From contig NZ_CP017641.1 in the NCBI RefSeq assembly GCF_001983935.1, positions 2,666,001 through 2,730,000 on the forward strand: a stretch of DNA of 64,000 nt, given 5' to 3'. Below the pieces are notes generated by a model. That model saw only the letters and a list, made by a program, of their open reading frames with translations, was not told the DNA's origin and searched no databases. This document shows, in pieces, positions 1-64,000 of this stretch (position 1 is its first letter; every line of letters starts with the position of its first letter). The position numbers were made by a program, and so were the translations under genes. The stretch comes from Fuerstiella marisgermanici (GTDB lineage: Bacteria > Planctomycetota > Planctomycetia > Planctomycetales > Planctomycetaceae).

Positions 1-1
1 C

Positions 2-2989
2 GCTCATTCGGCCAGCGATGGAAAACTGTTGTGGAAACAGCCAGTGACCGGGCGAGCGTTCGGACTGGCGGTGGCGAACGGACGGCTGTTCGCCAGCACG
101 GATGAGGGAGCGATTCATTGCTTTGCGGCGGACGAAACAACAACGGCACCAGCGATCGCCGCGGCTCTGACCGCATCATCAGACGACGCCGCAACTCGCG
201 TCACGGATGTGGTACCGATTGACGACAAACGACTGCTGGGCCATTGGGCGTTTCAGCAGTCGGCCAACGACGGTCTGGTGGTGAAGGCGTTGCATGGATC
301 GGATGTCACCCTATCCGGTCGACCACGGTTCTCGCGGCTTGGCAACCTTCAGGCCATCGAACTTGACGGCAGCGATCAGTCGCTCATGGTTGCTCCTGAC
401 TTTCGCAGCGTTCCCGTGCCGACGACGGCATTCACGGCCGAAGCGTGGGTGAAGGTCGATCAGCCTCAGGACTGGGGCGGCATCGTCAGCGTTCTGCAGG
501 ACAACGGCGATTACGAACGAGGCTGGTTGCTGGGCTTCAACAAAGACCAGTTTTGCGTCGGAGTGGCATCGGCCGGAGGCGCAGGCAAGATGACCTACCT
601 GAAAGCAAAGCAGCCGTTTGAAACGGAACGCTGGTACCACGTGGCGGGAACCTATGACGGCACGTTGCTGCGGATCTATGTGGACGGCGCCTTACAGGCA
701 GAGAGCGGAGCTCAATCGGGCGAGATTTCGTACCCTGATCGCACGTGGTTCGAAATCGGAGCGTATCACGACAAGGACGAATACCATCGGCTGCGTGGCG
801 CGATTCACGAAGTCGCGTTGTATAGCGAAGCTCTATCCACCGATGAAATCGCGAGCCACTTTCGGCGCAAAAAGTCAGGCCTGCCTGCTCCGACGGAATA
901 CGGCCATGTGGCGTCCGGCCCGTGGTTACGGTTTACAGATCCGCACACGGCCGTCGTTCGCTGGACGACGGAAACGCCTCAGCCGAGCGTTCTGCAGTTC
1001 GGTACGGAAGGCGAGATGACGAAGCTGTTGGACAAAAAACTGCAGACGGAACATCAGGCAAAGCTGACGGGGCTGAAACGGCAGAAGGTCTACCAATACC
1101 GGATCGGCGTGCAGGACGATGATGCGGACAAGTTGCGTTTCACGAAGGATTTTGAGTGCGATAACTTCTTCAACTATTCGCCGCCGACGTCGGACCGGAT
1201 TCCAGATACCACTGACGTTGCCGCGAGCACACGGGCTCAAGACTTGTTGGCTCAATGCGACGCGGACAACGGCTTGGCCCTGATTTGTGGTGCAGTCGAT
1301 GTCAAACTCTTGATTCAGTTGTGCAAGAACAGCACGTTGCGTTTCGTGATCGCAGACACCGATGCAGAACGAGTCGATTCGCTCCGAAGGCATCTGTTGC
1401 AGCACGGCGTTTACGGCAATCAGGTGGCCGTCCACTTGGTCGACAATCTGGCTGAGCTTCCGTTCGTCGGCCAGTGGGCCAACCTCGTCATCCTCGACGC
1501 TTCAGCAGATCCGGCAATGATCAAAGAAGCACAACGGCAAACGCAACCAGATGGCGGCGTGACTCTGCTTTCGCCCATTGCCGCAACGGAGCCGATTCAA
1601 AGCTTTGTCATGGTGCCGATAGGCAAATCCAATGGGTGGCAGCGATTCGTCAAGCCTGCTTTGCCAAATGCTGGCGATTGGTCGCATCTATACGGCGATC
1701 CTGATAACGCCGCTTTCGCCGGCGAACAACTCGGCGGAGCAAAATCGACGGACGACCTGCGAATCCAATGGGTGGGTCGACCGGGGCCTCGATACCAGGC
1801 CGATCGCAGTGGTCGCAAGCCGTCACCGCTGTCGACGGCGGGCCGGCTGTTCATGCAGGGGCTGCATCGCATTATCGCAGTCGATGCGTTTAACGGCTCG
1901 ATTCTATGGTCAATCGAAATCCCGGGTCTGGAACGCTTCAACATGCCGCGAGACTGCAGTAACTGGTGCGCCAGCCGCGACTATCTGTTCGTCGCCGTGA
2001 AAGGCGAATGCTGGAAGATCGATGCTGCGACGGGTGACGTTGTCGACCGAATGAAGGCCGACAAAGCTTCAGAAACGCCGATGGACTGGGGCTATGTCGC
2101 CACGCAAAATGGTCGTCTGTTTGGCAGTTCCGTCAAAGCCAACACGTCGTGGACCACGTTCTGGGGCGGCGGCGACACCGGCTGGTATGACGCTCGATCC
2201 GGCGCGGTCACCTTCCCCATCTGTAGCGATCGCCTGTTCTGCAACGACACGGATTCCGGCGAACTGACATGGGAATACACTCGCGGCCTGGTTTTAAATT
2301 CCACCATCACCGTTGGCGGCGACACGATGTACTTTGTCGAATCACGCAACGCCGACATCATGGCTGGCAAAGACCGACGAATCGGCGACGCAGCATTGTG
2401 GAAGGATCTACATCTGGTGGCGATCGATGCAGCCACGGGATCGCCCAGGTGGGAAAAGAAACTGGATCCGATGAGCCAAAAAGTCGTGTTCTTTCTGGCT
2501 CACGCCGCCGACCAGCTGACTCTTGTTTCGTCCGCCGACAAGGCTCACCAAGTGACGTCGTATTCCGACAAAGACGGACGTGAGCAGTGGACCCAATCGA
2601 CCTCATGGCTGGAAGGCAAAGGCGACCACGGCAAGGCGATGTCACGGCCGGCGATTGTCGGAGACCGAGTCTTTGTGAGACCGGGCGTGCTGTCATTGAA
2701 GGACGGTTCCGTGTTGCCGCAAAAGTTTCCTTCGGGGCACGGCTGTGGCACCTACGCGTGTTCTTCAGAAGCGGTCTTCTTTCGAGCCGACACGGTCACG
2801 ATGTGGGATCCGGAAACATCCACGCAATCCGACTGGGCTCGCCTACGCCCGGATTGCTGGCTGAGTACCATTCCAGCCAACGGCATGCTGTTGTCACCAG
2901 AAGGCGGCGGCGGCTGCAGTTGCGGCAGCTGGATGGAAACATCCCTGGGCTTCATGCCAAAGGTGTTTGATCAACGGGCAGAACCGTAG
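2..2989 (+). CDS. PQQ-like beta-propeller/LamG secreted protein, 5' end cut by window
   Basis: The frame is open to the first base, so the N-terminus lies outside the window. The visible start reads as the end of a PQQ-like propeller blade (ASDGKLLWKQPVTG, then LFASTDEGAIHCF). Next comes a LamG/concanavalin-like domain (about nt 380-870, with a WYHVAGTYDG motif), then a fibronectin-like stretch (about nt 930-1130). A Rossmann-type, methyltransferase-like segment follows (about nt 1225-1560, LICGAVDVK and VILDAS). The C-terminal half is again a PQQ-like propeller (about nt 1760-2960; LFMQGLHRIIAVDAFNG, LHLVAIDAATG). Such mosaics are common extracellular or periplasmic planctomycete proteins. 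No catalytic residues can be assigned. The next gene is convergent. Confidence 0.8.
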   Translation, partial: AHSASDGKLLWKQPVTGRAFGLAVANGRLFASTDEGAIHCFAADETTTAPAIAAALTASSDDAATRVTDVVPIDDKRLLGHWAFQQSANDGLVVKALHGSDVTLSGRPRFSRLGNLQAIELDGSDQSLMVAPDFRSVPVPTTAFTAEAWVKVDQPQDWGGIVSVLQDNGDYERGWLLGFNKDQFCVGVASAGGAGKMTYLKAKQPFETERWYHVAGTYDGTLLRIYVDGALQAESGAQSGEISYPDRTWFEIGAYHDKDEYHRLRGAIHEVALYSEALSTDEIASHFRRKKSGLPAPTEYGHVASGPWLRFTDPHTAVVRWTTETPQPSVLQFGTEGEMTKLLDKKLQTEHQAKLTGLKRQKVYQYRIGVQDDDADKLRFTKDFECDNFFNYSPPTSDRIPDTTDVAASTRAQDLLAQCDADNGLALICGAVDVKLLIQLCKNSTLRFVIADTDAERVDSLRRHLLQHGVYGNQVAVHLVDNLAELPFVGQWANLVILDASADPAMIKEAQRQTQPDGGVTLLSPIAATEPIQSFVMVPIGKSNGWQRFVKPALPNAGDWSHLYGDPDNAAFAGEQLGGAKSTDDLRIQWVGRPGPRYQADRSGRKPSPLSTAGRLFMQGLHRIIAVDAFNGSILWSIEIPGLERFNMPRDCSNWCASRDYLFVAVKGECWKIDAATGDVVDRMKADKASETPMDWGYVATQNGRLFGSSVKANTSWTTFWGGGDTGWYDARSGAVTFPICSDRLFCNDTDSGELTWEYTRGLVLNSTITVGGDTMYFVESRNADIMAGKDRRIGDAALWKDLHLVAIDAATGSPRWEKKLDPMSQKVVFFLAHAADQLTLVSSADKAHQVTSYSDKDGREQWTQSTSWLEGKGDHGKAMSRPAIVGDRVFVRPGVLSLKDGSVLPQKFPSGHGCGTYACSSEAVFFRADTVTMWDPETSTQSDWARLRPDCWLSTIPANGMLLSPEGGGGCSCGSWMETSLGFMPKVFDQRAEP

Positions 2990-3046
2990 GTTGAGGGCAA
3001 TTTGGTGACCGCACTCAAGCCCAAGGCTTCACTTTCCGCACACCAA

Positions 3047-4045
3047 CTACGGCGTCAGCACAATCTTGCCGCTTAGTGATCCCGAACCGGACAGCGTATT
3101 GTCCTCCTGCAGTTGATGAGCCTTCGCGGCTTCGGCCAGTGTGAATTCTGCGCCGATGATGGGCTTTAGTTGGTCGTTTGCCATAAGAGCATTCAGGGCG
3201 GTTGCTGCTTCTCGTTGTTCGTCGGCCGAAGCGTTGAACATGGCGAATCCGATGGCTCGCAGATCGTTGACGTAGAATGCGCCCACCGGGAATTCGGGGC
3301 GAGCGTCGCGGCCCGCCATCAGGATGTACCGACCTCGCTTAGCCATGAAACGAAACGACGTTTCCGGATCGGGTGTGCGTAGAGTTTCAAACCAGACATT
3401 GATTGGCCCGGTCTCCGGCAGGCACTTTTCCAGAGCTTCCGCGACATTTTCGTCGCGGTAATTGATCACGACGTCGGCTCCCAGTGATTCCGCCGCTTTC
3501 TTTTTGGCGTCGCTTCCAACGGTCGTGATAACCGTCGCGTGAGCCGCCTTCGCGATCTGGACCACGCACGATCCCACGCCACCGGTGCCGCCGTTCACAA
3601 ACACGACGTCGCCCGCCTGCACGTCGGCGTGCAGGTGCAGGCCCAAATGAGCTGTAATGCCAGTCAGGGAGACCGCTGCCGCATCTTTGTCCGACACGGA
3701 ACTGGGCGTCGGGTACAGCCAGCGTTCGTCGATTGCAGCAAATTCCGAAAACGTCCCCTGCCTTCCAGCCAGTCCCTGATTGCTGCCCCATACGCGTTCA
3801 CCAACTTCAAACGCTGTCGCGCCGTGGCCGACAGCTTCGACCGTTCCTGCAATATCGCAGCCGATCACGTAAGGCTGCGGCAGGTCCAATTTCACGTTAC
3901 CGCTGCGGATGTATGTATCGATGGGATTGACCGCCACCGCCGCCATTTTCACCAGCACCTGACCTTCAGACGGTGTCGGAGTTGCGACGTCGCCGTATTG
4001 AATTTCGGCGACGGAACAGGGTGACGTAATATACGCGGCTTTCAT
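3047..4045 (-). CDS. NADPH:quinone oxidoreductase, zeta-crystallin-like MDR family
   Basis: This is a zinc-independent medium-chain dehydrogenase/reductase, expected to reduce quinones or alkenals with NADPH in the cytoplasm. The start is set at the ATG at 4045 (MKAAYITSPC), which begins the conserved GroES-like domain; the open frame runs 16 codons further without family similarity. Visible motifs: VNPIDTYIRSG, YVIGCDIAGTVEAVG, the nucleotide-binding VNGGTGGVGSCVVQIAKA, and GADVVINYRDEN. The catalytic zinc ligands of alcohol dehydrogenases are not seen. At 332 aa the length is normal. It lies downstream of, and on the same strand as, the RND gene, 140 bp apart, so it is probably transcribed separately. 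Confidence 0.88.
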   Translation of the reverse strand: MKAAYITSPCSVAEIQYGDVATPTPSEGQVLVKMAAVAVNPIDTYIRSGNVKLDLPQPYVIGCDIAGTVEAVGHGATAFEVGERVWGSNQGLAGRQGTFSEFAAIDERWLYPTPSSVSDKDAAAVSLTGITAHLGLHLHADVQAGDVVFVNGGTGGVGSCVVQIAKAAHATVITTVGSDAKKKAAESLGADVVINYRDENVAEALEKCLPETGPINVWFETLRTPDPETSFRFMAKRGRYILMAGRDARPEFPVGAFYVNDLRAIGFAMFNASADEQREAATALNALMANDQLKPIIGAEFTLAEAAKAHQLQEDNTLSGSGSLSGKIVLTP

Positions 4046-4185
4046 GGAGATGTTTCCGGCAATAGTTGGATCGAGACCAGGCGGGTCGGCCACAAAAAGT
4101 ACGCCCGTCAGCGTAGCTGATGTCTCATGAGATTGTAACTACGCCGCACGCTCGTCACAGCCGAATCGAATTCGACAGTCGCCAG

Positions 4186-7100
4186 CTACTTTTCGTGTTC
4201 GAACAGTTCGCTGATCGGTTCGTCATGCTGATCGCGGATCAACGCTTTGCCGTCGGCCATTTTGGCGAAGAGGTAGTACAGGCCAGGAATCACCAGCACA
4301 CCAAACAGCGTCCCCATCAGCATGCCGCCGACCGCCGTCGTACCAATCGTGCGGTTGCCGATGGCTCCTGGCCCGGTCGCTCGCACCAACGGGATCAAAC
4401 CGGCGATGAAGGCGAACGACGTCATCAAAATCGGTCGAAACCGCAGACGGCCGCCTTCGATTCCCGCGTCCTTAATTTCAAGACCTTCCTGACGGCGCTG
4501 GACGGCGAATTCAATGATTAGAATTGCGTTCTTGCCAAGCAGGCCGACCAGCATCACCAGGCCGATTTGACAGTACACGTCGTTTGCCAGACCCATCGCT
4601 TTCAAAAACAGAAACGAACCAAACAAGCCCACCGGCAACGACGCGATCACAGCCAGTGGAAGCAAAAAGCTTTCGTACTGACCGACCAGAACCATGTACA
4701 CAAAGATCACCACGATCAGAAAGATGTACACGGCTGTGTTGCCCGCCTTCGCTTCGTCATACGCGAGTCCTCGCCAGTCGATGTCGAAACCGTTGGGCAG
4801 AGTTTCAGCCGCAACTTCCTGAATCGCCGCGATGGCTTCACCGCTGCTGTAACCTTTTGCGGGAGCTCCCTGGATAGGAGCCGTCGGATACAGGTTGTAC
4901 CGGCTGATTTCGTTCAGCCCCTGCATCTTCACCACCTTCATAAACGAAGAATACGGCACCATTTCGTCACGATCGTTTTTGACGAACATGTTCTTCAGGT
5001 CTTCTGGATAACGACGAAATTCAGGAGCCGCCTGAACATACACCTTGTAGAACTGACCAAACCGCACGAAGCCCTGTTCCCACGTGCTACCAATCACGAT
5101 CGAAAGATTGTCCATCGCGTCGCGGATCGAAACGCCCTTCTGCATGGCCACATCGTTGTCGATCACGATTTCGTACTGCGGATAGTTGGCGGCGAAGAAG
5201 GTGAACAGCCCTTTCAGTTCCTTGCGTTTCCCCAACGCTTCCATAAACCGGTCGGTCTGTTCTCCCAATGCCTGATAGTCGCCGCTGTTAGTTTTATCCA
5301 GCAGGTTCAATGAAAAGCCACCGGCCGCACCAAAGCCTGGCACTGCTGGCGGTTCGAAGAACTCAAGCTTCACGTTGGCGATCTCCGTCCCTTTCTCTTC
5401 CAGTTCTTCGATAATCTGTTTCGACGTCAACGCGCGGTCGGCCCACGGAGGCAGGTTGATGATGCACGTCCCCGCATTGGAACCTCGACCTTCCGTCAGA
5501 ACTTCGTAACCCGCAATGGAGGACACCGATGTGACGAGAGGGTTTCCGTTTTTATCTTTCAGTTCTTCGCAGATCGCCTGTAGCTCGTGGCATTTGGCAT
5601 TGGTGTATTCCAGAGTCGAACCCGGCGGCGTTTGTACGATCCCGTAGATCATGCCCTGGTCTTCCAGTGGAATGAAGCCCGACGGAAGTTCGCCGTTTAC
5701 AAAGAAGATGCCATAGCTGAAGGCTCCGATCACCAGCATCGTCACCAGACGCAGCGTGATAATTCGCTTCAGGACACCGGCGTAACCGCCCGTCACTTTT
5801 TCGACGCCGCGGTCAAAGATGTGCAGAAACATCCCCAGAGGCCCGAGTTTTTTGTCGCCGCCAGTGCTGCCGGAAAACGCCGCCCCGAAGTTCCAGATGG
5901 CCAGAACTGCGACAACGCCAGCAATGATTTGTTCTCGAGTTTCCGTCAGAGGGAACTGATCGTTCACCAGTTCGTGAACGATCTCAACATGCAACAAGTA
6001 GTACATGCCGGCCCCGACGCCCAGTCCCAACAGAACACAAAGCAACGCTCGCAGAACGGTGGCTGAACGGCTACCAGCTTTGTTGATGCCGCGATTCACC
6101 AAACCGATCAGACCAGTTTGTTGTGCGCCGCTGCCGTGCGGTTTCAGGATCATTGCACACAGCACGGGCGTTAACGACAACGCGACTACGCCGGAAATCA
6201 CGATCGACATCGCCATCGTTAATGCGAACTGGCGGTAGAACACGCCGACCGGCCCGGTCATAAACGTAACCGGAATAAACACGGCAGTCATCACCAGCGT
6301 GATGGCGATAATCGCGCCGCTGATTTCATGCACCACCTCTTTGGTCGCCTGATACGGCCCCAGATGTTTGGTGTGCATTTTTTCGTGCACCGCTTCCACC
6401 ACCACGATCGCGTCGTCCACCACCACGCCGATCGCCAGCACCAGTGCGAACAGCGTGATGAGGTTGATCGACATGCCGAACATCAGCATAAAGAAAAACG
6501 TGCCGATCAACGAAACGGGAACGGCCAACGTCGGAATCAGCGTGCTGCGGAAGTCGCCCAGAAACAAATAGACGACCAGAGAAACTAAAATGAAAGCTTC
6601 AAAAAGCGTGTGGACCACCTTCTCAATAGACGCATCCAAAAAGCTGGACACGTCGTAAGTGACCGCATAATCCATGCCTGGCGGAAACGATGCCTGCTTA
6701 ATAGATTCTACTTTCTCCTTCACCTTCTCGATCACATCCGCCGCATTGGAACCGGGCGTTTGCTTCAACACGATGGCGGCAGAAGGTAGCCCGTCGATGT
6801 CTGAATAGAGGTCATAGAACGAGGAACCCAGCCGAACTTTGGCAACGTCTCCCAGCCGCAGGATCTCACCTTCCGGGTTGGCCTTCAGAATGATCTTCTC
6901 GTATTCCTCAGGAGTCTTATATCGCCCGATCCAGGTCAGCACGTATTCCAGAGTCTGTGACGTTGTGCCGGTCGCCTGGCCCAGCCGACCGGGCGAGCCG
7001 ATCATACTCTGTTCATCCAACGCCTCCATCACGTCTTCCGCGTCCACCTTGTAGGCACGCATACGATCGAGATTCAATTCGACTCGCATGGCATACGATC

Positions 7101-7641
7101 GGTTGCCCAAAATCGTGGCTCGTCCGACACCCGGAATACGCTTGATTTCGTTCAGTACGTTGACCGTGGCGTAGTTGTACAGAAAGTTCTGGTCAACGTT
7201 CGGATCCTTGCTGAAGATGTTCACGTACATCAGCATGCTGGTCATGTTCTGCATCACGATGATGCCTTCGCGTTCAACAATCGGCGGCAGGTTGTTCTTC
7301 ACTTGTTGCACACGGTTGTTCACGTTCATGACCGCCACATTCGGATCAGTGCCGGGTTCAAAGACAATTTGAATGGTCCCTTCGCCGGCGCTGGTGGCGT
7401 CCCCCATCATGTACCGCATGTTCGGCACGCCGTTGATCGCCTGTTCCAGCAGGACCATCGTCGAATCGACCAGGATCTTCGCACTGGCACCGGGGTACGA
7501 CACCGACACACGCACACTCGGCGGCGCGACGGACGGAAACTGCGAAATCGGCAACGTGTTGATCGCCAGCCCCCCCATGAACAGGATGAGCAGTGAGATG
7601 ACGATCGCCAGAGCCGGCCGCTGCAGAAATTTTGCGAACAT
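4186..7641 (-). CDS. RND efflux pump inner-membrane permease (HAE1/AcrB-like)
   Basis: This is a proton-driven tripartite efflux permease. It starts with the typical first helix (MFAKFLQRPALAIVISLLIL) and porter motif (QFPSVAPPSVRVSVSYPGA). The proton relay is present: the Asp pair in GVVVDDAIVVVEAV in TM4 and the Lys of GLLGKNAILIIEFA in TM10. At 1151 aa it is about 100 residues longer than AcrB. The excess sits at about residues 500-610, between the usual TM6 and TM7, and holds two extra hydrophobic stretches (LLCVLLGLGVGAGMYYLL and IIAGVVAVLAIWNFG). The adaptor gene lies 251 bp upstream on the same strand, so they probably work together. No TolC-type outer-membrane gene is in the window. 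Substrate unknown. Confidence 0.93.
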   Translation of the reverse strand: MFAKFLQRPALAIVISLLILFMGGLAINTLPISQFPSVAPPSVRVSVSYPGASAKILVDSTMVLLEQAINGVPNMRYMMGDATSAGEGTIQIVFEPGTDPNVAVMNVNNRVQQVKNNLPPIVEREGIIVMQNMTSMLMYVNIFSKDPNVDQNFLYNYATVNVLNEIKRIPGVGRATILGNRSYAMRVELNLDRMRAYKVDAEDVMEALDEQSMIGSPGRLGQATGTTSQTLEYVLTWIGRYKTPEEYEKIILKANPEGEILRLGDVAKVRLGSSFYDLYSDIDGLPSAAIVLKQTPGSNAADVIEKVKEKVESIKQASFPPGMDYAVTYDVSSFLDASIEKVVHTLFEAFILVSLVVYLFLGDFRSTLIPTLAVPVSLIGTFFFMLMFGMSINLITLFALVLAIGVVVDDAIVVVEAVHEKMHTKHLGPYQATKEVVHEISGAIIAITLVMTAVFIPVTFMTGPVGVFYRQFALTMAMSIVISGVVALSLTPVLCAMILKPHGSGAQQTGLIGLVNRGINKAGSRSATVLRALLCVLLGLGVGAGMYYLLHVEIVHELVNDQFPLTETREQIIAGVVAVLAIWNFGAAFSGSTGGDKKLGPLGMFLHIFDRGVEKVTGGYAGVLKRIITLRLVTMLVIGAFSYGIFFVNGELPSGFIPLEDQGMIYGIVQTPPGSTLEYTNAKCHELQAICEELKDKNGNPLVTSVSSIAGYEVLTEGRGSNAGTCIINLPPWADRALTSKQIIEELEEKGTEIANVKLEFFEPPAVPGFGAAGGFSLNLLDKTNSGDYQALGEQTDRFMEALGKRKELKGLFTFFAANYPQYEIVIDNDVAMQKGVSIRDAMDNLSIVIGSTWEQGFVRFGQFYKVYVQAAPEFRRYPEDLKNMFVKNDRDEMVPYSSFMKVVKMQGLNEISRYNLYPTAPIQGAPAKGYSSGEAIAAIQEVAAETLPNGFDIDWRGLAYDEAKAGNTAVYIFLIVVIFVYMVLVGQYESFLLPLAVIASLPVGLFGSFLFLKAMGLANDVYCQIGLVMLVGLLGKNAILIIEFAVQRRQEGLEIKDAGIEGGRLRFRPILMTSFAFIAGLIPLVRATGPGAIGNRTIGTTAVGGMLMGTLFGVLVIPGLYYLFAKMADGKALIRDQHDEPISELFEHEK

Positions 7642-7892
7642 AGATTTGTGCTATCGAAGACTGTCTGCGACCGAATCGCGCAGAAGGTGGGCCTAATTGA
7701 TTTGCGAAGGACAAGGAGCATCCAACCTCCCCGTCGCGAAGCTTTGGATGGAAGTTCGGCGAGCATAGCTGTGTCCGGCGCGGAGTATGAGCCGGGCGAA
7801 GTGCTGCGGCCGGTGTGTGCGGCACTGCGTGGCGTTCTTCTTCCTTCGCTCACCCCCTGCTGCAATAAGCAGCTAAAAGGTGGTTGCGACGG

Positions 7893-9119
7893 CTACTCAG
7901 CGTGGTTTTTCAGCCGGGCCAGAACGTCTTCCGGGTCGCGGAATTCGTATTCAATTTTGTCGCCGTCACGGACCTGACGGATGCCTTCCAGGATGATTCT
8001 TTCTCCCACTTCCAGTCCGTGGTTGATCACGAAGATGTCGTCCATCTCGTTCTTGATCGTGATGTCTCGCTGGTGAATCACGCCGTCTTCGTCGACGACG
8101 TAGGCGTATCGCTTCGCCAGAATTTCAAAGGTGGCTCGCTGAGGAATCACGATGGCGTCGTTCAGCGTGCGATGAATCAGCACGGTTCCCGTCTGGCCAT
8201 GACGCAGCAGACTTTGAGGGTTCGGAAAGTCCGCTCGAAAGGCAATGTTGCCGGTTTCGTGGTTGAACTCTGCTTCGATGGCACCGATCTCACCGGGCTG
8301 AGGGAATTTTTCGTGGTTCGCGAGGACGAGTTCGACATCCAATGCATGAGCATCCTCACCACCATCCATTGCCTGCTTGTATTCCAGGTACCGAGCTTCC
8401 GGCACGTTAAAATAGACCCACATCACGTCGTTGTCTGACAGAGTTGTCAGCACGTCGCCTTCTTCAATCAGGCTGCCAAGCTGTTCGTGCTGGCGGTCGA
8501 CAATGCCGTCGAACGGCGCCTTGATATCGGCGAAGTCTAACTCTGCCTGAGCCAGCTTTACTTTCGCCTTCGCCTTATTCAGCTTGGCTTCCACAAGAGC
8601 CAACTCCTGCGGCGACACAATTTTTTGCTCAACCAGCTTCAGCGTATTGTTGTATTCCACCTGCACAACCTGAGCTTCCGCTCTGTCGGCGTCCAGACGC
8701 GCCTCATACAAGACAGGCAGAATATGAAACAGCACGTCGCCCTTCTTGACTGCCTGGCCTTCTTTGATATGGATCTGTTCCAGATACCCACCTTCTAAAG
8801 CTCGCACTTCAATGTGGCTGCGCGAATGAATCTGGCAGACGTATTGCTGAGTACTAATCACGTCCTTCGCGACTGGACTGGTCACCAGGATCTTGTGAAC
8901 GGCGTGGTGTTCTCCTTCACTGTGCTCGTCTCCGCCGTGCCCTTCCTCACCGTGCTCCGCATGGGCCTGCGATTCACCATGTTCCTCAGCGTGGATCGTG
9001 TCTGTGCCCGCAACGGCGAACAGCGATGTGTACTCGCCCAACTTGTGATACGCGGTCACTGACAGCGTTGACATTGCCAAAACAACGGCGGAAGCGGATG
9101 CAACTTTCATAGCGTTCAT
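7893..9119 (-). CDS. RND efflux periplasmic adaptor (membrane fusion protein) with His-rich N-terminus
   Basis: This is the adaptor that would link the RND permease to an outer-membrane channel. A signal/anchor segment (residues 1-24) is followed by a His/Glu-rich linker (residues 43-75) containing nine histidines, a feature otherwise seen in metal-handling adaptors. The lipoyl half-motif LEGGYLEQIHIKEGQAVKKG comes next, then a coiled-coil hairpin (about 130-190), the returning lipoyl half (FADIKAPFDGIVDRQ), beta-barrel and membrane-proximal domains (HGQTGTVLIHR). At 408 aa it has normal length. The permease follows 251 bp downstream on the same strand. The permease itself is HAE1-type rather than heavy-metal type, so metal export is only a possibility. 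Confidence 0.9.
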   Translation of the reverse strand: MNAMKVASASAVVLAMSTLSVTAYHKLGEYTSLFAVAGTDTIHAEEHGESQAHAEHGEEGHGGDEHSEGEHHAVHKILVTSPVAKDVISTQQYVCQIHSRSHIEVRALEGGYLEQIHIKEGQAVKKGDVLFHILPVLYEARLDADRAEAQVVQVEYNNTLKLVEQKIVSPQELALVEAKLNKAKAKVKLAQAELDFADIKAPFDGIVDRQHEQLGSLIEEGDVLTTLSDNDVMWVYFNVPEARYLEYKQAMDGGEDAHALDVELVLANHEKFPQPGEIGAIEAEFNHETGNIAFRADFPNPQSLLRHGQTGTVLIHRTLNDAIVIPQRATFEILAKRYAYVVDEDGVIHQRDITIKNEMDDIFVINHGLEVGERIILEGIRQVRDGDKIEYEFRDPEDVLARLKNHAE

Positions 9120-9404
9120 TCTTACTGTTCGAAACCGCGCTCAATGAACAGCGGCGTGGAAATGACGCGGCAACAACTCACATGCGGCGAAGCGTCAAAA
9201 GGGCGTGCAAGTGCCTGCAGACGTCTGCAGTTTTTTGCTTGTCGAAGCCGCAAACTCTTGCGACTTCCAACTTGAAATCGCCGCTGCTGATGGAGAAAAT
9301 CCCCAGTAAAATACTGCGTTTTCGGCATCAGTCGCGGAGGGAGTCAGTTCGAAAACCGGTCTCCGAAACCCCATTTCGCAAACGGTGCGCCAATTGTCGA
9401 AAAC

Positions 9405-9791
9405 TCAAAGATCGTCGTCGGCTGCGGCGATCCAGTCTTCCATTTCCGCCGCTTCGCTGTTGTCGAAATACCGAATTTCAGCCACTGTGAACGGACGACA
9501 AAACAACGCCATTCCGTGCTCCCACAGCCTGTCGCCGATCATGGCGATCCGGTCGATGTCGCGGAAGTGCTTCCAATCGAATTTCGCGTCGTGCCACAAC
9601 GCCGCCAGTGACCAGCCGCGGAAGTCGATCATCTCGAAGACGATCCGAATTCTGCCATGCTCCTGAATCTTCTGCTCGATTTGAGGCACGAAGAACTCGT
9701 AGTCTTCGATGGTCAGTCGACCGGATATCTTCAGCCGAACAATGTTGCTGCGGTCTGAGACAAGTTCCACGTCACTCATTTGCACACTCAT
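9405..9791 (-). CDS. SpoIIAA-like (STAS-fold) protein
   Basis: This is a small soluble protein of the SpoIIAA-like group, recognised by GRLTIEDYEFFVPQIEQ, IRIVFEMIDFRGWSLAALW, a KFDWKHFRDIDRIAMIGD segment and the ending PFTVAEIRYFDNSEAAEMEDW. The ATG at 9791 is chosen because AGGAG lies 7 nt before it (9799-9803 on the plus strand); the frame stays open upstream to 9890 without a site. The protein is then 128 aa, normal for the family. Members are thought to be stress- or lipid-associated, but no function is established. It is monocistronic, with gaps of about 285 bp and 440 bp on either side. Confidence 0.85.
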   Translation of the reverse strand: MSVQMSDVELVSDRSNIVRLKISGRLTIEDYEFFVPQIEQKIQEHGRIRIVFEMIDFRGWSLAALWHDAKFDWKHFRDIDRIAMIGDRLWEHGMALFCRPFTVAEIRYFDNSEAAEMEDWIAAADDDL

Positions 9792-9967
9792 GATTACACT
9801 CCTGAGAAATCCATCCGGATGGCCAACGACTGTTGCATTTCTGATGACTGGCGATTGCAACTTTGAGGCCAAACTCATCGGCGCAGCCAAAACGCAGCCT
9901 TCGCAGAGTAGGCGCTGACCGAATGCCGCCGCGTATCTGAATCGATCTTTGTGGGATCGGGGGCGAT

Positions 9968-10030
9968 GTGTGTGGCCGGTGAACTCCCGGGGTTTCCTTC
10001 GCTTCGCTCAGGCCAACCCCGGCCACACGC
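9968..10030. repeat. Hairpin repeat with a 12-bp stem in an otherwise empty 438-bp gap
   Basis: The arms 9968-9979 and 10019-10030 pair over 12 bp with one wobble (GTGTGGCCGG against CCGGCCACAC). The loop carries a core, CCCGGGGTTTCCTTCGCTTC, which recurs in related form near 27199 inside another inverted repeat. This suggests a dispersed palindromic repeat. It has no T-tract, so an intrinsic terminator is unlikely. The rest of 9792-10229 shows no supportable gene. Confidence 0.5.
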
Positions 10031-10229
10031 GCAGGAGCCGTGCTGCCATTTTGGTGCGGAGCTCTTTTAGTGCTGTGCCGACATTTGATGGCGGCTGAAG
10101 TTCGCTCAAGAAAAGCTCGTAGCTATGCCACGGTTGAGCGGCCTTCACCTGCAGCTCTGTGCATGGACGTGCAAGAGTCTGCAGGCTGGGTGGCCCGTCA
10201 CTCAATGGCACTCAAACGTCGTTTGGCGA

Positions 10230-11864
10230 CTAACGAAGATACATCGCGCTGAAACGAATGTCCGTTTTCTTCGTGCCTTCGAACGTCACTCGGACACGCA
10301 CTCGCTTCGGGAGCTGCTTCAATTCGCTGCGGCCGCTCCACGTCACGGGCGTCTGGAATCCGCTAGCGTTGACGCGCGCGGCGTTCTGTCCCGAATAGTT
10401 CGGCAGTGGCTTCAGCAGGTGATCCAGCAGCTCGACTTTCAAATTGGCGTCGTCACCCAGCCCTTCGGCATTCATGAACATCTGGTGCGGCCCCGGTTCG
10501 ATGTCGACGGACGACGTCAGAAAACTGCTGACTGTTTCCTCCATCTGGTAGTCGCCGGTGCCTTTGGTTGTTTCGTCAACGACCAGGTCGGCAAACCGAT
10601 CGCGCGGCAGCGTGGCAATGCCAACTCCCCCGCGCGGTGGTGAACTCTCCCAGACTCGCGGATCCCACGCACCGTAGTAGACGTATGTTTGATGGCCCAC
10701 ATTTTCAAAGCCCTGCCCCTGCAGCAATCCGCCCTGATCCCATTCGCCATCGTCGCCACGTTTCAGGAAGATGTGTTCATGAGCAGGTTCACGGAAATGC
10801 ACGCCGTTGTTGCTGACGACAAAGCCAAGATCGATGGTGAGGTCTTTCCATTCGGGTGTGCCGTGCCACATGCCGGATATGCCGACCAGAACATTGCCGC
10901 GGTTCCAGACGCTGATGCCTTCATGAGTCTGCTCGCCCATGCGACTCTTGCCCGGACCCAACAGTTGATGCTGCGGAGTCCGTACAAACTGAATCGCGCT
11001 GGTGTGGCTCCACTTCGCAAAGTCGGATGAAACGAAGGTTCTCGACACTCGACCATGATACGGCCGCGCGGCCATGATCGCGTTTTGCCCGGACAGATAA
11101 AACAGGCCGTCCCACTTGTACAGACCACCGACCGGTTCGAAGTGCAGCGGCGGAATGACGGTGTCCGCTTCCAATAATTCTGCGTCCACAGGATCGGCGT
11201 CGACGGCCAGTTTCCACGTCAACCCGTCAGCGCTGACATACGGTGCGAGCGTTCCGTTGCGACGAGTGCTGCTCTTCGGAGTCCAAACATGAGCCCCCAT
11301 TTTGTAGCGGCGGTTGGGATCCGGATCGTCCGGATCGAACAGCACTTTCAAATTCAGCACGCCGACGCTGGGATCGAGCTTCACAAGATTGTTGTTGGTG
11401 TTGCCACCGGATTCGACCAGCCCCAGATTTGGCTTGTCCCAGTGAACACCATCGTCACTTTCCGCATAGGCGACTCGCCACGGCATCGAACGCGGAAGCT
11501 TCTTGTTCTGCCGTTCCGCCTTTGACACGGCCACGTACCACATCCGAAACTTACCGCTGGCTGAGTCTCGAATGACCGAACCGTAAAACTGCACCGCCCA
11601 CGAATCGCAGGATCCCTCGGGGCCTCGTGCCACCACCGGGTTTGACGCGTGGCGTTCGGGCGATCGCATCTCCAGCTTCAGGTTTTGAGTGAACGGGATC
11701 GAAACATCGTCGAATGCAAACAGCGTCACGGCCTGTGTTTCATCGAAGTACGAACTGTTGGCCAGCTCTTCGTCGGCAGTCGCGGCAGACAGCACCATAC
11801 AAGTGCTGACAGCGATTGTGGTCGCCAACGCCGCAAGCCGTCCAACTGCATTTGACACTCTCAT
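10230..11864 (-). CDS. Secreted glycosidase-like five-bladed propeller protein
   Basis: A signal peptide is visible (ATTIAVSTCMVLSAATADE). The body has the spaced motifs FRMWYVAV, AYAESDDGVHWDKPNLGL, DPNRRYKMGAHVW and YVSADGLTWKLA. These are typical of GH32/43/68-superfamily-like secreted proteins common in planctomycetes. The C-terminal 100 residues look like a beta-sandwich. The protein at 12826 shares both the motif order and the C-terminal module, so the two are distant paralogues. Catalytic acids cannot be assigned by eye. AGGAAGG stands 8 nt before the ATG. The gene is divergent from the RraA-like gene, with 197 bp between them. Likely exported to act on polysaccharide; substrate unknown. 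Confidence 0.7.
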   Translation of the reverse strand: MRVSNAVGRLAALATTIAVSTCMVLSAATADEELANSSYFDETQAVTLFAFDDVSIPFTQNLKLEMRSPERHASNPVVARGPEGSCDSWAVQFYGSVIRDSASGKFRMWYVAVSKAERQNKKLPRSMPWRVAYAESDDGVHWDKPNLGLVESGGNTNNNLVKLDPSVGVLNLKVLFDPDDPDPNRRYKMGAHVWTPKSSTRRNGTLAPYVSADGLTWKLAVDADPVDAELLEADTVIPPLHFEPVGGLYKWDGLFYLSGQNAIMAARPYHGRVSRTFVSSDFAKWSHTSAIQFVRTPQHQLLGPGKSRMGEQTHEGISVWNRGNVLVGISGMWHGTPEWKDLTIDLGFVVSNNGVHFREPAHEHIFLKRGDDGEWDQGGLLQGQGFENVGHQTYVYYGAWDPRVWESSPPRGGVGIATLPRDRFADLVVDETTKGTGDYQMEETVSSFLTSSVDIEPGPHQMFMNAEGLGDDANLKVELLDHLLKPLPNYSGQNAARVNASGFQTPVTWSGRSELKQLPKRVRVRVTFEGTKKTDIRFSAMYLR

Positions 11865-12061
11865 CAGTTCCGCCTTCCTGTATTACGTCAGTTTCGCCAG
11901 AGACCAGAGTGTCACCAGCAATTCGGCCACCCAAAAATGAAATAGCCTGTATCCAACTTCATCGTCGCATGCTAAACGGCATCGTTGACACTGCGGACCC
12001 ATTAAATACCATATATTTCGTTCTTTCAATCGACACGCACCCTGAATGGTGAGGGCGACCG

Positions 12062-12829
12062 ATGCCAAACTCCGAGCCCACACCCGCCATCCAGCGGACT
12101 CACCTGCAGCAGTTGGCGGAATACGATACCGCCCTGCTGGCCAACCTGATGCGGTTTGTCGATACCACGCCGACTCATCTATGGTACATGAGCAACGAGA
12201 TCCGTGCGCTGCTGCCGGACGTCGGTCCCACGGTGGGGGTCGCGGTCACGTGTGAGCTCGATACAAGCACGCCGGACGATGAATCAGACGGCAACGCCGA
12301 CGATTTCTGGACACAGCTTTCTCAAATGGAAGCGATGGATGTGCCGACCGTTTGGGTGGTGAAATGTGTCGGCAGCCGACCGCAACATGAATGCATCATG
12401 GGCGATGGAATGGGGAAGCTGCTGCACGCGGCCGGCTGCGTTGGGGCGGTCACAGACGGCGGCCTGCGTGACCTGCCGGGCCTTCGCACAATTGGCTTTG
12501 CCGCTTACGGAAGCGGTGTCACGATTCATCACTGCAACCTTCGCTTTCGCCGCATCAATACGCCGGTCGACATTGGCGGTATCACAATCAGCCCTAGTGA
12601 TGTCATTCACGCGAATGCGGAAGGTGTGATTCGGATTCCTGAAGCCGCAGTCACGAAGCTAGCCGATCGAGCTCCCGCATACCGAGCATTCGAACACGAT
12701 GCTCATCAATTGTTTCGTCGCACTGATATCACCTCGGCGGAAAAGCGTCCGTTAACAGACGCAATACTGAAAAAACACGGCTTCAGCGACTGCCTGTCGA
12801 CAATAGAAAACGAAGAAAGTGGAACATGA
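12062..12829 (+). CDS. RraA family protein (oxaloacetate decarboxylase / HMG aldolase-like)
   Basis: The sequence shows the RraA fold signature: VGVAVTCEL, then VWVVKCVGSRPQHECIMGDG, then AAGCVGAVTDGGLRDLPGLR, where the Arg-Asp pair corresponds to the substrate- and metal-binding pair of class II HMG/CHA aldolases. PVDIGGITISPSDVIHANAEG follows, and EGVIRIPEA near the end. At 255 aa it is in the usual range with a short C-terminal extension. Members cleave 4-hydroxy-4-methyl-2-oxoglutarate-type acids or decarboxylate oxaloacetate; some were named as RNase E inhibitors. GAGGG lies 6 nt before the ATG. Its stop overlaps the start of the next gene by 4 nt, so the two are translationally coupled. 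A role in sugar-acid breakdown is inferred. Confidence 0.85.
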   Translation: MPNSEPTPAIQRTHLQQLAEYDTALLANLMRFVDTTPTHLWYMSNEIRALLPDVGPTVGVAVTCELDTSTPDDESDGNADDFWTQLSQMEAMDVPTVWVVKCVGSRPQHECIMGDGMGKLLHAAGCVGAVTDGGLRDLPGLRTIGFAAYGSGVTIHHCNLRFRRINTPVDIGGITISPSDVIHANAEGVIRIPEAAVTKLADRAPAYRAFEHDAHQLFRRTDITSAEKRPLTDAILKKHGFSDCLSTIENEESGT

Positions 12830-14280
12830 AAACACGCCTGTCGCGCGCCGCGTCGATTCTGGCAATGGCCGTCATTGTGTTGGCGAAGGCCTCCGTCCTT
12901 TTCGCTCAACCTGTGGATATCGGGTCGCGACGTGAACTATTTGTCGACCGGCTGTTGATCGATCGCATGGACGGCGTTGATCTGCGTCTGCATCACCCGG
13001 TCAAGGCACCACGTCCAAAGTCGCCACTTCCGGAAAAGCATTACTTCACGATCCTGCACGATAAAGACGACGACGGCCCGTTGTTCCGAGCGTATTGGCG
13101 AGAAACAGATCCGGACTATCGCGGGCCAACCCACACGGGACATCCCGGTGAAATGGTTTGCTATGCAGAAAGTCGAGATGGTCACGAATGGACGTTCCCG
13201 GAACTCGGCCTGCACGACATTCGCAGTTCGCGCGGCAACAACGTGATTCTGACAAAACAGCCACTGGTCCTCACTAACTTCACGCCCTTCATTGATACTC
13301 GTCCCGGCGTAAAACCTGCCGAACGCTACAAAGCACTCGGCGGCTACCCCGGCCCCGGCGACAAACGTGGAAAATCAGAAGCAGGATGGGGCCTCTTCGA
13401 ATTCGTGTCTGAGGACGGAATTCGCTGGACGAAGAAGAACGAAGTCATTCCCTATCAGCCGGAATGGCGGCACGCGTTTGATTCACAGAACGTTTCGTTT
13501 TGGTCGGCCGCTGAACAGCAATACGTCTGCTACCTTCGCACATGGACGCCCGGCGAACGCCTGCGCAGCGTCAGTCGTACGACTTCGCCGGATTACCAAA
13601 CGTGGACGAAGCCGGTGGCGATGAATCCCAACCTTCCGGGCGAGCACCTTTACACAAATCAGACGCATCCTTACTTTCGAGCTCCCCACATTTATATCGC
13701 GACACCGACACGCTTCGTTCCTGATCGAGGCGACGCGCCGGGCTATGACAAGAAGGACGTCAACGCGACCGACATCCTGTTTATGTCGACTCGCGCTGGT
13801 TCAGAAAAGTACGACCGAGTCTTCACCGAAGCCTTGATCCGGCCAGGGCTGCATCAAGAACGCTGGCGGAATCGATCTAACTACGTCGCGTTGAACGTCG
13901 TTCCGACCGGGCCGAACGAAATGTCGATCTACCACCGCAGCGGCGACCGCTACGTGCTGCGTACCGACGGGTTTGTATCCGTCAACGCGGGTTCTGATGC
14001 CGGCGAGCTGATTACTCGCCCGTTGATCTTCTCGGGCAAAGAACTGCACCTGAATCTTAGCACGAGTGCCGTCGGATCGATTCAGGTCGAAGTCCAAACG
14101 GAATCCGGAACACCGATCCCCGGCTTCACGCTCGCTGACTGCCCGGCCGTCTACGGAGACGGCATCGATCTGGCGGTGAAGTGGTACAACAATCGAGACC
14201 TGTCCACGGTGGCCGGGCAAGCAGTTCAGCTTCGCTTCGTGATGAAGGAATGCGACCTGTACTCGTTTCAGATTCGGTAA
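12826..14280 (+). CDS. Secreted GH-like beta-propeller protein
   Basis: An N-terminal signal segment (about residues 1-27, ending VLFAQP) precedes GSRRELFVDRLLIDRMDGV and LRLHHPVKAP, an opening typical of a planctomycete secreted glycosidase-like family. CYAESRDGHEWTFPELGL, PAERYKALGGYPG and FEFVSEDGIRWTKK mark propeller blades. The last 100 residues resemble a beta-sandwich. The same motif order occurs in the gene at 10230-11864. The ATG overlaps the TGA of the RraA-like gene (ATGA). Expected to be exported and to act on, or bind, a glycan. No tested catalytic residue can be named. Confidence 0.72.
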   Translation: MKTRLSRAASILAMAVIVLAKASVLFAQPVDIGSRRELFVDRLLIDRMDGVDLRLHHPVKAPRPKSPLPEKHYFTILHDKDDDGPLFRAYWRETDPDYRGPTHTGHPGEMVCYAESRDGHEWTFPELGLHDIRSSRGNNVILTKQPLVLTNFTPFIDTRPGVKPAERYKALGGYPGPGDKRGKSEAGWGLFEFVSEDGIRWTKKNEVIPYQPEWRHAFDSQNVSFWSAAEQQYVCYLRTWTPGERLRSVSRTTSPDYQTWTKPVAMNPNLPGEHLYTNQTHPYFRAPHIYIATPTRFVPDRGDAPGYDKKDVNATDILFMSTRAGSEKYDRVFTEALIRPGLHQERWRNRSNYVALNVVPTGPNEMSIYHRSGDRYVLRTDGFVSVNAGSDAGELITRPLIFSGKELHLNLSTSAVGSIQVEVQTESGTPIPGFTLADCPAVYGDGIDLAVKWYNNRDLSTVAGQAVQLRFVMKECDLYSFQIR

Positions 14281-14339
14281 ACGCAGGCTCGCAAATGTCA
14301 ACGCGGTCCCACTTGGGCAGTTCGCCGGTGGAGGCAACC

Positions 14340-14632
14340 GTGGAGTTGATCGGGGCAGGCAAAGAGTTACCGCTTCTTACGGCGTTGGTCTCGGTTGTCC
14401 CCGGCCAAACGGTGCCGGACGCGAAAGCAATCGGTCAGGAGCCAACACGGATCTTTATGGAGCCAAAAACTCAGCGAGACCGCTGAACGAATCGCAACGC
14501 ATCGTGGGTGCCTTGAAAGCAGCGGGCGGTAACGTGATATTTGCAATCTCCCCCAAAGCCGGACACGATGCGTGCTCGGAAACCGACATCAACCTCGACT
14601 TGTACCAGTGGCTACTGCGGCAACGCAGGTGA
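14340..14632 (+). pseudogene. Frameshifted C-terminal relic of a secreted alpha/beta hydrolase
   Basis: One frame reads AKAIGQEPTRIF up to about 14457. The reading then continues in another frame as YGAKNSARPLNESQRIVGAL, followed by KAAGGNVIFAISPKAGHDA and finally DLYQWLLRQRR, stop at 14632. Together this matches the C-terminus of phospholipase/carboxylesterase-type hydrolases, where the pattern is PTR-FHGAKD-PLNESQ-GHD, and includes the catalytic His of GHD. No N-terminal domain, nucleophile Ser or start can be found upstream, because the upstream gene ends at 14280. It is therefore a decayed fragment with at least one frameshift. It fills most of the gap 14281-14663. Confidence 0.65.
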
Positions 14633-14663
14633 GCCGAACAAGCCGATCAATAAGCACACTACT

Positions 14664-15497
14664 ATGAAGTCCACGTTCTTCGCTGATTGTCTTCGTACGA
14701 TTCTGCTGTTGTCTATCGCACAGTGCGCGTCGGCTCAGACAGTTGATTCTGCGAAGCCCCTGTTGAAGGCTCATGCGCACAACGATTACCTGCACGAACG
14801 TCCTTTGCTGGATGCTCTGAAACACGGATTTTGCAGCGTCGAAGCTGACATTTTTCTGGTGGATGGACAACTGTTGGTGGCTCATTCGTTCGTGGAACTT
14901 AGCCCTGACCGCACGCTTGAGAAACTCTACCTGCAGCCATTGCGCGAACGAGTTCGCCAGCACAACGGACACGTCTACCCAAACGAAACGCCGTTCACAT
15001 TGCTGATTGACATCAAGAAAGACGGCGCGAAAACGTATCAAGCTCTCAGCGAGCTTCTGCAGAAATACAACGACGTCTTTTCGCACAACGCCGACGGGCA
15101 ACGACAGGAACACGCGGTCACGGCGATCATCAGTGGCGATCGACCGTTCGAGGTGATTAATGCGGACGAATGCCGCATTGCGGGAATCGATGGCCGCCTG
15201 GCAGACATCGACAGCAACGCTCCAGTGCTGCAGATGCCGCTGATCAGTGACAACTGGCGAAAGCACTTTCACTGGGACGGTAAGGGAGAAATCCCCAGCG
15301 ACGAAGCAAGGAAGCTGAAAGAAATCGTCCAGAAGGTTCACGCGAAAGGACGTCGGCTCCGTTTTTGGGCCACGCCTGATACTCCGGCTGCCTGGAAAGT
15401 CCTGAACGATGCCAACGTTGATCTGATCAACACGGACAACCTGCCGGAGCTGGCCGAATTCCTGACCAAGCACGACCTGCAACGGGCGACTGACTGA
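14664..15497 (+). CDS. Secreted PLC/GDPD-like phosphodiesterase (AIM6-type)
   Basis: The start is placed at the ATG at 14664 because a signal peptide begins there (MKSTFFADCLRTILLLSIAQ, cleavage after SAQ); the frame is open upstream through the hydrolase relic. The mature protein opens with LLKAHAHNDYLHERPLLDA and then HGFCSVEADIFLVDG, followed by LLVAHSF. This His-His and Glu-Asp pattern is that of PI-PLC/glycerophosphodiesterase TIM barrels, close to the AIM6 group. The C-terminal RRLRFWATPDTPAAWKVL and NVDLINTDNLPEL fit the last strands. Predicted product: an exported phosphodiester hydrolase of 277 aa. Substrate not known. Confidence 0.82.
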   Translation: MKSTFFADCLRTILLLSIAQCASAQTVDSAKPLLKAHAHNDYLHERPLLDALKHGFCSVEADIFLVDGQLLVAHSFVELSPDRTLEKLYLQPLRERVRQHNGHVYPNETPFTLLIDIKKDGAKTYQALSELLQKYNDVFSHNADGQRQEHAVTAIISGDRPFEVINADECRIAGIDGRLADIDSNAPVLQMPLISDNWRKHFHWDGKGEIPSDEARKLKEIVQKVHAKGRRLRFWATPDTPAAWKVLNDANVDLINTDNLPELAEFLTKHDLQRATD

Positions 15498-15524
15498 AGC
15501 CTCAGCAAGCGGAAACATTCAATT

Positions 15525-15626
15525 AGAGCGGTTTCCCTTTTTCATGGACGGTTCGTGGTCGTGAGAAACAGCCTTCACCGTAGGCAACGCCAGTTCCGCG
15601 GCCACGATTCAGCGAGATTCGGTGTA
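15525..15626. repeat. Structured dispersed repeat, copy 1 of 3
   Basis: This is one of three related 102-103 nt intergenic elements (others at 34564 and 56867). Shared blocks are TGGACGGTTC, a GCC block in the middle, CGGCCAC and CAGCGAGATTC. The terminal hairpin CAGCGA-GAT-TCGGTG (15610-15624) has one mismatch. The outer stem pairs CATGG (15543-15547) with CCACG (15602-15606), with one A-C mismatch that is a G-U wobble if the minus strand is read as RNA. This is the most diverged copy. The rest of the gap 15498-15829 shows no gene. Confidence 0.65.
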
Positions 15627-15829
15627 GGTGCCTACTTCTTACTCTGCAGTTCGCTAACTGCGATCTCATTGTCACTGCGAAGACACGCTTGACTAACCGA
15701 ACGCCGCAAGTTTCCAATGGTGGTTGGCATCAATCACAATCGAAGAACGACTTCATCAAACTCACATCGGAATACAACGCCGTGATAACGAAACACAATC
15801 GCACACGACTTCAGCAGAATCTGTCCCTC

Positions 15830-17014
15830 ATGACGAAGGCAACTGTTCTTCTCGCCATGTTTGTTGCGGCAGGCGGCGTGCCTTCAGCGTTTGGTCAGTC
15901 CACGTTGACATCGGAACTGGTGTTTCCGCTGGATCAGCGTCACAACCATGCCCCAGGCATTGTGGAACTCGAAAATGGTGAACTGCTGGTTTCGTGGTAT
16001 CGCGGCAGCGGAGAACGCAAAGCCGATGACGTCGCTGTCTATGGTGCTCGCAAGCCTGTCGGCAGCAAGACGTGGAGCGATCCCTTCCGGATGGTCGATA
16101 CACCGGGGTTTCCGGACTGCAACACGTGCATGATGATCGACCGACACAATCGACTGTGCCTGTATTGGCCGGTCATCATCGCGAACACCTGGGAATCCTG
16201 CCTCACGTTCTACAAGGTGTCTGATCAACCGACCGGCAAAGGAAGTCCCGAGTGGTCGGACGGCGGCGTTATCCTATTGAAGCCGGAGGACTTTGGCCCC
16301 AAAGCGATACAGGTCCTGGACGAAGAAATTGCAAAGCTGCCGACTCAACTCGCGGACGCTTACAGCACGGAACTGTCAGATCTCCGAGAACTCCTCACTC
16401 AGAAACTCTACCAGCGACTCGGATGGCAACCGCGATGCAAGCCGACCGTGTTGCCGTCAGGGCGAATTCTATTGCCTCTGTATTCCGACACGTATTCCAT
16501 CTGCATCATGGCCATCAGCGACGACGATGGTGCTCACTGGTACGCCAGCAAGCCACTGATTGGCTTCGGAAACATTCAACCGGCCGTTCTGCGTCGTGAC
16601 GACGGAACGCTGATCGCCTACATGCGAGAGAACGGTCCTCGAAAGCACATTCGAGTCTGCGAATCGAAGGACGATGGAATTACCTGGGGCCCGGTCACGG
16701 AGTCTGTTTTGGTCAATCCCGGCTCCGGGCTGGACGGCGTCCGTCTGAAGAATGGTCACTGGCTGCTTGTCTACAACGACACTCAGAAAGGTCGCAACAG
16801 CCTTGCGGTTTCGATTTCAACCGACGAAGGCCGATCCTGGAAATGGACAAGGCATCTGGAGCGACAGGAGGAAGGTTCGTACCACTATCCCGCTGTGATT
16901 CAGGGCAGCGATGGCACCATCCACGTTGTCTACAGCTACTTTGTGACCGGCGGCAAAAGCATGAAGCACGCCAGCTTTGACGAAGCCTGGGTTCAGCAGG
17001 GGAAGAAAGATTAG
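15830..17014 (+). CDS. Secreted BNR/Asp-box exo-alpha-sialidase-like protein
   Basis: The ATG at 15830 is preferred because a signal peptide starts there (MTKATVLLAMFVAAGG, ending SAFGQ); the frame continues 47 codons upstream without family features. Three Asp-boxes are visible: SDDDGAHWY, SKDDGITWG and STDEGRSWKW. The sequence begins with HNHAPGIVELENGELLVSWY and ends with YHYPAVIQGSDGTIHVVYSY. This is the sialidase-like six-bladed propeller family, often annotated exo-alpha-sialidase, though many members act on other sugars. At 394 aa it is in the family range. The GH-like and PLC-like genes nearby also encode exported proteins. Substrate uncertain. Confidence 0.83.
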   Translation: MTKATVLLAMFVAAGGVPSAFGQSTLTSELVFPLDQRHNHAPGIVELENGELLVSWYRGSGERKADDVAVYGARKPVGSKTWSDPFRMVDTPGFPDCNTCMMIDRHNRLCLYWPVIIANTWESCLTFYKVSDQPTGKGSPEWSDGGVILLKPEDFGPKAIQVLDEEIAKLPTQLADAYSTELSDLRELLTQKLYQRLGWQPRCKPTVLPSGRILLPLYSDTYSICIMAISDDDGAHWYASKPLIGFGNIQPAVLRRDDGTLIAYMRENGPRKHIRVCESKDDGITWGPVTESVLVNPGSGLDGVRLKNGHWLLVYNDTQKGRNSLAVSISTDEGRSWKWTRHLERQEEGSYHYPAVIQGSDGTIHVVYSYFVTGGKSMKHASFDEAWVQQGKKD

Positions 17015-17420
17015 TCGGCAACTGCTTGGCCGCCTTTCGTCAGATCATCCGGAGGCTACAGCGATAGGAGCGGAACCGTGACTTGGTTCGTCGAACAGCG
17101 TGCATGATTGTTGCCGGCGGGCGTTAGCGGAGGCTCACCCCTTACCACCGCCGTGAGAGCAAAGGCACAATTCTTTTTTGGATACATCCGTCGGCGCTTG
17201 CGGAAAGCAAATGTAGACTTGTGGCGCACCTTGGTTGAACTTGCCCATGAAGACCGTGGTGTCTATACCACCAGCTCAAAGAAATCCACTGTTTAAGGAT
17301 TGAGTCGAGCACCAGTGGCGCGTGCCGCGAGTCGCATTCAGCAAACGCTGCACGGGAAGCATTCGTCAGAATGAAAGTGCCAAACGGGCCTGCCTCATTT
17401 GAGACACATCAATGACACGC
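17015..17420. other. Intergenic gap without a supportable gene
   Basis: The 406-bp stretch lies between the convergent sialidase-like and alpha/beta hydrolase genes. A 62-codon open frame at 17108-17296 has no recognisable motif and no ribosome site. No terminator with a T-tract was found. Confidence 0.5.
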
Positions 17421-18227
17421 TTATTTGACGCGGCTGTGCACGACCACAAAGTCGACGATCGGCGACGGATCTTTCAGGCTGTGCGGGTGATGGCCGACGC
17501 CGGCCTTGGAAATCACCGTGATCTTTCCGCCAAGCTCCTTGTACCGCTGTTCGATGATCGCCGTGTTCTCTTCCACCGGCACCACAACATCCGCGGCACC
17601 GACCACGTGCAGCAGCGGGACATCGGCTTTGGCCAGTGGCTTCAGATTGTCAATGGGATTCCGTCGCCAGCTTAGAGCCTGTTCTTCCGACAAGCCGTAG
17701 GCCTTTAGGCATCTCTGCCAGTCACCGGGGCTGCCCTTGCCTTTCCCTTTGCCTCCCGGCCAGCTTTTGAAATCGCACACTGGCGCGTCCGCGTAAATGC
17801 ATGACACCTTGTCCGGGTTTTTGGCGGCCCAGTTGTAGATGATCAAACCGCCGCGGCTCATGCCTTCCAGAGCCACCTTGTTTGCGAAGCCATGTTCTTC
17901 CGTCAGAAACCGGTAGAACTCATCCCAGATCGCCACGGCTTTCGGAGAACCAAATAGGCCGCCAACCTCCGCGTAGACAACGTGGAAGCCCTTTTCCAAT
18001 AGGGCTTTGTCCGCCTGAGGTTCGTGGCCAAAAAAACGAGCACGCCAGATCCACGGCTTACCCGGCGCCGCGTTCTTTGGCACAACCACGATGCACTGAG
18101 TGCCATCATGCACAAAGTCATAGCGGTCAAACCCCTGAAACTGCCCCTTCTTACCAGCAAACGGCGGTTCTGCGTGCACCTGAAAAGCAAAAACGGTCAA
18201 CAACAACGCGCTGAATGCGACTTTCAT
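17421..18227 (-). CDS. Secreted alpha/beta hydrolase (prolyl-oligopeptidase-like fold)
   Basis: The start at 18227 (MKVAFSALLLTVFAFQVHAE) is supported by a signal peptide and by AGGAAA directly upstream. The nucleophile elbow is VALEGMSRGGLIIYNWA. A candidate acid lies around LLHVVGAADVVVPVEEN and the catalytic His in KAGVGHHPHSLKDPSPI. The opening GFDRYDFVHDGTQCIVVVPK is typical of planctomycete secreted esterase-like proteins. At 268 aa it is a single hydrolase domain without a propeller. Predicted product: an exported esterase or peptidase; substrate unknown. It converges with the sialidase-like gene. Confidence 0.82.
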   Translation of the reverse strand: MKVAFSALLLTVFAFQVHAEPPFAGKKGQFQGFDRYDFVHDGTQCIVVVPKNAAPGKPWIWRARFFGHEPQADKALLEKGFHVVYAEVGGLFGSPKAVAIWDEFYRFLTEEHGFANKVALEGMSRGGLIIYNWAAKNPDKVSCIYADAPVCDFKSWPGGKGKGKGSPGDWQRCLKAYGLSEEQALSWRRNPIDNLKPLAKADVPLLHVVGAADVVVPVEENTAIIEQRYKELGGKITVISKAGVGHHPHSLKDPSPIVDFVVVHSRVK

Positions 18228-18776
18228 TTTCCTGCTCCGATTCCTTGGCTTAACTGTGAACACTGTTTTCGCAATCGTATCAGATCCAGCCGAACGACGT
18301 GCCTGTATCGTCGGCCCGCCCGTCATCAGCGCGACGCAGTGAACTTCGTTAACGACAAGGCGAGCGGCGAATGGGACCGCGTTGTTTCGAAGTACGTCCG
18401 TCCGTTGCGAACATCATATGCAAATCTGCGGCAGGAATGACTTTACTTTGCGGAATGTGACATTCGATCCGCGGCCATGCCGTGACCCCGCGACACGTAA
18501 CTACATCCAGTGAAGTAGGCTGGGCATTGCCCACCAATTGTGAATTGATGGGCAATGCCCATCCTACTTGCTACGAGGGGAATGTTCTCCTGTGCTTCGC
18601 ACACAGCTTGCGAGCCTCTCTCTGGCCAATTTGAAAATGAGCTGCGTCCTCTTTCTCTCCCTTAGAAACGAAAAAATTGTGTCTTGGACTGCCTTGCCTA
18701 GGTGGCGTTGTGAATATGAAGCCCATCGGTACAATTTCGTACGCAACCGAGTAACCTTTTTAGACGAAATTTATCC
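18228..18776. other. Left border region of the defence-like island
   Basis: This 549-bp stretch holds no supportable gene. It contains the palindromic repeat at 18513-18569. The sequence right of that repeat looks more A/T-rich than the flanking genes, as does the operon that follows. The promoter of the operon must lie here, but no convincing -35/-10 pair was seen. Confidence 0.45.
18513..18569. repeat. Palindromic repeat, full copy, left of the island
   Basis: The left arm (18513-18539, AAGTAGGCTGGGCATTGCCC...) and right arm (18543-18569, AATTGATGGGCAATGCCCAT...) pair at 25 of 27 positions around a 3-nt loop. The right arm recurs almost unchanged at 22192-22219, on the other side of the DUF262-HEPN-methyltransferase operon. 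It could be a MITE-like or REP-like element. No T-tract is present. Confidence 0.7.
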
Positions 18777-19880
18777 ATGGCTCCGAGTGTTGACCAAATG
18801 CCAATTGACGACGAGGCCGAGAATGCTGAACTTCAGGAGCAAGTGAAGTTGGCAGAGACGCAGATCGTTGAGCAGTCGAAGCGGATTGAGTATTACCTGA
18901 CAGACTATTCGGTTGAGTTGTTGGCGATGAAGATGGGGAATGGACAATTTGTGATTCCGTCATACCAACGAGACGATACGTGGGAAGACGATCGGAAATC
19001 GAGGTTCATCGAGTCTCTGCTAATGGGACTTCCCATTCCGTTCCTGTTCTTTTGGGAAAAAAGTGACGGCAGGCTCGAAGTCGTCGATGGATCGCAGCGT
19101 CTGCGGACGATCGCACAATTCTTGAATGGTGAACTTGAGATCGGTGAGCTGACGCAGCTCACTGAATTGACGGGACTGCGGTTTCAAGACTTGCCAGAGT
19201 CTCGCCAACTCAAAATCAAGAACCGGAGCATCCGAGGAATCATCTTGAATGAGCACGCTGACGAGCAGGCGCGGTTTGACATCTTCGAACGAATTAACAC
19301 TGGGAGCAAGATCGCCAACAAGGCGGAAGTTCGACGCGGAGCTCTGGCGGGACCGTTCTTGGAGTTGGTTATCGAGCTTGCCCAAGATGACCTTTTTGTA
19401 AAACTGGCTCCAGTACCTCAAATGGGCGTAAGCCTTCGTAAGCGAGAAGAAATGGTGACTCGCTTCTTCGCGTACTCAGACTTGTATGCGAGTGGCTTCA
19501 CGGACTACAACGACCGCCCTGCAGAGTATCTATTTGAGTACGCCAAGGGAAAGAATGAAGAGTTGCAAGACAAGAAACGCGTGAAGGCTTTCAAGAAACG
19601 TTTCAATGAGACAATGAAATTTATTGACAAGACGTTTCCGTACGGATTTCGGAAATCTGCAACGGCCACCCAAACGTACTACACGCGATTTGAGTCGATC
19701 GCGGTCGGTAGCTTCTTGGCGATAAGCAAAAAACCTGAACTGAAGAAGGCTCCACCTGACGTTGGCTGTTGGATTACCGGTGATCAATTCAAAGAATATA
19801 GCAAGTCAGGAAGCTCAAACGTTAAGCGTCGTATGAAAGATCGATTTGAATTTGTTCGTGACAAGCTCACGGAGGGCTAG
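18777..19880 (+). CDS. DUF262 domain protein (ParB/Srx-like fold, GmrS-related)
   Basis: The first gene of a compact operon. A short coiled coil (about residues 14-40) precedes the DUF262 core: VIPSYQRDDTWEDDRKSRF (60-78), LLMGLPIPFLFFWE, and the nucleotide-binding VVDGSQRLRTI (DGSQR at 104-108, the family DGQQR). FERINTGSKIANKAEVRRG follows. DUF262 is the N-terminal domain of GmrSD-type modification-dependent restriction enzymes and has nucleotide-dependent or nuclease activity in some members. The DUF1524 HNH partner domain is absent: the protein is 367 aa and its C-terminus holds no HxxP nuclease motif. The HEPN gene starts 1 nt after its stop. Likely a sensor or regulatory subunit; this role is inferred. 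Confidence 0.9.
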   Translation: MAPSVDQMPIDDEAENAELQEQVKLAETQIVEQSKRIEYYLTDYSVELLAMKMGNGQFVIPSYQRDDTWEDDRKSRFIESLLMGLPIPFLFFWEKSDGRLEVVDGSQRLRTIAQFLNGELEIGELTQLTELTGLRFQDLPESRQLKIKNRSIRGIILNEHADEQARFDIFERINTGSKIANKAEVRRGALAGPFLELVIELAQDDLFVKLAPVPQMGVSLRKREEMVTRFFAYSDLYASGFTDYNDRPAEYLFEYAKGKNEELQDKKRVKAFKKRFNETMKFIDKTFPYGFRKSATATQTYYTRFESIAVGSFLAISKKPELKKAPPDVGCWITGDQFKEYSKSGSSNVKRRMKDRFEFVRDKLTEG

Positions 19881-19881
19881 C

Positions 19882-20619
19882 ATGGACACCACGCAATTCG
19901 AAGACCGAGTTGTCGAAATTGAAAGCTACATAGACCTGCTAAAGGTAGTGGAGTCCGCGGCTCAGTCTGGACCACCTGAAATCGGGAATTCGGCAATAAC
20001 GACATGTCAACAACGAATGTTGTATTCGTCAGTCTACTTACATCTCTACAACCTTGTTGAAGCGACGGCGACTTGGTGTACGTCTGCGGTTACTGAAGCA
20101 ACCGCAGCTGGGCAGGCGTGGAAACTCGAACAGCTCGACTCGGCCGTTCGGCGAGAGTGGCTTCGGACAAACCTCAGAACGCATACACAATTGAATCCAA
20201 GCAACCGGCTAAGCACCTCGTTTGTAGTTTGCGAGAGCATTCTCAATGGTGCTCCGATTGAAGAATGGGGCATCGAACGAGGGGGCGGAGGGAACTGGGA
20301 CGATGGAGCGATCGAGAACATCAGCGAGAGAGTTGGCTGTGTCTTGAAAATTGCAACAGCAACGAAGTCTGCCGCGAAACGCCCATTTCGAGACGACAAG
20401 AATGCATTCCAATACGTAAAGGAGCTTCGCAACAAACTGGCTCACGGATCGATCTCTTTTGAGCAGTCAGGCGAAAACGTCACCGTTCAGGACTTAGTTG
20501 ACCTGAAGAATCGAACGGTCAACTATCTCCGCGAGGTCTTGCAATCATTTGAGAACTACGTTGCGAGCCATATGTATTTGGAATCAGGGGCGAGGCATAG
20601 TTTGGCGGGGTCGCCGTGA
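19882..20619 (+). CDS. HEPN-domain nuclease, MAE_28990/MAE_18760-like
   Basis: The ATG at 19882 is chosen because GGAGG (19871-19875) precedes it, inside the end of the DUF262 gene; an in-frame ATG at 19846 lies within that gene. The HEPN catalytic motif R-x4-H is seen as RNKLAH (residues 183-188) in VKELRNKLAHGSISFEQSG, which is characteristic of the MAE_28990/MAE_18760 families. An all-helical N-terminal half (MLYSSVYLHLYNLVEATATW) fits. HEPN proteins with this motif are metal-independent RNases and often toxins or effectors. At 245 aa the length fits. Its TGA overlaps the GTG of the methyltransferase (GTGA). Likely the effector of the operon, by inference. Confidence 0.88.
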   Translation: MDTTQFEDRVVEIESYIDLLKVVESAAQSGPPEIGNSAITTCQQRMLYSSVYLHLYNLVEATATWCTSAVTEATAAGQAWKLEQLDSAVRREWLRTNLRTHTQLNPSNRLSTSFVVCESILNGAPIEEWGIERGGGGNWDDGAIENISERVGCVLKIATATKSAAKRPFRDDKNAFQYVKELRNKLAHGSISFEQSGENVTVQDLVDLKNRTVNYLREVLQSFENYVASHMYLESGARHSLAGSP

Positions 20620-21653
20620 TTACGTGCGTGGATCTGTTCTGCGGTGTTGGAGGCCTGACTCATGGGTTGGCCAAAGCCGGCATTGATGTGGTTGCCGGCT
20701 TCGACACTGATGCGCTATGCGAGTACGCGTATGAGTCCAACAACGACGCCACGTTCGTTCGCGAAGATGTCGGGGCGTTGGTTGGTAAGGACATACGTGC
20801 ATTGTGGGACAAAGACACTACGACACTTTTGGCTGGCTGTGCGCCGTGTCAGCCGTTCTCAACATATAGTCGAGCCAGCCGCAAAGACAAACCTGACGAG
20901 AAATGGGAGCTGGTCCGCCACTTCTCTCGACTAGTTGGAGAAGCGAAGCCCGATTTAGTGACGATGGAAAACGTTGCACAGATCGTTAGGCATGATGTCT
21001 TTCAAGAGTTCCTAGAATCATTGGCTGGCTACTCGATTTGGCACTCAGTTGTCGAATGCCGTGCATTCGGGGTCCCGCAAACGCGGAAACGCCTCGTCCT
21101 ATTGGCTTCAAAGCTGGGGCCAATAAAGATGTCTCGTCCCAATCCCTCGGCAGGGAAAGCGACCGTCGCAACCGCGATATCTAGGCTCCCGCAGTTGGCA
21201 GCAGGAGAGAGCGACTGCAAAGACCCGTTGCATCATGCCTGCAACCTTTCCGCTATCAACCTGAAGCGAATTCGTGCGTCGCAACCAGGTGGCACGTGGA
21301 GAGATTGGCCTGTTTCACTGCGGGCTAACTGCCATAAGCAAGAAGCTGGCGAAACCTACCCCAGCGTTTACGGCAGGATGCAATGGGATGAACCAGCCCC
21401 CACGATAACGACCCAGTGTTTTGGCTACGGTAACGGGCGGTTCGGTCACCCGGAGCAAGATCGCGCAATCACCCTCCGCGAGGCCGCCATGCTGCAGACC
21501 TTCCCGCGTCGGTACAAGTTCTTGCGAGCGAAGGAAAAAGTTGTCTTTCACACGATGGGCAGATTGATTGGGAATGCCGTTCCTGTCAGATTGGGACATG
21601 CAATTGGCCGCTCATTCGTTGAACACGTCAACATGCTCGAACGCGACGCCTAG
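20616..21653 (+). CDS. DNA (cytosine-5-)-methyltransferase
   Basis: All key m5C methyltransferase motifs are present in order: I (DLFCGVGGLTHG, residues 6-17), IV with catalytic Cys (GCAPCQPFSTYSR, C78), VI (ENV, 118-120), VIII (QTRKRLVLLASK), IX (REAAMLQTFP) and X (GRLIGNAVPVRLG). The recognition region between VIII and IX is short and includes YPSVYGRMQWDEPAPTITT. At 345 aa the enzyme is complete and monomeric in type. It uses SAM to methylate cytosine in DNA; the target site cannot be read. The start is GTG overlapping the HEPN stop by 4 nt. No restriction endonuclease gene follows, so the upstream pair may take that role. Confidence 0.95.
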   Translation: MITCVDLFCGVGGLTHGLAKAGIDVVAGFDTDALCEYAYESNNDATFVREDVGALVGKDIRALWDKDTTTLLAGCAPCQPFSTYSRASRKDKPDEKWELVRHFSRLVGEAKPDLVTMENVAQIVRHDVFQEFLESLAGYSIWHSVVECRAFGVPQTRKRLVLLASKLGPIKMSRPNPSAGKATVATAISRLPQLAAGESDCKDPLHHACNLSAINLKRIRASQPGGTWRDWPVSLRANCHKQEAGETYPSVYGRMQWDEPAPTITTQCFGYGNGRFGHPEQDRAITLREAAMLQTFPRRYKFLRAKEKVVFHTMGRLIGNAVPVRLGHAIGRSFVEHVNMLERDA

Positions 21654-22442
21654 CTTTCTTAAGTCGCTTGGGAATGGCCAACGATGAAGCCCGGGGGGGG
21701 CTGGCACAGACTATGAAGAGTCAAGGTTCAGCGTTTCGCACGACGCGTACATTTCCACCTTCTGGACGACTTCCGTTTACAATCATGAATGCACTCCATT
21801 TCGTGACGGCTGAGATGAGGTAGCGTCTCTGAGGATTTGGGCTGACGCTTAGGAACGCTCGGTCGCTGCTCAGAAAAACTAATTCAACAACATGTTTCCA
21901 ATTGGAAGCATAGCTGATGTGGAAGACGCCTCAATAGGTGTTATCACGTGCAAGATTGTCAATATTTGCCGCATTGGATTCAAAGAGCATTCTTCTTCTC
22001 CGCAGCGTGACTCACCAGAACAATGTGGAGTCTGAATTTTTGGCGATTGATCGCACACACCGTCGATGACATCAATACCATTCGGGGATCGGCAACACCT
22101 TCTCATTGTGAATTCTTTCCAGCTCCTCGTGGCTGACTCGCTATTCTTCTTCAGCACCGCGACCGCACATTGTTTTGAACGCATTGATGCGTTGATGGGC
22201 GATGCCCATCCTACTTGCTCAACAGTCATTGATTGGGCTCGTGTGCGCCCGGATTGAAGTTGTTGCATGGTGTTGGGAATTGTCACACAATGTGGACTGG
22301 GTATTCGCAAGGGGGCAATGGCCTAATTTGTGGACTCGTGGATTTTTCAGGTCGTATGGCATGTCTCTCGATCGCTTCAAGCGTTGTAGCGGTGAGACAT
22401 AGCGGACGATGCCGACAGTGACTGTCGAAGGTAAGGTCTTTC
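21654..22442. other. Right border region of the island, no supportable gene
   Basis: This 789-bp gap contains a run of G (around 21692) and, at 22192-22219, the half copy of the palindromic repeat. The longest open frame (minus strand, 21879-22310) has no motif, no ribosome site and crosses the repeat, so it is not called. The stretch may hold decayed island sequence. Confidence 0.45.
22192..22219. repeat. Palindromic repeat, half copy, right of the island
   Basis: TTGATGGGCGATGCCCATCC and the following CTACTTGCT match the right arm and following bases of the element at 18545-18572 with one substitution in 28 nt. The left arm is missing here. Both copies are in the same orientation and bracket the DUF262-HEPN-methyltransferase operon. 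Confidence 0.7.
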
Positions 22443-23792
22443 ATGAACGACAATAAGAGTACTCGGCGTGAACTGTTGGGGATGGGGATTCCGGCGCTTG
22501 CTGGCGCGGCCGTTTGTTCGAACTCTGGCATTGCCGCCGAGAAAACGGCAAACGCGGAGGATGTTTCCGAAGCGGTATCGGGGAAGGCGTGGGCTGAGCG
22601 GCGAAAGGTGGTCGAACGCAAGTGGCTGGATCTGTTGGGCGACTTTCCGACTCAGGTTCCAGATCTGCGAGTGGAGATGAAGGAAGTCGAACACAAGGAC
22701 GGGATCACTCGGTATCACGTTAGCTTTCAGGCCGAAGACGATGATCGAGTCACCGCGTGGCTGCTGGTGCCTGATGCTGCGAAGAAGAAGCCGACACCGG
22801 CAATTATTTGCCTTCACAGTACGACCTGGGGTTCCGGCAAGGATCAAACGATCGGCCTGTCCGGGAAACGCCCGGTTGATCCTCCGCCAGATCCGCAGGC
22901 GGGCCGTCACTACGGTCTGACTCATGCCCAACACGGCTTCGTGACGCTCAGCATCGACGCACTTACGGATGGCGAGCGGATTGAACCCAAACGCCGAGTG
23001 ATGGATACGCGCGGGTTTTATTTGAAGCATCCCGAATGGTCCATCGTCGGAAAAATGATCTGGGACTGCATGCGAAGCGTGGACTTTCTGCAAACTCTGG
23101 ACTTCGTCACGCCGGATCAAATTGGCGTGACAGGCCTGTCGCTGGGCGGACACTATGCTCTGTTCGCGGCCGCGTTTGAACCTCGTATTACCGCGGCGGT
23201 ACCGAACGGTGGCGTTCTGGATTGGCATCGCCACACGAGTTCATGGTCGCGCGTTCCGTCCGGCGATAATTGGCGTCCGTGGGAAGAAGGCGTCGACAAA
23301 CCGACAAGCAGTGCGAAGCTTGAAAAGCGGTTCGGGTTTAAGACCAACAGCGGGCCGTACATCTACATCAAGAAGTTCCGCCCGTACATTGACGATCAGA
23401 CTCGGCCACTGCCGGTGGACTTCAGCGAACTGATGGCGATGGTCGCCCCGCGCGCGTTGCTGGTGATTTCGACGGAGCAGGAATTTTACCGGCACAAGTT
23501 CTTCCAGAAGGTCCCGAAAGTTCTGGACGTCTACATCAACTGGCAGGAGACCGATGGTCTGCCGAGCGTTCTGAAGGCGAGGCAAGAGCTGCCGGGGTTC
23601 GCAGAAACGCTCGACTACTACGAAACTCAGCACAACATCAGCGAATCGACAATCGTGAAGCAGTTTGGCGAATTCGGTGCCGGAGACTGCTTCAGCTGGT
23701 TCTCATTCCCCGGCGGTCATGGCCTGCCCGGCGTCGCGCGACGAATGAGCTTCGCATGGTTTGACCGCTGGCTGGGCCGCACGATGTATTGA
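22443..23792 (+). CDS. Tat-exported dienelactone-hydrolase/acetylxylan-esterase-like protein
   Basis: The N-terminus carries a Tat-type signal (STRRELLGMGIPALAGAAV; RR followed by a hydrophobic stretch and AxA). The alpha/beta-hydrolase core shows VTAWLLVPDAAKKKPTPAII, an oxyanion region ICLHSTTWGSG, the nucleophile elbow GVTGLSLGGHYALF and a terminal catalytic His in FPGGHGLPGVARR. MVAPRALLVISTEQEF probably precedes the acid. At 449 aa it is a full-length member of a large planctomycete secreted esterase family. AAGGTAAGG lies just upstream of the ATG. It starts right of the island border repeat and is probably core genome. Substrate unknown, possibly acetylated polysaccharide. Confidence 0.85.
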   Translation: MNDNKSTRRELLGMGIPALAGAAVCSNSGIAAEKTANAEDVSEAVSGKAWAERRKVVERKWLDLLGDFPTQVPDLRVEMKEVEHKDGITRYHVSFQAEDDDRVTAWLLVPDAAKKKPTPAIICLHSTTWGSGKDQTIGLSGKRPVDPPPDPQAGRHYGLTHAQHGFVTLSIDALTDGERIEPKRRVMDTRGFYLKHPEWSIVGKMIWDCMRSVDFLQTLDFVTPDQIGVTGLSLGGHYALFAAAFEPRITAAVPNGGVLDWHRHTSSWSRVPSGDNWRPWEEGVDKPTSSAKLEKRFGFKTNSGPYIYIKKFRPYIDDQTRPLPVDFSELMAMVAPRALLVISTEQEFYRHKFFQKVPKVLDVYINWQETDGLPSVLKARQELPGFAETLDYYETQHNISESTIVKQFGEFGAGDCFSWFSFPGGHGLPGVARRMSFAWFDRWLGRTMY

Positions 23793-24258
23793 TGCCGCCG
23801 CCGCAGTTGAGGCTCACCCGACATCGCCCCAACTGCGTCTGCAATTGGAATGAGCCGCGACATCGCGGTGGCCGCCTCTTTGAGTTGTCGGCGACCGCTA
23901 TGCCAGTGGTTCGGTGGCCCGGCGGGTGCTGCGAAAGCGTCGGAGCGCCCTTCAACGGTCCGCACGTACGTTCCGACACGCTGGTTAAATATTGGAGCGA
24001 TGCCCGCGTGCGCCTGCTGCGTTGCCGGGGAATTTTCGGCGATGAGAAATCTGGCATGCTGACGATTGACCGTGGATTTTCTCTGCGTTCGCCCTAAAAT
24101 AGCGTTGAGATTGAGTCTCAGACGCAAGCTTTTCGAGGCCTCAATCTTTTGCCAGCCAGCCAGCGACACGCGAGCCAGCCAGCCTGAACCGTCCTCAATC
24201 CCCGGAACACGCTCCCGTCGTTCCGTCCCGCCCAAGAGTCTGGCAGAAAGAACTGGCA
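23793..24258. other. Promoter region and 5' leader of the DUF1559 gene
   Basis: No gene is supportable in this 466-bp stretch. It holds a palindromic operator-like site at 24106-24120 and, in the presumed leader, two runs of GCCAGCCAGC (24151-24164 and 24173-24184), a short direct repeat. Confidence 0.4.
24106..24120. promoter_or_regulatory. Candidate operator palindrome, TGAGA-n5-TCTCA
   Basis: TGAGATTGAGTCTCA has perfect 5-bp arms and continues to CAGACG. The right half, TGAGTCTCAG, recurs 48 bp upstream of the hotdog-methyltransferase gene at 41985. The layout resembles Fur-type inverted repeats. It stands 139 bp before the DUF1559 ATG. The regulator is unknown. Confidence 0.35.
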
Positions 24259-25230
24259 ATGAGATTTTCCACGGCCCCCGTGCGCCGTCGCACCGCGTTT
24301 ACTCTGATTGAACTGCTTGTTGTCATTGCGATCATCGCGATTTTAATTGCTCTGTTGCTGCCCGCTGTGCAACAGGCTCGCGAAGCCGCTCGACGCATTC
24401 AATGCAAGAACAACCTGCGGCAGATTGGCATCGCCTGCCACAACTATCATTCCACTTACGGCACGTTCGCCCCCGGCCGTCTGGTGTACGACGGCACGGA
24501 TTCGACGGGATCCCCGACCAAAGTTGTAACGGGCTTTCTGGCGATGGTGCTGCCTCAGATGGAAGGCTCAAATCTTTACTACCAATACGATCAAAAGTTT
24601 GGCTTTGATGATCCGATCAATCAGGAGGCCGTCAATACAGTCGTGCCCGGATTTCTATGTCCGTCGGCTCCTGGCGAACGCATTACGCCAATTTACTCCG
24701 GCTGGAACATGGGCTGGACGACAAACGTCGCCGCTCTAACGGGCCAAACGGCCGCAGCAGCTGACTACTTCGGCGTTCGCGGCTTGCACTACCCGGACCA
24801 GACGGGCACGCACATTTGGGACGGCACGGCCGGCATCATGAACGAACGCGGAACAAAAATCGGACACATCACCGACGGTTCCAGCAACACCATTCTGTTG
24901 TTCGAAATGGCCGACAAGCCGCATCACTGGAAGCTTGGCAAACAGCAGGGAACGCCAACCAACGCTCAGTTTTATTCTCACGGTCCATGGGCCGGCAATA
25001 ACGGCGTGGGCATCTACAATTGGAACGACGACGGAAGCAGTAAAGGCTGCGACAACTGTTCTAAGTTCATCAACGTCGACAATGAACTGTCACCGTACAG
25101 CTTCCATACCGGTATCGTAAACATCATGCTGGCGGATGGTTCGACTCGGTCCGTTTCAGAAAACATTGACGCTCAGACATTTATCGATCTGTGTCGAGCC
25201 ACCGACGGCAACGTGATTGGCGAATATTGA
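24259..25230 (+). CDS. DUF1559 domain protein with pseudopilin-type N-terminus
   Basis: This is a clear DUF1559 (SBP_bac_10-like) planctomycete protein. It has a type IV pilin-like prepilin motif (RTAFTLIELLVVIAIIAIL) followed by LLPAVQQAREAARRIQCKNN and LRQIGIACHNYHSTYGTFAPG. The C-terminal part shows ITDGSSNTILLFEMAD and FHTGIVNIMLADGSTRSVSE. These proteins occur in tens to hundreds of copies per planctomycete genome, are probably processed by a prepilin peptidase and displayed at the cell surface; their exact role is unknown. At 323 aa it is typical. The gene stands alone and may be controlled by the palindrome 139 bp upstream. Confidence 0.95.
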   Translation: MRFSTAPVRRRTAFTLIELLVVIAIIAILIALLLPAVQQAREAARRIQCKNNLRQIGIACHNYHSTYGTFAPGRLVYDGTDSTGSPTKVVTGFLAMVLPQMEGSNLYYQYDQKFGFDDPINQEAVNTVVPGFLCPSAPGERITPIYSGWNMGWTTNVAALTGQTAAAADYFGVRGLHYPDQTGTHIWDGTAGIMNERGTKIGHITDGSSNTILLFEMADKPHHWKLGKQQGTPTNAQFYSHGPWAGNNGVGIYNWNDDGSSKGCDNCSKFINVDNELSPYSFHTGIVNIMLADGSTRSVSENIDAQTFIDLCRATDGNVIGEY

Positions 25231-25378
25231 TCCTCGCTTAGGCGGCCAGGGCGGCGACTGCAACACAGCCAGCAGACGTGTTTAGCTTGTGTTGCTTCGT
25301 CGGATTTCGAACAATCACTGGCTTCTGATCGATGCGAATCGGTTTACGTTCGAAGTGGCTGTGTCAACGGGGCCTCAC

Positions 25379-27061
25379 ATGAAACGTTTCCTGCGGTGTC
25401 CCGATCGGGCCTGCCTGGTGATGCTGTTCGCCGTCAGTCTGTTAAGCGGGTCGGGAAGTCACGTCCGAGCACAAAGCGAGGCGTTGACCGATCAGGTCGA
25501 TGCTGGTTTGGCTACGGCGTCGTCCAGCGCTGAAGCTTTGAAGACGGAAGAACGTGCGAACGATCGAACGGCGAATGCCATCGTTGAGTACGAGCTTTCG
25601 TTTTCGACGTTTTTGGGCGGTTCGGACTGGGAGCACGCTCGCGATGTCTTTGTCGACGACGCTCAGAACGTGTACATCGTCGGCGGAACGCAGTCGGACG
25701 ACTTTCCCGTCACGGAAGGCGCCTTTCAGACGAAGCACGACATGGCAGGCCAGCAGATCGGCAGCGGAGGCTACTGTGACGCCTTCGTCTGCAAATTTGC
25801 CCCCGATGGCAAGTTGTTGTGGTCGACTCTTCTGGGCGGACCGAACTACGACCGCGCCTACGCCGTGGAAGTCGACAACGCCGGATACGTGTATGTCAGC
25901 GGGCGGGGCGGACCCGGGTTTCCGGTGACAGATGAATCCTTCCAGTCGGAATTCCGAGGCACCGATGCCGGCATCTACGGGATGCAGAATGGCTTTCTGT
26001 GCAAGCTTCAGCCGGACGGTTCCGCGCTGGATTGGTCCGCGTTTGTCGGCGTGGGTCAATTGTGTCGCGACGTGTCTGTTGATGCCGCCGGCGATGTTTA
26101 TGTCGCGTTGCATTACGGCGGGAAAGGACCACTGCCGCCGAAGTCGTGGTTTGTGAATGCCTATCAGCCGACTCCCGCAGGCGACGTGGAAATCGGAGCG
26201 GTCAAGATCGCGGGCGATGGAAGTCGTGTCCATTGGGCGACGTGGTTCGGCGGTTCTGGGAAAGAAACATCAAACTGTGGACTACGTCTTGACCAGCAGA
26301 ACAACGTCTACCTGAACTTCACGACCCAGTCTTCCGACATGCCCACAACGATCGGAGCTCACGATCGAACCTACAACGGAAACGACGACGCATTCATCGC
26401 GAAGCTAAGTTCCGACGGATCGAAGCTGCTGTTTGGCACCTACTTTGGCGGCAGCGAAATGGAGGAAGGCAACAGCACCCACAATCTGTGCGTTGATAAT
26501 CACGGAAACGCGTACCTGTCCACCATCACCACCAGTCGCGATTTGCCGACCACGGCAGGAGCCTGGCAAACGAAAATGGCTGGCGGACAGAACGAAATCG
26601 CGCTCGCAAAGTTTTCAGCGGACGCCGGGGCTCTACTGAGCTGCACCTATGTGGGCGGCACTTCCGACGAAGAACCCGACGGGATCTACACGGACAAGGC
26701 GGGCAACGTGTTCTTCACTGGTAAGACGTCATCGGCCGATTTCCCCGTCACGCCCGGTGCTGTTCAGTCGCAGCGATCGGGGCAGTACGACGCGACGCTG
26801 GTTCTGCTGTCCGCTGATTTTTCCACGCTGAAGTACAGCACGTTTTTAGGGGGTGAGAACTACGACTACGGTCGATCCGGTTTTCTTGACCATCATGGCA
26901 ACCTGTTTGTCACGGGATCAATCAATGGCCCCGGGTGGCCAGCGAAGAATGCTCACCAACCACACTTCGCAGGTGGCGGCGGCGGCAAGGAACTCTGCTA
27001 CGAAGGCGGCTGCTACGCTGGCGACGTGATCCTCAGCAAACTGGTGCGAAAGAAAAAGTAG
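25379..27061 (+). CDS. Secreted SBBP beta-propeller repeat protein
   Basis: The ATG at 25379 (MKRFLRCPDRACLVMLFAVS) starts a signal peptide ending around VRAQSE; the frame is open 30 codons further upstream. The mature protein is built of SBBP-type repeats with the pattern STFLGGS-D-A---VD---N-YI-G-T-S-DFPVT-GAFQT, seen at least seven times (for example FSTFLGGSDWEHARDVFVDD, YVGGTSDEEPDGIYTDKAGN and YSTFLGGENYDYGRSGFLDH). Such repeats form an extracellular propeller. A cysteine pair sits near the C-terminus (LCYEGGCYAGD). No enzymatic domain is visible; a binding or surface role is likely. It is monocistronic. Confidence 0.88.
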   Translation: MKRFLRCPDRACLVMLFAVSLLSGSGSHVRAQSEALTDQVDAGLATASSSAEALKTEERANDRTANAIVEYELSFSTFLGGSDWEHARDVFVDDAQNVYIVGGTQSDDFPVTEGAFQTKHDMAGQQIGSGGYCDAFVCKFAPDGKLLWSTLLGGPNYDRAYAVEVDNAGYVYVSGRGGPGFPVTDESFQSEFRGTDAGIYGMQNGFLCKLQPDGSALDWSAFVGVGQLCRDVSVDAAGDVYVALHYGGKGPLPPKSWFVNAYQPTPAGDVEIGAVKIAGDGSRVHWATWFGGSGKETSNCGLRLDQQNNVYLNFTTQSSDMPTTIGAHDRTYNGNDDAFIAKLSSDGSKLLFGTYFGGSEMEEGNSTHNLCVDNHGNAYLSTITTSRDLPTTAGAWQTKMAGGQNEIALAKFSADAGALLSCTYVGGTSDEEPDGIYTDKAGNVFFTGKTSSADFPVTPGAVQSQRSGQYDATLVLLSADFSTLKYSTFLGGENYDYGRSGFLDHHGNLFVTGSINGPGWPAKNAHQPHFAGGGGGKELCYEGGCYAGDVILSKLVRKKK

Positions 27062-27140
27062 CCAACCACCGAACCCACGTTGTGGCACTTGCCCGCTTCA
27101 TTCGCTTCGGCAGAAAAGAAGCGTGACGTGGAGTGCAATC

Positions 27141-27256
27141 ATGGATGCATGTTTGTTTGGTGAGCGTGCCCGGCGTTGGAGCGACATGCGAGCGAAACCC
27201 CGGGCTTCCTTCACTTCGCTAAGTCCCCGCTGCCACGCCAAAAATCAAGCATCCAT
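27141..27256. repeat. 116-bp imperfect inverted-repeat element
   Basis: The outer arms ATGGATGC (27141-27148) and GCATCCAT (27249-27256) are perfect. Further inward, TTGG-GCGTG and CACGCCAA-type segments pair imperfectly. The centre, CCCCGGGCTTCCTTCACTTC, is about 80% identical to the loop core at 9986-10012. This is probably a dispersed palindromic element (MITE-like) or a very long hairpin. It lies in the 308-bp gap 27062-27369, which has no gene. Confidence 0.5.
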
Positions 27257-27369
27257 GAACGTCGCCACGACGCGTGCAGCGACGCGGCTGATTGGCGGCT
27301 ACGTTGCTGCCTGTTAGGATGAAGCCCGTGTCGACCAGAGTCACTGTAGTCTGACAAACGGCTTTCGCC

Positions 27370-28503
27370 ATGCCCCGCTTCATCGTATCTCTTATCGCGG
27401 CAGCAGTCCTGATTGGGCTGCTTGTGTATTCGCAGCAGACCAGCGGGCCGCTTGTTGTGTCCGGCTTTATCGAAGCTGACGAAATCCGCGTGGGCTCGCG
27501 CGTTGGTGGGCGAGTACTAAACGTTCTGGTTTCCGAGGGCCAGACGGTTGCGACCGATCAAGTGCTGGTCCAGCTCGAACCGTTCGACCTGCTCGAACGC
27601 AAGGCCGAGGCCGAGCAAATGGTGGCGGTCGCGAGTGCCGCTCATGACAAGCTGGTCGCGGGGTCGCGGCCGGAAGAAGTTGGTCAGGCAGAAGCTCGCG
27701 TGAGGCAGATCCAGGCCGGGCTCGATTTGCTGAACAACGGACCTCGACCACAGGAAATCGCCGCCGCGGAAGCCGACGTTCGACTGGCGGAAGCCAAACT
27801 AGCACTGGCTAAGAAGGTCTATCACCGCGTCGAAACGCTGTTTGGAAAACAGGCCGCCGACAAAAGCGACCTGGACGAATCAGCCACAAAGCTAAGCGTC
27901 GCTCTAGCCGCCGTCGATTCACGCATTGAGCAACTGGCTTTGCTAAAGGAAGGCTCGCGAGCGGAAGACAAAGCACGGGCGAAAGCTCAGTTGGATGAAG
28001 CGAAACAACAGCTGGCTCTTCAGAAGAACGGTTTTCGTGCGGAAGAAATTCGAGAAGCGAAGGCCAGGCTGGACGCGGCGAGTGCTTCACTGCGAATCAT
28101 CGAACGACAGCTTGATGAATTGCAAATCGTGAGTCCCGCCGACGCTGTTGTCGAAGCCATCGAACTGCAACCGGGAGACCTGGTGTCGCCGAACGCCCCC
28201 GCGATCTCACTGGTGAATTCAGAATTGCTGTGGGTGCGAGCCTACGTGCCGGAAGATCATCTCAATCTGCAGACCGGCCAAGCAGTGGATGTGAAAGTCG
28301 ACAGTTTTCCGGACCGCACCTTCGCTGGTGAAGTCGTCTTTGTGGCGAGGCAGGCGGAATTTACGCCGGCAAATGTTCAAACACCGGAAGAACGATCGAA
28401 GCAGGTCTTTCGCATCAAAGTCCGGCTGGTGGAAGGCCTGGACGTGCTGCGACCTGGCATGGCGGCCGACGTCATTCTTTCCAGCGAAGGCAACCCGGCG
28501 TGA
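27370..28503 (+). CDS. HlyD-family periplasmic adaptor of an ABC-2 exporter
   Basis: A single N-terminal anchor (IVSLIAAAVLIGLLVYSQQ) is followed by the biotinyl-lipoyl half GSRVGGRVLNVLVSEGQTVA, a very long coiled-coil hairpin (about residues 75-250) and the returning half LQIVSPADAVVEAIELQPGD. The C-terminal beta-barrel has VDVKVDSFPDRTFAGEVVFV. This is the YbhG/EmrA-like membrane fusion group. The coiled coil contains internal repeats built on GSRPEEV, NGPRPQEI, GSRAEDK and NGFRAEEI. The next gene overlaps by 4 nt (GTGA), so the two form an operon. Together they would export a small molecule or lipid; substrate unknown. Confidence 0.9.
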   Translation: MPRFIVSLIAAAVLIGLLVYSQQTSGPLVVSGFIEADEIRVGSRVGGRVLNVLVSEGQTVATDQVLVQLEPFDLLERKAEAEQMVAVASAAHDKLVAGSRPEEVGQAEARVRQIQAGLDLLNNGPRPQEIAAAEADVRLAEAKLALAKKVYHRVETLFGKQAADKSDLDESATKLSVALAAVDSRIEQLALLKEGSRAEDKARAKAQLDEAKQQLALQKNGFRAEEIREAKARLDAASASLRIIERQLDELQIVSPADAVVEAIELQPGDLVSPNAPAISLVNSELLWVRAYVPEDHLNLQTGQAVDVKVDSFPDRTFAGEVVFVARQAEFTPANVQTPEERSKQVFRIKVRLVEGLDVLRPGMAADVILSSEGNPA

Positions 28504-30716
28504 CTCAGCCCGTCATCGAAGTGGATGGACTGACGCGACGGTTTGGCACCTTCACCGCCGTTCGCGACGTCAGGTTTCAGGTGGAACGAGGTTCGATTTT
28601 CGGACTGCTCGGCCCCAACGGCAGCGGCAAGTCAACGATTATTCGCATGCTGTGTGGCGTGCTTTCGCCCAGCGATGGACGAGCGTCGGTACTGGGTTTC
28701 GATGCCGCCACTGAAGCCGAGCAGATCAAACGCCGCATCGGCTACATGTCTCAAAAATTCAGCCTGTACACAGATCTCAGCGTGCGGGAGAACCTTCATT
28801 TCTATGGGCGAATCTACGGTCTCGATCCGATTCGACTGCAGCGCCGGTTTGACGACGTTGTCGAACTCACGGGCATTGGCGACCGATTGGATCAGTTGGC
28901 AGGCACGCTGTCCGGCGGCTGGAAGCAGCGACTGGCGTTGGCAGGTTCGTTGATCCACGAACCCGACGTCATCTTTCTGGACGAACCCACCGCCGGCATC
29001 GACCCCGTTGCCCGGCGGCAGCTTTGGGACTTGCTGTTTGAACTGTCTGGCAAGGGCGTGACGCTGTTCGTGACGACGCACTACATGGACGAAGCCGAAC
29101 GATGCACGGATGTCGGCTACATCTACAATTCCAGGCTGCTGGTCTGCGGAAAGCCGGACGAACTCAAACAACTGCCTGATGTCACGCCCACTGGAACTCA
29201 GCGATGGGAACTGGAAGTCAACCATCCGGCCACTCACCTGCAGCAGCTGAGATCTCTGGAAGGTGTCCGAGACGCCACGCTGTTCGGCCAGACGATTCAC
29301 GTGTTGTCTGACGACGCGACATCGCCGCCTACAATGATTGACCACCTTGGCCTGCCTCCGTCTGAGGTGGAAGCACGCAGCATCACGCCGTCATTGGAAG
29401 ACGTGTTCGTGACGCTCAGCCGCGCCGCCGAGCGTGGCGAAATCATTGAACAGCCGGCAGTGTCGCCCGAACCAGTTCCCGCCGAGCCTGTCGCAGACGA
29501 CGATTCCGTCCCGAAGGCATCACCGGCAAAGGCATTCGACGAGCGCCCTTTGCAAAAGAAGCGAGGCACATTCGCGGGATTCGCCGCCGTGTTTCTGAAG
29601 GAGTTCTCACACATTCGCCGTGAGCCAGCGACGCTGTTTTTTGCGTTTGTGGTACCGGTGATGCAGACCATCGTTTTCGGCATCGCCATCAACACAGAAA
29701 TCGAAGACATCCCCACCGTGGTGTTCGACCTGGACGGGCGCAGCCATGCGCGCGAACTGAAAGACGCGTTTCGGAATACGAATACGTTTACCATCGTCGA
29801 ACGAGTGCTAAACGAGGAAGCGTTCGACCGAGCACTCACGTCAGGCCGCGCGAAGGTGGGAGTGCGAATTCCGGCCGACTACAGCGATCGCTTGTTGGCC
29901 GGTCAACAGACGCAGGTGCAGGTGTTGATCGACGGCAGTGATTCGCAGGTCGCCACCACGGCGCTAAACACGGCCAATCTGCTGGCAATGAATCTGTCGA
30001 TCGGTCGAGCCAAAGCACTGGCCGACACAATGCCCGTCGTCCCTGCTCGAGACGAAACAGGGGCGACGGCGCTGCCCATTCAGATTCGCACTCGGCTGCT
30101 GTACAACCCGAATCTCGAAAGCTCGCACTTTTTCGTGCCTGGCCTGGTGGGAATCATTCTGCAACTAGTCACGCTGTTTCTGACAGCCTTCGCCATCGTG
30201 CGCGAACGAGAACTGGGGACTCTGGAACAGTTGTTCGTGACACCAGTTAGCCGAGCGGGCTTGTTGCTGGGAAAGCTGGCTCCGTACGCTTTGCTGGCGT
30301 TTGGTGAAACACTTATCGTGATGAACGTGATGGTATTTCTGTTCGACGTCCCGATCCGCGGCGATATCGGTCTGCTGCTGATGCTGTCGTTTCTGTTCCT
30401 GCTATGTGCCCTCGGACTGGGCCTGTTCGTGTCAACGATCTCGAAGACGCAGCTGCAGGCATTTCAGTTTGCCTTCATCATTATGCTGCCGTCCGTGCTG
30501 TTGTCTGGATTCATGTTTCCGCGCAGCCAAATGCCCGGCCCTATTTACATCGCGACGTTTGCCATCCCGGTGACGTACTACCTGGAAATTCTGCGAGCAA
30601 TCGTATTGCGCGGAGCGGACCTGATTGACGTTTTGCCATCCGTGCTGGGGCTCGGTATTTCCACCGTGCTGATTCTGGCTCTCAGCCTGATGCGATTCCG
30701 CAAGCAACTGGCGTGA
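28500..30716 (+). CDS. ABC-2 exporter, ATPase fused to permease
   Basis: Start GTG overlaps the adaptor stop. Residues 1-310 are a complete ABC ATPase: Walker A GPNGSGKST, signature LSGGWKQRLALAGSL, Walker B VIFLDEPTAGIDP and H-switch LFVTTHYMDEAERC. A Pro/Ala/Glu-rich linker (about 315-350) leads into an ABC-2 permease (about 360-738). The permease has TM1 at ATLFFAFVVPVMQTIVFGIA, a large extracellular loop, and five further helices, including FFVPGLVGIILQLVTLFLTA and VLLSGFMFPRSQMPGPIYI. In E. coli the related YbhF and YbhS/R are separate proteins; here one chain should dimerise into a full transporter. It pairs with the HlyD-type adaptor upstream. Confidence 0.93.
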   Translation: MTQPVIEVDGLTRRFGTFTAVRDVRFQVERGSIFGLLGPNGSGKSTIIRMLCGVLSPSDGRASVLGFDAATEAEQIKRRIGYMSQKFSLYTDLSVRENLHFYGRIYGLDPIRLQRRFDDVVELTGIGDRLDQLAGTLSGGWKQRLALAGSLIHEPDVIFLDEPTAGIDPVARRQLWDLLFELSGKGVTLFVTTHYMDEAERCTDVGYIYNSRLLVCGKPDELKQLPDVTPTGTQRWELEVNHPATHLQQLRSLEGVRDATLFGQTIHVLSDDATSPPTMIDHLGLPPSEVEARSITPSLEDVFVTLSRAAERGEIIEQPAVSPEPVPAEPVADDDSVPKASPAKAFDERPLQKKRGTFAGFAAVFLKEFSHIRREPATLFFAFVVPVMQTIVFGIAINTEIEDIPTVVFDLDGRSHARELKDAFRNTNTFTIVERVLNEEAFDRALTSGRAKVGVRIPADYSDRLLAGQQTQVQVLIDGSDSQVATTALNTANLLAMNLSIGRAKALADTMPVVPARDETGATALPIQIRTRLLYNPNLESSHFFVPGLVGIILQLVTLFLTAFAIVRERELGTLEQLFVTPVSRAGLLLGKLAPYALLAFGETLIVMNVMVFLFDVPIRGDIGLLLMLSFLFLLCALGLGLFVSTISKTQLQAFQFAFIIMLPSVLLSGFMFPRSQMPGPIYIATFAIPVTYYLEILRAIVLRGADLIDVLPSVLGLGISTVLILALSLMRFRKQLA

Positions 30717-30733
30717 TGGCAACCTCCTGCACC

Positions 30734-30811
30734 GAAATTCGCCGTAGCCGCCGATGGGACGATTTACCTGCGGCTAGCGTCGTGCGGCTGACGAATTTCT
30801 GGGCGAATTTC
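30734..30811. repeat. Nested inverted repeat downstream of the ABC exporter operon
   Basis: The outer arms GAAATTCGCC (30734-30743) and GGCGAATTTC (30802-30811) are perfect over 10 bp. Inside them, TAGCCGC (30745-30751) and GCGGCTA (30770-30776) pair over 7 bp. No T-tract follows, so this is more likely a palindromic repeat or a processing signal than an intrinsic terminator. It begins 17 nt after the stop. Confidence 0.5.
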
Positions 30812-30993
30812 GAATTGCACGACAGAGCTCAGGGCCGTGCTCGGCATGAATTGAGGCGTGCCACGGACTTGGCTGGTGCCCTACCTCGACGAAAACGATG
30901 GCAGAGCCGGTAGCACTTAATCTCTCAGGATCTGGCCGGCATGGCATTGGTTACGTTTGTAATCGGCCGGAGACTGTCCGGTGTTACACGATG

Positions 30994-32409
30994 TTATGGC
31001 AGTGGGTGTGGTTGTGCGATGGGGCCTTCGGGACCATGAACGTAGTTGGAATACGGCAACTGCACGGGGACCAGACCACGCCCGTCAGCGAGCGGAACTT
31101 CTGTCATGACACTCGTGAGCGGCACGTTGGCACGAATCGGGATGTCACCGATTTCCAGTCCTGAGTCAGAAACCCAGCCGAGGTTGCGGTCGGCATTAAG
31201 GTCCGACGAATATCGAAGAGCATCTTCCACATCGGGATTCGTGCGAGCTTCAATCAACTGATGGTAGAGCGTTGCCGTGACGTTCTTCCATGGCTCAGCA
31301 AACACGGGAATACCGTTCGTTACTCCGTTGCTGAACCGTTCCGAATACACACTTACCGCAAAATAGACTTTGCTGCCATTGGCGATTTCGACAGACCCGT
31401 GATAGCCGCCCATCCCTGATCGGGAATCGACTTCGTCTAACTCCGAGCCGGTTTCATACGTTCGTGAGCGGGACGCGGTGCTGGCCTGTGAGGAGTTTGC
31501 GGCTTGAGCGTCCGTCGTCAGAAGGGTGCCGGGTGGTAGTATAAAATTGAAGACCGTGTTTTCCAGGTCGTACGAATTCAGCAGGCCCTTTCGGTACAGA
31601 TAAGTTGCGTAGTTCTGAATGTCGCCGCGTGTTACGGTCGTCGGCGTATAGCCCACAAGCGGGTGTGACGGCAACGGGGTCGAGCGGATCGATTGGTTGT
31701 CATAGTACTGCAGCAGCACGTTGTTCAAATGCTCGTCTCGCATCGCGGCTGCGAGGCTTCCATCGATCAACTCAACGTCTGCCGCAGACCAGTCTGTGTC
31801 GCCGCTGACGTAAAGATTCACGTAGAACAGATCGCGAATAATCTTGCCGCCTCGATACTTCAGGTCGTCGCTCGGCGATTCGGTCGCGCCGTCCAACAGT
31901 TGCTGGCGTCGGTAACCGTTTCCTGACGCCTGGACAAACGCGCCGCGCTGACTTCGGGTTTGTGAGCCTCGCGTATTTTCGCCGTTTGCTCGAGAATATC
32001 CGACCGCTCGGACAGCCAGCGAACCACCGCGCGGCGGCAAGGGCCATGGACTCCAGAATTCGGTCGGATCCTCGCCAGGTTCTGTCGGCGCAGGGTTGGG
32101 ATGGGTGACAGGAATTGTCGGAGTTGTGTCCGGATCCGGGACGGGAACGCCGGGTGGGTATGGCGATGTGCCGGGATACGGTGAAGGATTCCAAACAATC
32201 GGCGCACCGCCTGGCCCGCCGGGCATTCCCGGATAGCCAACGTTGTACCAGGGCAGTCCACCAGGAAAAGCGCGCGGGTTGTAGAACCCAAATGGCTGAC
32301 CAGCGTACCCGTTCGGAAATCTGCCCGGCCCGACCATTGGGCCGCATCCGACCAGCAGAATGAACGCGCAGCAACATCCCAGCAGCAATTGCGGTGGAGA
32401 AATCTTCAT
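30994..32409 (-). CDS. Lipoprotein with Pro/Gly-rich linker and a protease-like C-terminal domain of unknown activity
   Basis: An N-terminal lipoprotein signal ends in a lipobox (ILLVGCG). A Pro/Gly/Tyr-rich stretch (about residues 25-120) follows, then a charged linker. The C-terminal 300 residues read as a folded domain: IIRDLFYVNLYVSGDTDWS, VFNFILPPGTLL, GGYHGSVEI, VYFAVSVYSE, ATLYHQLIEARTNPDV and GWVSDSGLEIGD. That order resembles secreted bacterial proteins with SHE--EA-TDP followed by GEIGD, but the presumed HExxE is here HQLIE. I do not recognise a named family with certainty. It is monocistronic and divergent from the subtilisin gene. Confidence 0.65.
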   Translation of the reverse strand: MKISPPQLLLGCCCAFILLVGCGPMVGPGRFPNGYAGQPFGFYNPRAFPGGLPWYNVGYPGMPGGPGGAPIVWNPSPYPGTSPYPPGVPVPDPDTTPTIPVTHPNPAPTEPGEDPTEFWSPWPLPPRGGSLAVRAVGYSRANGENTRGSQTRSQRGAFVQASGNGYRRQQLLDGATESPSDDLKYRGGKIIRDLFYVNLYVSGDTDWSAADVELIDGSLAAAMRDEHLNNVLLQYYDNQSIRSTPLPSHPLVGYTPTTVTRGDIQNYATYLYRKGLLNSYDLENTVFNFILPPGTLLTTDAQAANSSQASTASRSRTYETGSELDEVDSRSGMGGYHGSVEIANGSKVYFAVSVYSERFSNGVTNGIPVFAEPWKNVTATLYHQLIEARTNPDVEDALRYSSDLNADRNLGWVSDSGLEIGDIPIRANVPLTSVMTEVPLADGRGLVPVQLPYSNYVHGPEGPIAQPHPLP

Positions 32410-32853
32410 GATATTTGAAGTAGCAGCAGGAGAGAGAGGATGCTGCGATTTGGAGTTGACGCAATCGTTGTCGGTGAGTGCCGCAACGCTTTGGGTCGCT
32501 GAGAAACCAGATCACAACCAGGAGACTTTTGGCCCGCGACATAGACAACCGTCAGATTGGCTGGCCATAGTTGCCGTAGACCGGAGAGAAGTCGCAATGT
32601 ATGCAGATTTTCAAATCAGGAAAAGGTCACTTCTGCCGGTTCACGTCTGTGGCCAGGTGAGAAGCCTTCCAACTGCGTTTTGAATACTGGTACCGCTTCT
32701 GGTGCTCGTTCGTCGACTGCTGTTCGGGATGACGCGATGCGACTACCGCGGGCTGACGCAGGAACGATATTTACGCAGTTCGCTCACTCAGGTAACGTCC
32801 GCCGCGAGGCCATACGCTTGCAAAGCGTCCGCTACGGAATTGCCGAGGAATTC
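32410..32853. other. Divergent promoter region, no gene seen
   Basis: This 444-bp gap separates the lipoprotein gene (minus) and the subtilisin gene (plus). The frame of the subtilisin is open through much of it, but that extension has no signal peptide or domain similarity and is not counted as coding. No operator-like palindrome was noticed. Confidence 0.4.
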
Positions 32854-34395
32854 ATGAACATTCGTCCCCATCGCATCCTGCTACTGGTCTGCGCCGTCCT
32901 GTTCTTCACAGAACAGACCGCCTTCGCGCGGAAGTTCCGACTGCATTCGCGGTGCCGAGCGGAGCATCGGCTATCTTCAGAACTGGCGATGGTCCGTCAC
33001 GCCAAGTCTCATTACATGGGAGTCTGCCGCGACGGAAAAGCCGTGTTTGAAGTGCCGGTCGAGCAGGAACAGGTCATGCGTTCGATGGCGGAAGGCGTTG
33101 AAAAAGAAGACGCCGTGCCTGAAGTGCGATCGACGCGCCTGTTAATCAGCTATGCCGATCAACGCAGCAAGCCTCGCGCTGAAACTCTGCGAGCCGCCGG
33201 GCTGAACATGATTCAGGACTACAGCCACGGTTCGTTTCTTATTGTTGAGCCCCAGGGAGCCGTCACATCCGACGCTGTGGAAACTCTACTGGCGGACGAC
33301 GCCGTGGCTTATGTGGCTCCTGACTACATCATGTCGATCCCGGACAGGGAAGCCGCTGATACAACGGGACCGGCCAATCCGGACGTGCTGTCAAACGATC
33401 CGTATCTTGACAGGCTGTGGGGAATGAAAAACTGCGGCGCGACAAAGGTCTGGCCCGTGATACGTGATTCCCCAACAGTAATCGTCGCCGTGATTGACAG
33501 CGGTGTCGACTACCGACATCCCGACCTGAAAGACAACATGTGGTCTCGAGGAGGCCAGCATGGATACGACTTCTACGACAACGATAACGATCCGCTGGAT
33601 GAAGAAAACCATGGAACTCACGTCGCCGGCACCATCGCAGGCGTCGGCAATAATGCAGTCGGCGTAGTTGGCGTGTCATGGAAGGCTCAGATCATGGCCA
33701 TGCGATTTTTGGGGCCGGATGGTTCCGGAGCGACTTCGGATGCTGTGAGATGCATCGACTGGGCGGTCGACAACGGAGCTCACATTTTGTGCAACAGTTG
33801 GGGCGGTCCGGACTCGTCGCCGGAACTGGCGGAAGCTGTCGCCCGCGCAGAACGGAAGGGCGTTTTGTTCGTCGCCGCGGCCGGCAACACAGGCGGAACA
33901 GGCAACAACAACGACCTTCGACCAGGCTACCCCGCCTCGCTGACTCAGGCAAACGTCATTGCGGTCGGAGCGATCGATGAAAACGATGCACGTGGTTCGT
34001 TTAGTCACTATGGACAACAGTCCGTCGACATCGGCGCACCGGGCGTGCAGATTTTGAGCACCACACGAAACAATAAGTACGACAGCTACAGTGGAACGTC
34101 CATGGCGGCTCCTCATGTGGCCGGAGCGGCGGCATTGGTCTGGGCCAACACTTTTGCAGCGCCCACTCAAACACCGACGCAGATGACGAAAGTTCGCGAT
34201 CTGATTTACGAAAACGCTCGTCCCGTCGCAGCACTCAGGCAGTTCTGGGGGCATCGAGCTCCAGCAAAAATTCCCGGCGGTGTGCTCGACATTTCCTTTC
34301 TCGCTCGCACTGCTCCGGACGTTCCGCCGGTCACGCCGACTCCTCGACGACGGCTGGTGGAAAATCGTATGATTGTGGATCCGACTCGGCTGTAA
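32854..34395 (+). CDS. Secreted subtilisin-like serine protease (S8)
   Basis: The ATG at 32854 is chosen because GAGGAA lies 3 nt before it and a signal peptide begins there (MNIRPHRILLLVCAVLFFTE). An inhibitor-like propeptide follows (TRLLISYADQRSK and HGSFLIVEPQGAV). The catalytic triad is complete: Asp in VIVAVIDSGVDYRHPDL, His in NHGTHVAGTIAG and Ser in YSGTSMAAPHVAGAAAL. The oxyanion Asn lies in FVAAAGNTGGTG. At 513 aa there is only a short Pro-rich tail after the protease domain, and no P-domain or sorting tail. Predicted extracellular endopeptidase, self-processed. It is monocistronic. Confidence 0.95.
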   Translation: MNIRPHRILLLVCAVLFFTEQTAFARKFRLHSRCRAEHRLSSELAMVRHAKSHYMGVCRDGKAVFEVPVEQEQVMRSMAEGVEKEDAVPEVRSTRLLISYADQRSKPRAETLRAAGLNMIQDYSHGSFLIVEPQGAVTSDAVETLLADDAVAYVAPDYIMSIPDREAADTTGPANPDVLSNDPYLDRLWGMKNCGATKVWPVIRDSPTVIVAVIDSGVDYRHPDLKDNMWSRGGQHGYDFYDNDNDPLDEENHGTHVAGTIAGVGNNAVGVVGVSWKAQIMAMRFLGPDGSGATSDAVRCIDWAVDNGAHILCNSWGGPDSSPELAEAVARAERKGVLFVAAAGNTGGTGNNNDLRPGYPASLTQANVIAVGAIDENDARGSFSHYGQQSVDIGAPGVQILSTTRNNKYDSYSGTSMAAPHVAGAAALVWANTFAAPTQTPTQMTKVRDLIYENARPVAALRQFWGHRAPAKIPGGVLDISFLARTAPDVPPVTPTPRRRLVENRMIVDPTRL

Positions 34396-34563
34396 GTCGT
34401 TCGGCAGATAAGAAATAACCGTAGTGGGATTCGTCAGAATTCCTTTGATCACGGAACCAACGCCGGGACTTCCGGCGAAGTCCACCACGGCAGGAAAGTC
34501 CTCACCAGCAGTGAGGTCAGTCGTGGAAATGTTTTTGCGGATGGAGTTCAGTATGTGGTGTCT

Positions 34564-34666
34564 GGAGCAGTTTGTCTTTTGCTGTGGACGGTTCGGGCTC
34601 GCGGGAAGCAGCCTTCGTACTGCGAAACGTTTGTTCTGCGGCCACAGGTCAGCGAGATTCGCTGTA
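34564..34666. repeat. Structured dispersed repeat, copy 2 of 3
   Basis: Related to the elements at 15525 and 56867. The outer stem CTGTGG (34582-34587) pairs with CCACAG (34642-34647). The terminal hairpin is CAGCGA-GAT-TCGCTG (34650-34664) with perfect arms. Relative to copy 3 both stems change bases on both sides while keeping pairing. The element ends with GCTGTA immediately before the ATG of the next gene. Confidence 0.72.
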
Positions 34667-35254
34667 ATGGCTGTAGCGAGTCTGTGCCTCAGTACGTCTG
34701 CAGTGGCGGATGATGTTTCACCCAAACCGTCCGTGCACGTGAAGTGCTGTGGTCGCATTCGGCACGGTCTGATGGCGATCGGCGGTGAAACCACAGGAAC
34801 GAAGATTCGATTTGAGCGAATCTCGTGGGAACTTAAGCTGAATGACGCGGCTCACCGAGCATTTGCGGAAAAGCACAACAAAGAACAGGTCGTCGTCACT
34901 GGTTCACTTCGCAAGGTGAAAGGAATCGAAGTCAAGGACCGCTGGATTGTCGACGTGAAGACCATCGCGGTTTGCGACCCAACCAAAGACAGAGAAGAAA
35001 CTCTGCTCGCCATCCACGGCACGCTGCGAAGCAAAGCCGCGGGCGTTGCAGCGGGAATGACGATTGAAGCGGGTGGCCAAAGCTGGCCCGTCGACTTTGC
35101 AACTGATCTCAGACTGCAGCCCGTTGCCGAATCGTTGCTGAATCAACACGTATCCCTGGTGGGACAGCTGAAGCAATTTCCGGAAGAGGAATCTCGCGAA
35201 CCGGTCCTGCAGGTCAAAACACTAAAGCTGCCCACAGACGACTGTCGCGAATAG
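34667..35254 (+). CDS. Small secreted protein of unknown function
   Basis: The ATG at 34667 starts a short signal peptide (MAVASLCLSTSAVADD); the frame is open upstream through the repeat, and that extension is not thought to be coding. The mature part (about 180 aa) carries VHVKCCGRIRHGLMAIGGET near its start, then VVVTGSLRKVKGIEVKDRWI and VSLVGQLKQFPEEES, which look like two OB-like or beta-barrel modules each ending in a VTG/VG strand. I recognise no named family. The start codon follows the structured repeat without a gap, so the repeat would be the leader of this mRNA. A terminator lies 92 nt downstream. Confidence 0.6.
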   Translation: MAVASLCLSTSAVADDVSPKPSVHVKCCGRIRHGLMAIGGETTGTKIRFERISWELKLNDAAHRAFAEKHNKEQVVVTGSLRKVKGIEVKDRWIVDVKTIAVCDPTKDREETLLAIHGTLRSKAAGVAAGMTIEAGGQSWPVDFATDLRLQPVAESLLNQHVSLVGQLKQFPEEESREPVLQVKTLKLPTDDCRE

Positions 35255-35345
35255 ACTCAAACGGCAGTGCCTGCCGACAGCCGCGCAGAGTGCGGGTCGG
35301 ATCGCTCGCCTGATTAACGCCAGCCCTTCAGGCATACGTTTTAGA

Positions 35346-35377
35346 AACGCCACGTCAACATGCGTGGCGTTCTTCAT
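35346..35377 (+). terminator. Candidate intrinsic terminator
   Basis: AACGCCACG (35346-35354) and CGTGGCGTT (35363-35371) form a perfect 9-bp stem with an 8-nt loop, followed by the T-rich CTTCATTT. It ends the 34667 gene. The remainder of the 555-bp gap 35255-35809 shows nothing else supportable. Confidence 0.55.
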
Positions 35378-35809
35378 TTCAAGGTCCGCATCGCGATACG
35401 GACGTCTGGCAGCAATGCACTGCTGGAGGCGTCGTCACGGCACTCATTGGTTGCGAATGGTGCGAGGAAACTCGTACGCCTGGGATCAGCCGAAAGCGAT
35501 ACGTATGAGGCACGAACAGCTGCCCTTCAACGGCCCGCTGAAGTGCCTGCCGATGCAACGTATTGGAAGGATTTCCGCACTTCGATTGACTGAGCTACAG
35601 AACGGAAGCGTAATAGCCCCGGACGCGCGAAGATGCGCGTTGTATCGATTGTTTACCAGGGAAAACCCGTTGACAAAAGTATTCATTCGGGAGAACCGCA
35701 CCAGCAGTTTTCCTGTTTGCGTCACTGAACCTGTCAAGTGACGCAAGATCTTCGATGGGGCTTCGACTGTTCTTCCAGGGCATCAATTCGCGCCCCGGAG
35801 AAAGAAACT

Positions 35810-38800
35810 GTGACGCCGCATTTGCCTGAATTCTGGTCTCGCTACGAGCCACTTCACGAAATTGAACGCACAACGGGCTATCGTTCGTTGTACGCCAACA
35901 GCGGCGACACTGCGCGCTTTATTGTTTACGAAATCGATCGTTCCGCTGACGTGCCTTCGGCCGCTTTTTACAGGGTGATGCATGAAGTGCATCGACTCTC
36001 CGATATCAAGGACGACTGTCTGCTACGACCGCTGGAAGTCGAAAACTCGGACGAAGTCAGCCTTATCGTGTGTCCGGATGCCAACGGCGAACGACTGTCT
36101 GAAGTCGTTAAGTCTAAGCTTTCGCTGTCAGCCATACTCGATATCACCCAGAGCCTGCTTCAGGTGCTTCACAGCGTGCACGACGCCGGTCTGGTCCTGC
36201 GGTATCTTCGTCCCAAAGACATTTACGTGCAGTCGTCTGGTGATTCGCTGAAGGCGATGGTCGGAGGCTGTCCGCCACTCTTGCTGCTTGAATGCTCCGA
36301 CACAAATCAACTGGCGAGTGACACTCTTCCATACGGTGCCCCTGAAACTCTTGGCGCCCTTGAATACGACGTTCGAGCGTCGGCTGACTTGTATTCCCTT
36401 GGCATTGTTCTGTTCGAATGTCTTGCCGGACATCCGCCGTTCCAAGGCGAGACTTCTCACGACCTGTTGTTCCATCATGTGACCACACCGGTTCCTGATC
36501 TGTGCGAACTCGATCCGTCGATCCCTCCGACGCTGAATGACATCGTTCGGCGGTTACTACAAAAACATCCGCGTGACAGATATCAGTCTGCGACCGGTGC
36601 GTTGTTCGACATCCAACAGGTGCGAGCCACGCTCTGTGCGGAAGATGAAATATGCCCGGCGACGCCACTGGTCCTGGGGACGAAGGATCACCGAGAATCT
36701 TTGATCGAACCCGCTCATGTTGGACGGGACACCGATTTAAAAGTGCTGAAGTCGGCACTCCGCACGGTTTCAGCCAGCCAGAGTCGATCTGTTCTGATCA
36801 GCGCGCCGTCCGGCATCGGGAAATCACGCGTACTGCAGGAGACTTCGACCTATGCCGTCGCGCAAGGATTTCGCTTGCTGCGAGGCCAGGGAAAAAACCA
36901 ACCCGGGTTGAGTCCTTTAGCAACGATGCAACCCGCGATTTTGGCCGCCACCGAATTGATCCGCGACGATGCCGCTTTGCAAACGGCATTGCAGGGCAAG
37001 ATGCAGGAGTACGCCAGCGAACTGCACGCAGCCGCGCCGGAGCTCGCAGTTGCGCTGCAGCTTGAGCAACCGGACACGCGTGATCGAGCGTTGTCGGACC
37101 GTCGCATCGCAGTTGCACTGGCGACACTGCTGGGCAGGCTTAGTCTTGGCGGTCAGCCAATTGTGCTGTTGCTTGATGATGCTCAATGGGCCGACGACCT
37201 GACTTTGGCCATGCTGGATTGCTGGCAACTAACCGATCCGGAACAGACACTTCTGATCGTTTCCACTCGGCCGTCCGATGACCTGGCCAGCCGTCTGCGA
37301 AACCACATTCAGTTTTCCGCTGAGATCAGTTTGGCGCCGCTGTCGCGACAGGATTCCGACTTACTTCTCGAATCGATGGCAGGCGTGCTGCCGCCTGAGA
37401 TTCTTGAAACCGTTTGGGAAATGGCCGCCGGAAATCCGTTTGCATCATCCGCCGTTTTGCGCGGACTTGTGGAAGGTAGCGTCCTTACACCAACCGACGA
37501 TGGTTGGGATGTCGACGCAGAGCGATTACGCGACATTCAGATGTCCGGCGAAGCAGCCGAGGTTCTGAAGGAACGACTCGTACGTCTGCCGGTGGATTCG
37601 CGAAAACTACTGGCCATCGGCGCTGTGCTGGGAAAAGAATTTGCGATCGATACCGTTGCGAAGCTGACTGGGTTGTCGCATCAAACAGCCATCGGACATC
37701 TCAAATCGCCTCGAGACCTCTGCCTGATCTGGGAGAATGAAGCAGACGGTGTTTGTAAATTTGTTCACGATCAAATTCGAGAAGCAGTTCTTACGACGTT
37801 GAGTAAGGAAGAGCTGGCAGGCATTCATCTGGCGGCGGGAGAACACATTGCCGAAGCGGCTCCGGAAAGCCACTTCCAGATCGCATGCCATTTCGATGCG
37901 GCCGGATGCCCGGAACGAGCTTTGCCGTCGGCCCTCAAAGCCGCCGCATCAGCTCAACGCCGCCACGCTTTGGGAATCGCGATCCAACAATACGAAATCG
38001 CGTTGCGCAGTTGCAAAAATATTTGCACGGAACTCTGGTTCCAAATCCTAAGCGGAATGGGAAGTGTTCTGATGTTAAGCGGCCGCTATGCCGAAGCGGA
38101 GCCGATGTTGGAAGCTGCCCTGTTGCATGCGAAAACGGCAGTGGACGAAGCGGAGATCAGCCTGAAGCTTGGGGAACTCGCTTTCAAGCGTGACGACAAA
38201 GATCGGGCCGTGGCACGCTGGGAAACGGCTTTGCGAAAACTTGGTGGCAAGCTTCCACCGAATTGGCTAATGCCATTTTGCACGCTAAAAGAAATCGCCG
38301 TTCAGACGCTGCACAGTTTCATCCCAGCCGGATTGCAACGTGCCCCAAAGAAAGAAGCCACTCTTCGCGATCGCCTGATCTGTCGACTCTACAGTCGCCT
38401 GGCCTATGGCTATTGGTACCTGAAGGGCAAAGTTCCTCTGTTGTTCGTCCACCTGCGAGGGATGAATCTGGCAGAAAACTTTGCCCCGACCGCTGAGCTT
38501 GCTCAAGCCTATTCAGAGCATGCTCCGGCAATGAGTCTGATCCCACTGCGAAATCGAGGCATTGCCTACGGTCGGCGTTCTTTGGAAATCCGTACCGCGC
38601 TGGGCGACGTCTGGGGGCAGGGACAGTCGCTGCATTTTCTTGCGATTGCACTCTACGCTGCGGGGCGTTTTGAAGAATGCATCGAAGTGGGTTCACGTAG
38701 TGTTCGCATTCTCGATCGTGCAGGTGACTTTTGGGAAAAGCATATTGCTCAGTATCAGGTTGCCGCATCGCTGTTTCGTGTTGGCCGCCTGACTGAAGCC

Positions 38801-41599
38801 GTGCAATTGGCCCGCGAAGCCTACGATTCAGGTCTTGCTGTCGGTGACGATCAGGTCTGCGGCAATATCATTGATGTTTGGGCTCGAGCCACCAACGGCG
38901 ACCTTCCCGCGGATATCGTGCAGAATGAGCTGAACCGTCCACGAGCTGACGTGCAGGGAAGAAGTCACGTACTCCTTGCGCGGGGCGTGCAATTGATTGC
39001 GGAACGCAAATTTCATGATGCCTCTGAAACCTTTGGTGAAGGAATACGCACCAGTCGTGCGGCGGGTATCACAAACTGCTATACGGCCCCGCTTTACGCG
39101 TGGAAAGCAACGTCGCTGCGGCTTTTTCTGGAAGAAGAATCGCCGGTCATTCGGCGTTCTCGCCAGAAGACGATCTGCGCGCATCGTCGTGCCGCATGGG
39201 TGGCTTTTCTGGTCGCCATCCGATTTCGCGGTGAGCTCCCTCATGCATTGCGTGAGCTGGCCTGGAGCTTCGTGTTCAAAAATCGCGTGCGACGAGCGAT
39301 GTGTCTTTTGAAATGGAGTGTGCGAGCGGCTCAGGCGCAATCCGCAAAATACGAATCGCTGCAGAGCGAATTGATACTGCAGCAGGTTCGCGTCGAACGT
39401 GATTACCCGGATGCTCGGGAGATGCTAAAGAAGGTCGAAGAAGGCTATTCGGCATTCAACAATGAACAATTGCCCGCCAGAGTCCCGACTTCACTGTCTT
39501 TAGTCGACCGGTTTGATTCTCTGCTGGAGTCGGGGCGAAAAATTGCGTCAGCGACGGAGCCGGCAGATATCGTCGCGATGACGATCGAGGCGAGTCAGCA
39601 ACTATTGCGCAGTGACTACTGCCGAGTTGTTTCAATCAGTCCGGATGGCGAAGTCGGAAACATATCAGAATCAGTGCGGCCTTATATGGCCCATTGTTTG
39701 AAGACGGGCGTGGCGGAAGCAGCCGAGGCGCCCAACAAACAATTTCGTTCCTTAGTTGTGTGTCCGATTCTTGTACGAGGTTCGGCCGTCGCCGGGTTGT
39801 GCGTTGGAAACACAGAGGTTCGTGGTTTGTTCGGTGAGAACGAACTGCGCATTATCACGTATATCACCACAATTTGCGGTACGGCGTTGGAAAATGCTGA
39901 AGGCTTTCGCAATCTACGAAGGCTGAATGAAAATCTTGAGAACATCGTGACCGAAAGAACGGCTGTCGTGGAGGCCCGGTCGGCTGAATTGCAGGAAACG
40001 GCTCGCAGCCTGCAACAAACCCAGACTGAACTGGCAGCCGCGCGTGACAAAGCAGAAGTTGCCAACCAGGCGAAGACAGATTTCCTGGCGCACATGAGTC
40101 ACGAGATTCGGACACCTATCGGAGCGGTCCTTGGCTTCACTGAGCTGCTGCTGAATGGCGAGCATCCTTTGCACCCTCAGCAGCTTCAGCATTTGCGACG
40201 CGTTCAGAGCAATGGCGCCCACCTTCTGCAGTTGCTGAATGACTTGCTGGATCTGTCCAAGATTGAAGCTGGTCAACTGACAATTGAAACCGTGTCCTGC
40301 CAGCCATTCACTTTGATATCAGATATTCTCGCCTCCCTGGAAGCAAGAGCGATTGATAAAGGTTTGAAGCTGTCACTCGCGATTAAAGACACGATTCCTG
40401 AGACCATTGCGACAGACCCAACTCGCCTTCGTCAGATCATTACCAACCTTGTGGGCAACGCTATCAAGTTTACGTCTGCTGGCGGTGTCGATTTGTTGAT
40501 TGGCACCGATGTTGATCGCGGCGTGATGCAAATCGAAGTTTGCGACAGTGGTATGGGCATACCGCTGTCAGCTCAGAGAAATGTGTTTGAACCATTCCAG
40601 CAGGCAGACGAAACAGTCAGTCGCAACTTTGGTGGAACCGGATTGGGCCTGCCGATCAGTCGTCGGCTGGCTCGTGCTCTGGGCGGAGACCTCACGGTTG
40701 TCAGTGCACCAGGCGAAGGCAGCACGTTTACCACAACCATCGCCACTGGTCCGCTGGACGACGTCCGCCAACTGACAATAACAGAAGCGGCGGCAGCCAA
40801 GTCTCAATCGGTCGAAAAAAGCGTGGCGACTGTTGACCTCAGCGGAATCCGAATTCTTGTCACCGATGACGTGTTAACGAACCGGGAATTTCTATCGCAT
40901 ATGCTCAGGGCCGCAAACGCCGAAATTGAGACGGCAGAAAACGGACAGATTGCGATCGACGTGTGGAACCGATCCGGCGCCGATCTGATTCTCATGGATA
41001 TGCGAATGCCAGTCATGGACGGTTATACGGCCGTCGAACTGCTGCGTGACCTGGGTGCTAAGGTACCGATTGTTGCATTAACGGCGAACGGGTTGGCCGA
41101 AGACGAAGTTCGTTGTCGCGACGCGGGGTGTTCGGGCTATCTTACAAAACCAGTATCCATGGATGCTTTGTTAACTGAGGTTGCCGAACAGCTTGGCATT
41201 ACTGCAACCATGGAACCGCCTCCAGTCGTTGATGACAGCACCGACAAACGCTCGCCAGTCAGTGGTTCAACCAAACCTGTCAAGGACGCTCCAGTCGCAG
41301 CTGACTTTGCGATTCCTGAAGATCCGTTTTTCCGCGGGTTGGCGTCTCAACTGGTCTCCAAGCTGGTCGAAACTCTGCCAATATCGGGCCATGCACTCGA
41401 CACCCTCGATGCAGAAACAGTGGCTGAGCAGGCTCACTGGATGAAGGGAACTGGCGGCACAGTGGGGTTGCCCGTGATCACAACAATGGGGATCGCTCTG
41501 GAAAACGCCGCAAAAGCCAGAGACTTTGAAACTGCACGGCGCGTGGTCGAACAGCTGAATAGCACGGTTGAGCAACTTCAACGCCGCCTTGTGACTTGA
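35810..41599 (+). CDS. Giant hybrid sensor: pseudokinase-AAA ATPase-TPR-GAF-histidine kinase-receiver-HPt
   Basis: GTG at 35810 has GGAG 9 nt upstream; an in-frame GTG at 35738 is an alternative. Domains in order (residues from 35810): protein-kinase-like (about 10-270), AAA ATPase with Walker A SAPSGIGKS (about 330) and Walker B VLLLDDAQWADD (about 450), TPR-like helices (about 690-1210), GAF (about 1240-1370), coiled coil, histidine kinase (H-box LAHMSHEIRTPIGAV, N-box LRQIITNLVGNAIKF, G-boxes DSGMGIP and GGTGLGLPISR), receiver (ILVTDDV, LILMDMRMPVMDG, LTKPVS) and HPt (EQAHWMKGTGG). The kinase lobe lacks catalytic residues: the HRD loop reads LRYLRPKDIY, the beta-3 Lys is replaced in FIVYEI and no DFG is seen, while GAPE and DLYSLGIVLFE remain. 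So a pseudokinase is inferred. Confidence 0.9.
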   Translation: MTPHLPEFWSRYEPLHEIERTTGYRSLYANSGDTARFIVYEIDRSADVPSAAFYRVMHEVHRLSDIKDDCLLRPLEVENSDEVSLIVCPDANGERLSEVVKSKLSLSAILDITQSLLQVLHSVHDAGLVLRYLRPKDIYVQSSGDSLKAMVGGCPPLLLLECSDTNQLASDTLPYGAPETLGALEYDVRASADLYSLGIVLFECLAGHPPFQGETSHDLLFHHVTTPVPDLCELDPSIPPTLNDIVRRLLQKHPRDRYQSATGALFDIQQVRATLCAEDEICPATPLVLGTKDHRESLIEPAHVGRDTDLKVLKSALRTVSASQSRSVLISAPSGIGKSRVLQETSTYAVAQGFRLLRGQGKNQPGLSPLATMQPAILAATELIRDDAALQTALQGKMQEYASELHAAAPELAVALQLEQPDTRDRALSDRRIAVALATLLGRLSLGGQPIVLLLDDAQWADDLTLAMLDCWQLTDPEQTLLIVSTRPSDDLASRLRNHIQFSAEISLAPLSRQDSDLLLESMAGVLPPEILETVWEMAAGNPFASSAVLRGLVEGSVLTPTDDGWDVDAERLRDIQMSGEAAEVLKERLVRLPVDSRKLLAIGAVLGKEFAIDTVAKLTGLSHQTAIGHLKSPRDLCLIWENEADGVCKFVHDQIREAVLTTLSKEELAGIHLAAGEHIAEAAPESHFQIACHFDAAGCPERALPSALKAAASAQRRHALGIAIQQYEIALRSCKNICTELWFQILSGMGSVLMLSGRYAEAEPMLEAALLHAKTAVDEAEISLKLGELAFKRDDKDRAVARWETALRKLGGKLPPNWLMPFCTLKEIAVQTLHSFIPAGLQRAPKKEATLRDRLICRLYSRLAYGYWYLKGKVPLLFVHLRGMNLAENFAPTAELAQAYSEHAPAMSLIPLRNRGIAYGRRSLEIRTALGDVWGQGQSLHFLAIALYAAGRFEECIEVGSRSVRILDRAGDFWEKHIAQYQVAASLFRVGRLTEAVQLAREAYDSGLAVGDDQVCGNIIDVWARATNGDLPADIVQNELNRPRADVQGRSHVLLARGVQLIAERKFHDASETFGEGIRTSRAAGITNCYTAPLYAWKATSLRLFLEEESPVIRRSRQKTICAHRRAAWVAFLVAIRFRGELPHALRELAWSFVFKNRVRRAMCLLKWSVRAAQAQSAKYESLQSELILQQVRVERDYPDAREMLKKVEEGYSAFNNEQLPARVPTSLSLVDRFDSLLESGRKIASATEPADIVAMTIEASQQLLRSDYCRVVSISPDGEVGNISESVRPYMAHCLKTGVAEAAEAPNKQFRSLVVCPILVRGSAVAGLCVGNTEVRGLFGENELRIITYITTICGTALENAEGFRNLRRLNENLENIVTERTAVVEARSAELQETARSLQQTQTELAAARDKAEVANQAKTDFLAHMSHEIRTPIGAVLGFTELLLNGEHPLHPQQLQHLRRVQSNGAHLLQLLNDLLDLSKIEAGQLTIETVSCQPFTLISDILASLEARAIDKGLKLSLAIKDTIPETIATDPTRLRQIITNLVGNAIKFTSAGGVDLLIGTDVDRGVMQIEVCDSGMGIPLSAQRNVFEPFQQADETVSRNFGGTGLGLPISRRLARALGGDLTVVSAPGEGSTFTTTIATGPLDDVRQLTITEAAAAKSQSVEKSVATVDLSGIRILVTDDVLTNREFLSHMLRAANAEIETAENGQIAIDVWNRSGADLILMDMRMPVMDGYTAVELLRDLGAKVPIVALTANGLAEDEVRCRDAGCSGYLTKPVSMDALLTEVAEQLGITATMEPPPVVDDSTDKRSPVSGSTKPVKDAPVAADFAIPEDPFFRGLASQLVSKLVETLPISGHALDTLDAETVAEQAHWMKGTGGTVGLPVITTMGIALENAAKARDFETARRVVEQLNSTVEQLQRRLVT

Positions 41600-42031
41600 G
41601 CCCGCTTGCGTGCGGGACAAGTACCGCGATGTGCCGTCCCAACTGCGCACAGGATGCGCACATGCACTACATCAGCCTGCGATAAGCGGCGGCAGATCGA
41701 CAGGGCTCGCTGCCTCGATTTCCATGACGATATCCTTGAGCTTCTCAAGAGAAATTTGCCGGTTCGCAGGAATTCCCCCCCCATTGATGTGGAATAACGG
41801 GAAGTCTTTGCGCTGTTGCTCCAGCTTCAGCCGCAAAGTTTTCTGCGCTCTCCTATGTTGATGCGGATGGAGCGTCGTCGACGGCCCTAAGGCGGTCATA
41901 AATCTTCGCGATCGTCGAATTCGGCGGGCACAAAAAGGTCACGTCGGGAAGACCCCCTTTGCGTCTGAACGATCAAGTTTATTCTGAGTCTCAGTTGGCC
42001 CTTCAACTTTTTCAACTCAGGACTTACCACA
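41600..42031. other. Intergenic gap with a possible short minus-strand frame
   Basis: A 75-codon frame on the minus strand (41672-41899) ends with SLEKLKDIVMEIEAASPVDL, which looks protein-like but matches no family I recognise and contains a run of nine G. A remnant or small gene is possible and not called. CCCGC/GCGGG at 41603-41617 is a weak hairpin after the kinase gene. Confidence 0.35.
41984..41994. promoter_or_regulatory. Candidate operator palindrome CTGAG-T-CTCAG
   Basis: A perfect 5-1-5 inverted repeat stands 38 nt before the ATG of the hotdog-methyltransferase gene. Its TGAGTCTCAG half is identical to that at 24112-24121 before the DUF1559 gene. A shared repressor is possible; Fur-type spacing is suggestive only. 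Confidence 0.35.
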
Positions 42032-43426
42032 ATGAAATCAGACACACTCACACTTCCGACACTTTCATGGGAACAGGACTACGATCAGCGAGTTAACCCG
42101 GAACTCATGACAGGACTGCTTCGCAAAGCAATTCCGGTCCTCGACCAATCCGATTGGTACATCGACAAAGTCGAAGAAGGATTCTGCGAATCCGTTCTTC
42201 CGCTAAACAGTCCCACAACAAATCAACATGGGACTCACCAGGCCGCCCTAATTTCGCTGTCAGCGGATTACACAGGTGGACTCGCTTTGGCCACATTGCT
42301 GCGAGGCGTTCCGCTTTCAGGCGTGCACCGGTGTCAGGATGATAATTCGGCATCGCTATGGCTGGCTTCGATGAACGTCAAGTATCGCAGTCCAAGCTCG
42401 GGCCATCTTGTCGGTACATGCCGCATCGACCCGAAGCAGGCCGAAGCGATTCGCAGTCGTTACTTCAGCGGAAACCGAATCCTCGCCACGCTGGAAGTTC
42501 AGTTCCATTCCAACGGTGACCTGGTCGCCATCGCGGAAATGAAATATTTCGCTCAGCCGACTAGTCAGCTTACGCCAGCCGCTGGCAGCAAGAACCGATC
42601 CGCTTTGTTCAGCCACAAGCTTAAGGCTTCGGCCCGCATGATCGCAGGAATTCGGTCTCGAGAATCGGTCAATCCGAGGCTCACGGCCCATTGCCCGCAT
42701 GCCTCAGTGGGTGCTGGTCCGCACGGCGAATTGCTGGCAATGCGGCTGGAAAGTGCACTTCCGCAACTGACCGATATGGTTCTGGCCAGGACGCAGCACA
42801 TTGACGAAGTCCTTCGCGAAGTTGACGGTCTGCAACAGGTGGTCATGCTGGGGGCCGGTCTGGACATGCGACCGATGCGGCATGCGGCAGCAAATCCGGG
42901 GCTCACTTTCTTTGAGATCGACCTTCCCGAGATGATTGCTGAACGTAAGCGAATCGTGGCACAGTTGCCGCAGTCGTTTGATGACCAGCGCGTGCAGCTT
43001 GAGGTCGATTTCCGGTCAGACGATCTTGTCGCAATCCTTGATGAGCATCCTCGCTTCCAACGCGGTGTCCCCACGATGTTCATTTACGAAGGCTGCTCAA
43101 TGTACTTTACCGAACCCGAAAATCAGCACTTGCTGAAGATGGTGAAGGAACTGATGGAGCACCCGCAAAGTTGCTTGTGGGCCGATTTCGTAAGTCGTGA
43201 AGTGGTCACCGGTCGGACAAATGATCGCAGCATTGCCGCGTTTCTTGAGGGCATGGATGAACTCGGCGAAGCATTCATCTTCGGAGTCGAAGACCCAGAC
43301 GCCTGGCTAAAACAAATTGGTTTGGGGCTCGTGGAAACGACTCGCTGCGGCGACTACCTGAATGAATCGGACATGGTGTTCAAGACCTACTCATTCTCCG
43401 TCGCCAAACGCTGGGAAAACTCGTGA
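42032..43426 (+). CDS. Fusion of hotdog thioesterase-like domain and LCMT-type SAM methyltransferase
   Basis: Residues 1 to about 180 resemble a DUF4442/PaaI-type hotdog thioesterase: NQHGTHQAALISLSADYTGG, ASMNVKYRSPSSGHLVGTC and ILATLEVQFHSNGDLVAIAE. Residues about 200-464 are a leucine-carboxyl-methyltransferase-like (PPM1) domain with RTQHID, the SAM-binding VVMLGAGLDMRPMRHAA, FFEIDLPEMIAERKRIV and MFIYEGCSMYFTEPE. LCMT-like bacterial enzymes O-methylate carboxylates or hydroxyls of small metabolites and polyketides. Joining it to an acyl-CoA-type hotdog suggests a product released from, or attached to, an acyl carrier; this is inference. It ends in a strong terminator, so the FadL gene behind it is a separate unit. 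Confidence 0.85.
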   Translation: MKSDTLTLPTLSWEQDYDQRVNPELMTGLLRKAIPVLDQSDWYIDKVEEGFCESVLPLNSPTTNQHGTHQAALISLSADYTGGLALATLLRGVPLSGVHRCQDDNSASLWLASMNVKYRSPSSGHLVGTCRIDPKQAEAIRSRYFSGNRILATLEVQFHSNGDLVAIAEMKYFAQPTSQLTPAAGSKNRSALFSHKLKASARMIAGIRSRESVNPRLTAHCPHASVGAGPHGELLAMRLESALPQLTDMVLARTQHIDEVLREVDGLQQVVMLGAGLDMRPMRHAAANPGLTFFEIDLPEMIAERKRIVAQLPQSFDDQRVQLEVDFRSDDLVAILDEHPRFQRGVPTMFIYEGCSMYFTEPENQHLLKMVKELMEHPQSCLWADFVSREVVTGRTNDRSIAAFLEGMDELGEAFIFGVEDPDAWLKQIGLGLVETTRCGDYLNESDMVFKTYSFSVAKRWENS

Positions 43427-43498
43427 TGACTCACGTCCAGACACCGCTTCCATCTGGTTGACGGTGACACGCGGAACCAGACAGTAAACGTCTCTCTA

Positions 43499-43534
43499 AA
43501 ACAGCGATGGCAACACAGGTTGCCATCGCTGTTT
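43499..43534 (+). terminator. Intrinsic terminator, perfect 16-bp stem
   Basis: AAACAGCGATGGCAAC (43499-43514) and GTTGCCATCGCTGTTT (43519-43534) pair without mismatch around ACAG. The A-rich start and T-rich end allow bidirectional use. It lies 72 nt after the hotdog-methyltransferase stop; the rest of the gap 43427-43819 holds no gene. Confidence 0.8.
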
Positions 43535-43819
43535 CGCTTGACGTCTCCAAGCAAATTCCAGTGCCTCAAGTCGACCGACGTGCGGTGCAGCAAACGTGAA
43601 AAAGGGCGTATCGCTGGTGAGTGCAGCCCATGGTAGGGATACGCTGCAAGGTGGGGGAAAACCTGATGAAAGTGGGCAAGACGCGTTGTCCGAGCTACGA
43701 CCTTGCGAAGATTGATGAGCGGATACGGTATTTCGATTGGCATGACTGTAACGATTCTGACGACGCTTTAGTCAGCAGCAATTACTCACAGCAATGATGT
43801 ACCGCTCTGGATCGCAATA

Positions 43820-45118
43820 ATGAACACCACTTTAAAGTCGGCCGCTTGTGCGATCGTTCTGTGGGGCCTGTTGAATTCGTATGTCAACGCACAGGGAATT
43901 ATCGTGTCTGCGGTGGGGCCCGTAAATCGGTCCATGGGTGGAGCAGGCACTGCGGCTCCGCTGGAATCGATGGGAGCTTTGTTCTCGAATCCCGCCCTTA
44001 TTTCAGCGCTTCCGGAAGACGAATTAAGCATCGGGCTGGCGGGCGTTTTGCCTGTCCTGCAGACCAAATCGTCCATCGCCGGATTTGGTAGCGGCTCCAC
44101 CTCAGCCGAACCCGGGATTACGCCGCTTGTGAATATGGGATGGGTTCATCGCCCGGAAGATTCTGAGGTCACGTACGGAGTCGGCCTGTTTTCGGCGGCC
44201 GGATTTCGAGCAAATTTTCCGGCCAGCGTATCCAACACTGTCTTTACGCCACAGTCGAATAATGCTGGCGTTCCCGGTGGTCTTGGGCAGGTGTATACGG
44301 AAGCCGCCTTCATTCAGTTTATCCCCACCATGGCTTTGAGGGTCAGCGACGGAGTTTCGATTGGCTTCGGCCCGACAGTGACGATCGGAGATCTGATTGT
44401 TGACCCGTTTGTCTTTGATTCGCCCGATGATGCGGACGGCAGCGGTGCACCGCGCTATGCCTCAGGAATCGGAACTCGAACACACTGGGGCGGAGGATTC
44501 CAAACCGGTATCTACTACGAAAACGAGCAGGGGCTGCATCTGGGTGCGACTTTCAAAAGCACACAGTGGATGGAGACATTTTCGTATAACTCGGAAGACG
44601 AACTTGGCCGCCCCCGCACTGTCGAAGCCAAGCTGGATCTGCCGATGATGGTGTCACTTGGCACCGCATGGTCCGGCTGGGACCGCTTTGTGTTTGCAAC
44701 AGACGTTCGCTACTTCGACTACTCAAACACAGACGGTTTCTCTTCAAGCGGCTACGAGCCGGATGGAACGGTTAAGGGGCTCGGCTGGGACAGCGTTTTC
44801 TCAGTTGCCACGGGAGTGCAGTACGCCGCCACCGAAGATCTGTTTTTGCGAATGGGGTACACATTCAACGAAAATCCGATCCCGGACAGCCAGGCGTTCT
44901 TTAACATTGGATCGCCGTTGTACTACCAGCATGAAATTCACGTGGGCGGTTCGTACCGACTTAGCAAACGAGTCTGGATCAACCTGGCGTACACGTATTA
45001 TCTTGAGAACGACATCTCCGGGCCGATTGTCACACCTGCAGGCGCGATTCCAGGTTCGAACGTAACGAATGAAAGTTCCGTTCACATTGCTGATGTCGGA
45101 ATCACCGTTCGGTATTGA
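43820..45118 (+). CDS. FadL/OmpP1/TodX-type outer membrane transporter
   Basis: A signal peptide (MNTTLKSAACAIVLWGLLNS, cleaved before QGI) precedes the FadL hallmark start: RSMGGAGTAAPLESMGALFS and NPALISALPEDELSIGLAG. The plug-like N-terminus is followed by alternating beta strands with ESMGAL-type turns, LHLGATFKSTQWM, and YFDYSNTDG. The C-terminus ends with the aromatic strand VHIADVGITVRY, as expected for a 14-stranded barrel. At 432 aa the length is typical. FadL-type porins pass long-chain fatty acids or aromatic hydrocarbons through the outer membrane. The upstream acyl/methyltransferase fusion may be related by substrate but is not in the same transcript. Confidence 0.93.
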   Translation: MNTTLKSAACAIVLWGLLNSYVNAQGIIVSAVGPVNRSMGGAGTAAPLESMGALFSNPALISALPEDELSIGLAGVLPVLQTKSSIAGFGSGSTSAEPGITPLVNMGWVHRPEDSEVTYGVGLFSAAGFRANFPASVSNTVFTPQSNNAGVPGGLGQVYTEAAFIQFIPTMALRVSDGVSIGFGPTVTIGDLIVDPFVFDSPDDADGSGAPRYASGIGTRTHWGGGFQTGIYYENEQGLHLGATFKSTQWMETFSYNSEDELGRPRTVEAKLDLPMMVSLGTAWSGWDRFVFATDVRYFDYSNTDGFSSSGYEPDGTVKGLGWDSVFSVATGVQYAATEDLFLRMGYTFNENPIPDSQAFFNIGSPLYYQHEIHVGGSYRLSKRVWINLAYTYYLENDISGPIVTPAGAIPGSNVTNESSVHIADVGITVRY

Positions 45119-45273
45119 AAACGTCATCGCTGCTGAAACCGAGCCTCCGCCGATACCGCTCTGCAGTGGATCCCATCACACGCCTGCCATTCATCGCACA
45201 CTTGCAGAAGGCAGTCGGCTCCATCGCCGCAAGTTTGCAGCGCCGCGCGATACCGTTTCCTGTGTCGTGCGAT

Positions 45274-45401
45274 GTTTGGAATTCTGCTGAGTTGTGTCCT
45301 GCAGCCGCTGGGCCATAGAATGAATTCCGAACGGGGCATTCCCGTTCGAGCCAGCCAGAGGACCACCTTGGGGTTGCCGCCCCGGTTCTGTGGCCTTTTT
45401 T
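45274..45401 (+). terminator. Leader with competing hairpins and a terminator before the sulfatase-cytochrome gene
   Basis: The terminator pairs GG-CCAC (45360-45366) with GTGGCC (45390-45395) and GGGG with CCCC (45370-45373/45380-45383), and ends in six T. Just upstream, CGAACGGG (45328-45335) pairs with CCCGTTCG (45341-45348). Its left arm can instead pair as GAATTCCGAAC (45322-45332) with GTTTGGAATTC (45274-45284), 11 bp with one wobble. The T-tract ends 18 nt before the ribosome site of the next gene. It may simply end FadL transcription or act as an attenuator. Confidence 0.5.
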
Positions 45402-45432
45402 ATTGGCCGATTCATCTTAAGGAGCAGTGCTG

Positions 45433-48400
45433 ATGGCAGCGACAATGATGGACACTTCTGTCCGAACCGTTCATCGAGCAGGGTTGCCGCCCCGAATATC
45501 CCGAACGAAAATTGTGCCGCTGTTGTTGAGTGCGTTGGCCGTGTTGGCGTCATCTGCCACACTCCTGACAAACGAAGTGCGTGCCTCGACTTCAGACAAA
45601 TCAGCAGGCCGTCCGAACGTCGTGCTGATCATGACCGACAATCATGGCGCGTGGACACTGGGTTGTTACGGCAACAAAGATATTCGCACGCCGAACATCG
45701 ACAAACTGGCGGAAGAAGGCACGCTGTTTGACAACGCTTTTGCCAGCAATCCGGTATGTTCGCCGACTCGCGCCACCACGTTAACCGGCTTGATTCCGTC
45801 GCAACACGGAGTGCACTGTTTTCTGCGCGGAGGCCGCCTTCAAACCGGCCCGGATGCTCGCAATACGCTGGACGAGTTCACTTCATTACCAGAAGTGCTG
45901 AAGCGCGAGGGCTACCGCTGCGGATTGGTAGGCAAATGGCATCTGGGCAGTAATGCGTCGCCTCAGGAAGGCATGGACGATTACTGGATCACGATGCCCC
46001 ATGGCGGAACGTCCACGTTTTACGATGCGAAGATTATCGAGGACGGCAAACAACGCACGGAGCCGGAATACCTGACGGATTTCTGGACTAAGCATGCGGT
46101 GAAGTTTGTCGAAACCGACGACGACAAACCTTTCTTTTTGTTCCTGGCCTACAACGGCCCGTATTCGCTAAGCCGCCTGCTGCTTCGCGAAGGCCAAAAC
46201 CGTCACGCGGAATTCTATCGCGGCAAAGAACTGCCGTCGTTCCCGCGCGAAACGCCTCATCCCTGGCAGTTACACAACCGCGACTACCAAAACAATCCTG
46301 TGTCGATTCAACGAGTCGCCACGGAAGTCAGCGGCGTGGACGATGGCGTCGGCACGGTGATGGCGGCACTCAAGGCAAACGGCCTGGACGACAACACGAT
46401 CGTGATCTTCATGGCCGATCAGGGTTGGGTCGGAGGCCACGGCGGCTTCTTCGGCATGGGCGACCACACCCGCCCAACCACGGCCGTGGACGGCATGATG
46501 AAGATCCCATTGATCGTGCGACAGCCGGGCAGGATTGCCGCCGGTCAACGCAGCCAGAAACTCGTCGCGAATTACGACATCTACAATTCACTGCTCGATC
46601 ATCTGGGAGTCGACGCGAACAAAGCCGACGACGAACCGGTTTCGCCCGGAAAGAGTTTCGCGGCAGAGTTGCAGCCCAAAGTAGCCATCATCGCTCCGCG
46701 TGATGAGCCGCGCGTTGGGACCACCCAAAAAACATACACCACCACGGCCGGATCTACCGTCCCCTCACAACAAGATCCGCAGTTTGCGAAAGCTGTTCGA
46801 AACGACAACTTCGCTCGGTCCGCCAATTCAACCCCCGCGTCGCCACGTCACGCGGAGCGTGACGGCTACGTGACAACCCGCCTCGAAAAGACTGAGCACC
46901 AGGACGCCATCTTCTACGAATTCGAAACTCTACGTACCATTCGCACGGCTGACTGGAAATACACCGAACGGTTCCCCAATGGGCCTCATGAGCTATACGA
47001 CCTGAAGAACGATCCGCAGGAATTCAATAACCTATATCGCGATGAGCCCGCGGCCATCCAGCAGCAACTCCAAGACCGCCTGCGCACGTTCTTCGCGAAA
47101 TACGCCTCGCCCAAATACGACCTCTACAACGGCGGCGGTTCGCAAACCGTGATCTACGACGGCGTTGAAGAAGAGATCGCTCAGGCAGATCCGGTGGAAC
47201 CGCCCGCACTGCCAGAAGGCTTCAAAGCCAAGGAATTCACTCTGCCCGAAGGCTTCAGTTCAAAGTTGATCGCCGGTCCGCCGCTGGTCAACCACCCAAC
47301 GATGGGCTGCTTCGACGACACCGGTCGGCTGTTTATCTGCGATGGTGCCGGAGCGAACATGTCGGCTGAGGAACTGGAGAAGAATCTTCCCAACGAAATC
47401 AAGATGCTGGAAGATCAGGACGGCGATGGTGTGTTCGACAAGTCGACCGTATTTGCCGACAAGATGACGTTTCCGATGGGCGGCACGTGGCATGACGGAG
47501 CACTCTACGTAGCATCCCCGCCGAACATCTGGCGACTGGAAGACACCACCGGAGACGGCAAGGCCGACAAGCGAGACATCCTTGTCGATAAGTTCGGCTA
47601 CACCGGCAACGCGGCCAGTATTCATGGCTGCTTTAAGCACCCGAGTGGACGAATCTACTGGTGCGACGGCTATCACGGCCACGAATTCAAAGACAAAGAC
47701 GGCAACGTCACCAGCAGTCGAAAGGGCTCGTACATCTTCAGTTGCTGGCCGGATGGCAGCGACGTTCGCATTCACTGTGGCGGCGGCATGGACAACCCGG
47801 TGGAAGTCGACTTCACTGACGAAGGCGACATCATTGGCACCGTGAACATCATGTACACACGGCCGCGCATCGACTGCCTGGTGCACTGGCAATACGGTGG
47901 AGCGTACCCTCACCGCGAAGCCGTTCTGGACGAACTGAAAGTCACGGGCGACTTGCTGGGGCCGATTCACAAATTCGGCCACGTCGCGATTTCCGGAACG
48001 ACTCGCTATCGCAGCGGAGTCATGAATCATCAATGGGGCGGCAACTTCTTCGCCACGGAATTCAATCTCGGCAAAGTTGTGCGAGTCGAATTAGAACCGA
48101 GCGGCAGCACGTTCACGTGCACCGAACGTGAGTTCCTATCCTGCAATAACCGTGACTTCCATCCCACCGACGTGATCGAGGACGCCGACGGAAGTCTGGT
48201 TGTGGTCGACACCGGCGGCTGGTTTTACCGAGGCTGCCCGACGTCTCAGATCGCAAGGCCCGACGTGAAGGGTGGCCTGTACCGCATCGTCCGCGACGGA
48301 ATGACGACTCAGGTGGATCCACGAGGTAATCGTATTGCCTGGGCCGATCGCACGGCAGGAAAGCTCATGCAGGATCTCAAAGACACGCGTCACGCCGTCC

Positions 48401-50313
48401 GCGAGAAAGCCATTCAGGAATGCGTGCGGCGAGGCGACAGCGTGGTGCCGATGTTGGCCTCCACGTTAAAGAACGGCGACATCGTTGCGAGGCAGAATGC
48501 GATTTGGGCATTGTCGAGATTACTCTCCGTCACCGCTTCGGAGACTGCTCAGGCGGCAATCGTTGCGGCGCTGGCTGATCGTGATGCCAGGATTCGACAA
48601 GCGGCTTGTTACGTGCTTTCGGTCATTCCGAACCCAGCCGCCAAAGACGCGCTGGCTGCCCGCCTAAGTGACTCTCACCCGGCTGTCCGCCGGCAGGCCG
48701 CCGTTGCCGCTGGGCGCATCAAGGGTGATGACATGACGTCCGCTCTTTGGGCTCAGGGCGTCTTTCAGTACCCCGGCGACGCGGACCGAGAAGAACAGCA
48801 TGCCCGAATGTACGCTCTGATCGAACAGTCAGATCCCATGGCGATTCAGAAAATGATCGACAGTTCTGATGGGCCGCGACTTGAGTTACTGACGGTGCTG
48901 GCCGAAACCAGTACGCCGTCCGAATCTGCCGTTCAGCAGATCGTAAAAGCCCTGACACTGTTTCAACAATCTGAACACGCCACGAGTCTGTTGTCGCGGG
49001 TTCTGACGCAGACAAAGGTGAACAAGAACGAGGTCCTGCTACAACAGGCTCAACAACAGGTCGCTCAGCAAGTGCCGGTGTGGCTAACACTGAAACCCGA
49101 CCCGGCCGATAATGACGCAACCGATCGCGCACTTCGAGCGATCGAATTTGCGCTGCGGCGATATGGCGACAATGCTCAGATTCGGTCAAGCGTCAACACT
49201 CGACTGTCGGATGCGGATTGCCCGGCTGAATTGAAGCAGTTTCTACTATCGCTCACAGGCGACGTGCCCGCTGTCGCGAAGGTCCCAAAGCTGCAGGAGA
49301 CGATTGTCGCCGCTTTGGAAAGTCACGATTTCGGTGGCGAACAGTTTCAGTTGGCTCTTGATGCGGCAAAGCGAGTCGACCGCCCGGAGATCAAGCAGAC
49401 GTTGGCGAAGATTGCAGCCAGCGAAAACACTCCGGCTCTGATCAAGGCTCGAGCGTTCAGCGCGGCCGCCGGACCGGGGCGAGGCCTGCCCGATGACGCT
49501 TTCTCAGTGCTTAGCCAGATCATGGCGAACAATGGCCCCGATTCTGCGGAAGCCGCAAAGTTGTTGGCGTCGTCCGGACTGACCGCAGCGCAATCGGAAG
49601 TCGTTTCACAATTCCTGAAAGACGCCGGGCCGCAGCAACTGAACGATTTGCTGGCTCTGTTCAGCGGCAGACTGACAACAGAACAGGCGAGCAGCTTTCT
49701 CGACAACGTCGAAAATGCTCGTTCACTTAGCAGCGTTCCCGCCCTCACCATTTCCGAAATCGTGAAGCGGTTTCCGGAAGAACTGCATGATCGAGCGAAC
49801 TCGTTGCTGGACAAAATGCAGGCGGCCGAACAGGCAAAGCTGTTGAAGCTGGATTCGCTGATCGGGCAACTCAAAGACGGCAATGCGGCCCGCGGTCGCG
49901 ACGTCTTCTTCAGCGAAAAGGCGAAGTGCGCCACATGCCATGTTGTTGGAAAGAAAGACAACGGCGAATTGCTGGGTAAGCGAGTCGGTCCGGATTTGAC
50001 CACGATCGGAGCCAGCCGAGCACCAAAAGATTTGCTGGAATCGATTCTGTTTCCGTCGTCAACAATCGTGCGGCAGTACGAACCTTACACGCTGGTGACG
50101 ACCGCAGGTCGCAGTTATTCGGGCCTCGTCATCAAAGACACGGCCGAAGAAATCACGATTCAACAAAGCACGGGCGATCCGGTGACAGTCGCACGCAACG
50201 ACGTCGAAGAACTGGTGCCGTCAACCGTATCCATCATGCCCAAGGGGCTGGATGAAACCCTGACTGCGCAGCAAATTGCCGATCTGGTCGCGTGGCTGCA
50301 AACGCTCAGGTAG
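45433..50313 (+). CDS. Fusion of arylsulfatase with PVC-type heme-binding dehydrogenase/cytochrome c
   Basis: AAGGAG 8 nt upstream fixes the ATG at 45433. A hydrophobic segment (LLLSALAVLASSATLL) serves as signal or anchor. Residues about 60-590 are a sulfatase: NVVLIMTDNHGAWTLGCYGN and NPVCSPTRATTLTG, where the Cys of CSPTR is the formylglycine precursor. From about 590 follow the planctomycete membrane-bound dehydrogenase propeller (LPEGFSSKLIAGPPLVNHPT, DQDGDGVFDKSTVFADKMTF, FHPTDVIEDADGSLVVVDTG), HEAT-like repeats (about 970-1130), a helical linker, and a cytochrome c domain with KCATCHVVG (about 1499) and GPDLTTIGASRAPKDLLESI. At 1626 aa it joins two proteins usually encoded apart. It ends with a strong terminator. 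Confidence 0.92.
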   Translation: MAATMMDTSVRTVHRAGLPPRISRTKIVPLLLSALAVLASSATLLTNEVRASTSDKSAGRPNVVLIMTDNHGAWTLGCYGNKDIRTPNIDKLAEEGTLFDNAFASNPVCSPTRATTLTGLIPSQHGVHCFLRGGRLQTGPDARNTLDEFTSLPEVLKREGYRCGLVGKWHLGSNASPQEGMDDYWITMPHGGTSTFYDAKIIEDGKQRTEPEYLTDFWTKHAVKFVETDDDKPFFLFLAYNGPYSLSRLLLREGQNRHAEFYRGKELPSFPRETPHPWQLHNRDYQNNPVSIQRVATEVSGVDDGVGTVMAALKANGLDDNTIVIFMADQGWVGGHGGFFGMGDHTRPTTAVDGMMKIPLIVRQPGRIAAGQRSQKLVANYDIYNSLLDHLGVDANKADDEPVSPGKSFAAELQPKVAIIAPRDEPRVGTTQKTYTTTAGSTVPSQQDPQFAKAVRNDNFARSANSTPASPRHAERDGYVTTRLEKTEHQDAIFYEFETLRTIRTADWKYTERFPNGPHELYDLKNDPQEFNNLYRDEPAAIQQQLQDRLRTFFAKYASPKYDLYNGGGSQTVIYDGVEEEIAQADPVEPPALPEGFKAKEFTLPEGFSSKLIAGPPLVNHPTMGCFDDTGRLFICDGAGANMSAEELEKNLPNEIKMLEDQDGDGVFDKSTVFADKMTFPMGGTWHDGALYVASPPNIWRLEDTTGDGKADKRDILVDKFGYTGNAASIHGCFKHPSGRIYWCDGYHGHEFKDKDGNVTSSRKGSYIFSCWPDGSDVRIHCGGGMDNPVEVDFTDEGDIIGTVNIMYTRPRIDCLVHWQYGGAYPHREAVLDELKVTGDLLGPIHKFGHVAISGTTRYRSGVMNHQWGGNFFATEFNLGKVVRVELEPSGSTFTCTEREFLSCNNRDFHPTDVIEDADGSLVVVDTGGWFYRGCPTSQIARPDVKGGLYRIVRDGMTTQVDPRGNRIAWADRTAGKLMQDLKDTRHAVREKAIQECVRRGDSVVPMLASTLKNGDIVARQNAIWALSRLLSVTASETAQAAIVAALADRDARIRQAACYVLSVIPNPAAKDALAARLSDSHPAVRRQAAVAAGRIKGDDMTSALWAQGVFQYPGDADREEQHARMYALIEQSDPMAIQKMIDSSDGPRLELLTVLAETSTPSESAVQQIVKALTLFQQSEHATSLLSRVLTQTKVNKNEVLLQQAQQQVAQQVPVWLTLKPDPADNDATDRALRAIEFALRRYGDNAQIRSSVNTRLSDADCPAELKQFLLSLTGDVPAVAKVPKLQETIVAALESHDFGGEQFQLALDAAKRVDRPEIKQTLAKIAASENTPALIKARAFSAAAGPGRGLPDDAFSVLSQIMANNGPDSAEAAKLLASSGLTAAQSEVVSQFLKDAGPQQLNDLLALFSGRLTTEQASSFLDNVENARSLSSVPALTISEIVKRFPEELHDRANSLLDKMQAAEQAKLLKLDSLIGQLKDGNAARGRDVFFSEKAKCATCHVVGKKDNGELLGKRVGPDLTTIGASRAPKDLLESILFPSSTIVRQYEPYTLVTTAGRSYSGLVIKDTAEEITIQQSTGDPVTVARNDVEELVPSTVSIMPKGLDETLTAQQIADLVAWLQTLR

Positions 50314-50341
50314 CTCGCCAAGCCATTCACAACGGACCACC

Positions 50342-50379
50342 AGAAGCCCGATGTCTCTCGAACACCGGGCTTCTTTTTT
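50342..50379 (+). terminator. Intrinsic terminator after the sulfatase-cytochrome gene
   Basis: AGAAGCCCG (50342-50350) and CGGGCTTCT (50366-50374) form a perfect 9-bp stem followed by TTTTTA. It lies 29 nt after the stop. The remaining part of the gap to 50672 has no supportable feature. Confidence 0.85.
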
Positions 50380-50672
50380 ATCCAGAACTCGCGACGCCAA
50401 CCGGGCGTTTCGAATCTGATGCACTGCATAAGGAGTTACCCGACCATGGCAGGTGTCATTCGCTACAGCCGAAATGCGGGTGTCCTCTCCCACGGCGGTG
50501 TTGACCATGTAAGTTCCCGAAATCGGTCGGCGATCCGGAGTTGCGTTTATCGAATTAGGAAGCGAGACTGACCGTTCGGAGATCATCTCACCCAAATATC
50601 GTCGCGCGGCGTGGACTTTAAGAAATATTAGGTCTGCGTTGTTGGCAACCGCCCCACCTTCCGTGCTTGCTC

Positions 50673-52250
50673 ATGGCATCCCTCCCATTACCGGACGACG
50701 GCTACCAAACGTTCCAGGCTCCGCCCATCGAACTCACCGATTGGGTCAGTCAGGCAGAATGTGCTCTAGCGCTGACCACGGTTTGCGGGCGAGTACTGAC
50801 GATAAACGGGCCGCTTGCCAGACTGATTCCACACACAGTCGCGGGGCCTGTGACTGAACCGGTTTGTGTTTCTTCGCTACTGCAGAACCGCTGTGGTGTG
50901 CGTAACACTCACTCCATTCTGGAATCGTTCAACGGCCGGTGCACCAACGCCTGCGTCGCCAAACGTTTTGAGCTTTCTGGTCACGACGACATTCTATTTT
51001 CGGTGATCGTTTTTCCACAGGTGGTTGGCGGCACGGTGGAATACCTGGTCTGGCAGTTCGAAGACATTCGCCACGCTCAGCAGTTGCAGGACTACGAAGC
51101 TCACACCGAAAAGATGAACGTCATTTCGCGTCTTGCGGGCGGAATGGCTCACGAATTTAATAACCTGCTGACCGCCATCCTCGGTAACCTGGAACTGATT
51201 CGCACTCGCCCTGCTGAGACCATTGAGGCGGTGCTGACGAACATTGATGCCGCCGAATCTGCGTCGTTGCGAGCCACTCGGTTAATCGGCGAACTGCGAC
51301 GTTTTTCCAGCCGCAATCCGCCTCATCAGGAAGCCCAGGCGTTGGCTCCGATCGTCAGACGCGTGCACCGCAAACTCGCTGGCACGGCACCGTCAAACAT
51401 CAAAGTTCTGTCGTCGATCAAAGGTGACCAACAATCGTTGCGAGCCCTCTTCAACGCCGACGCCCTTATCGACGCGTTGCTTAAGCTCGGGCTTAACGCC
51501 GTCGAAGCCATCGGTACGGATCGCGGCTGCATTGAAATCGGCGTGTGCGAATCTCAGTGCACGTCCAGCCACAAGCCAGTCGTGCAGATAGACGTCAACG
51601 ACACAGGACACGGCATGTCTCTGGCGACTCAGGCACGCGCGTTTGAGCCATTTTTTTCCACCAAACAAAGCTCATGCGCCCCCGGACTCGGCATGGCGCT
51701 GGCTTATAGTCTTATCGAAGAAATGGGCGGAGCAATTCGCATCGTTGGCAGCAGCGAAGAAGGTTCGCGGATCCGAGTCACTCTGCCCCTGGCACCATCG
51801 TCGCCAGAATTAACGCCAATTTCCAACGCCGCCGTGACCGCACAGCCAGACGCGAACGGTGGGCGTTCCGAAGTTGCGGCCAACCGGGCACTGACGGTGG
51901 CATTAGTCGATGATGACGCCGATGTTCGCAGTGTTGGGCGTGGATTATTGCAACACCGCGGTCACAATGTGACCACGTTTCTGTCCGGCGCCGATTTGCT
52001 GGTCGCGATGGACGAAGGCGCAACGTTTGACCTGATCGTGCTGGACAATTCTATGCCCGTGCTTAGTGGTCAAGCGACCTATGTACGGATCAGGCAGATC
52101 GACGAAGATGTTCCCGTGGTGATTAGCAGCGGCCGAATTCCGGACCTCGCCACATTCGCTCCGCCCACCATGGCTGCACCAAACGGGTTCCTGGCAAAAC
52201 CATTCACTCTGACAGACGTGACCGCATTGCTGAAAGACTGCTTCCACTAA
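50673..52250 (+). CDS. Hybrid sensor histidine kinase with C-terminal receiver
   Basis: The ATG at 50673 gives 525 aa. The N-terminal 150 residues look PAS-like (TTVCGRVLTINGPLARLIPH, VEYLVWQFEDIR). The kinase core has H-box GGMAHEFNNLLTAILGNLEL (His about 160), N-box LLKLGLNAVEAIG, G1 VNDTGHGMS and G2 GLGMALAYSLIEEMGGAI. The receiver (about 405-525) has VALVDDDADV, the phospho-acceptor LIVLDNSMPVLSG, a VISSGR switch and FLAKPFT. No membrane segment is seen, so it is a soluble NtrB/PAS-type hybrid kinase. No DNA-binding regulator is adjacent. It is monocistronic. Confidence 0.92.
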   Translation: MASLPLPDDGYQTFQAPPIELTDWVSQAECALALTTVCGRVLTINGPLARLIPHTVAGPVTEPVCVSSLLQNRCGVRNTHSILESFNGRCTNACVAKRFELSGHDDILFSVIVFPQVVGGTVEYLVWQFEDIRHAQQLQDYEAHTEKMNVISRLAGGMAHEFNNLLTAILGNLELIRTRPAETIEAVLTNIDAAESASLRATRLIGELRRFSSRNPPHQEAQALAPIVRRVHRKLAGTAPSNIKVLSSIKGDQQSLRALFNADALIDALLKLGLNAVEAIGTDRGCIEIGVCESQCTSSHKPVVQIDVNDTGHGMSLATQARAFEPFFSTKQSSCAPGLGMALAYSLIEEMGGAIRIVGSSEEGSRIRVTLPLAPSSPELTPISNAAVTAQPDANGGRSEVAANRALTVALVDDDADVRSVGRGLLQHRGHNVTTFLSGADLLVAMDEGATFDLIVLDNSMPVLSGQATYVRIRQIDEDVPVVISSGRIPDLATFAPPTMAAPNGFLAKPFTLTDVTALLKDCFH

Positions 52251-52312
52251 CAACGGTGCGACTCGCCGCCAGGTCGCACGGTGTTCCTTCGCCGTTTCGA
52301 AAGCGCAACTCC

Positions 52313-53206
52313 CTAATCGGGAAGACCGGCGTTGTCCGAAAACTTCGGTGGTGTGTCAGAGCCGTCCTTTTTGTAAAAGCGAGTCAGGTCGATTCCGCCT
52401 TTGACTTCCATTTCGGCGATCTTCAATCGCTGTTCAATCTTTGACAGCCGTGCTTCCAGAAATGGTGACAGCCGTTCGTCGATCAGTTTCTTCGACAGCG
52501 GTACCTGAGGATAATTGAGCTGACGCTGCAGTGCGGAAAAGAAGTACAGTGGATCGCGGCCAATATTGGCTTTTGCGATCCGTCCATCCTGCTCACCGAA
52601 CAACGCCTCCGGTTCGTCGCCCGTGTTTTGGTCGTCGTTTTTTTGAGCGGCCGTTTGCTGACTCTTTCGCCGCGTGCGAAAATTCTCCGACGCGCGATAG
52701 ACAAGTTCAGACAGTTCGGCGACGCCCAACTGATTGTGCAGGCTGCGAATCCAGCGACTCCAACGTTCGTCGTACAGCGGGTCGGCTGCAATCGCACGCA
52801 AGCCATCAGCAAAGCCCAGGCGGTTGCGAGTGACGCATTCGAACTGATACACAAACAGGCCTCGCCGCGACGCTTCCCCGGCACGATATTTGGCTTCGCG
52901 TTCCAGAATCTCCAAAGCGGTCAACTGTTCGAACTTCGAAACTTCGTCTTCGGCGCGAGCCACCACAAACGTTTGGAACGCGGTAAAATAGTGCGGCAAC
53001 CGCGCCATCGCGTCGCTGATCTTGCCTGCGTGCAAAATCTCGGCGCGCATGAAATCTACGGCCATCGGCAGCCGGGTGGTTGCGAGGATCTCTTCGTGAA
53101 CGGTCTTCAGGATGTCCTGCGAAGGCGTGTTCTGCTCCAAACGCTCGCGATACACACGAAAGAAGTATTCCTGTTCGATGTACTCTTCGCGCGGAAGTGT
53201 GCTCAT
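52313..53206 (-). CDS. Conserved hypothetical protein in an operon with a DUF1499 protein
   Basis: The ATG at 53206 (MSTLPREEYIEQEYFFRVYR) is supported by AGGAAC upstream; the frame continues upstream only as antisense of the neighbour. The protein is 297 aa, helical, rich in charged residues, with EEYIEQEYFFRVYRERLE, RAEILHAGKISDAMARLPHY and FVVARAEDEVSKFEQLTAL. This resembles planctomycete proteins of unknown function often found beside DUF1499. No membrane segment or catalytic motif is visible. Its ATG overlaps the stop of the upstream DUF1499 gene by 4 nt, so the two are translated together. It reads away from rsfS. Confidence 0.72.
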   Translation of the reverse strand: MSTLPREEYIEQEYFFRVYRERLEQNTPSQDILKTVHEEILATTRLPMAVDFMRAEILHAGKISDAMARLPHYFTAFQTFVVARAEDEVSKFEQLTALEILEREAKYRAGEASRRGLFVYQFECVTRNRLGFADGLRAIAADPLYDERWSRWIRSLHNQLGVAELSELVYRASENFRTRRKSQQTAAQKNDDQNTGDEPEALFGEQDGRIAKANIGRDPLYFFSALQRQLNYPQVPLSKKLIDERLSPFLEARLSKIEQRLKIAEMEVKGGIDLTRFYKKDGSDTPPKFSDNAGLPD

Positions 53207-53730
53207 ATTGTTGTTGTTCCTGCCTGAACCATCCGTTCCCGAATTCGCTCCATCCGATCTCGATTGACGCCCATATCCGAATGCCCAACCCGCGACGCCG
53301 ATCGGAAGTGGATTTGGTCGCTCTCCGGGTCGATCAGAAATTCGACGTCGTCCACAAACCGAAACACGGCGCTGCGAAATTCGGCTCGCAAATACAGGTC
53401 CCGCTGTTCCACAATGCGGCTGCGCGGCATCGATTCGACGATTTCCCGCAGTTTGGACAACGCACCTTCCGGCGAACCATCGTACGCCAGCGGTGTCATC
53501 CTTTGGTCCGGGTTCTGTGTCTGAGTCGACACGCAATTGGGCGTATCGGGCAATTCGGCCAGCTTTCCGTCGTGTACGCCAAGGCTTTTGGGGGGCGACG
53601 CGGTCAGGCTAAGCAGGAACACGCCGGCAACTCCCACAGCCAAAACGCCGCCCGCAATTAGAAGGTAGATCTGCATTCGGTTAAGTCCCGCCGGACGTGG
53701 CAAATTTGGTGTGGCCGCTCGCCTTGCCAT
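53203..53730 (-). CDS. DUF1499 domain membrane-anchored protein
   Basis: The ATG at 53730 (MARRAATPNLPRPAG) is preferred with GGAAG upstream; an ATG at 53802 is an alternative. One transmembrane segment (IYLLIAGGVLAVGVAGVFLL) anchors a DUF1499 domain: PNCVSTQTQNPDQRMTPLAY, SKLREIVESMPRSRIVEQRD, LRAEFRSAVFRFVDDVEFLI and FRSASRVGHSDMGVNRDRME. That pattern is diagnostic of the family, which is widespread in bacteria and plastids but without a proven function. At 175 aa it is usual. It is translationally coupled to the downstream 52313 gene and divergent from rsfS, with only about 100 bp between. Confidence 0.87.
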   Translation of the reverse strand: MARRAATPNLPRPAGLNRMQIYLLIAGGVLAVGVAGVFLLSLTASPPKSLGVHDGKLAELPDTPNCVSTQTQNPDQRMTPLAYDGSPEGALSKLREIVESMPRSRIVEQRDLYLRAEFRSAVFRFVDDVEFLIDPESDQIHFRSASRVGHSDMGVNRDRMERIRERMVQAGTTTI

Positions 53731-53832
53731 GCGGCTTCCGTTATTCTCACCAGCAATCTCATTCGTCGCGATCGACTTCGACCGACTTCGTCCGGTTTCC
53801 ATTGTTCTCTCGAAAAAAGTTGTCTCAGTTCC

Positions 53833-54345
53833 ATGTCCGATCCGTCCGCCTCTTCCGAACAACCCAACGACAGCTCAGACGCGGATTCGCCTGTTGAAAA
53901 CGGTCAGCCGATGGCTGAAAGTGCTGAACCGGATTTCGATCCCACGTTCGACACCGAAACCGTCACGCAGCCCCGAGACGAGCAACTGTATCAGCGCAGC
54001 CTCGCGAATGCTCTGATCGCAGCACGCTGTGCTGACGAAATGCGGGCTCGCGACATTGTGGTGCTGGATATGACCAAGATCGCTTCCATCGTCGACTTTT
54101 TCGTCATCGGCACGGGCACCAGCCGTCGTCAGATGCACGCGATTGCAGATGAAGTCAATCGTAAGCTCAAAGGTGAAGAAGGCAATACGCGACTGAATAT
54201 CGAAGGCTACCGGACAGAAGGAAACTGGATTTTGATGGACTTCGGCGACGTCGTCCTGCACGTTTTCACGGAAGAAGGCCGCCAACTATACGACCTCGAA
54301 AACCTAAAAGCCGACGCCGAACGAGTCGACTGGCAGAACCTGTAA
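53833..54345 (+). CDS. rsfS: Ribosome silencing factor RsfS
   Basis: This is the RsfS/IojAP family, which binds ribosomal protein uL14 and blocks subunit joining in starved cells. The conserved core starts about residue 55: SLANALIAARCADEMRARDI, VVLDMTKIASIVDFFVIGTG, TSRRQMHAIADEVNRKL, then GYRTEGNWILMDFGDVVLHV and FTEEGRQLYDLENLKADAER. An extra acidic, Ser-rich N-terminal extension (about 50 residues) makes it 170 aa, longer than the usual 105-120. The usual neighbour nadD is not here. It is the first gene of a plus-strand run and is divergent from the DUF1499 operon. Confidence 0.95.
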   Translation: MSDPSASSEQPNDSSDADSPVENGQPMAESAEPDFDPTFDTETVTQPRDEQLYQRSLANALIAARCADEMRARDIVVLDMTKIASIVDFFVIGTGTSRRQMHAIADEVNRKLKGEEGNTRLNIEGYRTEGNWILMDFGDVVLHVFTEEGRQLYDLENLKADAERVDWQNL

Positions 54346-54353
54346 GGGACCAC

Positions 54354-55541
54354 ATGATCGGCTGGATTGTCAGGCTGTGTTCATGCTGGCTGCTGGGCGT
54401 TTCAATGCATGCCCACGCCGCCGACGATGCGACGGTCCGCGTTGCAACGTACAACGTCAGCCTGAATCGGAAAACTGAAGGCGCGCTGGTTCGCGATCTG
54501 CAGAACAACGACGCTCAAGCGACAAAGGTCGCTCGCGTGCTTCGAACCATCCAACCCAATATCGTGCTGCTTAACGAATTCGACTACGACAAGGCGGGCG
54601 TAGCGGCAGAGTTGTTTCGCTCGAAGTACCTGGAATCCGACATTCCCGGGCTGCAAAAGCTGGCGATGCCGTATGCCTATTGCGACGCCGCCAACACGGG
54701 TGAGCCAAGCGGTCTGGACCTGAACAAGGACGGATCCACCGATGGTCCGGCAGACGCATTTGGGTTCGGCAATTTTCCCGGCCAGTACGGAATGCTGCTG
54801 CTGTCGAAGTATCCCATCCGGTCGGAAGACGTGCGGACGTTTCGAAAGTTGCTGTGGCACAACGTGCCAGACGCGGCGGCTCCCGTTGATCCGAAAACCA
54901 ACCAGCCGTGGTATTCGGACGAGGTGTGGCAGCGGTTGCGTTTGTCATCAAAGAGTCATTGGGATGTGCCGGTACAGATTGGCGACAAAGTGCTTCACGT
55001 GCTGGCCAGTCACCCCACCCCGCCCGCTTTTGATGGGCCGGAAGATCGCAACGGACGCCGTAATCACGATGAGATCCGCTTTTGGGCGGACTATGTTTCG
55101 AATCCGTCCGATGACAATCGCGGCAACTGGATTCGTGACGATGCCGGTCGCATGGGTGGCATTGCGAAGGAGCAACCATTTGTTTTGTTGGGCGATTTGA
55201 ACGCTGACCCCGTCGACGGTGGAAGTCATCAGCACGCCATTCGTCGGTTGCTGGAACACCCTCGCGTGAACTCAACCTTCACCCCAAAAAGCGACGGCGG
55301 GGCAGCAGCGGCCAAGCAACAAGGGAAAGCGAACGCGAAGCAGCAAGGTGATGCCGCCTTCGATACCGCAGACTTTTCGGACCGCGTGGTGGGTAATCTA
55401 CGAGTGGATTACGTGTTGCCGTCGCGTGAATGCCAGGTGAAGGCAGGCGCTGTGGTGTGGCCTCAGTCGGGCGAGCCTCTGGCTGACGCAATTGACTGTT
55501 CGGATCACCGCATGGTATGGCTCGACCTGGCGTTTCCGTAG
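54354..55541 (+). CDS. Secreted endonuclease/exonuclease/phosphatase-family protein
   Basis: A signal peptide (IVRLCSCWLLGVSMHAHA) precedes an EEP-fold domain. Visible motifs: VRVATYNVSLNRKTEG, IVLLNEFDYDKAG with the metal-binding Glu, VLASHPTPPAFDG, the catalytic LLGDLNADPVDGG and the terminal Asp-His motif IDCSDHRMVWLDLAFP. A run of Gln/Lys/Ala (about 325-345, AAAKQQGKANAKQQGDAAF) is an inserted low-complexity loop. At 395 aa it resembles planctomycete secreted phosphatases/nucleases of unknown substrate. It follows rsfS by 8 bp, so the two are probably co-transcribed although functionally unrelated. Confidence 0.87.
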   Translation: MIGWIVRLCSCWLLGVSMHAHAADDATVRVATYNVSLNRKTEGALVRDLQNNDAQATKVARVLRTIQPNIVLLNEFDYDKAGVAAELFRSKYLESDIPGLQKLAMPYAYCDAANTGEPSGLDLNKDGSTDGPADAFGFGNFPGQYGMLLLSKYPIRSEDVRTFRKLLWHNVPDAAAPVDPKTNQPWYSDEVWQRLRLSSKSHWDVPVQIGDKVLHVLASHPTPPAFDGPEDRNGRRNHDEIRFWADYVSNPSDDNRGNWIRDDAGRMGGIAKEQPFVLLGDLNADPVDGGSHQHAIRRLLEHPRVNSTFTPKSDGGAAAAKQQGKANAKQQGDAAFDTADFSDRVVGNLRVDYVLPSRECQVKAGAVVWPQSGEPLADAIDCSDHRMVWLDLAFP

Positions 55542-55711
55542 TGTTTCCGGCAGATCCTGCCCTGCCTCGACGCCGGTTGTGCGCAACAAAGGTCTGCTTC
55601 GGCAATTGCCGCCGGAGCCTCGCAAAACCGACTTTTTGCCACTTCGTCTGCCCTTGAGGGCATTTGCCCACTGCTGCTAATAACCATCCATGGAAATCAG
55701 AGCTGCCAGCC

Positions 55712-56143
55712 ATGAATGTGACGAACAGCACTGATCGACCTGACAGATACACGCGAATTCTACTCAGCATTCTGGCCGCTGGCCTGCTGAGTGTCTTCGC
55801 AATCGCAGTCGGGCTGGAACCTGACCCGCGTGGTTTTGGAACTCACCAACAGCTTGGACTGCCCGGATGTCAGTTTCGTAAATGGAGTGGTTTCGCGTGC
55901 CCTCACTGTGGCATGACGACAAGTTTCTCGAACCTGGTTCGAGGCCGATTTGAAGACGCCTGGCGGGCCAATCCGTTGGGCATCGTGCTGGCAGCAGTCT
56001 TTGCGGTCAGCATCGTGTGGAGTTTGACGACGGCTGTCACTGGTCGATGGATGGTGACGGATCAACCGTTTCAATGGTTCGTGTTTGGAGCCATCGGGTA
56101 CCTGGTTCTGTCAGTCGCCATTTGGCTGTTGACGACTTTTTGA
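55712..56143 (+). CDS. DUF2752 membrane protein
   Basis: The ATG at 55712 (MNVTNSTDRPDRYTRILLSI) is the natural start; an open frame runs a little further upstream. Three hydrophobic helices are visible: ILAAGLLSVFAIAVGL, NPLGIVLAAVFAVSIVWSL and FGAIGYLVLSVAIWLLTTF. Between the first and second lies the DUF2752 signature CQFRKWSGFACPHCGMTTSF, with CP-CGMT and a cysteine pair that may bind metal or redox partners. At 143 aa it is a typical member. Function unknown. It is followed after 8 nt by the first of two lipoprotein genes. Confidence 0.88.
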   Translation: MNVTNSTDRPDRYTRILLSILAAGLLSVFAIAVGLEPDPRGFGTHQQLGLPGCQFRKWSGFACPHCGMTTSFSNLVRGRFEDAWRANPLGIVLAAVFAVSIVWSLTTAVTGRWMVTDQPFQWFVFGAIGYLVLSVAIWLLTTF

Positions 56144-56151
56144 TCTCATTC

Positions 56152-56868
56152 ATGTTGCACCAACATTCCACAATCCCACCAACGACCACCGCCCGGCGAG
56201 TACTCGTCCTGTCGTGCGTGGCCATGTTGCTGGTGACCAGTTCCGGATGTTCGCTGTTCGTGATGGCCGGAAAAGCGATCATGGGTGATCCAAAAGCTCC
56301 GGCCGAATTCCGCACCGCCACTGGAACAGACCTGACGACGGGCGAAGATTCCGTCGTGATCATTTGCACCGCGCCGCATGGCATTGTGTCTCGGTTTCCA
56401 TCACTGCAGATTGACATTGTCGACCGCGTGACTCGGACCCTGAAGACTCGCAACGTGAAAGTTGTACCGTCCGGTGACGTCGCTCGATGGTTTGATGACC
56501 ACGGAGAGTGGGGCGACTATTCGGAAATGGCGACGGAATTCGACGCGACGTTCGTGATTCACGTCAACATTCGTGAGTTCGGATGTCGAGTGCCGGAAAG
56601 CGAAAATTTGATGCAGGGCAAGGCCGACGGACGCATCAGTGTTCACAAAGTCCGCCAGGGACCGACGAAGCCGCTGACTTCTCGAAAATACGTAGCCCCG
56701 GTATCGCTGGCCTTCGACCGCGACTTCAACCTTCAGTTCCCATCCACGTACCCGGTGCCTCGTGAAAACCGTTCGGAAGAACTGTTCATGCAGGGATTCC
56801 TGGACCGCGTGGCTCAGAATATCAGCCAGCATTTTTACGACTATCGAATGAGTGAAGCCATTCACTAG
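56152..56868 (+). CDS. Lipoprotein of unknown function, first of a paralogous pair
   Basis: The ATG at 56152 starts a lipoprotein signal with lipobox LLVTSSGCSLF. The mature protein, about 210 aa, has VVIICTAPHGIVSRFPSLQI, VVPSGDVARWFDDHGEWG, EFDATFVIHVNIREFG, then VPRENRSEELFMQGFLDRVA and ends FYDYRM. The next lipoprotein (56974) repeats the same pattern, so they arose by duplication. The layout suggests a periplasmic or outer-membrane partner of other cell-surface proteins; I recognise no named family beyond planctomycete hypothetical proteins. It follows the DUF2752 gene by 8 nt. Confidence 0.78.
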   Translation: MLHQHSTIPPTTTARRVLVLSCVAMLLVTSSGCSLFVMAGKAIMGDPKAPAEFRTATGTDLTTGEDSVVIICTAPHGIVSRFPSLQIDIVDRVTRTLKTRNVKVVPSGDVARWFDDHGEWGDYSEMATEFDATFVIHVNIREFGCRVPESENLMQGKADGRISVHKVRQGPTKPLTSRKYVAPVSLAFDRDFNLQFPSTYPVPRENRSEELFMQGFLDRVAQNISQHFYDYRMSEAIH

Positions 56869-56969
56869 AGCAATCTACGTTTTGTTGTGGACGGTTCTGG
56901 CTCGTGGGAACCCGCCCACGTAGGACTAAAACCGATTCCCACGGCCACAAGTCAGCGTGAGACGCTGTA
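56867..56969. repeat. Structured dispersed repeat, copy 3 of 3
   Basis: This copy has three perfect stems: outer TTGTGG (56885-56890) with CCACAA (56945-56950), inner CGTGGGAA (56903-56910) with TTCCCACG (56936-56943), and the terminal hairpin CAGCGT-GAG-ACGCTG (56953-56967). It starts at the stop of one lipoprotein gene and ends 4 nt before the ATG of its paralogue. Compare copies at 15525 and 34564. Confidence 0.75.
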
Positions 56970-56973
56970 AGGA

Positions 56974-57687
56974 ATGCGCAACGTCATGACATCAAACTCT
57001 ATCAATACGGCAACGCCACCTTCGATACGCTTTCGCAAAGCCGTGCGACATCTTTTGGTGCCCGCGCTGCTGTTGACGATCATGCCCGGATGCAACTACT
57101 TCATTTTGCTGGGCTACCTGATCGGCGGACCGCCCCAGATTCAGCCACTGTTCGAAAAGGAAACGAACAAATCCTTTACGGACCGCAATGTGAGAGTCGC
57201 TGTGGTTTGTTATGCACCGGACGATCTTAGAAAATTTCACGACAACATCGACCAGATGCTGTCTTGGCGATTGGCGACACTGCTAAACCACAACCATATC
57301 GACGTCGTCGAACCTGACGCGATTCAGGCATGGATGGTCAATAATCCCGACTGGGATAGTGCGGTGGATGTCGGTGCAGAATTCGACGTCAACTATGTCG
57401 TGTATGTCGACATGAGTGAATTTTCGCTGTACGAACAGGACAGCAGCAGTCTGTTTCGCGGTCGCTGCGAAGCCATCGTCAGCGTCTATGAAATGGATAC
57501 CGGCGGAGACGGGCAACGAATCTTCACCAAAGACATCAACTCCATCTTCCCGACTCAGGTGCCTCGATCGGCTAGCGACGTGAGCTACGAAACGTTTCGC
57601 AATGAGTACTTTTTCCGTCTTGCCGAAGAAGTCGGACGCCTGTTTTATCCGTACGGAAACGGCGACGACATCATCAACGCCACATAG
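56974..57687 (+). CDS. Lipoprotein of unknown function, second of a paralogous pair
   Basis: The lipoprotein signal ends in the lipobox LTIMPGCN (Cys about residue 40). ATG 56974 lies directly behind AAGGA of the repeat; ATG 56986, 12 nt behind it, is an alternative. VRVAVVCYAPDDLRKFHDNI, VVEPDAIQAWMVNNPDWDS, EFDVNYVVYVDMSEFSL and VPRSASDVSYETFRNEYFFR match the preceding lipoprotein segment by segment (W--N-DW/W--HGEW, EFD---V-Y-D, VPR). The pair is therefore a tandem duplication, with a structured repeat between the two copies. It ends 15 nt before the rlmB start. Function unknown. Confidence 0.78.
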   Translation: MRNVMTSNSINTATPPSIRFRKAVRHLLVPALLLTIMPGCNYFILLGYLIGGPPQIQPLFEKETNKSFTDRNVRVAVVCYAPDDLRKFHDNIDQMLSWRLATLLNHNHIDVVEPDAIQAWMVNNPDWDSAVDVGAEFDVNYVVYVDMSEFSLYEQDSSSLFRGRCEAIVSVYEMDTGGDGQRIFTKDINSIFPTQVPRSASDVSYETFRNEYFFRLAEEVGRLFYPYGNGDDIINAT

Positions 57688-57702
57688 CCGACGCCAATCT
57701 GC

Positions 57703-58512
57703 ATGTCTCGATCTTCCGGAAGTCGTCGCAGCCGCAAACGACAACTGCAGGCCAGTCACCAAAAGAATTGGCTGATCGGTCGACACGCCGTCGTCGAAAC
57801 TCTGACGGCCCAGCACTGGCCGGTGGACGAACTGTTTCTGTCTGAGGAACTGGCCAACGACGTCGTCAACGAAGTCGCTGGGCTGGCGGAACAAGCGGAC
57901 GTCAATTGGCAAATGGTTCCGGCCGCTCGAGTGTCCGAACTTTGCCATGCGGAGCATCATCAGGGAATGGCGGCTCGAATGGGCCCGTTCTCGTATTCCG
58001 ACGTCGAATCACTGCTGGCGACGTGCTCCGCCGAATCGTCCGACGCAACAACCGGGCGATCACCGATCGTGGTGGTCTGCGATCGCATTCAGGACACCTT
58101 CAACTTCGGCGCGATTTTACGCTGCTGCGATGCGATGAATGTCGCCGGCGTTGTGATCGGTGCAGCCGAACAGGCAACGGTCACGCCTCAGGTCGCTCGA
58201 TCGTCAGCAGGAGCCGTCAATTACGTGCCGATCGTGATGAGCGAAAGTGTCGTCAATGCTGTCGGGCGGCTGGCAGAGGCAGGATTCGCCATCGCAGCGG
58301 CGTCTGAAAAATCTGAATCCGTCGCATGGGACGCCGACCTGAAACGGCCCATTGCCCTGATTGTCGGCAGCGAAGCACGAGGTGTCAGCGACGAATTGCT
58401 GGAACGCTGTGACCTGCGTTTGCGTATCCCCATGATGGGCCAGGTCGAATCGCTGAACGCTGCCGTCGCGACTGGCATGCTGCTGTACGAAATTCGCCGG
58501 CAGCAGGTGTGA
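57703..58512 (+). CDS. rlmB: 23S rRNA (guanosine-2'-O)-methyltransferase RlmB-like, SpoU family
   Basis: An N-terminal substrate-binding domain (NWLIGRHAVVETLTAQHWPV, SELCHAEHHQGMAARMGPFS) precedes the SPOUT domain with its three motifs: motif 1 RIQDTFNFGAILRCCDAMNV, motif 2 IALIVGSEARGVSDELLERC, motif 3 LRIPMMGQVESLNAAVATGM. The Asn of motif 1 and the trefoil knot residues are present. At 269 aa it has the length of RlmB, which methylates G2251 in the P loop of 23S rRNA, although related TrmH-type enzymes cannot be fully excluded. It is convergent with the next gene, 1 bp apart. Confidence 0.9.
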   Translation: MSRSSGSRRSRKRQLQASHQKNWLIGRHAVVETLTAQHWPVDELFLSEELANDVVNEVAGLAEQADVNWQMVPAARVSELCHAEHHQGMAARMGPFSYSDVESLLATCSAESSDATTGRSPIVVVCDRIQDTFNFGAILRCCDAMNVAGVVIGAAEQATVTPQVARSSAGAVNYVPIVMSESVVNAVGRLAEAGFAIAAASEKSESVAWDADLKRPIALIVGSEARGVSDELLERCDLRLRIPMMGQVESLNAAVATGMLLYEIRRQQV

Positions 58513-58513
58513 A

Positions 58514-59617
58514 TCATTCGTTGGTCGCCCGCGACTGAAATTCTCGCGTGGCCGACGCCTTCGGAAACCGAAGCTTCAGTTCAGCCGACATCACATGAGC
58601 TTCATTGGGGCGTCCGGCTTGTTGCAGGCAATCAATCGCCGCCACCAGTGATTTGGCCGCCAGAGCTTCGTCAATCGGATTCATCAGCGAAGTCCACAGG
58701 AACCCCAACGCCGCCTTGTCGTATTGATGCTGCCGTTGCAGGATCCTGGCGACCACATACTGAGGCCCGTTGCGACATTCGACGGGCATCTCACGCACCT
58801 GGTCACTCCATACCTGCGCCAGCGGGTTGCGGCTGTCTGGTTTGTCCAGCATCGGAAGCCGCCAAAGCTGAGCGCCCGCGAGTTCGCCCAGTCGGTCGAG
58901 CCCCTGTTGCTGGCGAATCCGGTGCAGCACCGCCGCCGCGGCTGGCCTATGTACGGTGTTGTGCAGCAAAGCCGAAGCGGCCACAAGCCGGCGCGCAGGT
59001 AATGGGTTGCCGAGATCTTCGGGACTTGCGTTCACTCGTTCGTCCGCCAGAAGACTTTCGTCCCAGACCAGCGGCAACAGACAGACATGGCGTGATCGAT
59101 CATCCTTCTGCAAAATTTGTTCGATCCGATCGACGGCCGCGTCACGGTCGCCCATTCGCACCAGCAGTTTGGCGATGTTGGCCTGAAGTTCGCACCATGC
59201 CCAATCACGGTCCTCCTGCCGCAGCGCCTGGCTCAGCGCTGCGAACGCTTTTTTGAACTCACCAGCCTGCCACAGATTCAGCCCGGAATCCCATGCCGCA
59301 CTTCTGTGAAACGACAGTTCTGCCACGTCGGACATGTGCAAAACCTGAATGTTCCCACGCCCGCTGCGTCGGATCCGCAAGGTCTCACCGGCAATATTTT
59401 CGATCGTTCCGGTTAGCCGATCAGTTGTGCCGTTGTCGTTAAGAATCGAAACCGCGTCCGTCCCGGCAAACGGCAGCACCGGGCGGGAATCCTGACCGAT
59501 CGCGGGACCACGCGCGACGACGACGAAAAGCAGAAGGCAGTACACGAGACGTCTCATCAGGCGAACGCTGCTGCGACTTCCTTCTTCGTTCGGAAATTCC
59601 TGTTCGCCCTTCGCCAT
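58514..59617 (-). CDS. Secreted TPR-like protein of unknown function
   Basis: The ATG at 59617 (MAKGEQEFPNEEG) is preferred; an ATG at 59557 begins directly at the hydrophobic segment (RRLVYCLLLFVVVARGPAIG). A small beta domain follows (AVSILNDNGTTDRLTGTIEN, ETLRIRRSGRGNIQVLHMSD), like the beta modules placed before TPR in many planctomycete proteins. Helical repeats then fill about residues 130-350 (WQAGEFKKAFAALSQALRQE, DAAVDRIEQILQKD, LAAIDCLQQAGRP-like ends). At 367 aa no catalytic motif is seen. It follows the membrane glycosyltransferase-like gene by 49 bp on the same strand and may be co-transcribed. Confidence 0.72.
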   Translation of the reverse strand: MAKGEQEFPNEEGSRSSVRLMRRLVYCLLLFVVVARGPAIGQDSRPVLPFAGTDAVSILNDNGTTDRLTGTIENIAGETLRIRRSGRGNIQVLHMSDVAELSFHRSAAWDSGLNLWQAGEFKKAFAALSQALRQEDRDWAWCELQANIAKLLVRMGDRDAAVDRIEQILQKDDRSRHVCLLPLVWDESLLADERVNASPEDLGNPLPARRLVAASALLHNTVHRPAAAAVLHRIRQQQGLDRLGELAGAQLWRLPMLDKPDSRNPLAQVWSDQVREMPVECRNGPQYVVARILQRQHQYDKAALGFLWTSLMNPIDEALAAKSLVAAIDCLQQAGRPNEAHVMSAELKLRFPKASATREFQSRATNE

Positions 59618-59666
59618 CAATTCACCGCCCAGCCTTATCCCTTCGCCTTTGTGGCAATGCACATCC

Positions 59667-61610
59667 CTATTGCGGCAACTGCTGGCACGTCCACAATTCA
59701 CGCCGCACCACTTTGTTCGTGGCCGCCTGAGTGATCGTGATCTTCCATTGAGCCACCCCGAACGGCAGTTCGTCGCAATAGTACACGTCGCATCTGTGCC
59801 AGCACTTGCCGAATTCCGGGTGCTGAAATGCCACTCGCGCCGCACCGCGATCGCACTTCACCGCCGTCTTTTCGCCGTCTTCCGTCACATATTTCAAATA
59901 CCGAGGACTCGCCGAATTGTACGGTTTGGCCGACGGCAGACCACGCAAAAGTTGCGTAGCCCATGTCGGTGCAGCAGCGGTGCCGTCTGAAGATTGAAGC
60001 CACTGCGTGACGTCTGTCCCTGCTGCAAACGGAGCTTTCTGCACCAGCAACTGCGCCGTGCGCGGTGACGATTGCTGATCAGTGAGCGTGACTGTAAGGG
60101 GTAGCTCGTCTTTGTTCGCGGCAGCTTCGGGCGCAGTTGTAAGTTCAACCGATTGCCCGGCTGTGTCCAGAGTCCCAACAAACGTGTTCGTCACGCCGGA
60201 TTCTGCCGGTAGGTTATTCAATAAAGAATACCGCGGTGGATCGAACGGCAGCACTTGCGTGCCATAGTCGATCCAGCCTGCGTTCTGCATTCTGGTATAC
60301 AGCCAACTCGGCTTCCACGGCCGCTGCAAAGAATACGCCGACGAGTACACCGACGCTGCCCACAAGATCGCCAACAGCAGCACCAGCTTCTTCGACGTTA
60401 ACACACGTTCAACGGCCGGAATCATGCCGTAAAACCAGAAGGGTGCTAGCCACAAAACCCAACGCAGCGCAGACGAATTGCCTCCGTAGTTGTAGTTCTC
60501 GGTGCGTGTGAGATAGAACGTCAGCACCGCTGCCGAAATCACAATGCCCATCCACATCACCGGCCAATCGCTTCGCTTTCGTCCCGCTTTCACGGCGAAG
60601 GACCAACCCGCAATCGTAAGCAGAAACATGGGCGTCAAAGAAAGGATTCCGTGATGGCCCAGCACGCAGTGAAACAGGTACACCAACGGCGATTCCTGAT
60701 TGGCGTCGATACCTTGAGGCTCAGCCCAATAACTTGGCACGCCTTCATGCACGAACACATATTTTTCGGTGCCGTAATAGGTGTAAAACGGCTTGATGCC
60801 GCCCGTGCAAATCCAGTTGGTAACGAAAAACGCGGCCAACGGGATGACGGCCGCCGGGACGTAGTACTTGGCCGTGCGGCGCCAATCGATGGACACCACA
60901 AACAGAAACGAAAGCACTCCAAACAGTGCAGCGGGCAATTCGAAGCAGCACGTCAATGCCGCGAAGAATCCGACAGCCGCAAAATCAGCGGGCTTCGGTT
61001 GATCGGATTGCCTGAGGCGTACAATTGCCGCCAGGCTAAAGATCAGACTCACAGCACCGGGCGTGTGATTGTTTAGCGTGGTAAAAAACGGATTCAGCAT
61101 CGTCGCGAAGCCGGCCGTTGCCAATAGAACTCGGCGAGCGGACGCAGAGACGTTCAACAAACGCAGCGACTTTTGAAACGCCAACAAAGCCAACACCATG
61201 GGAAGCACGTTGATGATCAGCAGAAGCAATCGCGTGACGGTTGCGGTTTCTGTGAACAGGTCGTAACCCAGAGTCTGCTTTTCCAGCCAATAAAGGCCGG
61301 CCACCATCGTCGGAAACAGAGGCGGCTTTGACGAATAGAAGTGCCACGGTTCGTCGTCGCTTTCTCGATGGCGCACCTTATCGATTGTAGACCACTGCGG
61401 CACCTGATCGATTTCATCAATGTGGTACGTGCCTCGTTCCACCAGCGACCACACGGTACACCAGCGAGAGCGGTCGTTCGCACTTTGCAGCGGGGCACTG
61501 TTGCCCACGGAGATGCTCATATAAATCGCGGCGGCAGCGATAATTAGCAAGCTGAGAATATCGGTGCGAGCGCGATCGGTTGGAGGCAGATTCTGAGGCG
61601 GAAGGTTCAT
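59667..61610 (-). CDS. Polytopic membrane protein, GT-C/ArnT-like
   Basis: About nine to eleven hydrophobic helices are visible, starting with ILSLLIIAAAAIYMSISVG. A large loop after TM1 carries ERGTYHIDEIDQ, with an acidic pair in the position of the GT-C catalytic Asp/Glu, then SSKPPLFPTMVAGLYWLEKQ. Further helices include LLLIINVLPMVLALLAFQ and VPAAVIPLAAFFVTNWIC. The C-terminal 190 residues are soluble and beta-rich. This layout fits lipid-linked-sugar-dependent glycosyltransferases (GT39/ArnT-like), but the family cannot be fixed by eye. At 647 aa it is complete. It is the first gene of a pair with the TPR-like gene. Confidence 0.8.
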   Translation of the reverse strand: MNLPPQNLPPTDRARTDILSLLIIAAAAIYMSISVGNSAPLQSANDRSRWCTVWSLVERGTYHIDEIDQVPQWSTIDKVRHRESDDEPWHFYSSKPPLFPTMVAGLYWLEKQTLGYDLFTETATVTRLLLLIINVLPMVLALLAFQKSLRLLNVSASARRVLLATAGFATMLNPFFTTLNNHTPGAVSLIFSLAAIVRLRQSDQPKPADFAAVGFFAALTCCFELPAALFGVLSFLFVVSIDWRRTAKYYVPAAVIPLAAFFVTNWICTGGIKPFYTYYGTEKYVFVHEGVPSYWAEPQGIDANQESPLVYLFHCVLGHHGILSLTPMFLLTIAGWSFAVKAGRKRSDWPVMWMGIVISAAVLTFYLTRTENYNYGGNSSALRWVLWLAPFWFYGMIPAVERVLTSKKLVLLLAILWAASVYSSAYSLQRPWKPSWLYTRMQNAGWIDYGTQVLPFDPPRYSLLNNLPAESGVTNTFVGTLDTAGQSVELTTAPEAAANKDELPLTVTLTDQQSSPRTAQLLVQKAPFAAGTDVTQWLQSSDGTAAAPTWATQLLRGLPSAKPYNSASPRYLKYVTEDGEKTAVKCDRGAARVAFQHPEFGKCWHRCDVYYCDELPFGVAQWKITITQAATNKVVRRELWTCQQLPQ

Positions 61611-61699
61611 GCGAGCAGTGTAGCGATCGGCTCAAGGAATTGGGCGTGCGAAAACGGAACGACTCCCGAATTGGGGACGGCAAAGCGACGGCGATCAGC

Positions 61700-64000
61700 T
61701 TATTCACGCAGCGAGGTCCGCACAATTCGGCCCGAATCCAGCGTCCATTGAGCGGTCTGCGTCAGCAGAGTCGTCACCACGTCCGGCGTTTCCACGATAC
61801 GAATCAATTCTGCCGTGAAGCCCAATCCGGATGCCTGCGGTCGAAACCGGAAGTCCGCGATTCGGCCAAACGCGGGACTACTGACGGACAAAACTCCGTC
61901 GTGAAACGAAATACCGCGAACGCCGTACAGATCCAGCGACAGGTCAGAAAAGCTGTCCAGTTGCTGGATCGTTTCAAACACGCCCGTGCGAATGTTGAGA
62001 ATGACGACCTTCGCGTCCCACGTGACAGCGATCACGCGATCGTCATCAAACTTCTCCATCTCATAAATCCACTGGCCAACATTGTGAGCGTGCACGGTTG
62101 CCACCGGATTGGCCGACTGCAAACTACCCGGCGCAAAAACGCTGAAGACTTTATCCGGCGTTGTGTCGTGCAACACCACGCGAGTTCCATCGTCCATCAC
62201 GACAACTCGCCCGGAACGACTACCGCCAAAACCGTAGCCATGTTGAGGCAGGAATTCGTAAACAGATGCAGGTGTGGAACCGTAGCGCCCTGTGTCACGC
62301 CAGCCAGCGAATGTCAGCATCTTCGCACTCAGCCGATCCAGCAGGATAATTTCGTCATCAGTGATTGTGATGGAATACCATCTTAGCGCGGCATCCACTT
62401 CGTAGACTCGATGAATGACGGGCGCCTCCGAATCTGTGACGTCCAGGACCAAAAGGAACTCATCCGCAACAGGTTCGCTGGATATCTTTCGGCCAGCGTG
62501 TATCGCGATGTATTCGCGCTTCGAAGTCGGATCAACATACGTGCCCGCGACGCCGCCCCAGTCATTGAGCACCCCGAACTGCGGATCGACAAATTGCGTC
62601 GGCAACGTCACTTCGGATATCTGGTTCGTTTCCGCCGAATACTCCACAATCGAACGACGACTGCCACGGTATTCGAACAGCAGTTTGTCGTCAGTGATCA
62701 CCGTCGCCTGGTCCACAGGGCTCGCGACGGGAATCGACGTGTAATCACCAACGGTCCAGGTATCGGCGTTCACTTTTTTAGAAAGTTCCGTCAGCACCAG
62801 AACGTGCAAGCCGCCGGACGTGCTGATCAGTTTCGCGCCGGTTGATGTTTGCACCAATCGGCCGCTGTAGCCGGAAACCAACGTCGACGAATTGGAGACA
62901 CTTAAGCGGCCATCTGGTGTCGCCAATACCTTCAACAGTACGCTGTGTTCACGATTGCTGAAGATGGCGATGTGGCTGTCATCGACATCGGCAATCCGGC
63001 TTGGGTCGACGTAATTGTCGTTGGGGTCACGGTAGTTGAAGTCGCTGGGATCACGTGACGCGTCGGGCAGATAATCGACCAGATCGACGAATCCAAATTC
63101 GTAGGTCTGAGTGTTGTTCCATGTCAAAAACCCGTTGCGATCAGTCGACAGGTAGAACAAGGTGCTCTGGCCATTCGGTAACGCAACCGTTTTTAGCTTC
63201 CCACCAAGGTACGGCCCCGCAAACGGGCTGCGCGAAATGAATGCCACCGCATTTCCAGCTTGGTCTGCGGCGTTCGTCAGCGTTTTTGCGGTCGGATCGT
63301 ACGTCTTGACGACGATTCCAGCGACGGTCGGAGTCGCCAGAAACACGGTGTAGGTGCCGTTATCGCGAGCCACCGCCGACACCTGCATGGCTCGCCCGCT
63401 TGTTAAAATGAAGCCCTGGTCCGTTTCAGTCGCTGCTGGAACTCCCACTTCAAAAAGCTGACCGGCGGCATCCACATCCAGAATTCGCAACCGGTCGCTG
63501 CGGTTGAACACCACCAGAATTTGGCCGTTGGACAGCACTTCGACATCCATCGCGTCCGGCGCGGTGTTGGCTGCTCCGGGCGACAATTGGAACTCCGATA
63601 CAACGCGCCACTGTTTGACGTTGACGATCCGCAGCTCATTGGAACCGCGGCTAAGCACCAGAAGACGATCGTCGTCCAGAAACGTCATGTCGCCGACGTT
63701 GGTTCCCATCGGCAGATCAGCAAACTGCAATTCGTTGCGGCCGGTATCGTTATTCTGGATCACGGGCCGAGCAGGAAATCCCTGATCATCCAGTTCAAAC
63801 CGTGCCAGCACTGAAGCGCCAAACGATTCACCCAGACCATTGGCGACCAGAAGATATTGCTTCCCGTTGTCGTCATAACGCTCGACAAGATTGGGTGAGG
63901 CCAGCGGCAAGGCGGCCGGGTCGTCGACGTCGTAAAGGTCAAGCTGCGTTATTCGAGTCGAATCGACGGTAAACTCAGTTCCGTTACTCCATTCTCCAGC
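61700..64000 (-). CDS. Secreted beta-propeller domain protein, 5' end beyond the window
   Basis: The frame is open to the last base of the window, so the N-terminus is missing; about 766 codons are visible. Strands follow a repeated pattern: LLVANGLGESFGASVLARFE, DDRLLVLSRGSNELRIVNVK, NGQILVVFNRSDRLRILDVD and EYIAIHAGRKISSEPVADEF, with LVLDVTD and VVILNIRTG in later blades. This is the beta-propeller domain family of secreted proteins found in large planctomycete surface proteins. No dockerin or C-terminal sorting domain is seen; the chain ends after an IVETPDVVTTLLTQTAQWTL segment. It precedes the GT-C-like gene by 89 bp on the same strand. Confidence 0.78.
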   Translation of the reverse strand, partial: AGEWSNGTEFTVDSTRITQLDLYDVDDPAALPLASPNLVERYDDNGKQYLLVANGLGESFGASVLARFELDDQGFPARPVIQNNDTGRNELQFADLPMGTNVGDMTFLDDDRLLVLSRGSNELRIVNVKQWRVVSEFQLSPGAANTAPDAMDVEVLSNGQILVVFNRSDRLRILDVDAAGQLFEVGVPAATETDQGFILTSGRAMQVSAVARDNGTYTVFLATPTVAGIVVKTYDPTAKTLTNAADQAGNAVAFISRSPFAGPYLGGKLKTVALPNGQSTLFYLSTDRNGFLTWNNTQTYEFGFVDLVDYLPDASRDPSDFNYRDPNDNYVDPSRIADVDDSHIAIFSNREHSVLLKVLATPDGRLSVSNSSTLVSGYSGRLVQTSTGAKLISTSGGLHVLVLTELSKKVNADTWTVGDYTSIPVASPVDQATVITDDKLLFEYRGSRRSIVEYSAETNQISEVTLPTQFVDPQFGVLNDWGGVAGTYVDPTSKREYIAIHAGRKISSEPVADEFLLVLDVTDSEAPVIHRVYEVDAALRWYSITITDDEIILLDRLSAKMLTFAGWRDTGRYGSTPASVYEFLPQHGYGFGGSRSGRVVVMDDGTRVVLHDTTPDKVFSVFAPGSLQSANPVATVHAHNVGQWIYEMEKFDDDRVIAVTWDAKVVILNIRTGVFETIQQLDSFSDLSLDLYGVRGISFHDGVLSVSSPAFGRIADFRFRPQASGLGFTAELIRIVETPDVVTTLLTQTAQWTLDSGRIVRTSLRE

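Follow-up and report, generated by a model that had tools for sequence, protein, structure and literature searches.

A single open reading frame on the forward strand (45427-50313) joins a sulfatase to a propeller-HEAT-cytochrome c protein in the window, the 64,000-nt stretch of the Fuerstiella marisgermanici genome analysed here (Table 1). It encodes 1628 aa from a GTG start, or 1626 aa from the ATG at 45433, without internal stop codons; domain positions are given in the 1626-aa version. The Pfam matches were Sulfatase (PF00884; aa 61-393, 162.2 bits against a cut-off of 25), SGSH_C (500-552), DUF7133 (599-926), HEAT_2 (1043-1106) and Cytochrom_C (1486-1535). The N-terminal half is a formylglycine (S1) sulfatase by this family match and by its activation motif (C/S-x-P-x-R), present as CSPTR. 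The C-terminal half is a PVC-type propeller-cytochrome protein, with the NCBIfam models TIGR02604 (aa 607-955; 167.1 bits) and TIGR02603 (aa 1483-1624; 100.1 bits) both above their curated cut-offs (122.2 and 68.15 bits, respectively), and the haem-attachment motif of c-type cytochromes (CxxCH) is present as CATCH. The domain matches and the open frame bear out an earlier, sequence-only reading of this DNA, which had placed a CSPTR sulfatase and a CATCH-bearing propeller-HEAT-cytochrome c unit in one frame and had correctly located their joint near 47200. A scan for promoters and terminators returned 1 and 7 sites, not above chance (shuffle means of 2.0 and 6.8, respectively).

Table 1 Features of the fusion gene and their positions in the window
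Feature	Position	Strand	Remarks
Fusion gene: S1 sulfatase, DUF7133/TIGR02604 propeller, HEAT repeats, TIGR02603 cytochrome c	45427-50313	+	start GTG 45427 or ATG 45433
Putative N-terminal export signal region, hydrophobic core aa 27-39	45433-45588	+	from hydropathy only; extent inferred
Sulfatase catalytic domain, aa 61-393	45613-46611	+	Pfam Sulfatase match
Formylglycine motif CSPTR, aa 109-113	45757-45771	+	invariant in 25/25 aligned copies
GTAG-REP doublet (REPIN/MITE-like), 189 bp = 63 codons, in frame	46681-46869	+	not in the 24 other aligned fusions
SGSH_C, sulfatase C-terminal subdomain, aa 500-552	46930-47088	+	Pfam; 25/25 fusions
Joint between the halves, aa ~566-600	47128-47232	+	conserved; no signal-like segment
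DUF7133/TIGR02604 six-bladed propeller, aa 599-955	47227-48297	+	Pfam, NCBIfam and fold
HEAT-repeat linker, helical, fast evolving	48298-49878	+	
Monohaem cytochrome c domain TIGR02603, aa 1483-1624	49879-50304	+	NCBIfam
CATCH haem motif, aa 1499-1503	49927-49941	+	
Met1602 (presumed haem ligand)	50236-50238	+	

The same fused frame was seen in several of the 58 related genomes searched. Four of the eight genomes of the genus carry it (G000, G002, G007 and G001, the last ending at a contig edge), and the fusion is thus patchy even within the genus. At the level of the class, 397 genomes were searched with a query spanning the joint (aa 491-800), with five candidates scored per genome, and 256 of them matched at E ≤ 1e-45. 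At least 15 are fused: among the matches listed, only the 15 best begin in the sulfatase part, and from rank 16 onward matches begin at the propeller or just before it. Fourteen of the 15 sit in frames of 1521-1775 aa and the other (G001) is cut by a contig end; the carriers belong to three families of the class, and seven are single-contig genomes (G000, G011, G038, G263, G325, G336 and G360).

A collection of named genomes was also scanned with the sulfatase subfamily, and the best 80 of 240 relatives were kept. Among these loci, 30 are fused to a propeller-cytochrome part, 49 are a sulfatase alone, and one (L093) is cut by a contig end. Some of the 30 come from the same genomes as in the related-genome and class searches, and several are cut inside the dehydrogenase part. 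Seven carry the titles Verrucomicrobia, Verrucomicrobiia, Verrucomicrobiales or Verrucomicrobiota; among the rest are Pan216, TBK1r, K23_9, Stieleria sedimenti, Rhodopirellula sp. and Planctomicrobium sp., and the nearest named relatives of the window's sulfatase, among the best 80 of 240, are Fuerstiella MAGs. The fusion is not peculiar to this genome and, by record title, recurs in two phyla. A propeller-cytochrome match was detected in the flank (at most 6 kb) of only two of the 49 unfused sulfatase loci, and the separate genes are therefore not simply neighbours.

The window protein was aligned with 24 named loci that have full-length or nearly full-length fused frames (n = 25 in total; L100 is cut in its last residues by a contig end, and the frames of L097 and L109 stay open upstream of the start). 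In all 25, CSPTR is invariant, and so are the three fixed residues of CxxCH and the stretches DNHG, GKWH, ADQG and GDHTR, which we take to have roles in the sulfatase active site, with the conserved DN and DQ pairs forming its metal site. Sulfatase, SGSH_C, DUF7133 and HEAT_2 each match all 25 proteins, and so do TIGR02604 and TIGR02603 at E ≤ 0.001. Across the 35 codons of the joint, dN was lower than dS in seven of seven pairs, with dN/dS of ~0.10-0.24, a rough range given the few codons and high dS. Purifying selection acts through the joint.

The best 13-residue mean hydropathy at the joint was 0.48-1.56 in the 25 fusions, compared with 1.86-2.89 at their N-termini. All 34 rows of separate dehydrogenases examined (three of them duplicates), for which the match begins within the first 60 residues of the query, start with a hydrophobic segment (1.8-3.1). 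L072 and L073, with a value of 0.29, both prove to be truncated loci of fused genes. With a signal-like segment at its N-terminus and none at the joint, the window protein is probably exported as one chain, which agrees on hydropathy with the single exported protein of the sequence-only reading. Since the joint has no such segment, the oxidative half would reach the periplasm, the site of haem c attachment, only as part of the fused chain.

Two genes could in principle have been read as one, through a stop codon lost or missed in assembly; each half is common as a gene of its own, and related dehydrogenases occur unfused. We consider this hardly credible. A stop codon or frameshift near 47200 was the outcome that the sequence-only reading had named as fatal to a fusion, and it had asked for the same architecture elsewhere. 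That architecture was found, as the same single frame, in the class genomes (15 of 397 as a lower bound, seven on single contigs), in 30 of the 80 named loci and in both phyla, and these relatives rule out a lost stop codon; the selection on the joint and its lack of a signal-like segment also speak against it. Given the observed recurrence, we conclude that the fusion is an established protein family and not a sequencing error. No published description of a sulfatase fused to a TIGR02604/TIGR02603 protein was recognised in searches of the open-licence PMC literature, which does not imply absence from print.

A sulfatase tree of 84 rows (quick search, midpoint root) placed every one of the 31 fused rows in a single starred clade of 33. 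The other two rows are the contig-cut L093 and L158, which is unfused, without CSPTR and on a long branch, yet inside the fused clade. This topology fits a putative single origin of the fusion. The dehydrogenase tree comprised 59 rows, with 18 rows of a first version omitted (nine same-genome or same-sequence duplicates and nine distant or long-branch rows); L072 and L073 are labelled as fused, and L015 is a second contig piece of the L098 genome. Six separate dehydrogenases (G013, G021, G026, G152, G179 and G307) are nested among the planctomycete fusions, and the tree requires seven changes and leaves the Verrucomicrobiota branch without a firm placement; the fused rows as a single clade were rejected (p-AU = 2e-30). 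From these trees, the likeliest history appears to be a single old fusion after which the sulfatase part was lost several times, with repeated fusion still standing as an alternative. The two halves can work apart, because unfused dehydrogenases of the same clade exist and only four of eight genus genomes carry the fusion.

The best sequence and fold matches of the sulfatase half are S1 sulfatases (for example 7stt, 5g2v, 7oqd and 6prm), which share its fold and CSPTR; S1 sulfatases stand at the top of the fold search, where carbohydrate sulfatases such as 7oqd and 5g2v match. The best solved matches are chains of ~450-530 aa, whereas the C-terminus of the window protein runs on into a dehydrogenase and a cytochrome. 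By entry title, the GH78 rhamnosidase FA22250, with its S1_25 sulfatase module (6hr5), likewise combines a sulfatase and another carbohydrate-active enzyme in one chain, but there the partner is a glycoside hydrolase and that of the window protein is a haem-carrying oxidoreductase. The genome has 11 matches to the FGE family, which could supply the formylglycine.

The propeller, HEAT and cytochrome domains are common to the window protein and to PVC-type TIGR02604/DUF7133 + TIGR02603 proteins. The separate members examined start with a hydrophobic N-terminal segment of their own, whereas the window protein lacks that segment and starts with a whole sulfatase. A structure model of aa 592-1626 (pLDDT 77) was searched with Foldseek. 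The best match was the dihaem cytochrome c Kustd1711, and the PQQ domain of a pyranose dehydrogenase (6jt5) and a PQQ sugar dehydrogenase (3a9g) ranked 4th and 45th, amid many HEAT-repeat proteins. In a second-look structural alignment restricted to the matches of Foldseek itself, the top 16 propeller rows were all titled sugar/glucose dehydrogenase or AA12 (6jt5, 3a9g, AA12, sGDH, Asd), at Z of 22.8-25.9 over 268-314 residues and 12-19% identity; other propellers reached 21.9 at most, a modest gap. By this second look, the model (pLDDT 77) has the six-bladed quinoprotein propeller fold of AA12 and PQQ sugar dehydrogenases, and the latter appear to be the closest to it in fold.

A sequence profile of the propeller recovered no PQQ enzymes in the PDB (four chance-level rows, E = 0.011-0.023), Pfam GSDH touched only three of the 25 aligned fusions, and PqqC had no match in this genome or in the control genomes. 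The propeller might instead be a binding or lactonase-like domain, with the cytochrome serving another partner. Many non-oxidising propellers score at Z of 21-22, which would suit such a role, as would the sequence search and the PqqC search, whose controls were silent too. We regard it as unlikely, however, given the titles of the 16 best propeller rows and the cytochrome that accompanies the propeller in 25/25 aligned fusions. In addition, this genome encodes a DUF7133-cytochrome protein with a fused 3-keto-disaccharide hydrolase domain, a combination in keeping with sugar oxidation.

By structure, the propeller nearest to that of the window protein would be that of CcPDH, the AA12 quinohaemoprotein pyranose dehydrogenase (6jt5). 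In this enzyme, which carries a b-type cytochrome and a CBM, the PQQ propeller passes electrons to the haem of the same chain (PMC6881789). CcPDH has no sulfatase, however, and there is no sequence-level match between the two propellers. The cytochrome half aligns by sequence with Kustd1711 (7zs0) over 141 residues, with Met1602 opposite M292, the residue changed in the entries 7zs1 and 7zs2. Kustd1711 is a dihaem chain of 316 residues, whereas here one haem domain closes a multi-domain enzyme. Met1602 is invariant in all 25 aligned fusions and is presumed to be the axial haem ligand.

Taken together, we favour a periplasmic dehydrogenase of quinohaemoprotein-like type that has a sulfatase built in and would desulfate a glycan and pass the electrons of its oxidation to its own haem; we give this reading a probability of about 0.5, with substrate, cofactor and coupling all inferred. 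The protein would be one exported, probably periplasmic, bifunctional chain. Judging by motif and fold, conversion of Cys109 to formylglycine would activate the N-terminal S1 sulfatase, and a sulfate ester would be removed from a carbohydrate-like substrate. The six-bladed propeller, with its PQQ sugar dehydrogenase fold, may then oxidise the substrate, most simply at the newly exposed hydroxyl or at another hydroxyl of the same sugar. The conserved haem motif and presumed ligand suggest that electrons would pass to the C-terminal haem c and on to soluble cytochromes or the respiratory chain. By analogy with CcPDH, the order within the chain would be desulfation, oxidation and loading of the haem, and a functional coupling of the first two is plausible.

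The genomic context of the two families bears on this coupling. The genome, a single contig of 8.92 Mb, has 94 sulfatase matches and 34 DUF7133 matches, as expected from the earlier remark that both halves are plentiful as separate genes; the fusion gene is its only sulfatase match in an open frame of >1,000 aa. For co-location counts, same-gene rows were merged and the weakest rows dropped (DUF7133 at 5721300 and 7866409; sulfatase at 2438652 and 5176262; PF06439 at 3425773, 7574027, 3422220 and 3414880). The 94 sulfatase rows thereby became 89 positions, the 34 DUF7133 rows 28 genes (27 without the window) and the 44 PF06439 rows 33. Within 6 kb, DUF7133 genes of this genome were not enriched near sulfatase genes (2/27 vs a rotation mean of 3.0), and their proximity to 3-keto-disaccharide hydrolase genes was not convincing (3/27, including one gene in which the two are fused; rotation mean of 1.2, with the count reached in 238/2000 rotations). 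The 3-keto-disaccharide hydrolase genes were within 6 kb of sulfatases above chance (10/33 vs a rotation mean of 3.6, reached in 4/2000), and one of these ten pairs is a single 739-aa frame. For a different planctomycete, DUF1080 (the 3-keto-disaccharide hydrolase family) has been put forward as acting on xanthan (PMC5673643). None of the ORFs flanking the fusion gene (≥110 aa, window positions 36001-54000) matched the flanks of the 24 other fusions (at most ~6 kb), and the shared flanking families listed connect only three or four of those 24 loci each.

With a lower probability than the favoured reading, the fusion may be real and have no catalytic coupling, the sulfatase giving export and a shared location to a dehydrogenase that acts on an unrelated substrate. 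Same-clade dehydrogenases without a sulfatase, the lack of clustering between DUF7133 and sulfatase genes in this genome and the absence of neighbours shared between the window and the other fusions all fit such an arrangement. Against it, the fusion occurs in two phyla and keeps both sets of key residues, and sulfatase genes have been reported to adjoin PSCyt genes, which may be of the TIGR02603 family, in Verrucomicrobia. This is often the case in epilimnion freshwater Verrucomicrobia, and in the others sulfatase genes adjoin glycoside hydrolase genes (PMC5615132); the published context also speaks for the favoured reading. The sequence-only reading had tied desulfation to oxidation on one protein. 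Its architecture, real fusion and probable export hold; the tie itself, with oxidation of the desulfated product, is a proposal: the dehydrogenase is recognised by fold only, and DUF7133 and sulfatase genes do not cluster in this genome.

More tentatively, the favoured dehydrogenase with a built-in sulfatase might be a one-chain desulfate-then-oxidise enzyme, removing sulfate from algal or mucin-like glycans and feeding the oxidation electrons into respiration by way of its own haem. If so, Planctomycetota and Verrucomicrobiota would break down glycans in the periplasm by an oxidative route, in which the ketosugar is then cut by the abundant 3-keto-disaccharide hydrolases. This one genome has ~89 sulfatase and 28 DUF7133 genes, and the DUF7133 propeller is still named as a domain of unknown function. 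The recurring fusion hints directly, from sequence, at the possible substrates of such cytochromes and offers a single protein in which desulfation-dependent haem reduction could be measured.

Alone among the 25 aligned fusions, the window protein has ~63 extra residues (aa 417-479) in its sulfatase half. The corresponding DNA (46681-46869) starts with GTAG, has inverted ends and folds far better than its shuffles (z = -4.4, 0/200). Its ends recur across the genome, with 20 cores (at most one mismatch) and none for a control pattern. The 15 elements tabulated comprise eight inverted pairs of 172-189 bp, two related pairs (110 bp and 169 bp) and five seen at one end only or as a short fragment. 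As a tagged palindromic repeat present in many copies as inverted pairs, the insert is a GTAG-REP (REPIN) doublet, a known kind of insertion. This doublet is absent from the sequence-only reading. As candidates for a linked RAYT transposase, nine Y1_Tnp matches were detected in the genome, by coordinates none of them beside a REP core (nearest ~8.5 kb). GTAG-REP repeats are reported inside genes and in Planctomycetes (PMC3733652). Such doublets in genes and the Rickettsia palindromic elements share with the insert the GTAG tag, the inverted pair, the many copies and the in-frame location, and its ~63 residues are inside the 43-82 given there for repeat clusters in Thauera and R. conorii (PMC3733652).

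In this genome's copy, an in-frame doublet later enlarged the sulfatase loop. The loop varies in length among the aligned relatives and is predicted to be disordered (pLDDT ~27-31). The insertion looks tolerated, because the sulfatase dN/dS of pairs with the window is not clearly raised (~0.07-0.08, with dS near saturation, vs ~0.06 for the relatives L091-L110). Inactivation of the sulfatase half here, leaving only the oxidative half working, is very improbable: in its favour, the 24 other aligned fusions all lack the 63 extra codons, but the active-site motifs are intact, the affected loop varies in length and is predicted to be disordered, and the dN/dS resembles that of the relatives. A helicase gene contains a second REP doublet in frame, and there four of five aligned genus relatives have a much shorter segment and the fifth (L176) a moderately shorter one, and further doublets lie in two more long genes of this genome.

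The GTAG-REP doublet, an inverted pair of GTAG-tagged palindromic repeats, belongs to a family whose members are 172–189 bp long in the Fuerstiella marisgermanici genome (G000; single contig C1), where 20 REP cores were detected, compared with 0 for the control. Two copies are translated in frame, and there the segment is absent or shorter in relatives. In the helicase gene, the doublet encodes ~63 residues (at about aa 582–644), a segment that is much shorter in four of the five aligned genus relatives and moderately shorter in the other one.

The L173 protein carries a 3-keto-disaccharide hydrolase domain (PF06439) on the same chain as the propeller, HEAT and cytochrome parts, and a palindromic doublet related to GTAG-REP lies in frame shortly after the propeller. 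The L171 protein matches polysaccharide deacetylase and neutral ceramidase as well as DUF7133, HEAT and cytochrome c; one REP doublet separates the first two of these domains and a second lies shortly past the 3' end of the gene.

Sulfatase and 3-keto-disaccharide hydrolase domains are both matched within a single 739-aa frame, indicating that G000 has a second type of sulfatase fusion. Genome-wide, 10 of the 33 3-keto-disaccharide hydrolase genes have a sulfatase gene within 6 kb (rotation mean 3.6), a count equalled or exceeded in 4 of 2000 rotations.

Within the sulfatase-cytochrome fusion gene of the window, the HEAT linker has a far higher rate of evolution than the propeller (dN about 0.74 and 0.09, respectively, against the fused relatives L091 and L110). 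The L158 sulfatase is unfused and lacks the formylglycine motif CSPTR, yet was placed, on a long branch, within the clade of fused sulfatases. Elsewhere in the window, one chain, a hybrid kinase, carries protein kinase, AAA_16, TPR and histidine kinase domains together with receiver and Hpt domains.

Locations of the doublets, fusion genes and other features
Feature	Location	Strand	Basis
GTAG-REP doublet, window copy	window 46681-46869		
Further GTAG-REP doublet copies	G000:C1 near 2058112, 2063153, 3048427, 3583932, 5748583, 6643192, 6671423		
HRQ1/MrfA-like DEAD helicase gene	L172 1205-3865 = G000:C1:3583207-3585864		
L173 protein gene	L173 58-4911 = G000:C1 about 3353557-3358410		
L171 protein gene, 2216 aa	L171 792-7442 = G000:C1 about 2058291-2064941		
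Sulfatase + 3-keto-disaccharide hydrolase frame	G000:C1:6689331-6691325	+	domain matches
HEAT linker of the fusion gene	window 48313-49872		
Unfused sulfatase	L158 6001-7065		
Hybrid kinase, 1953 aa	window 35738-41599
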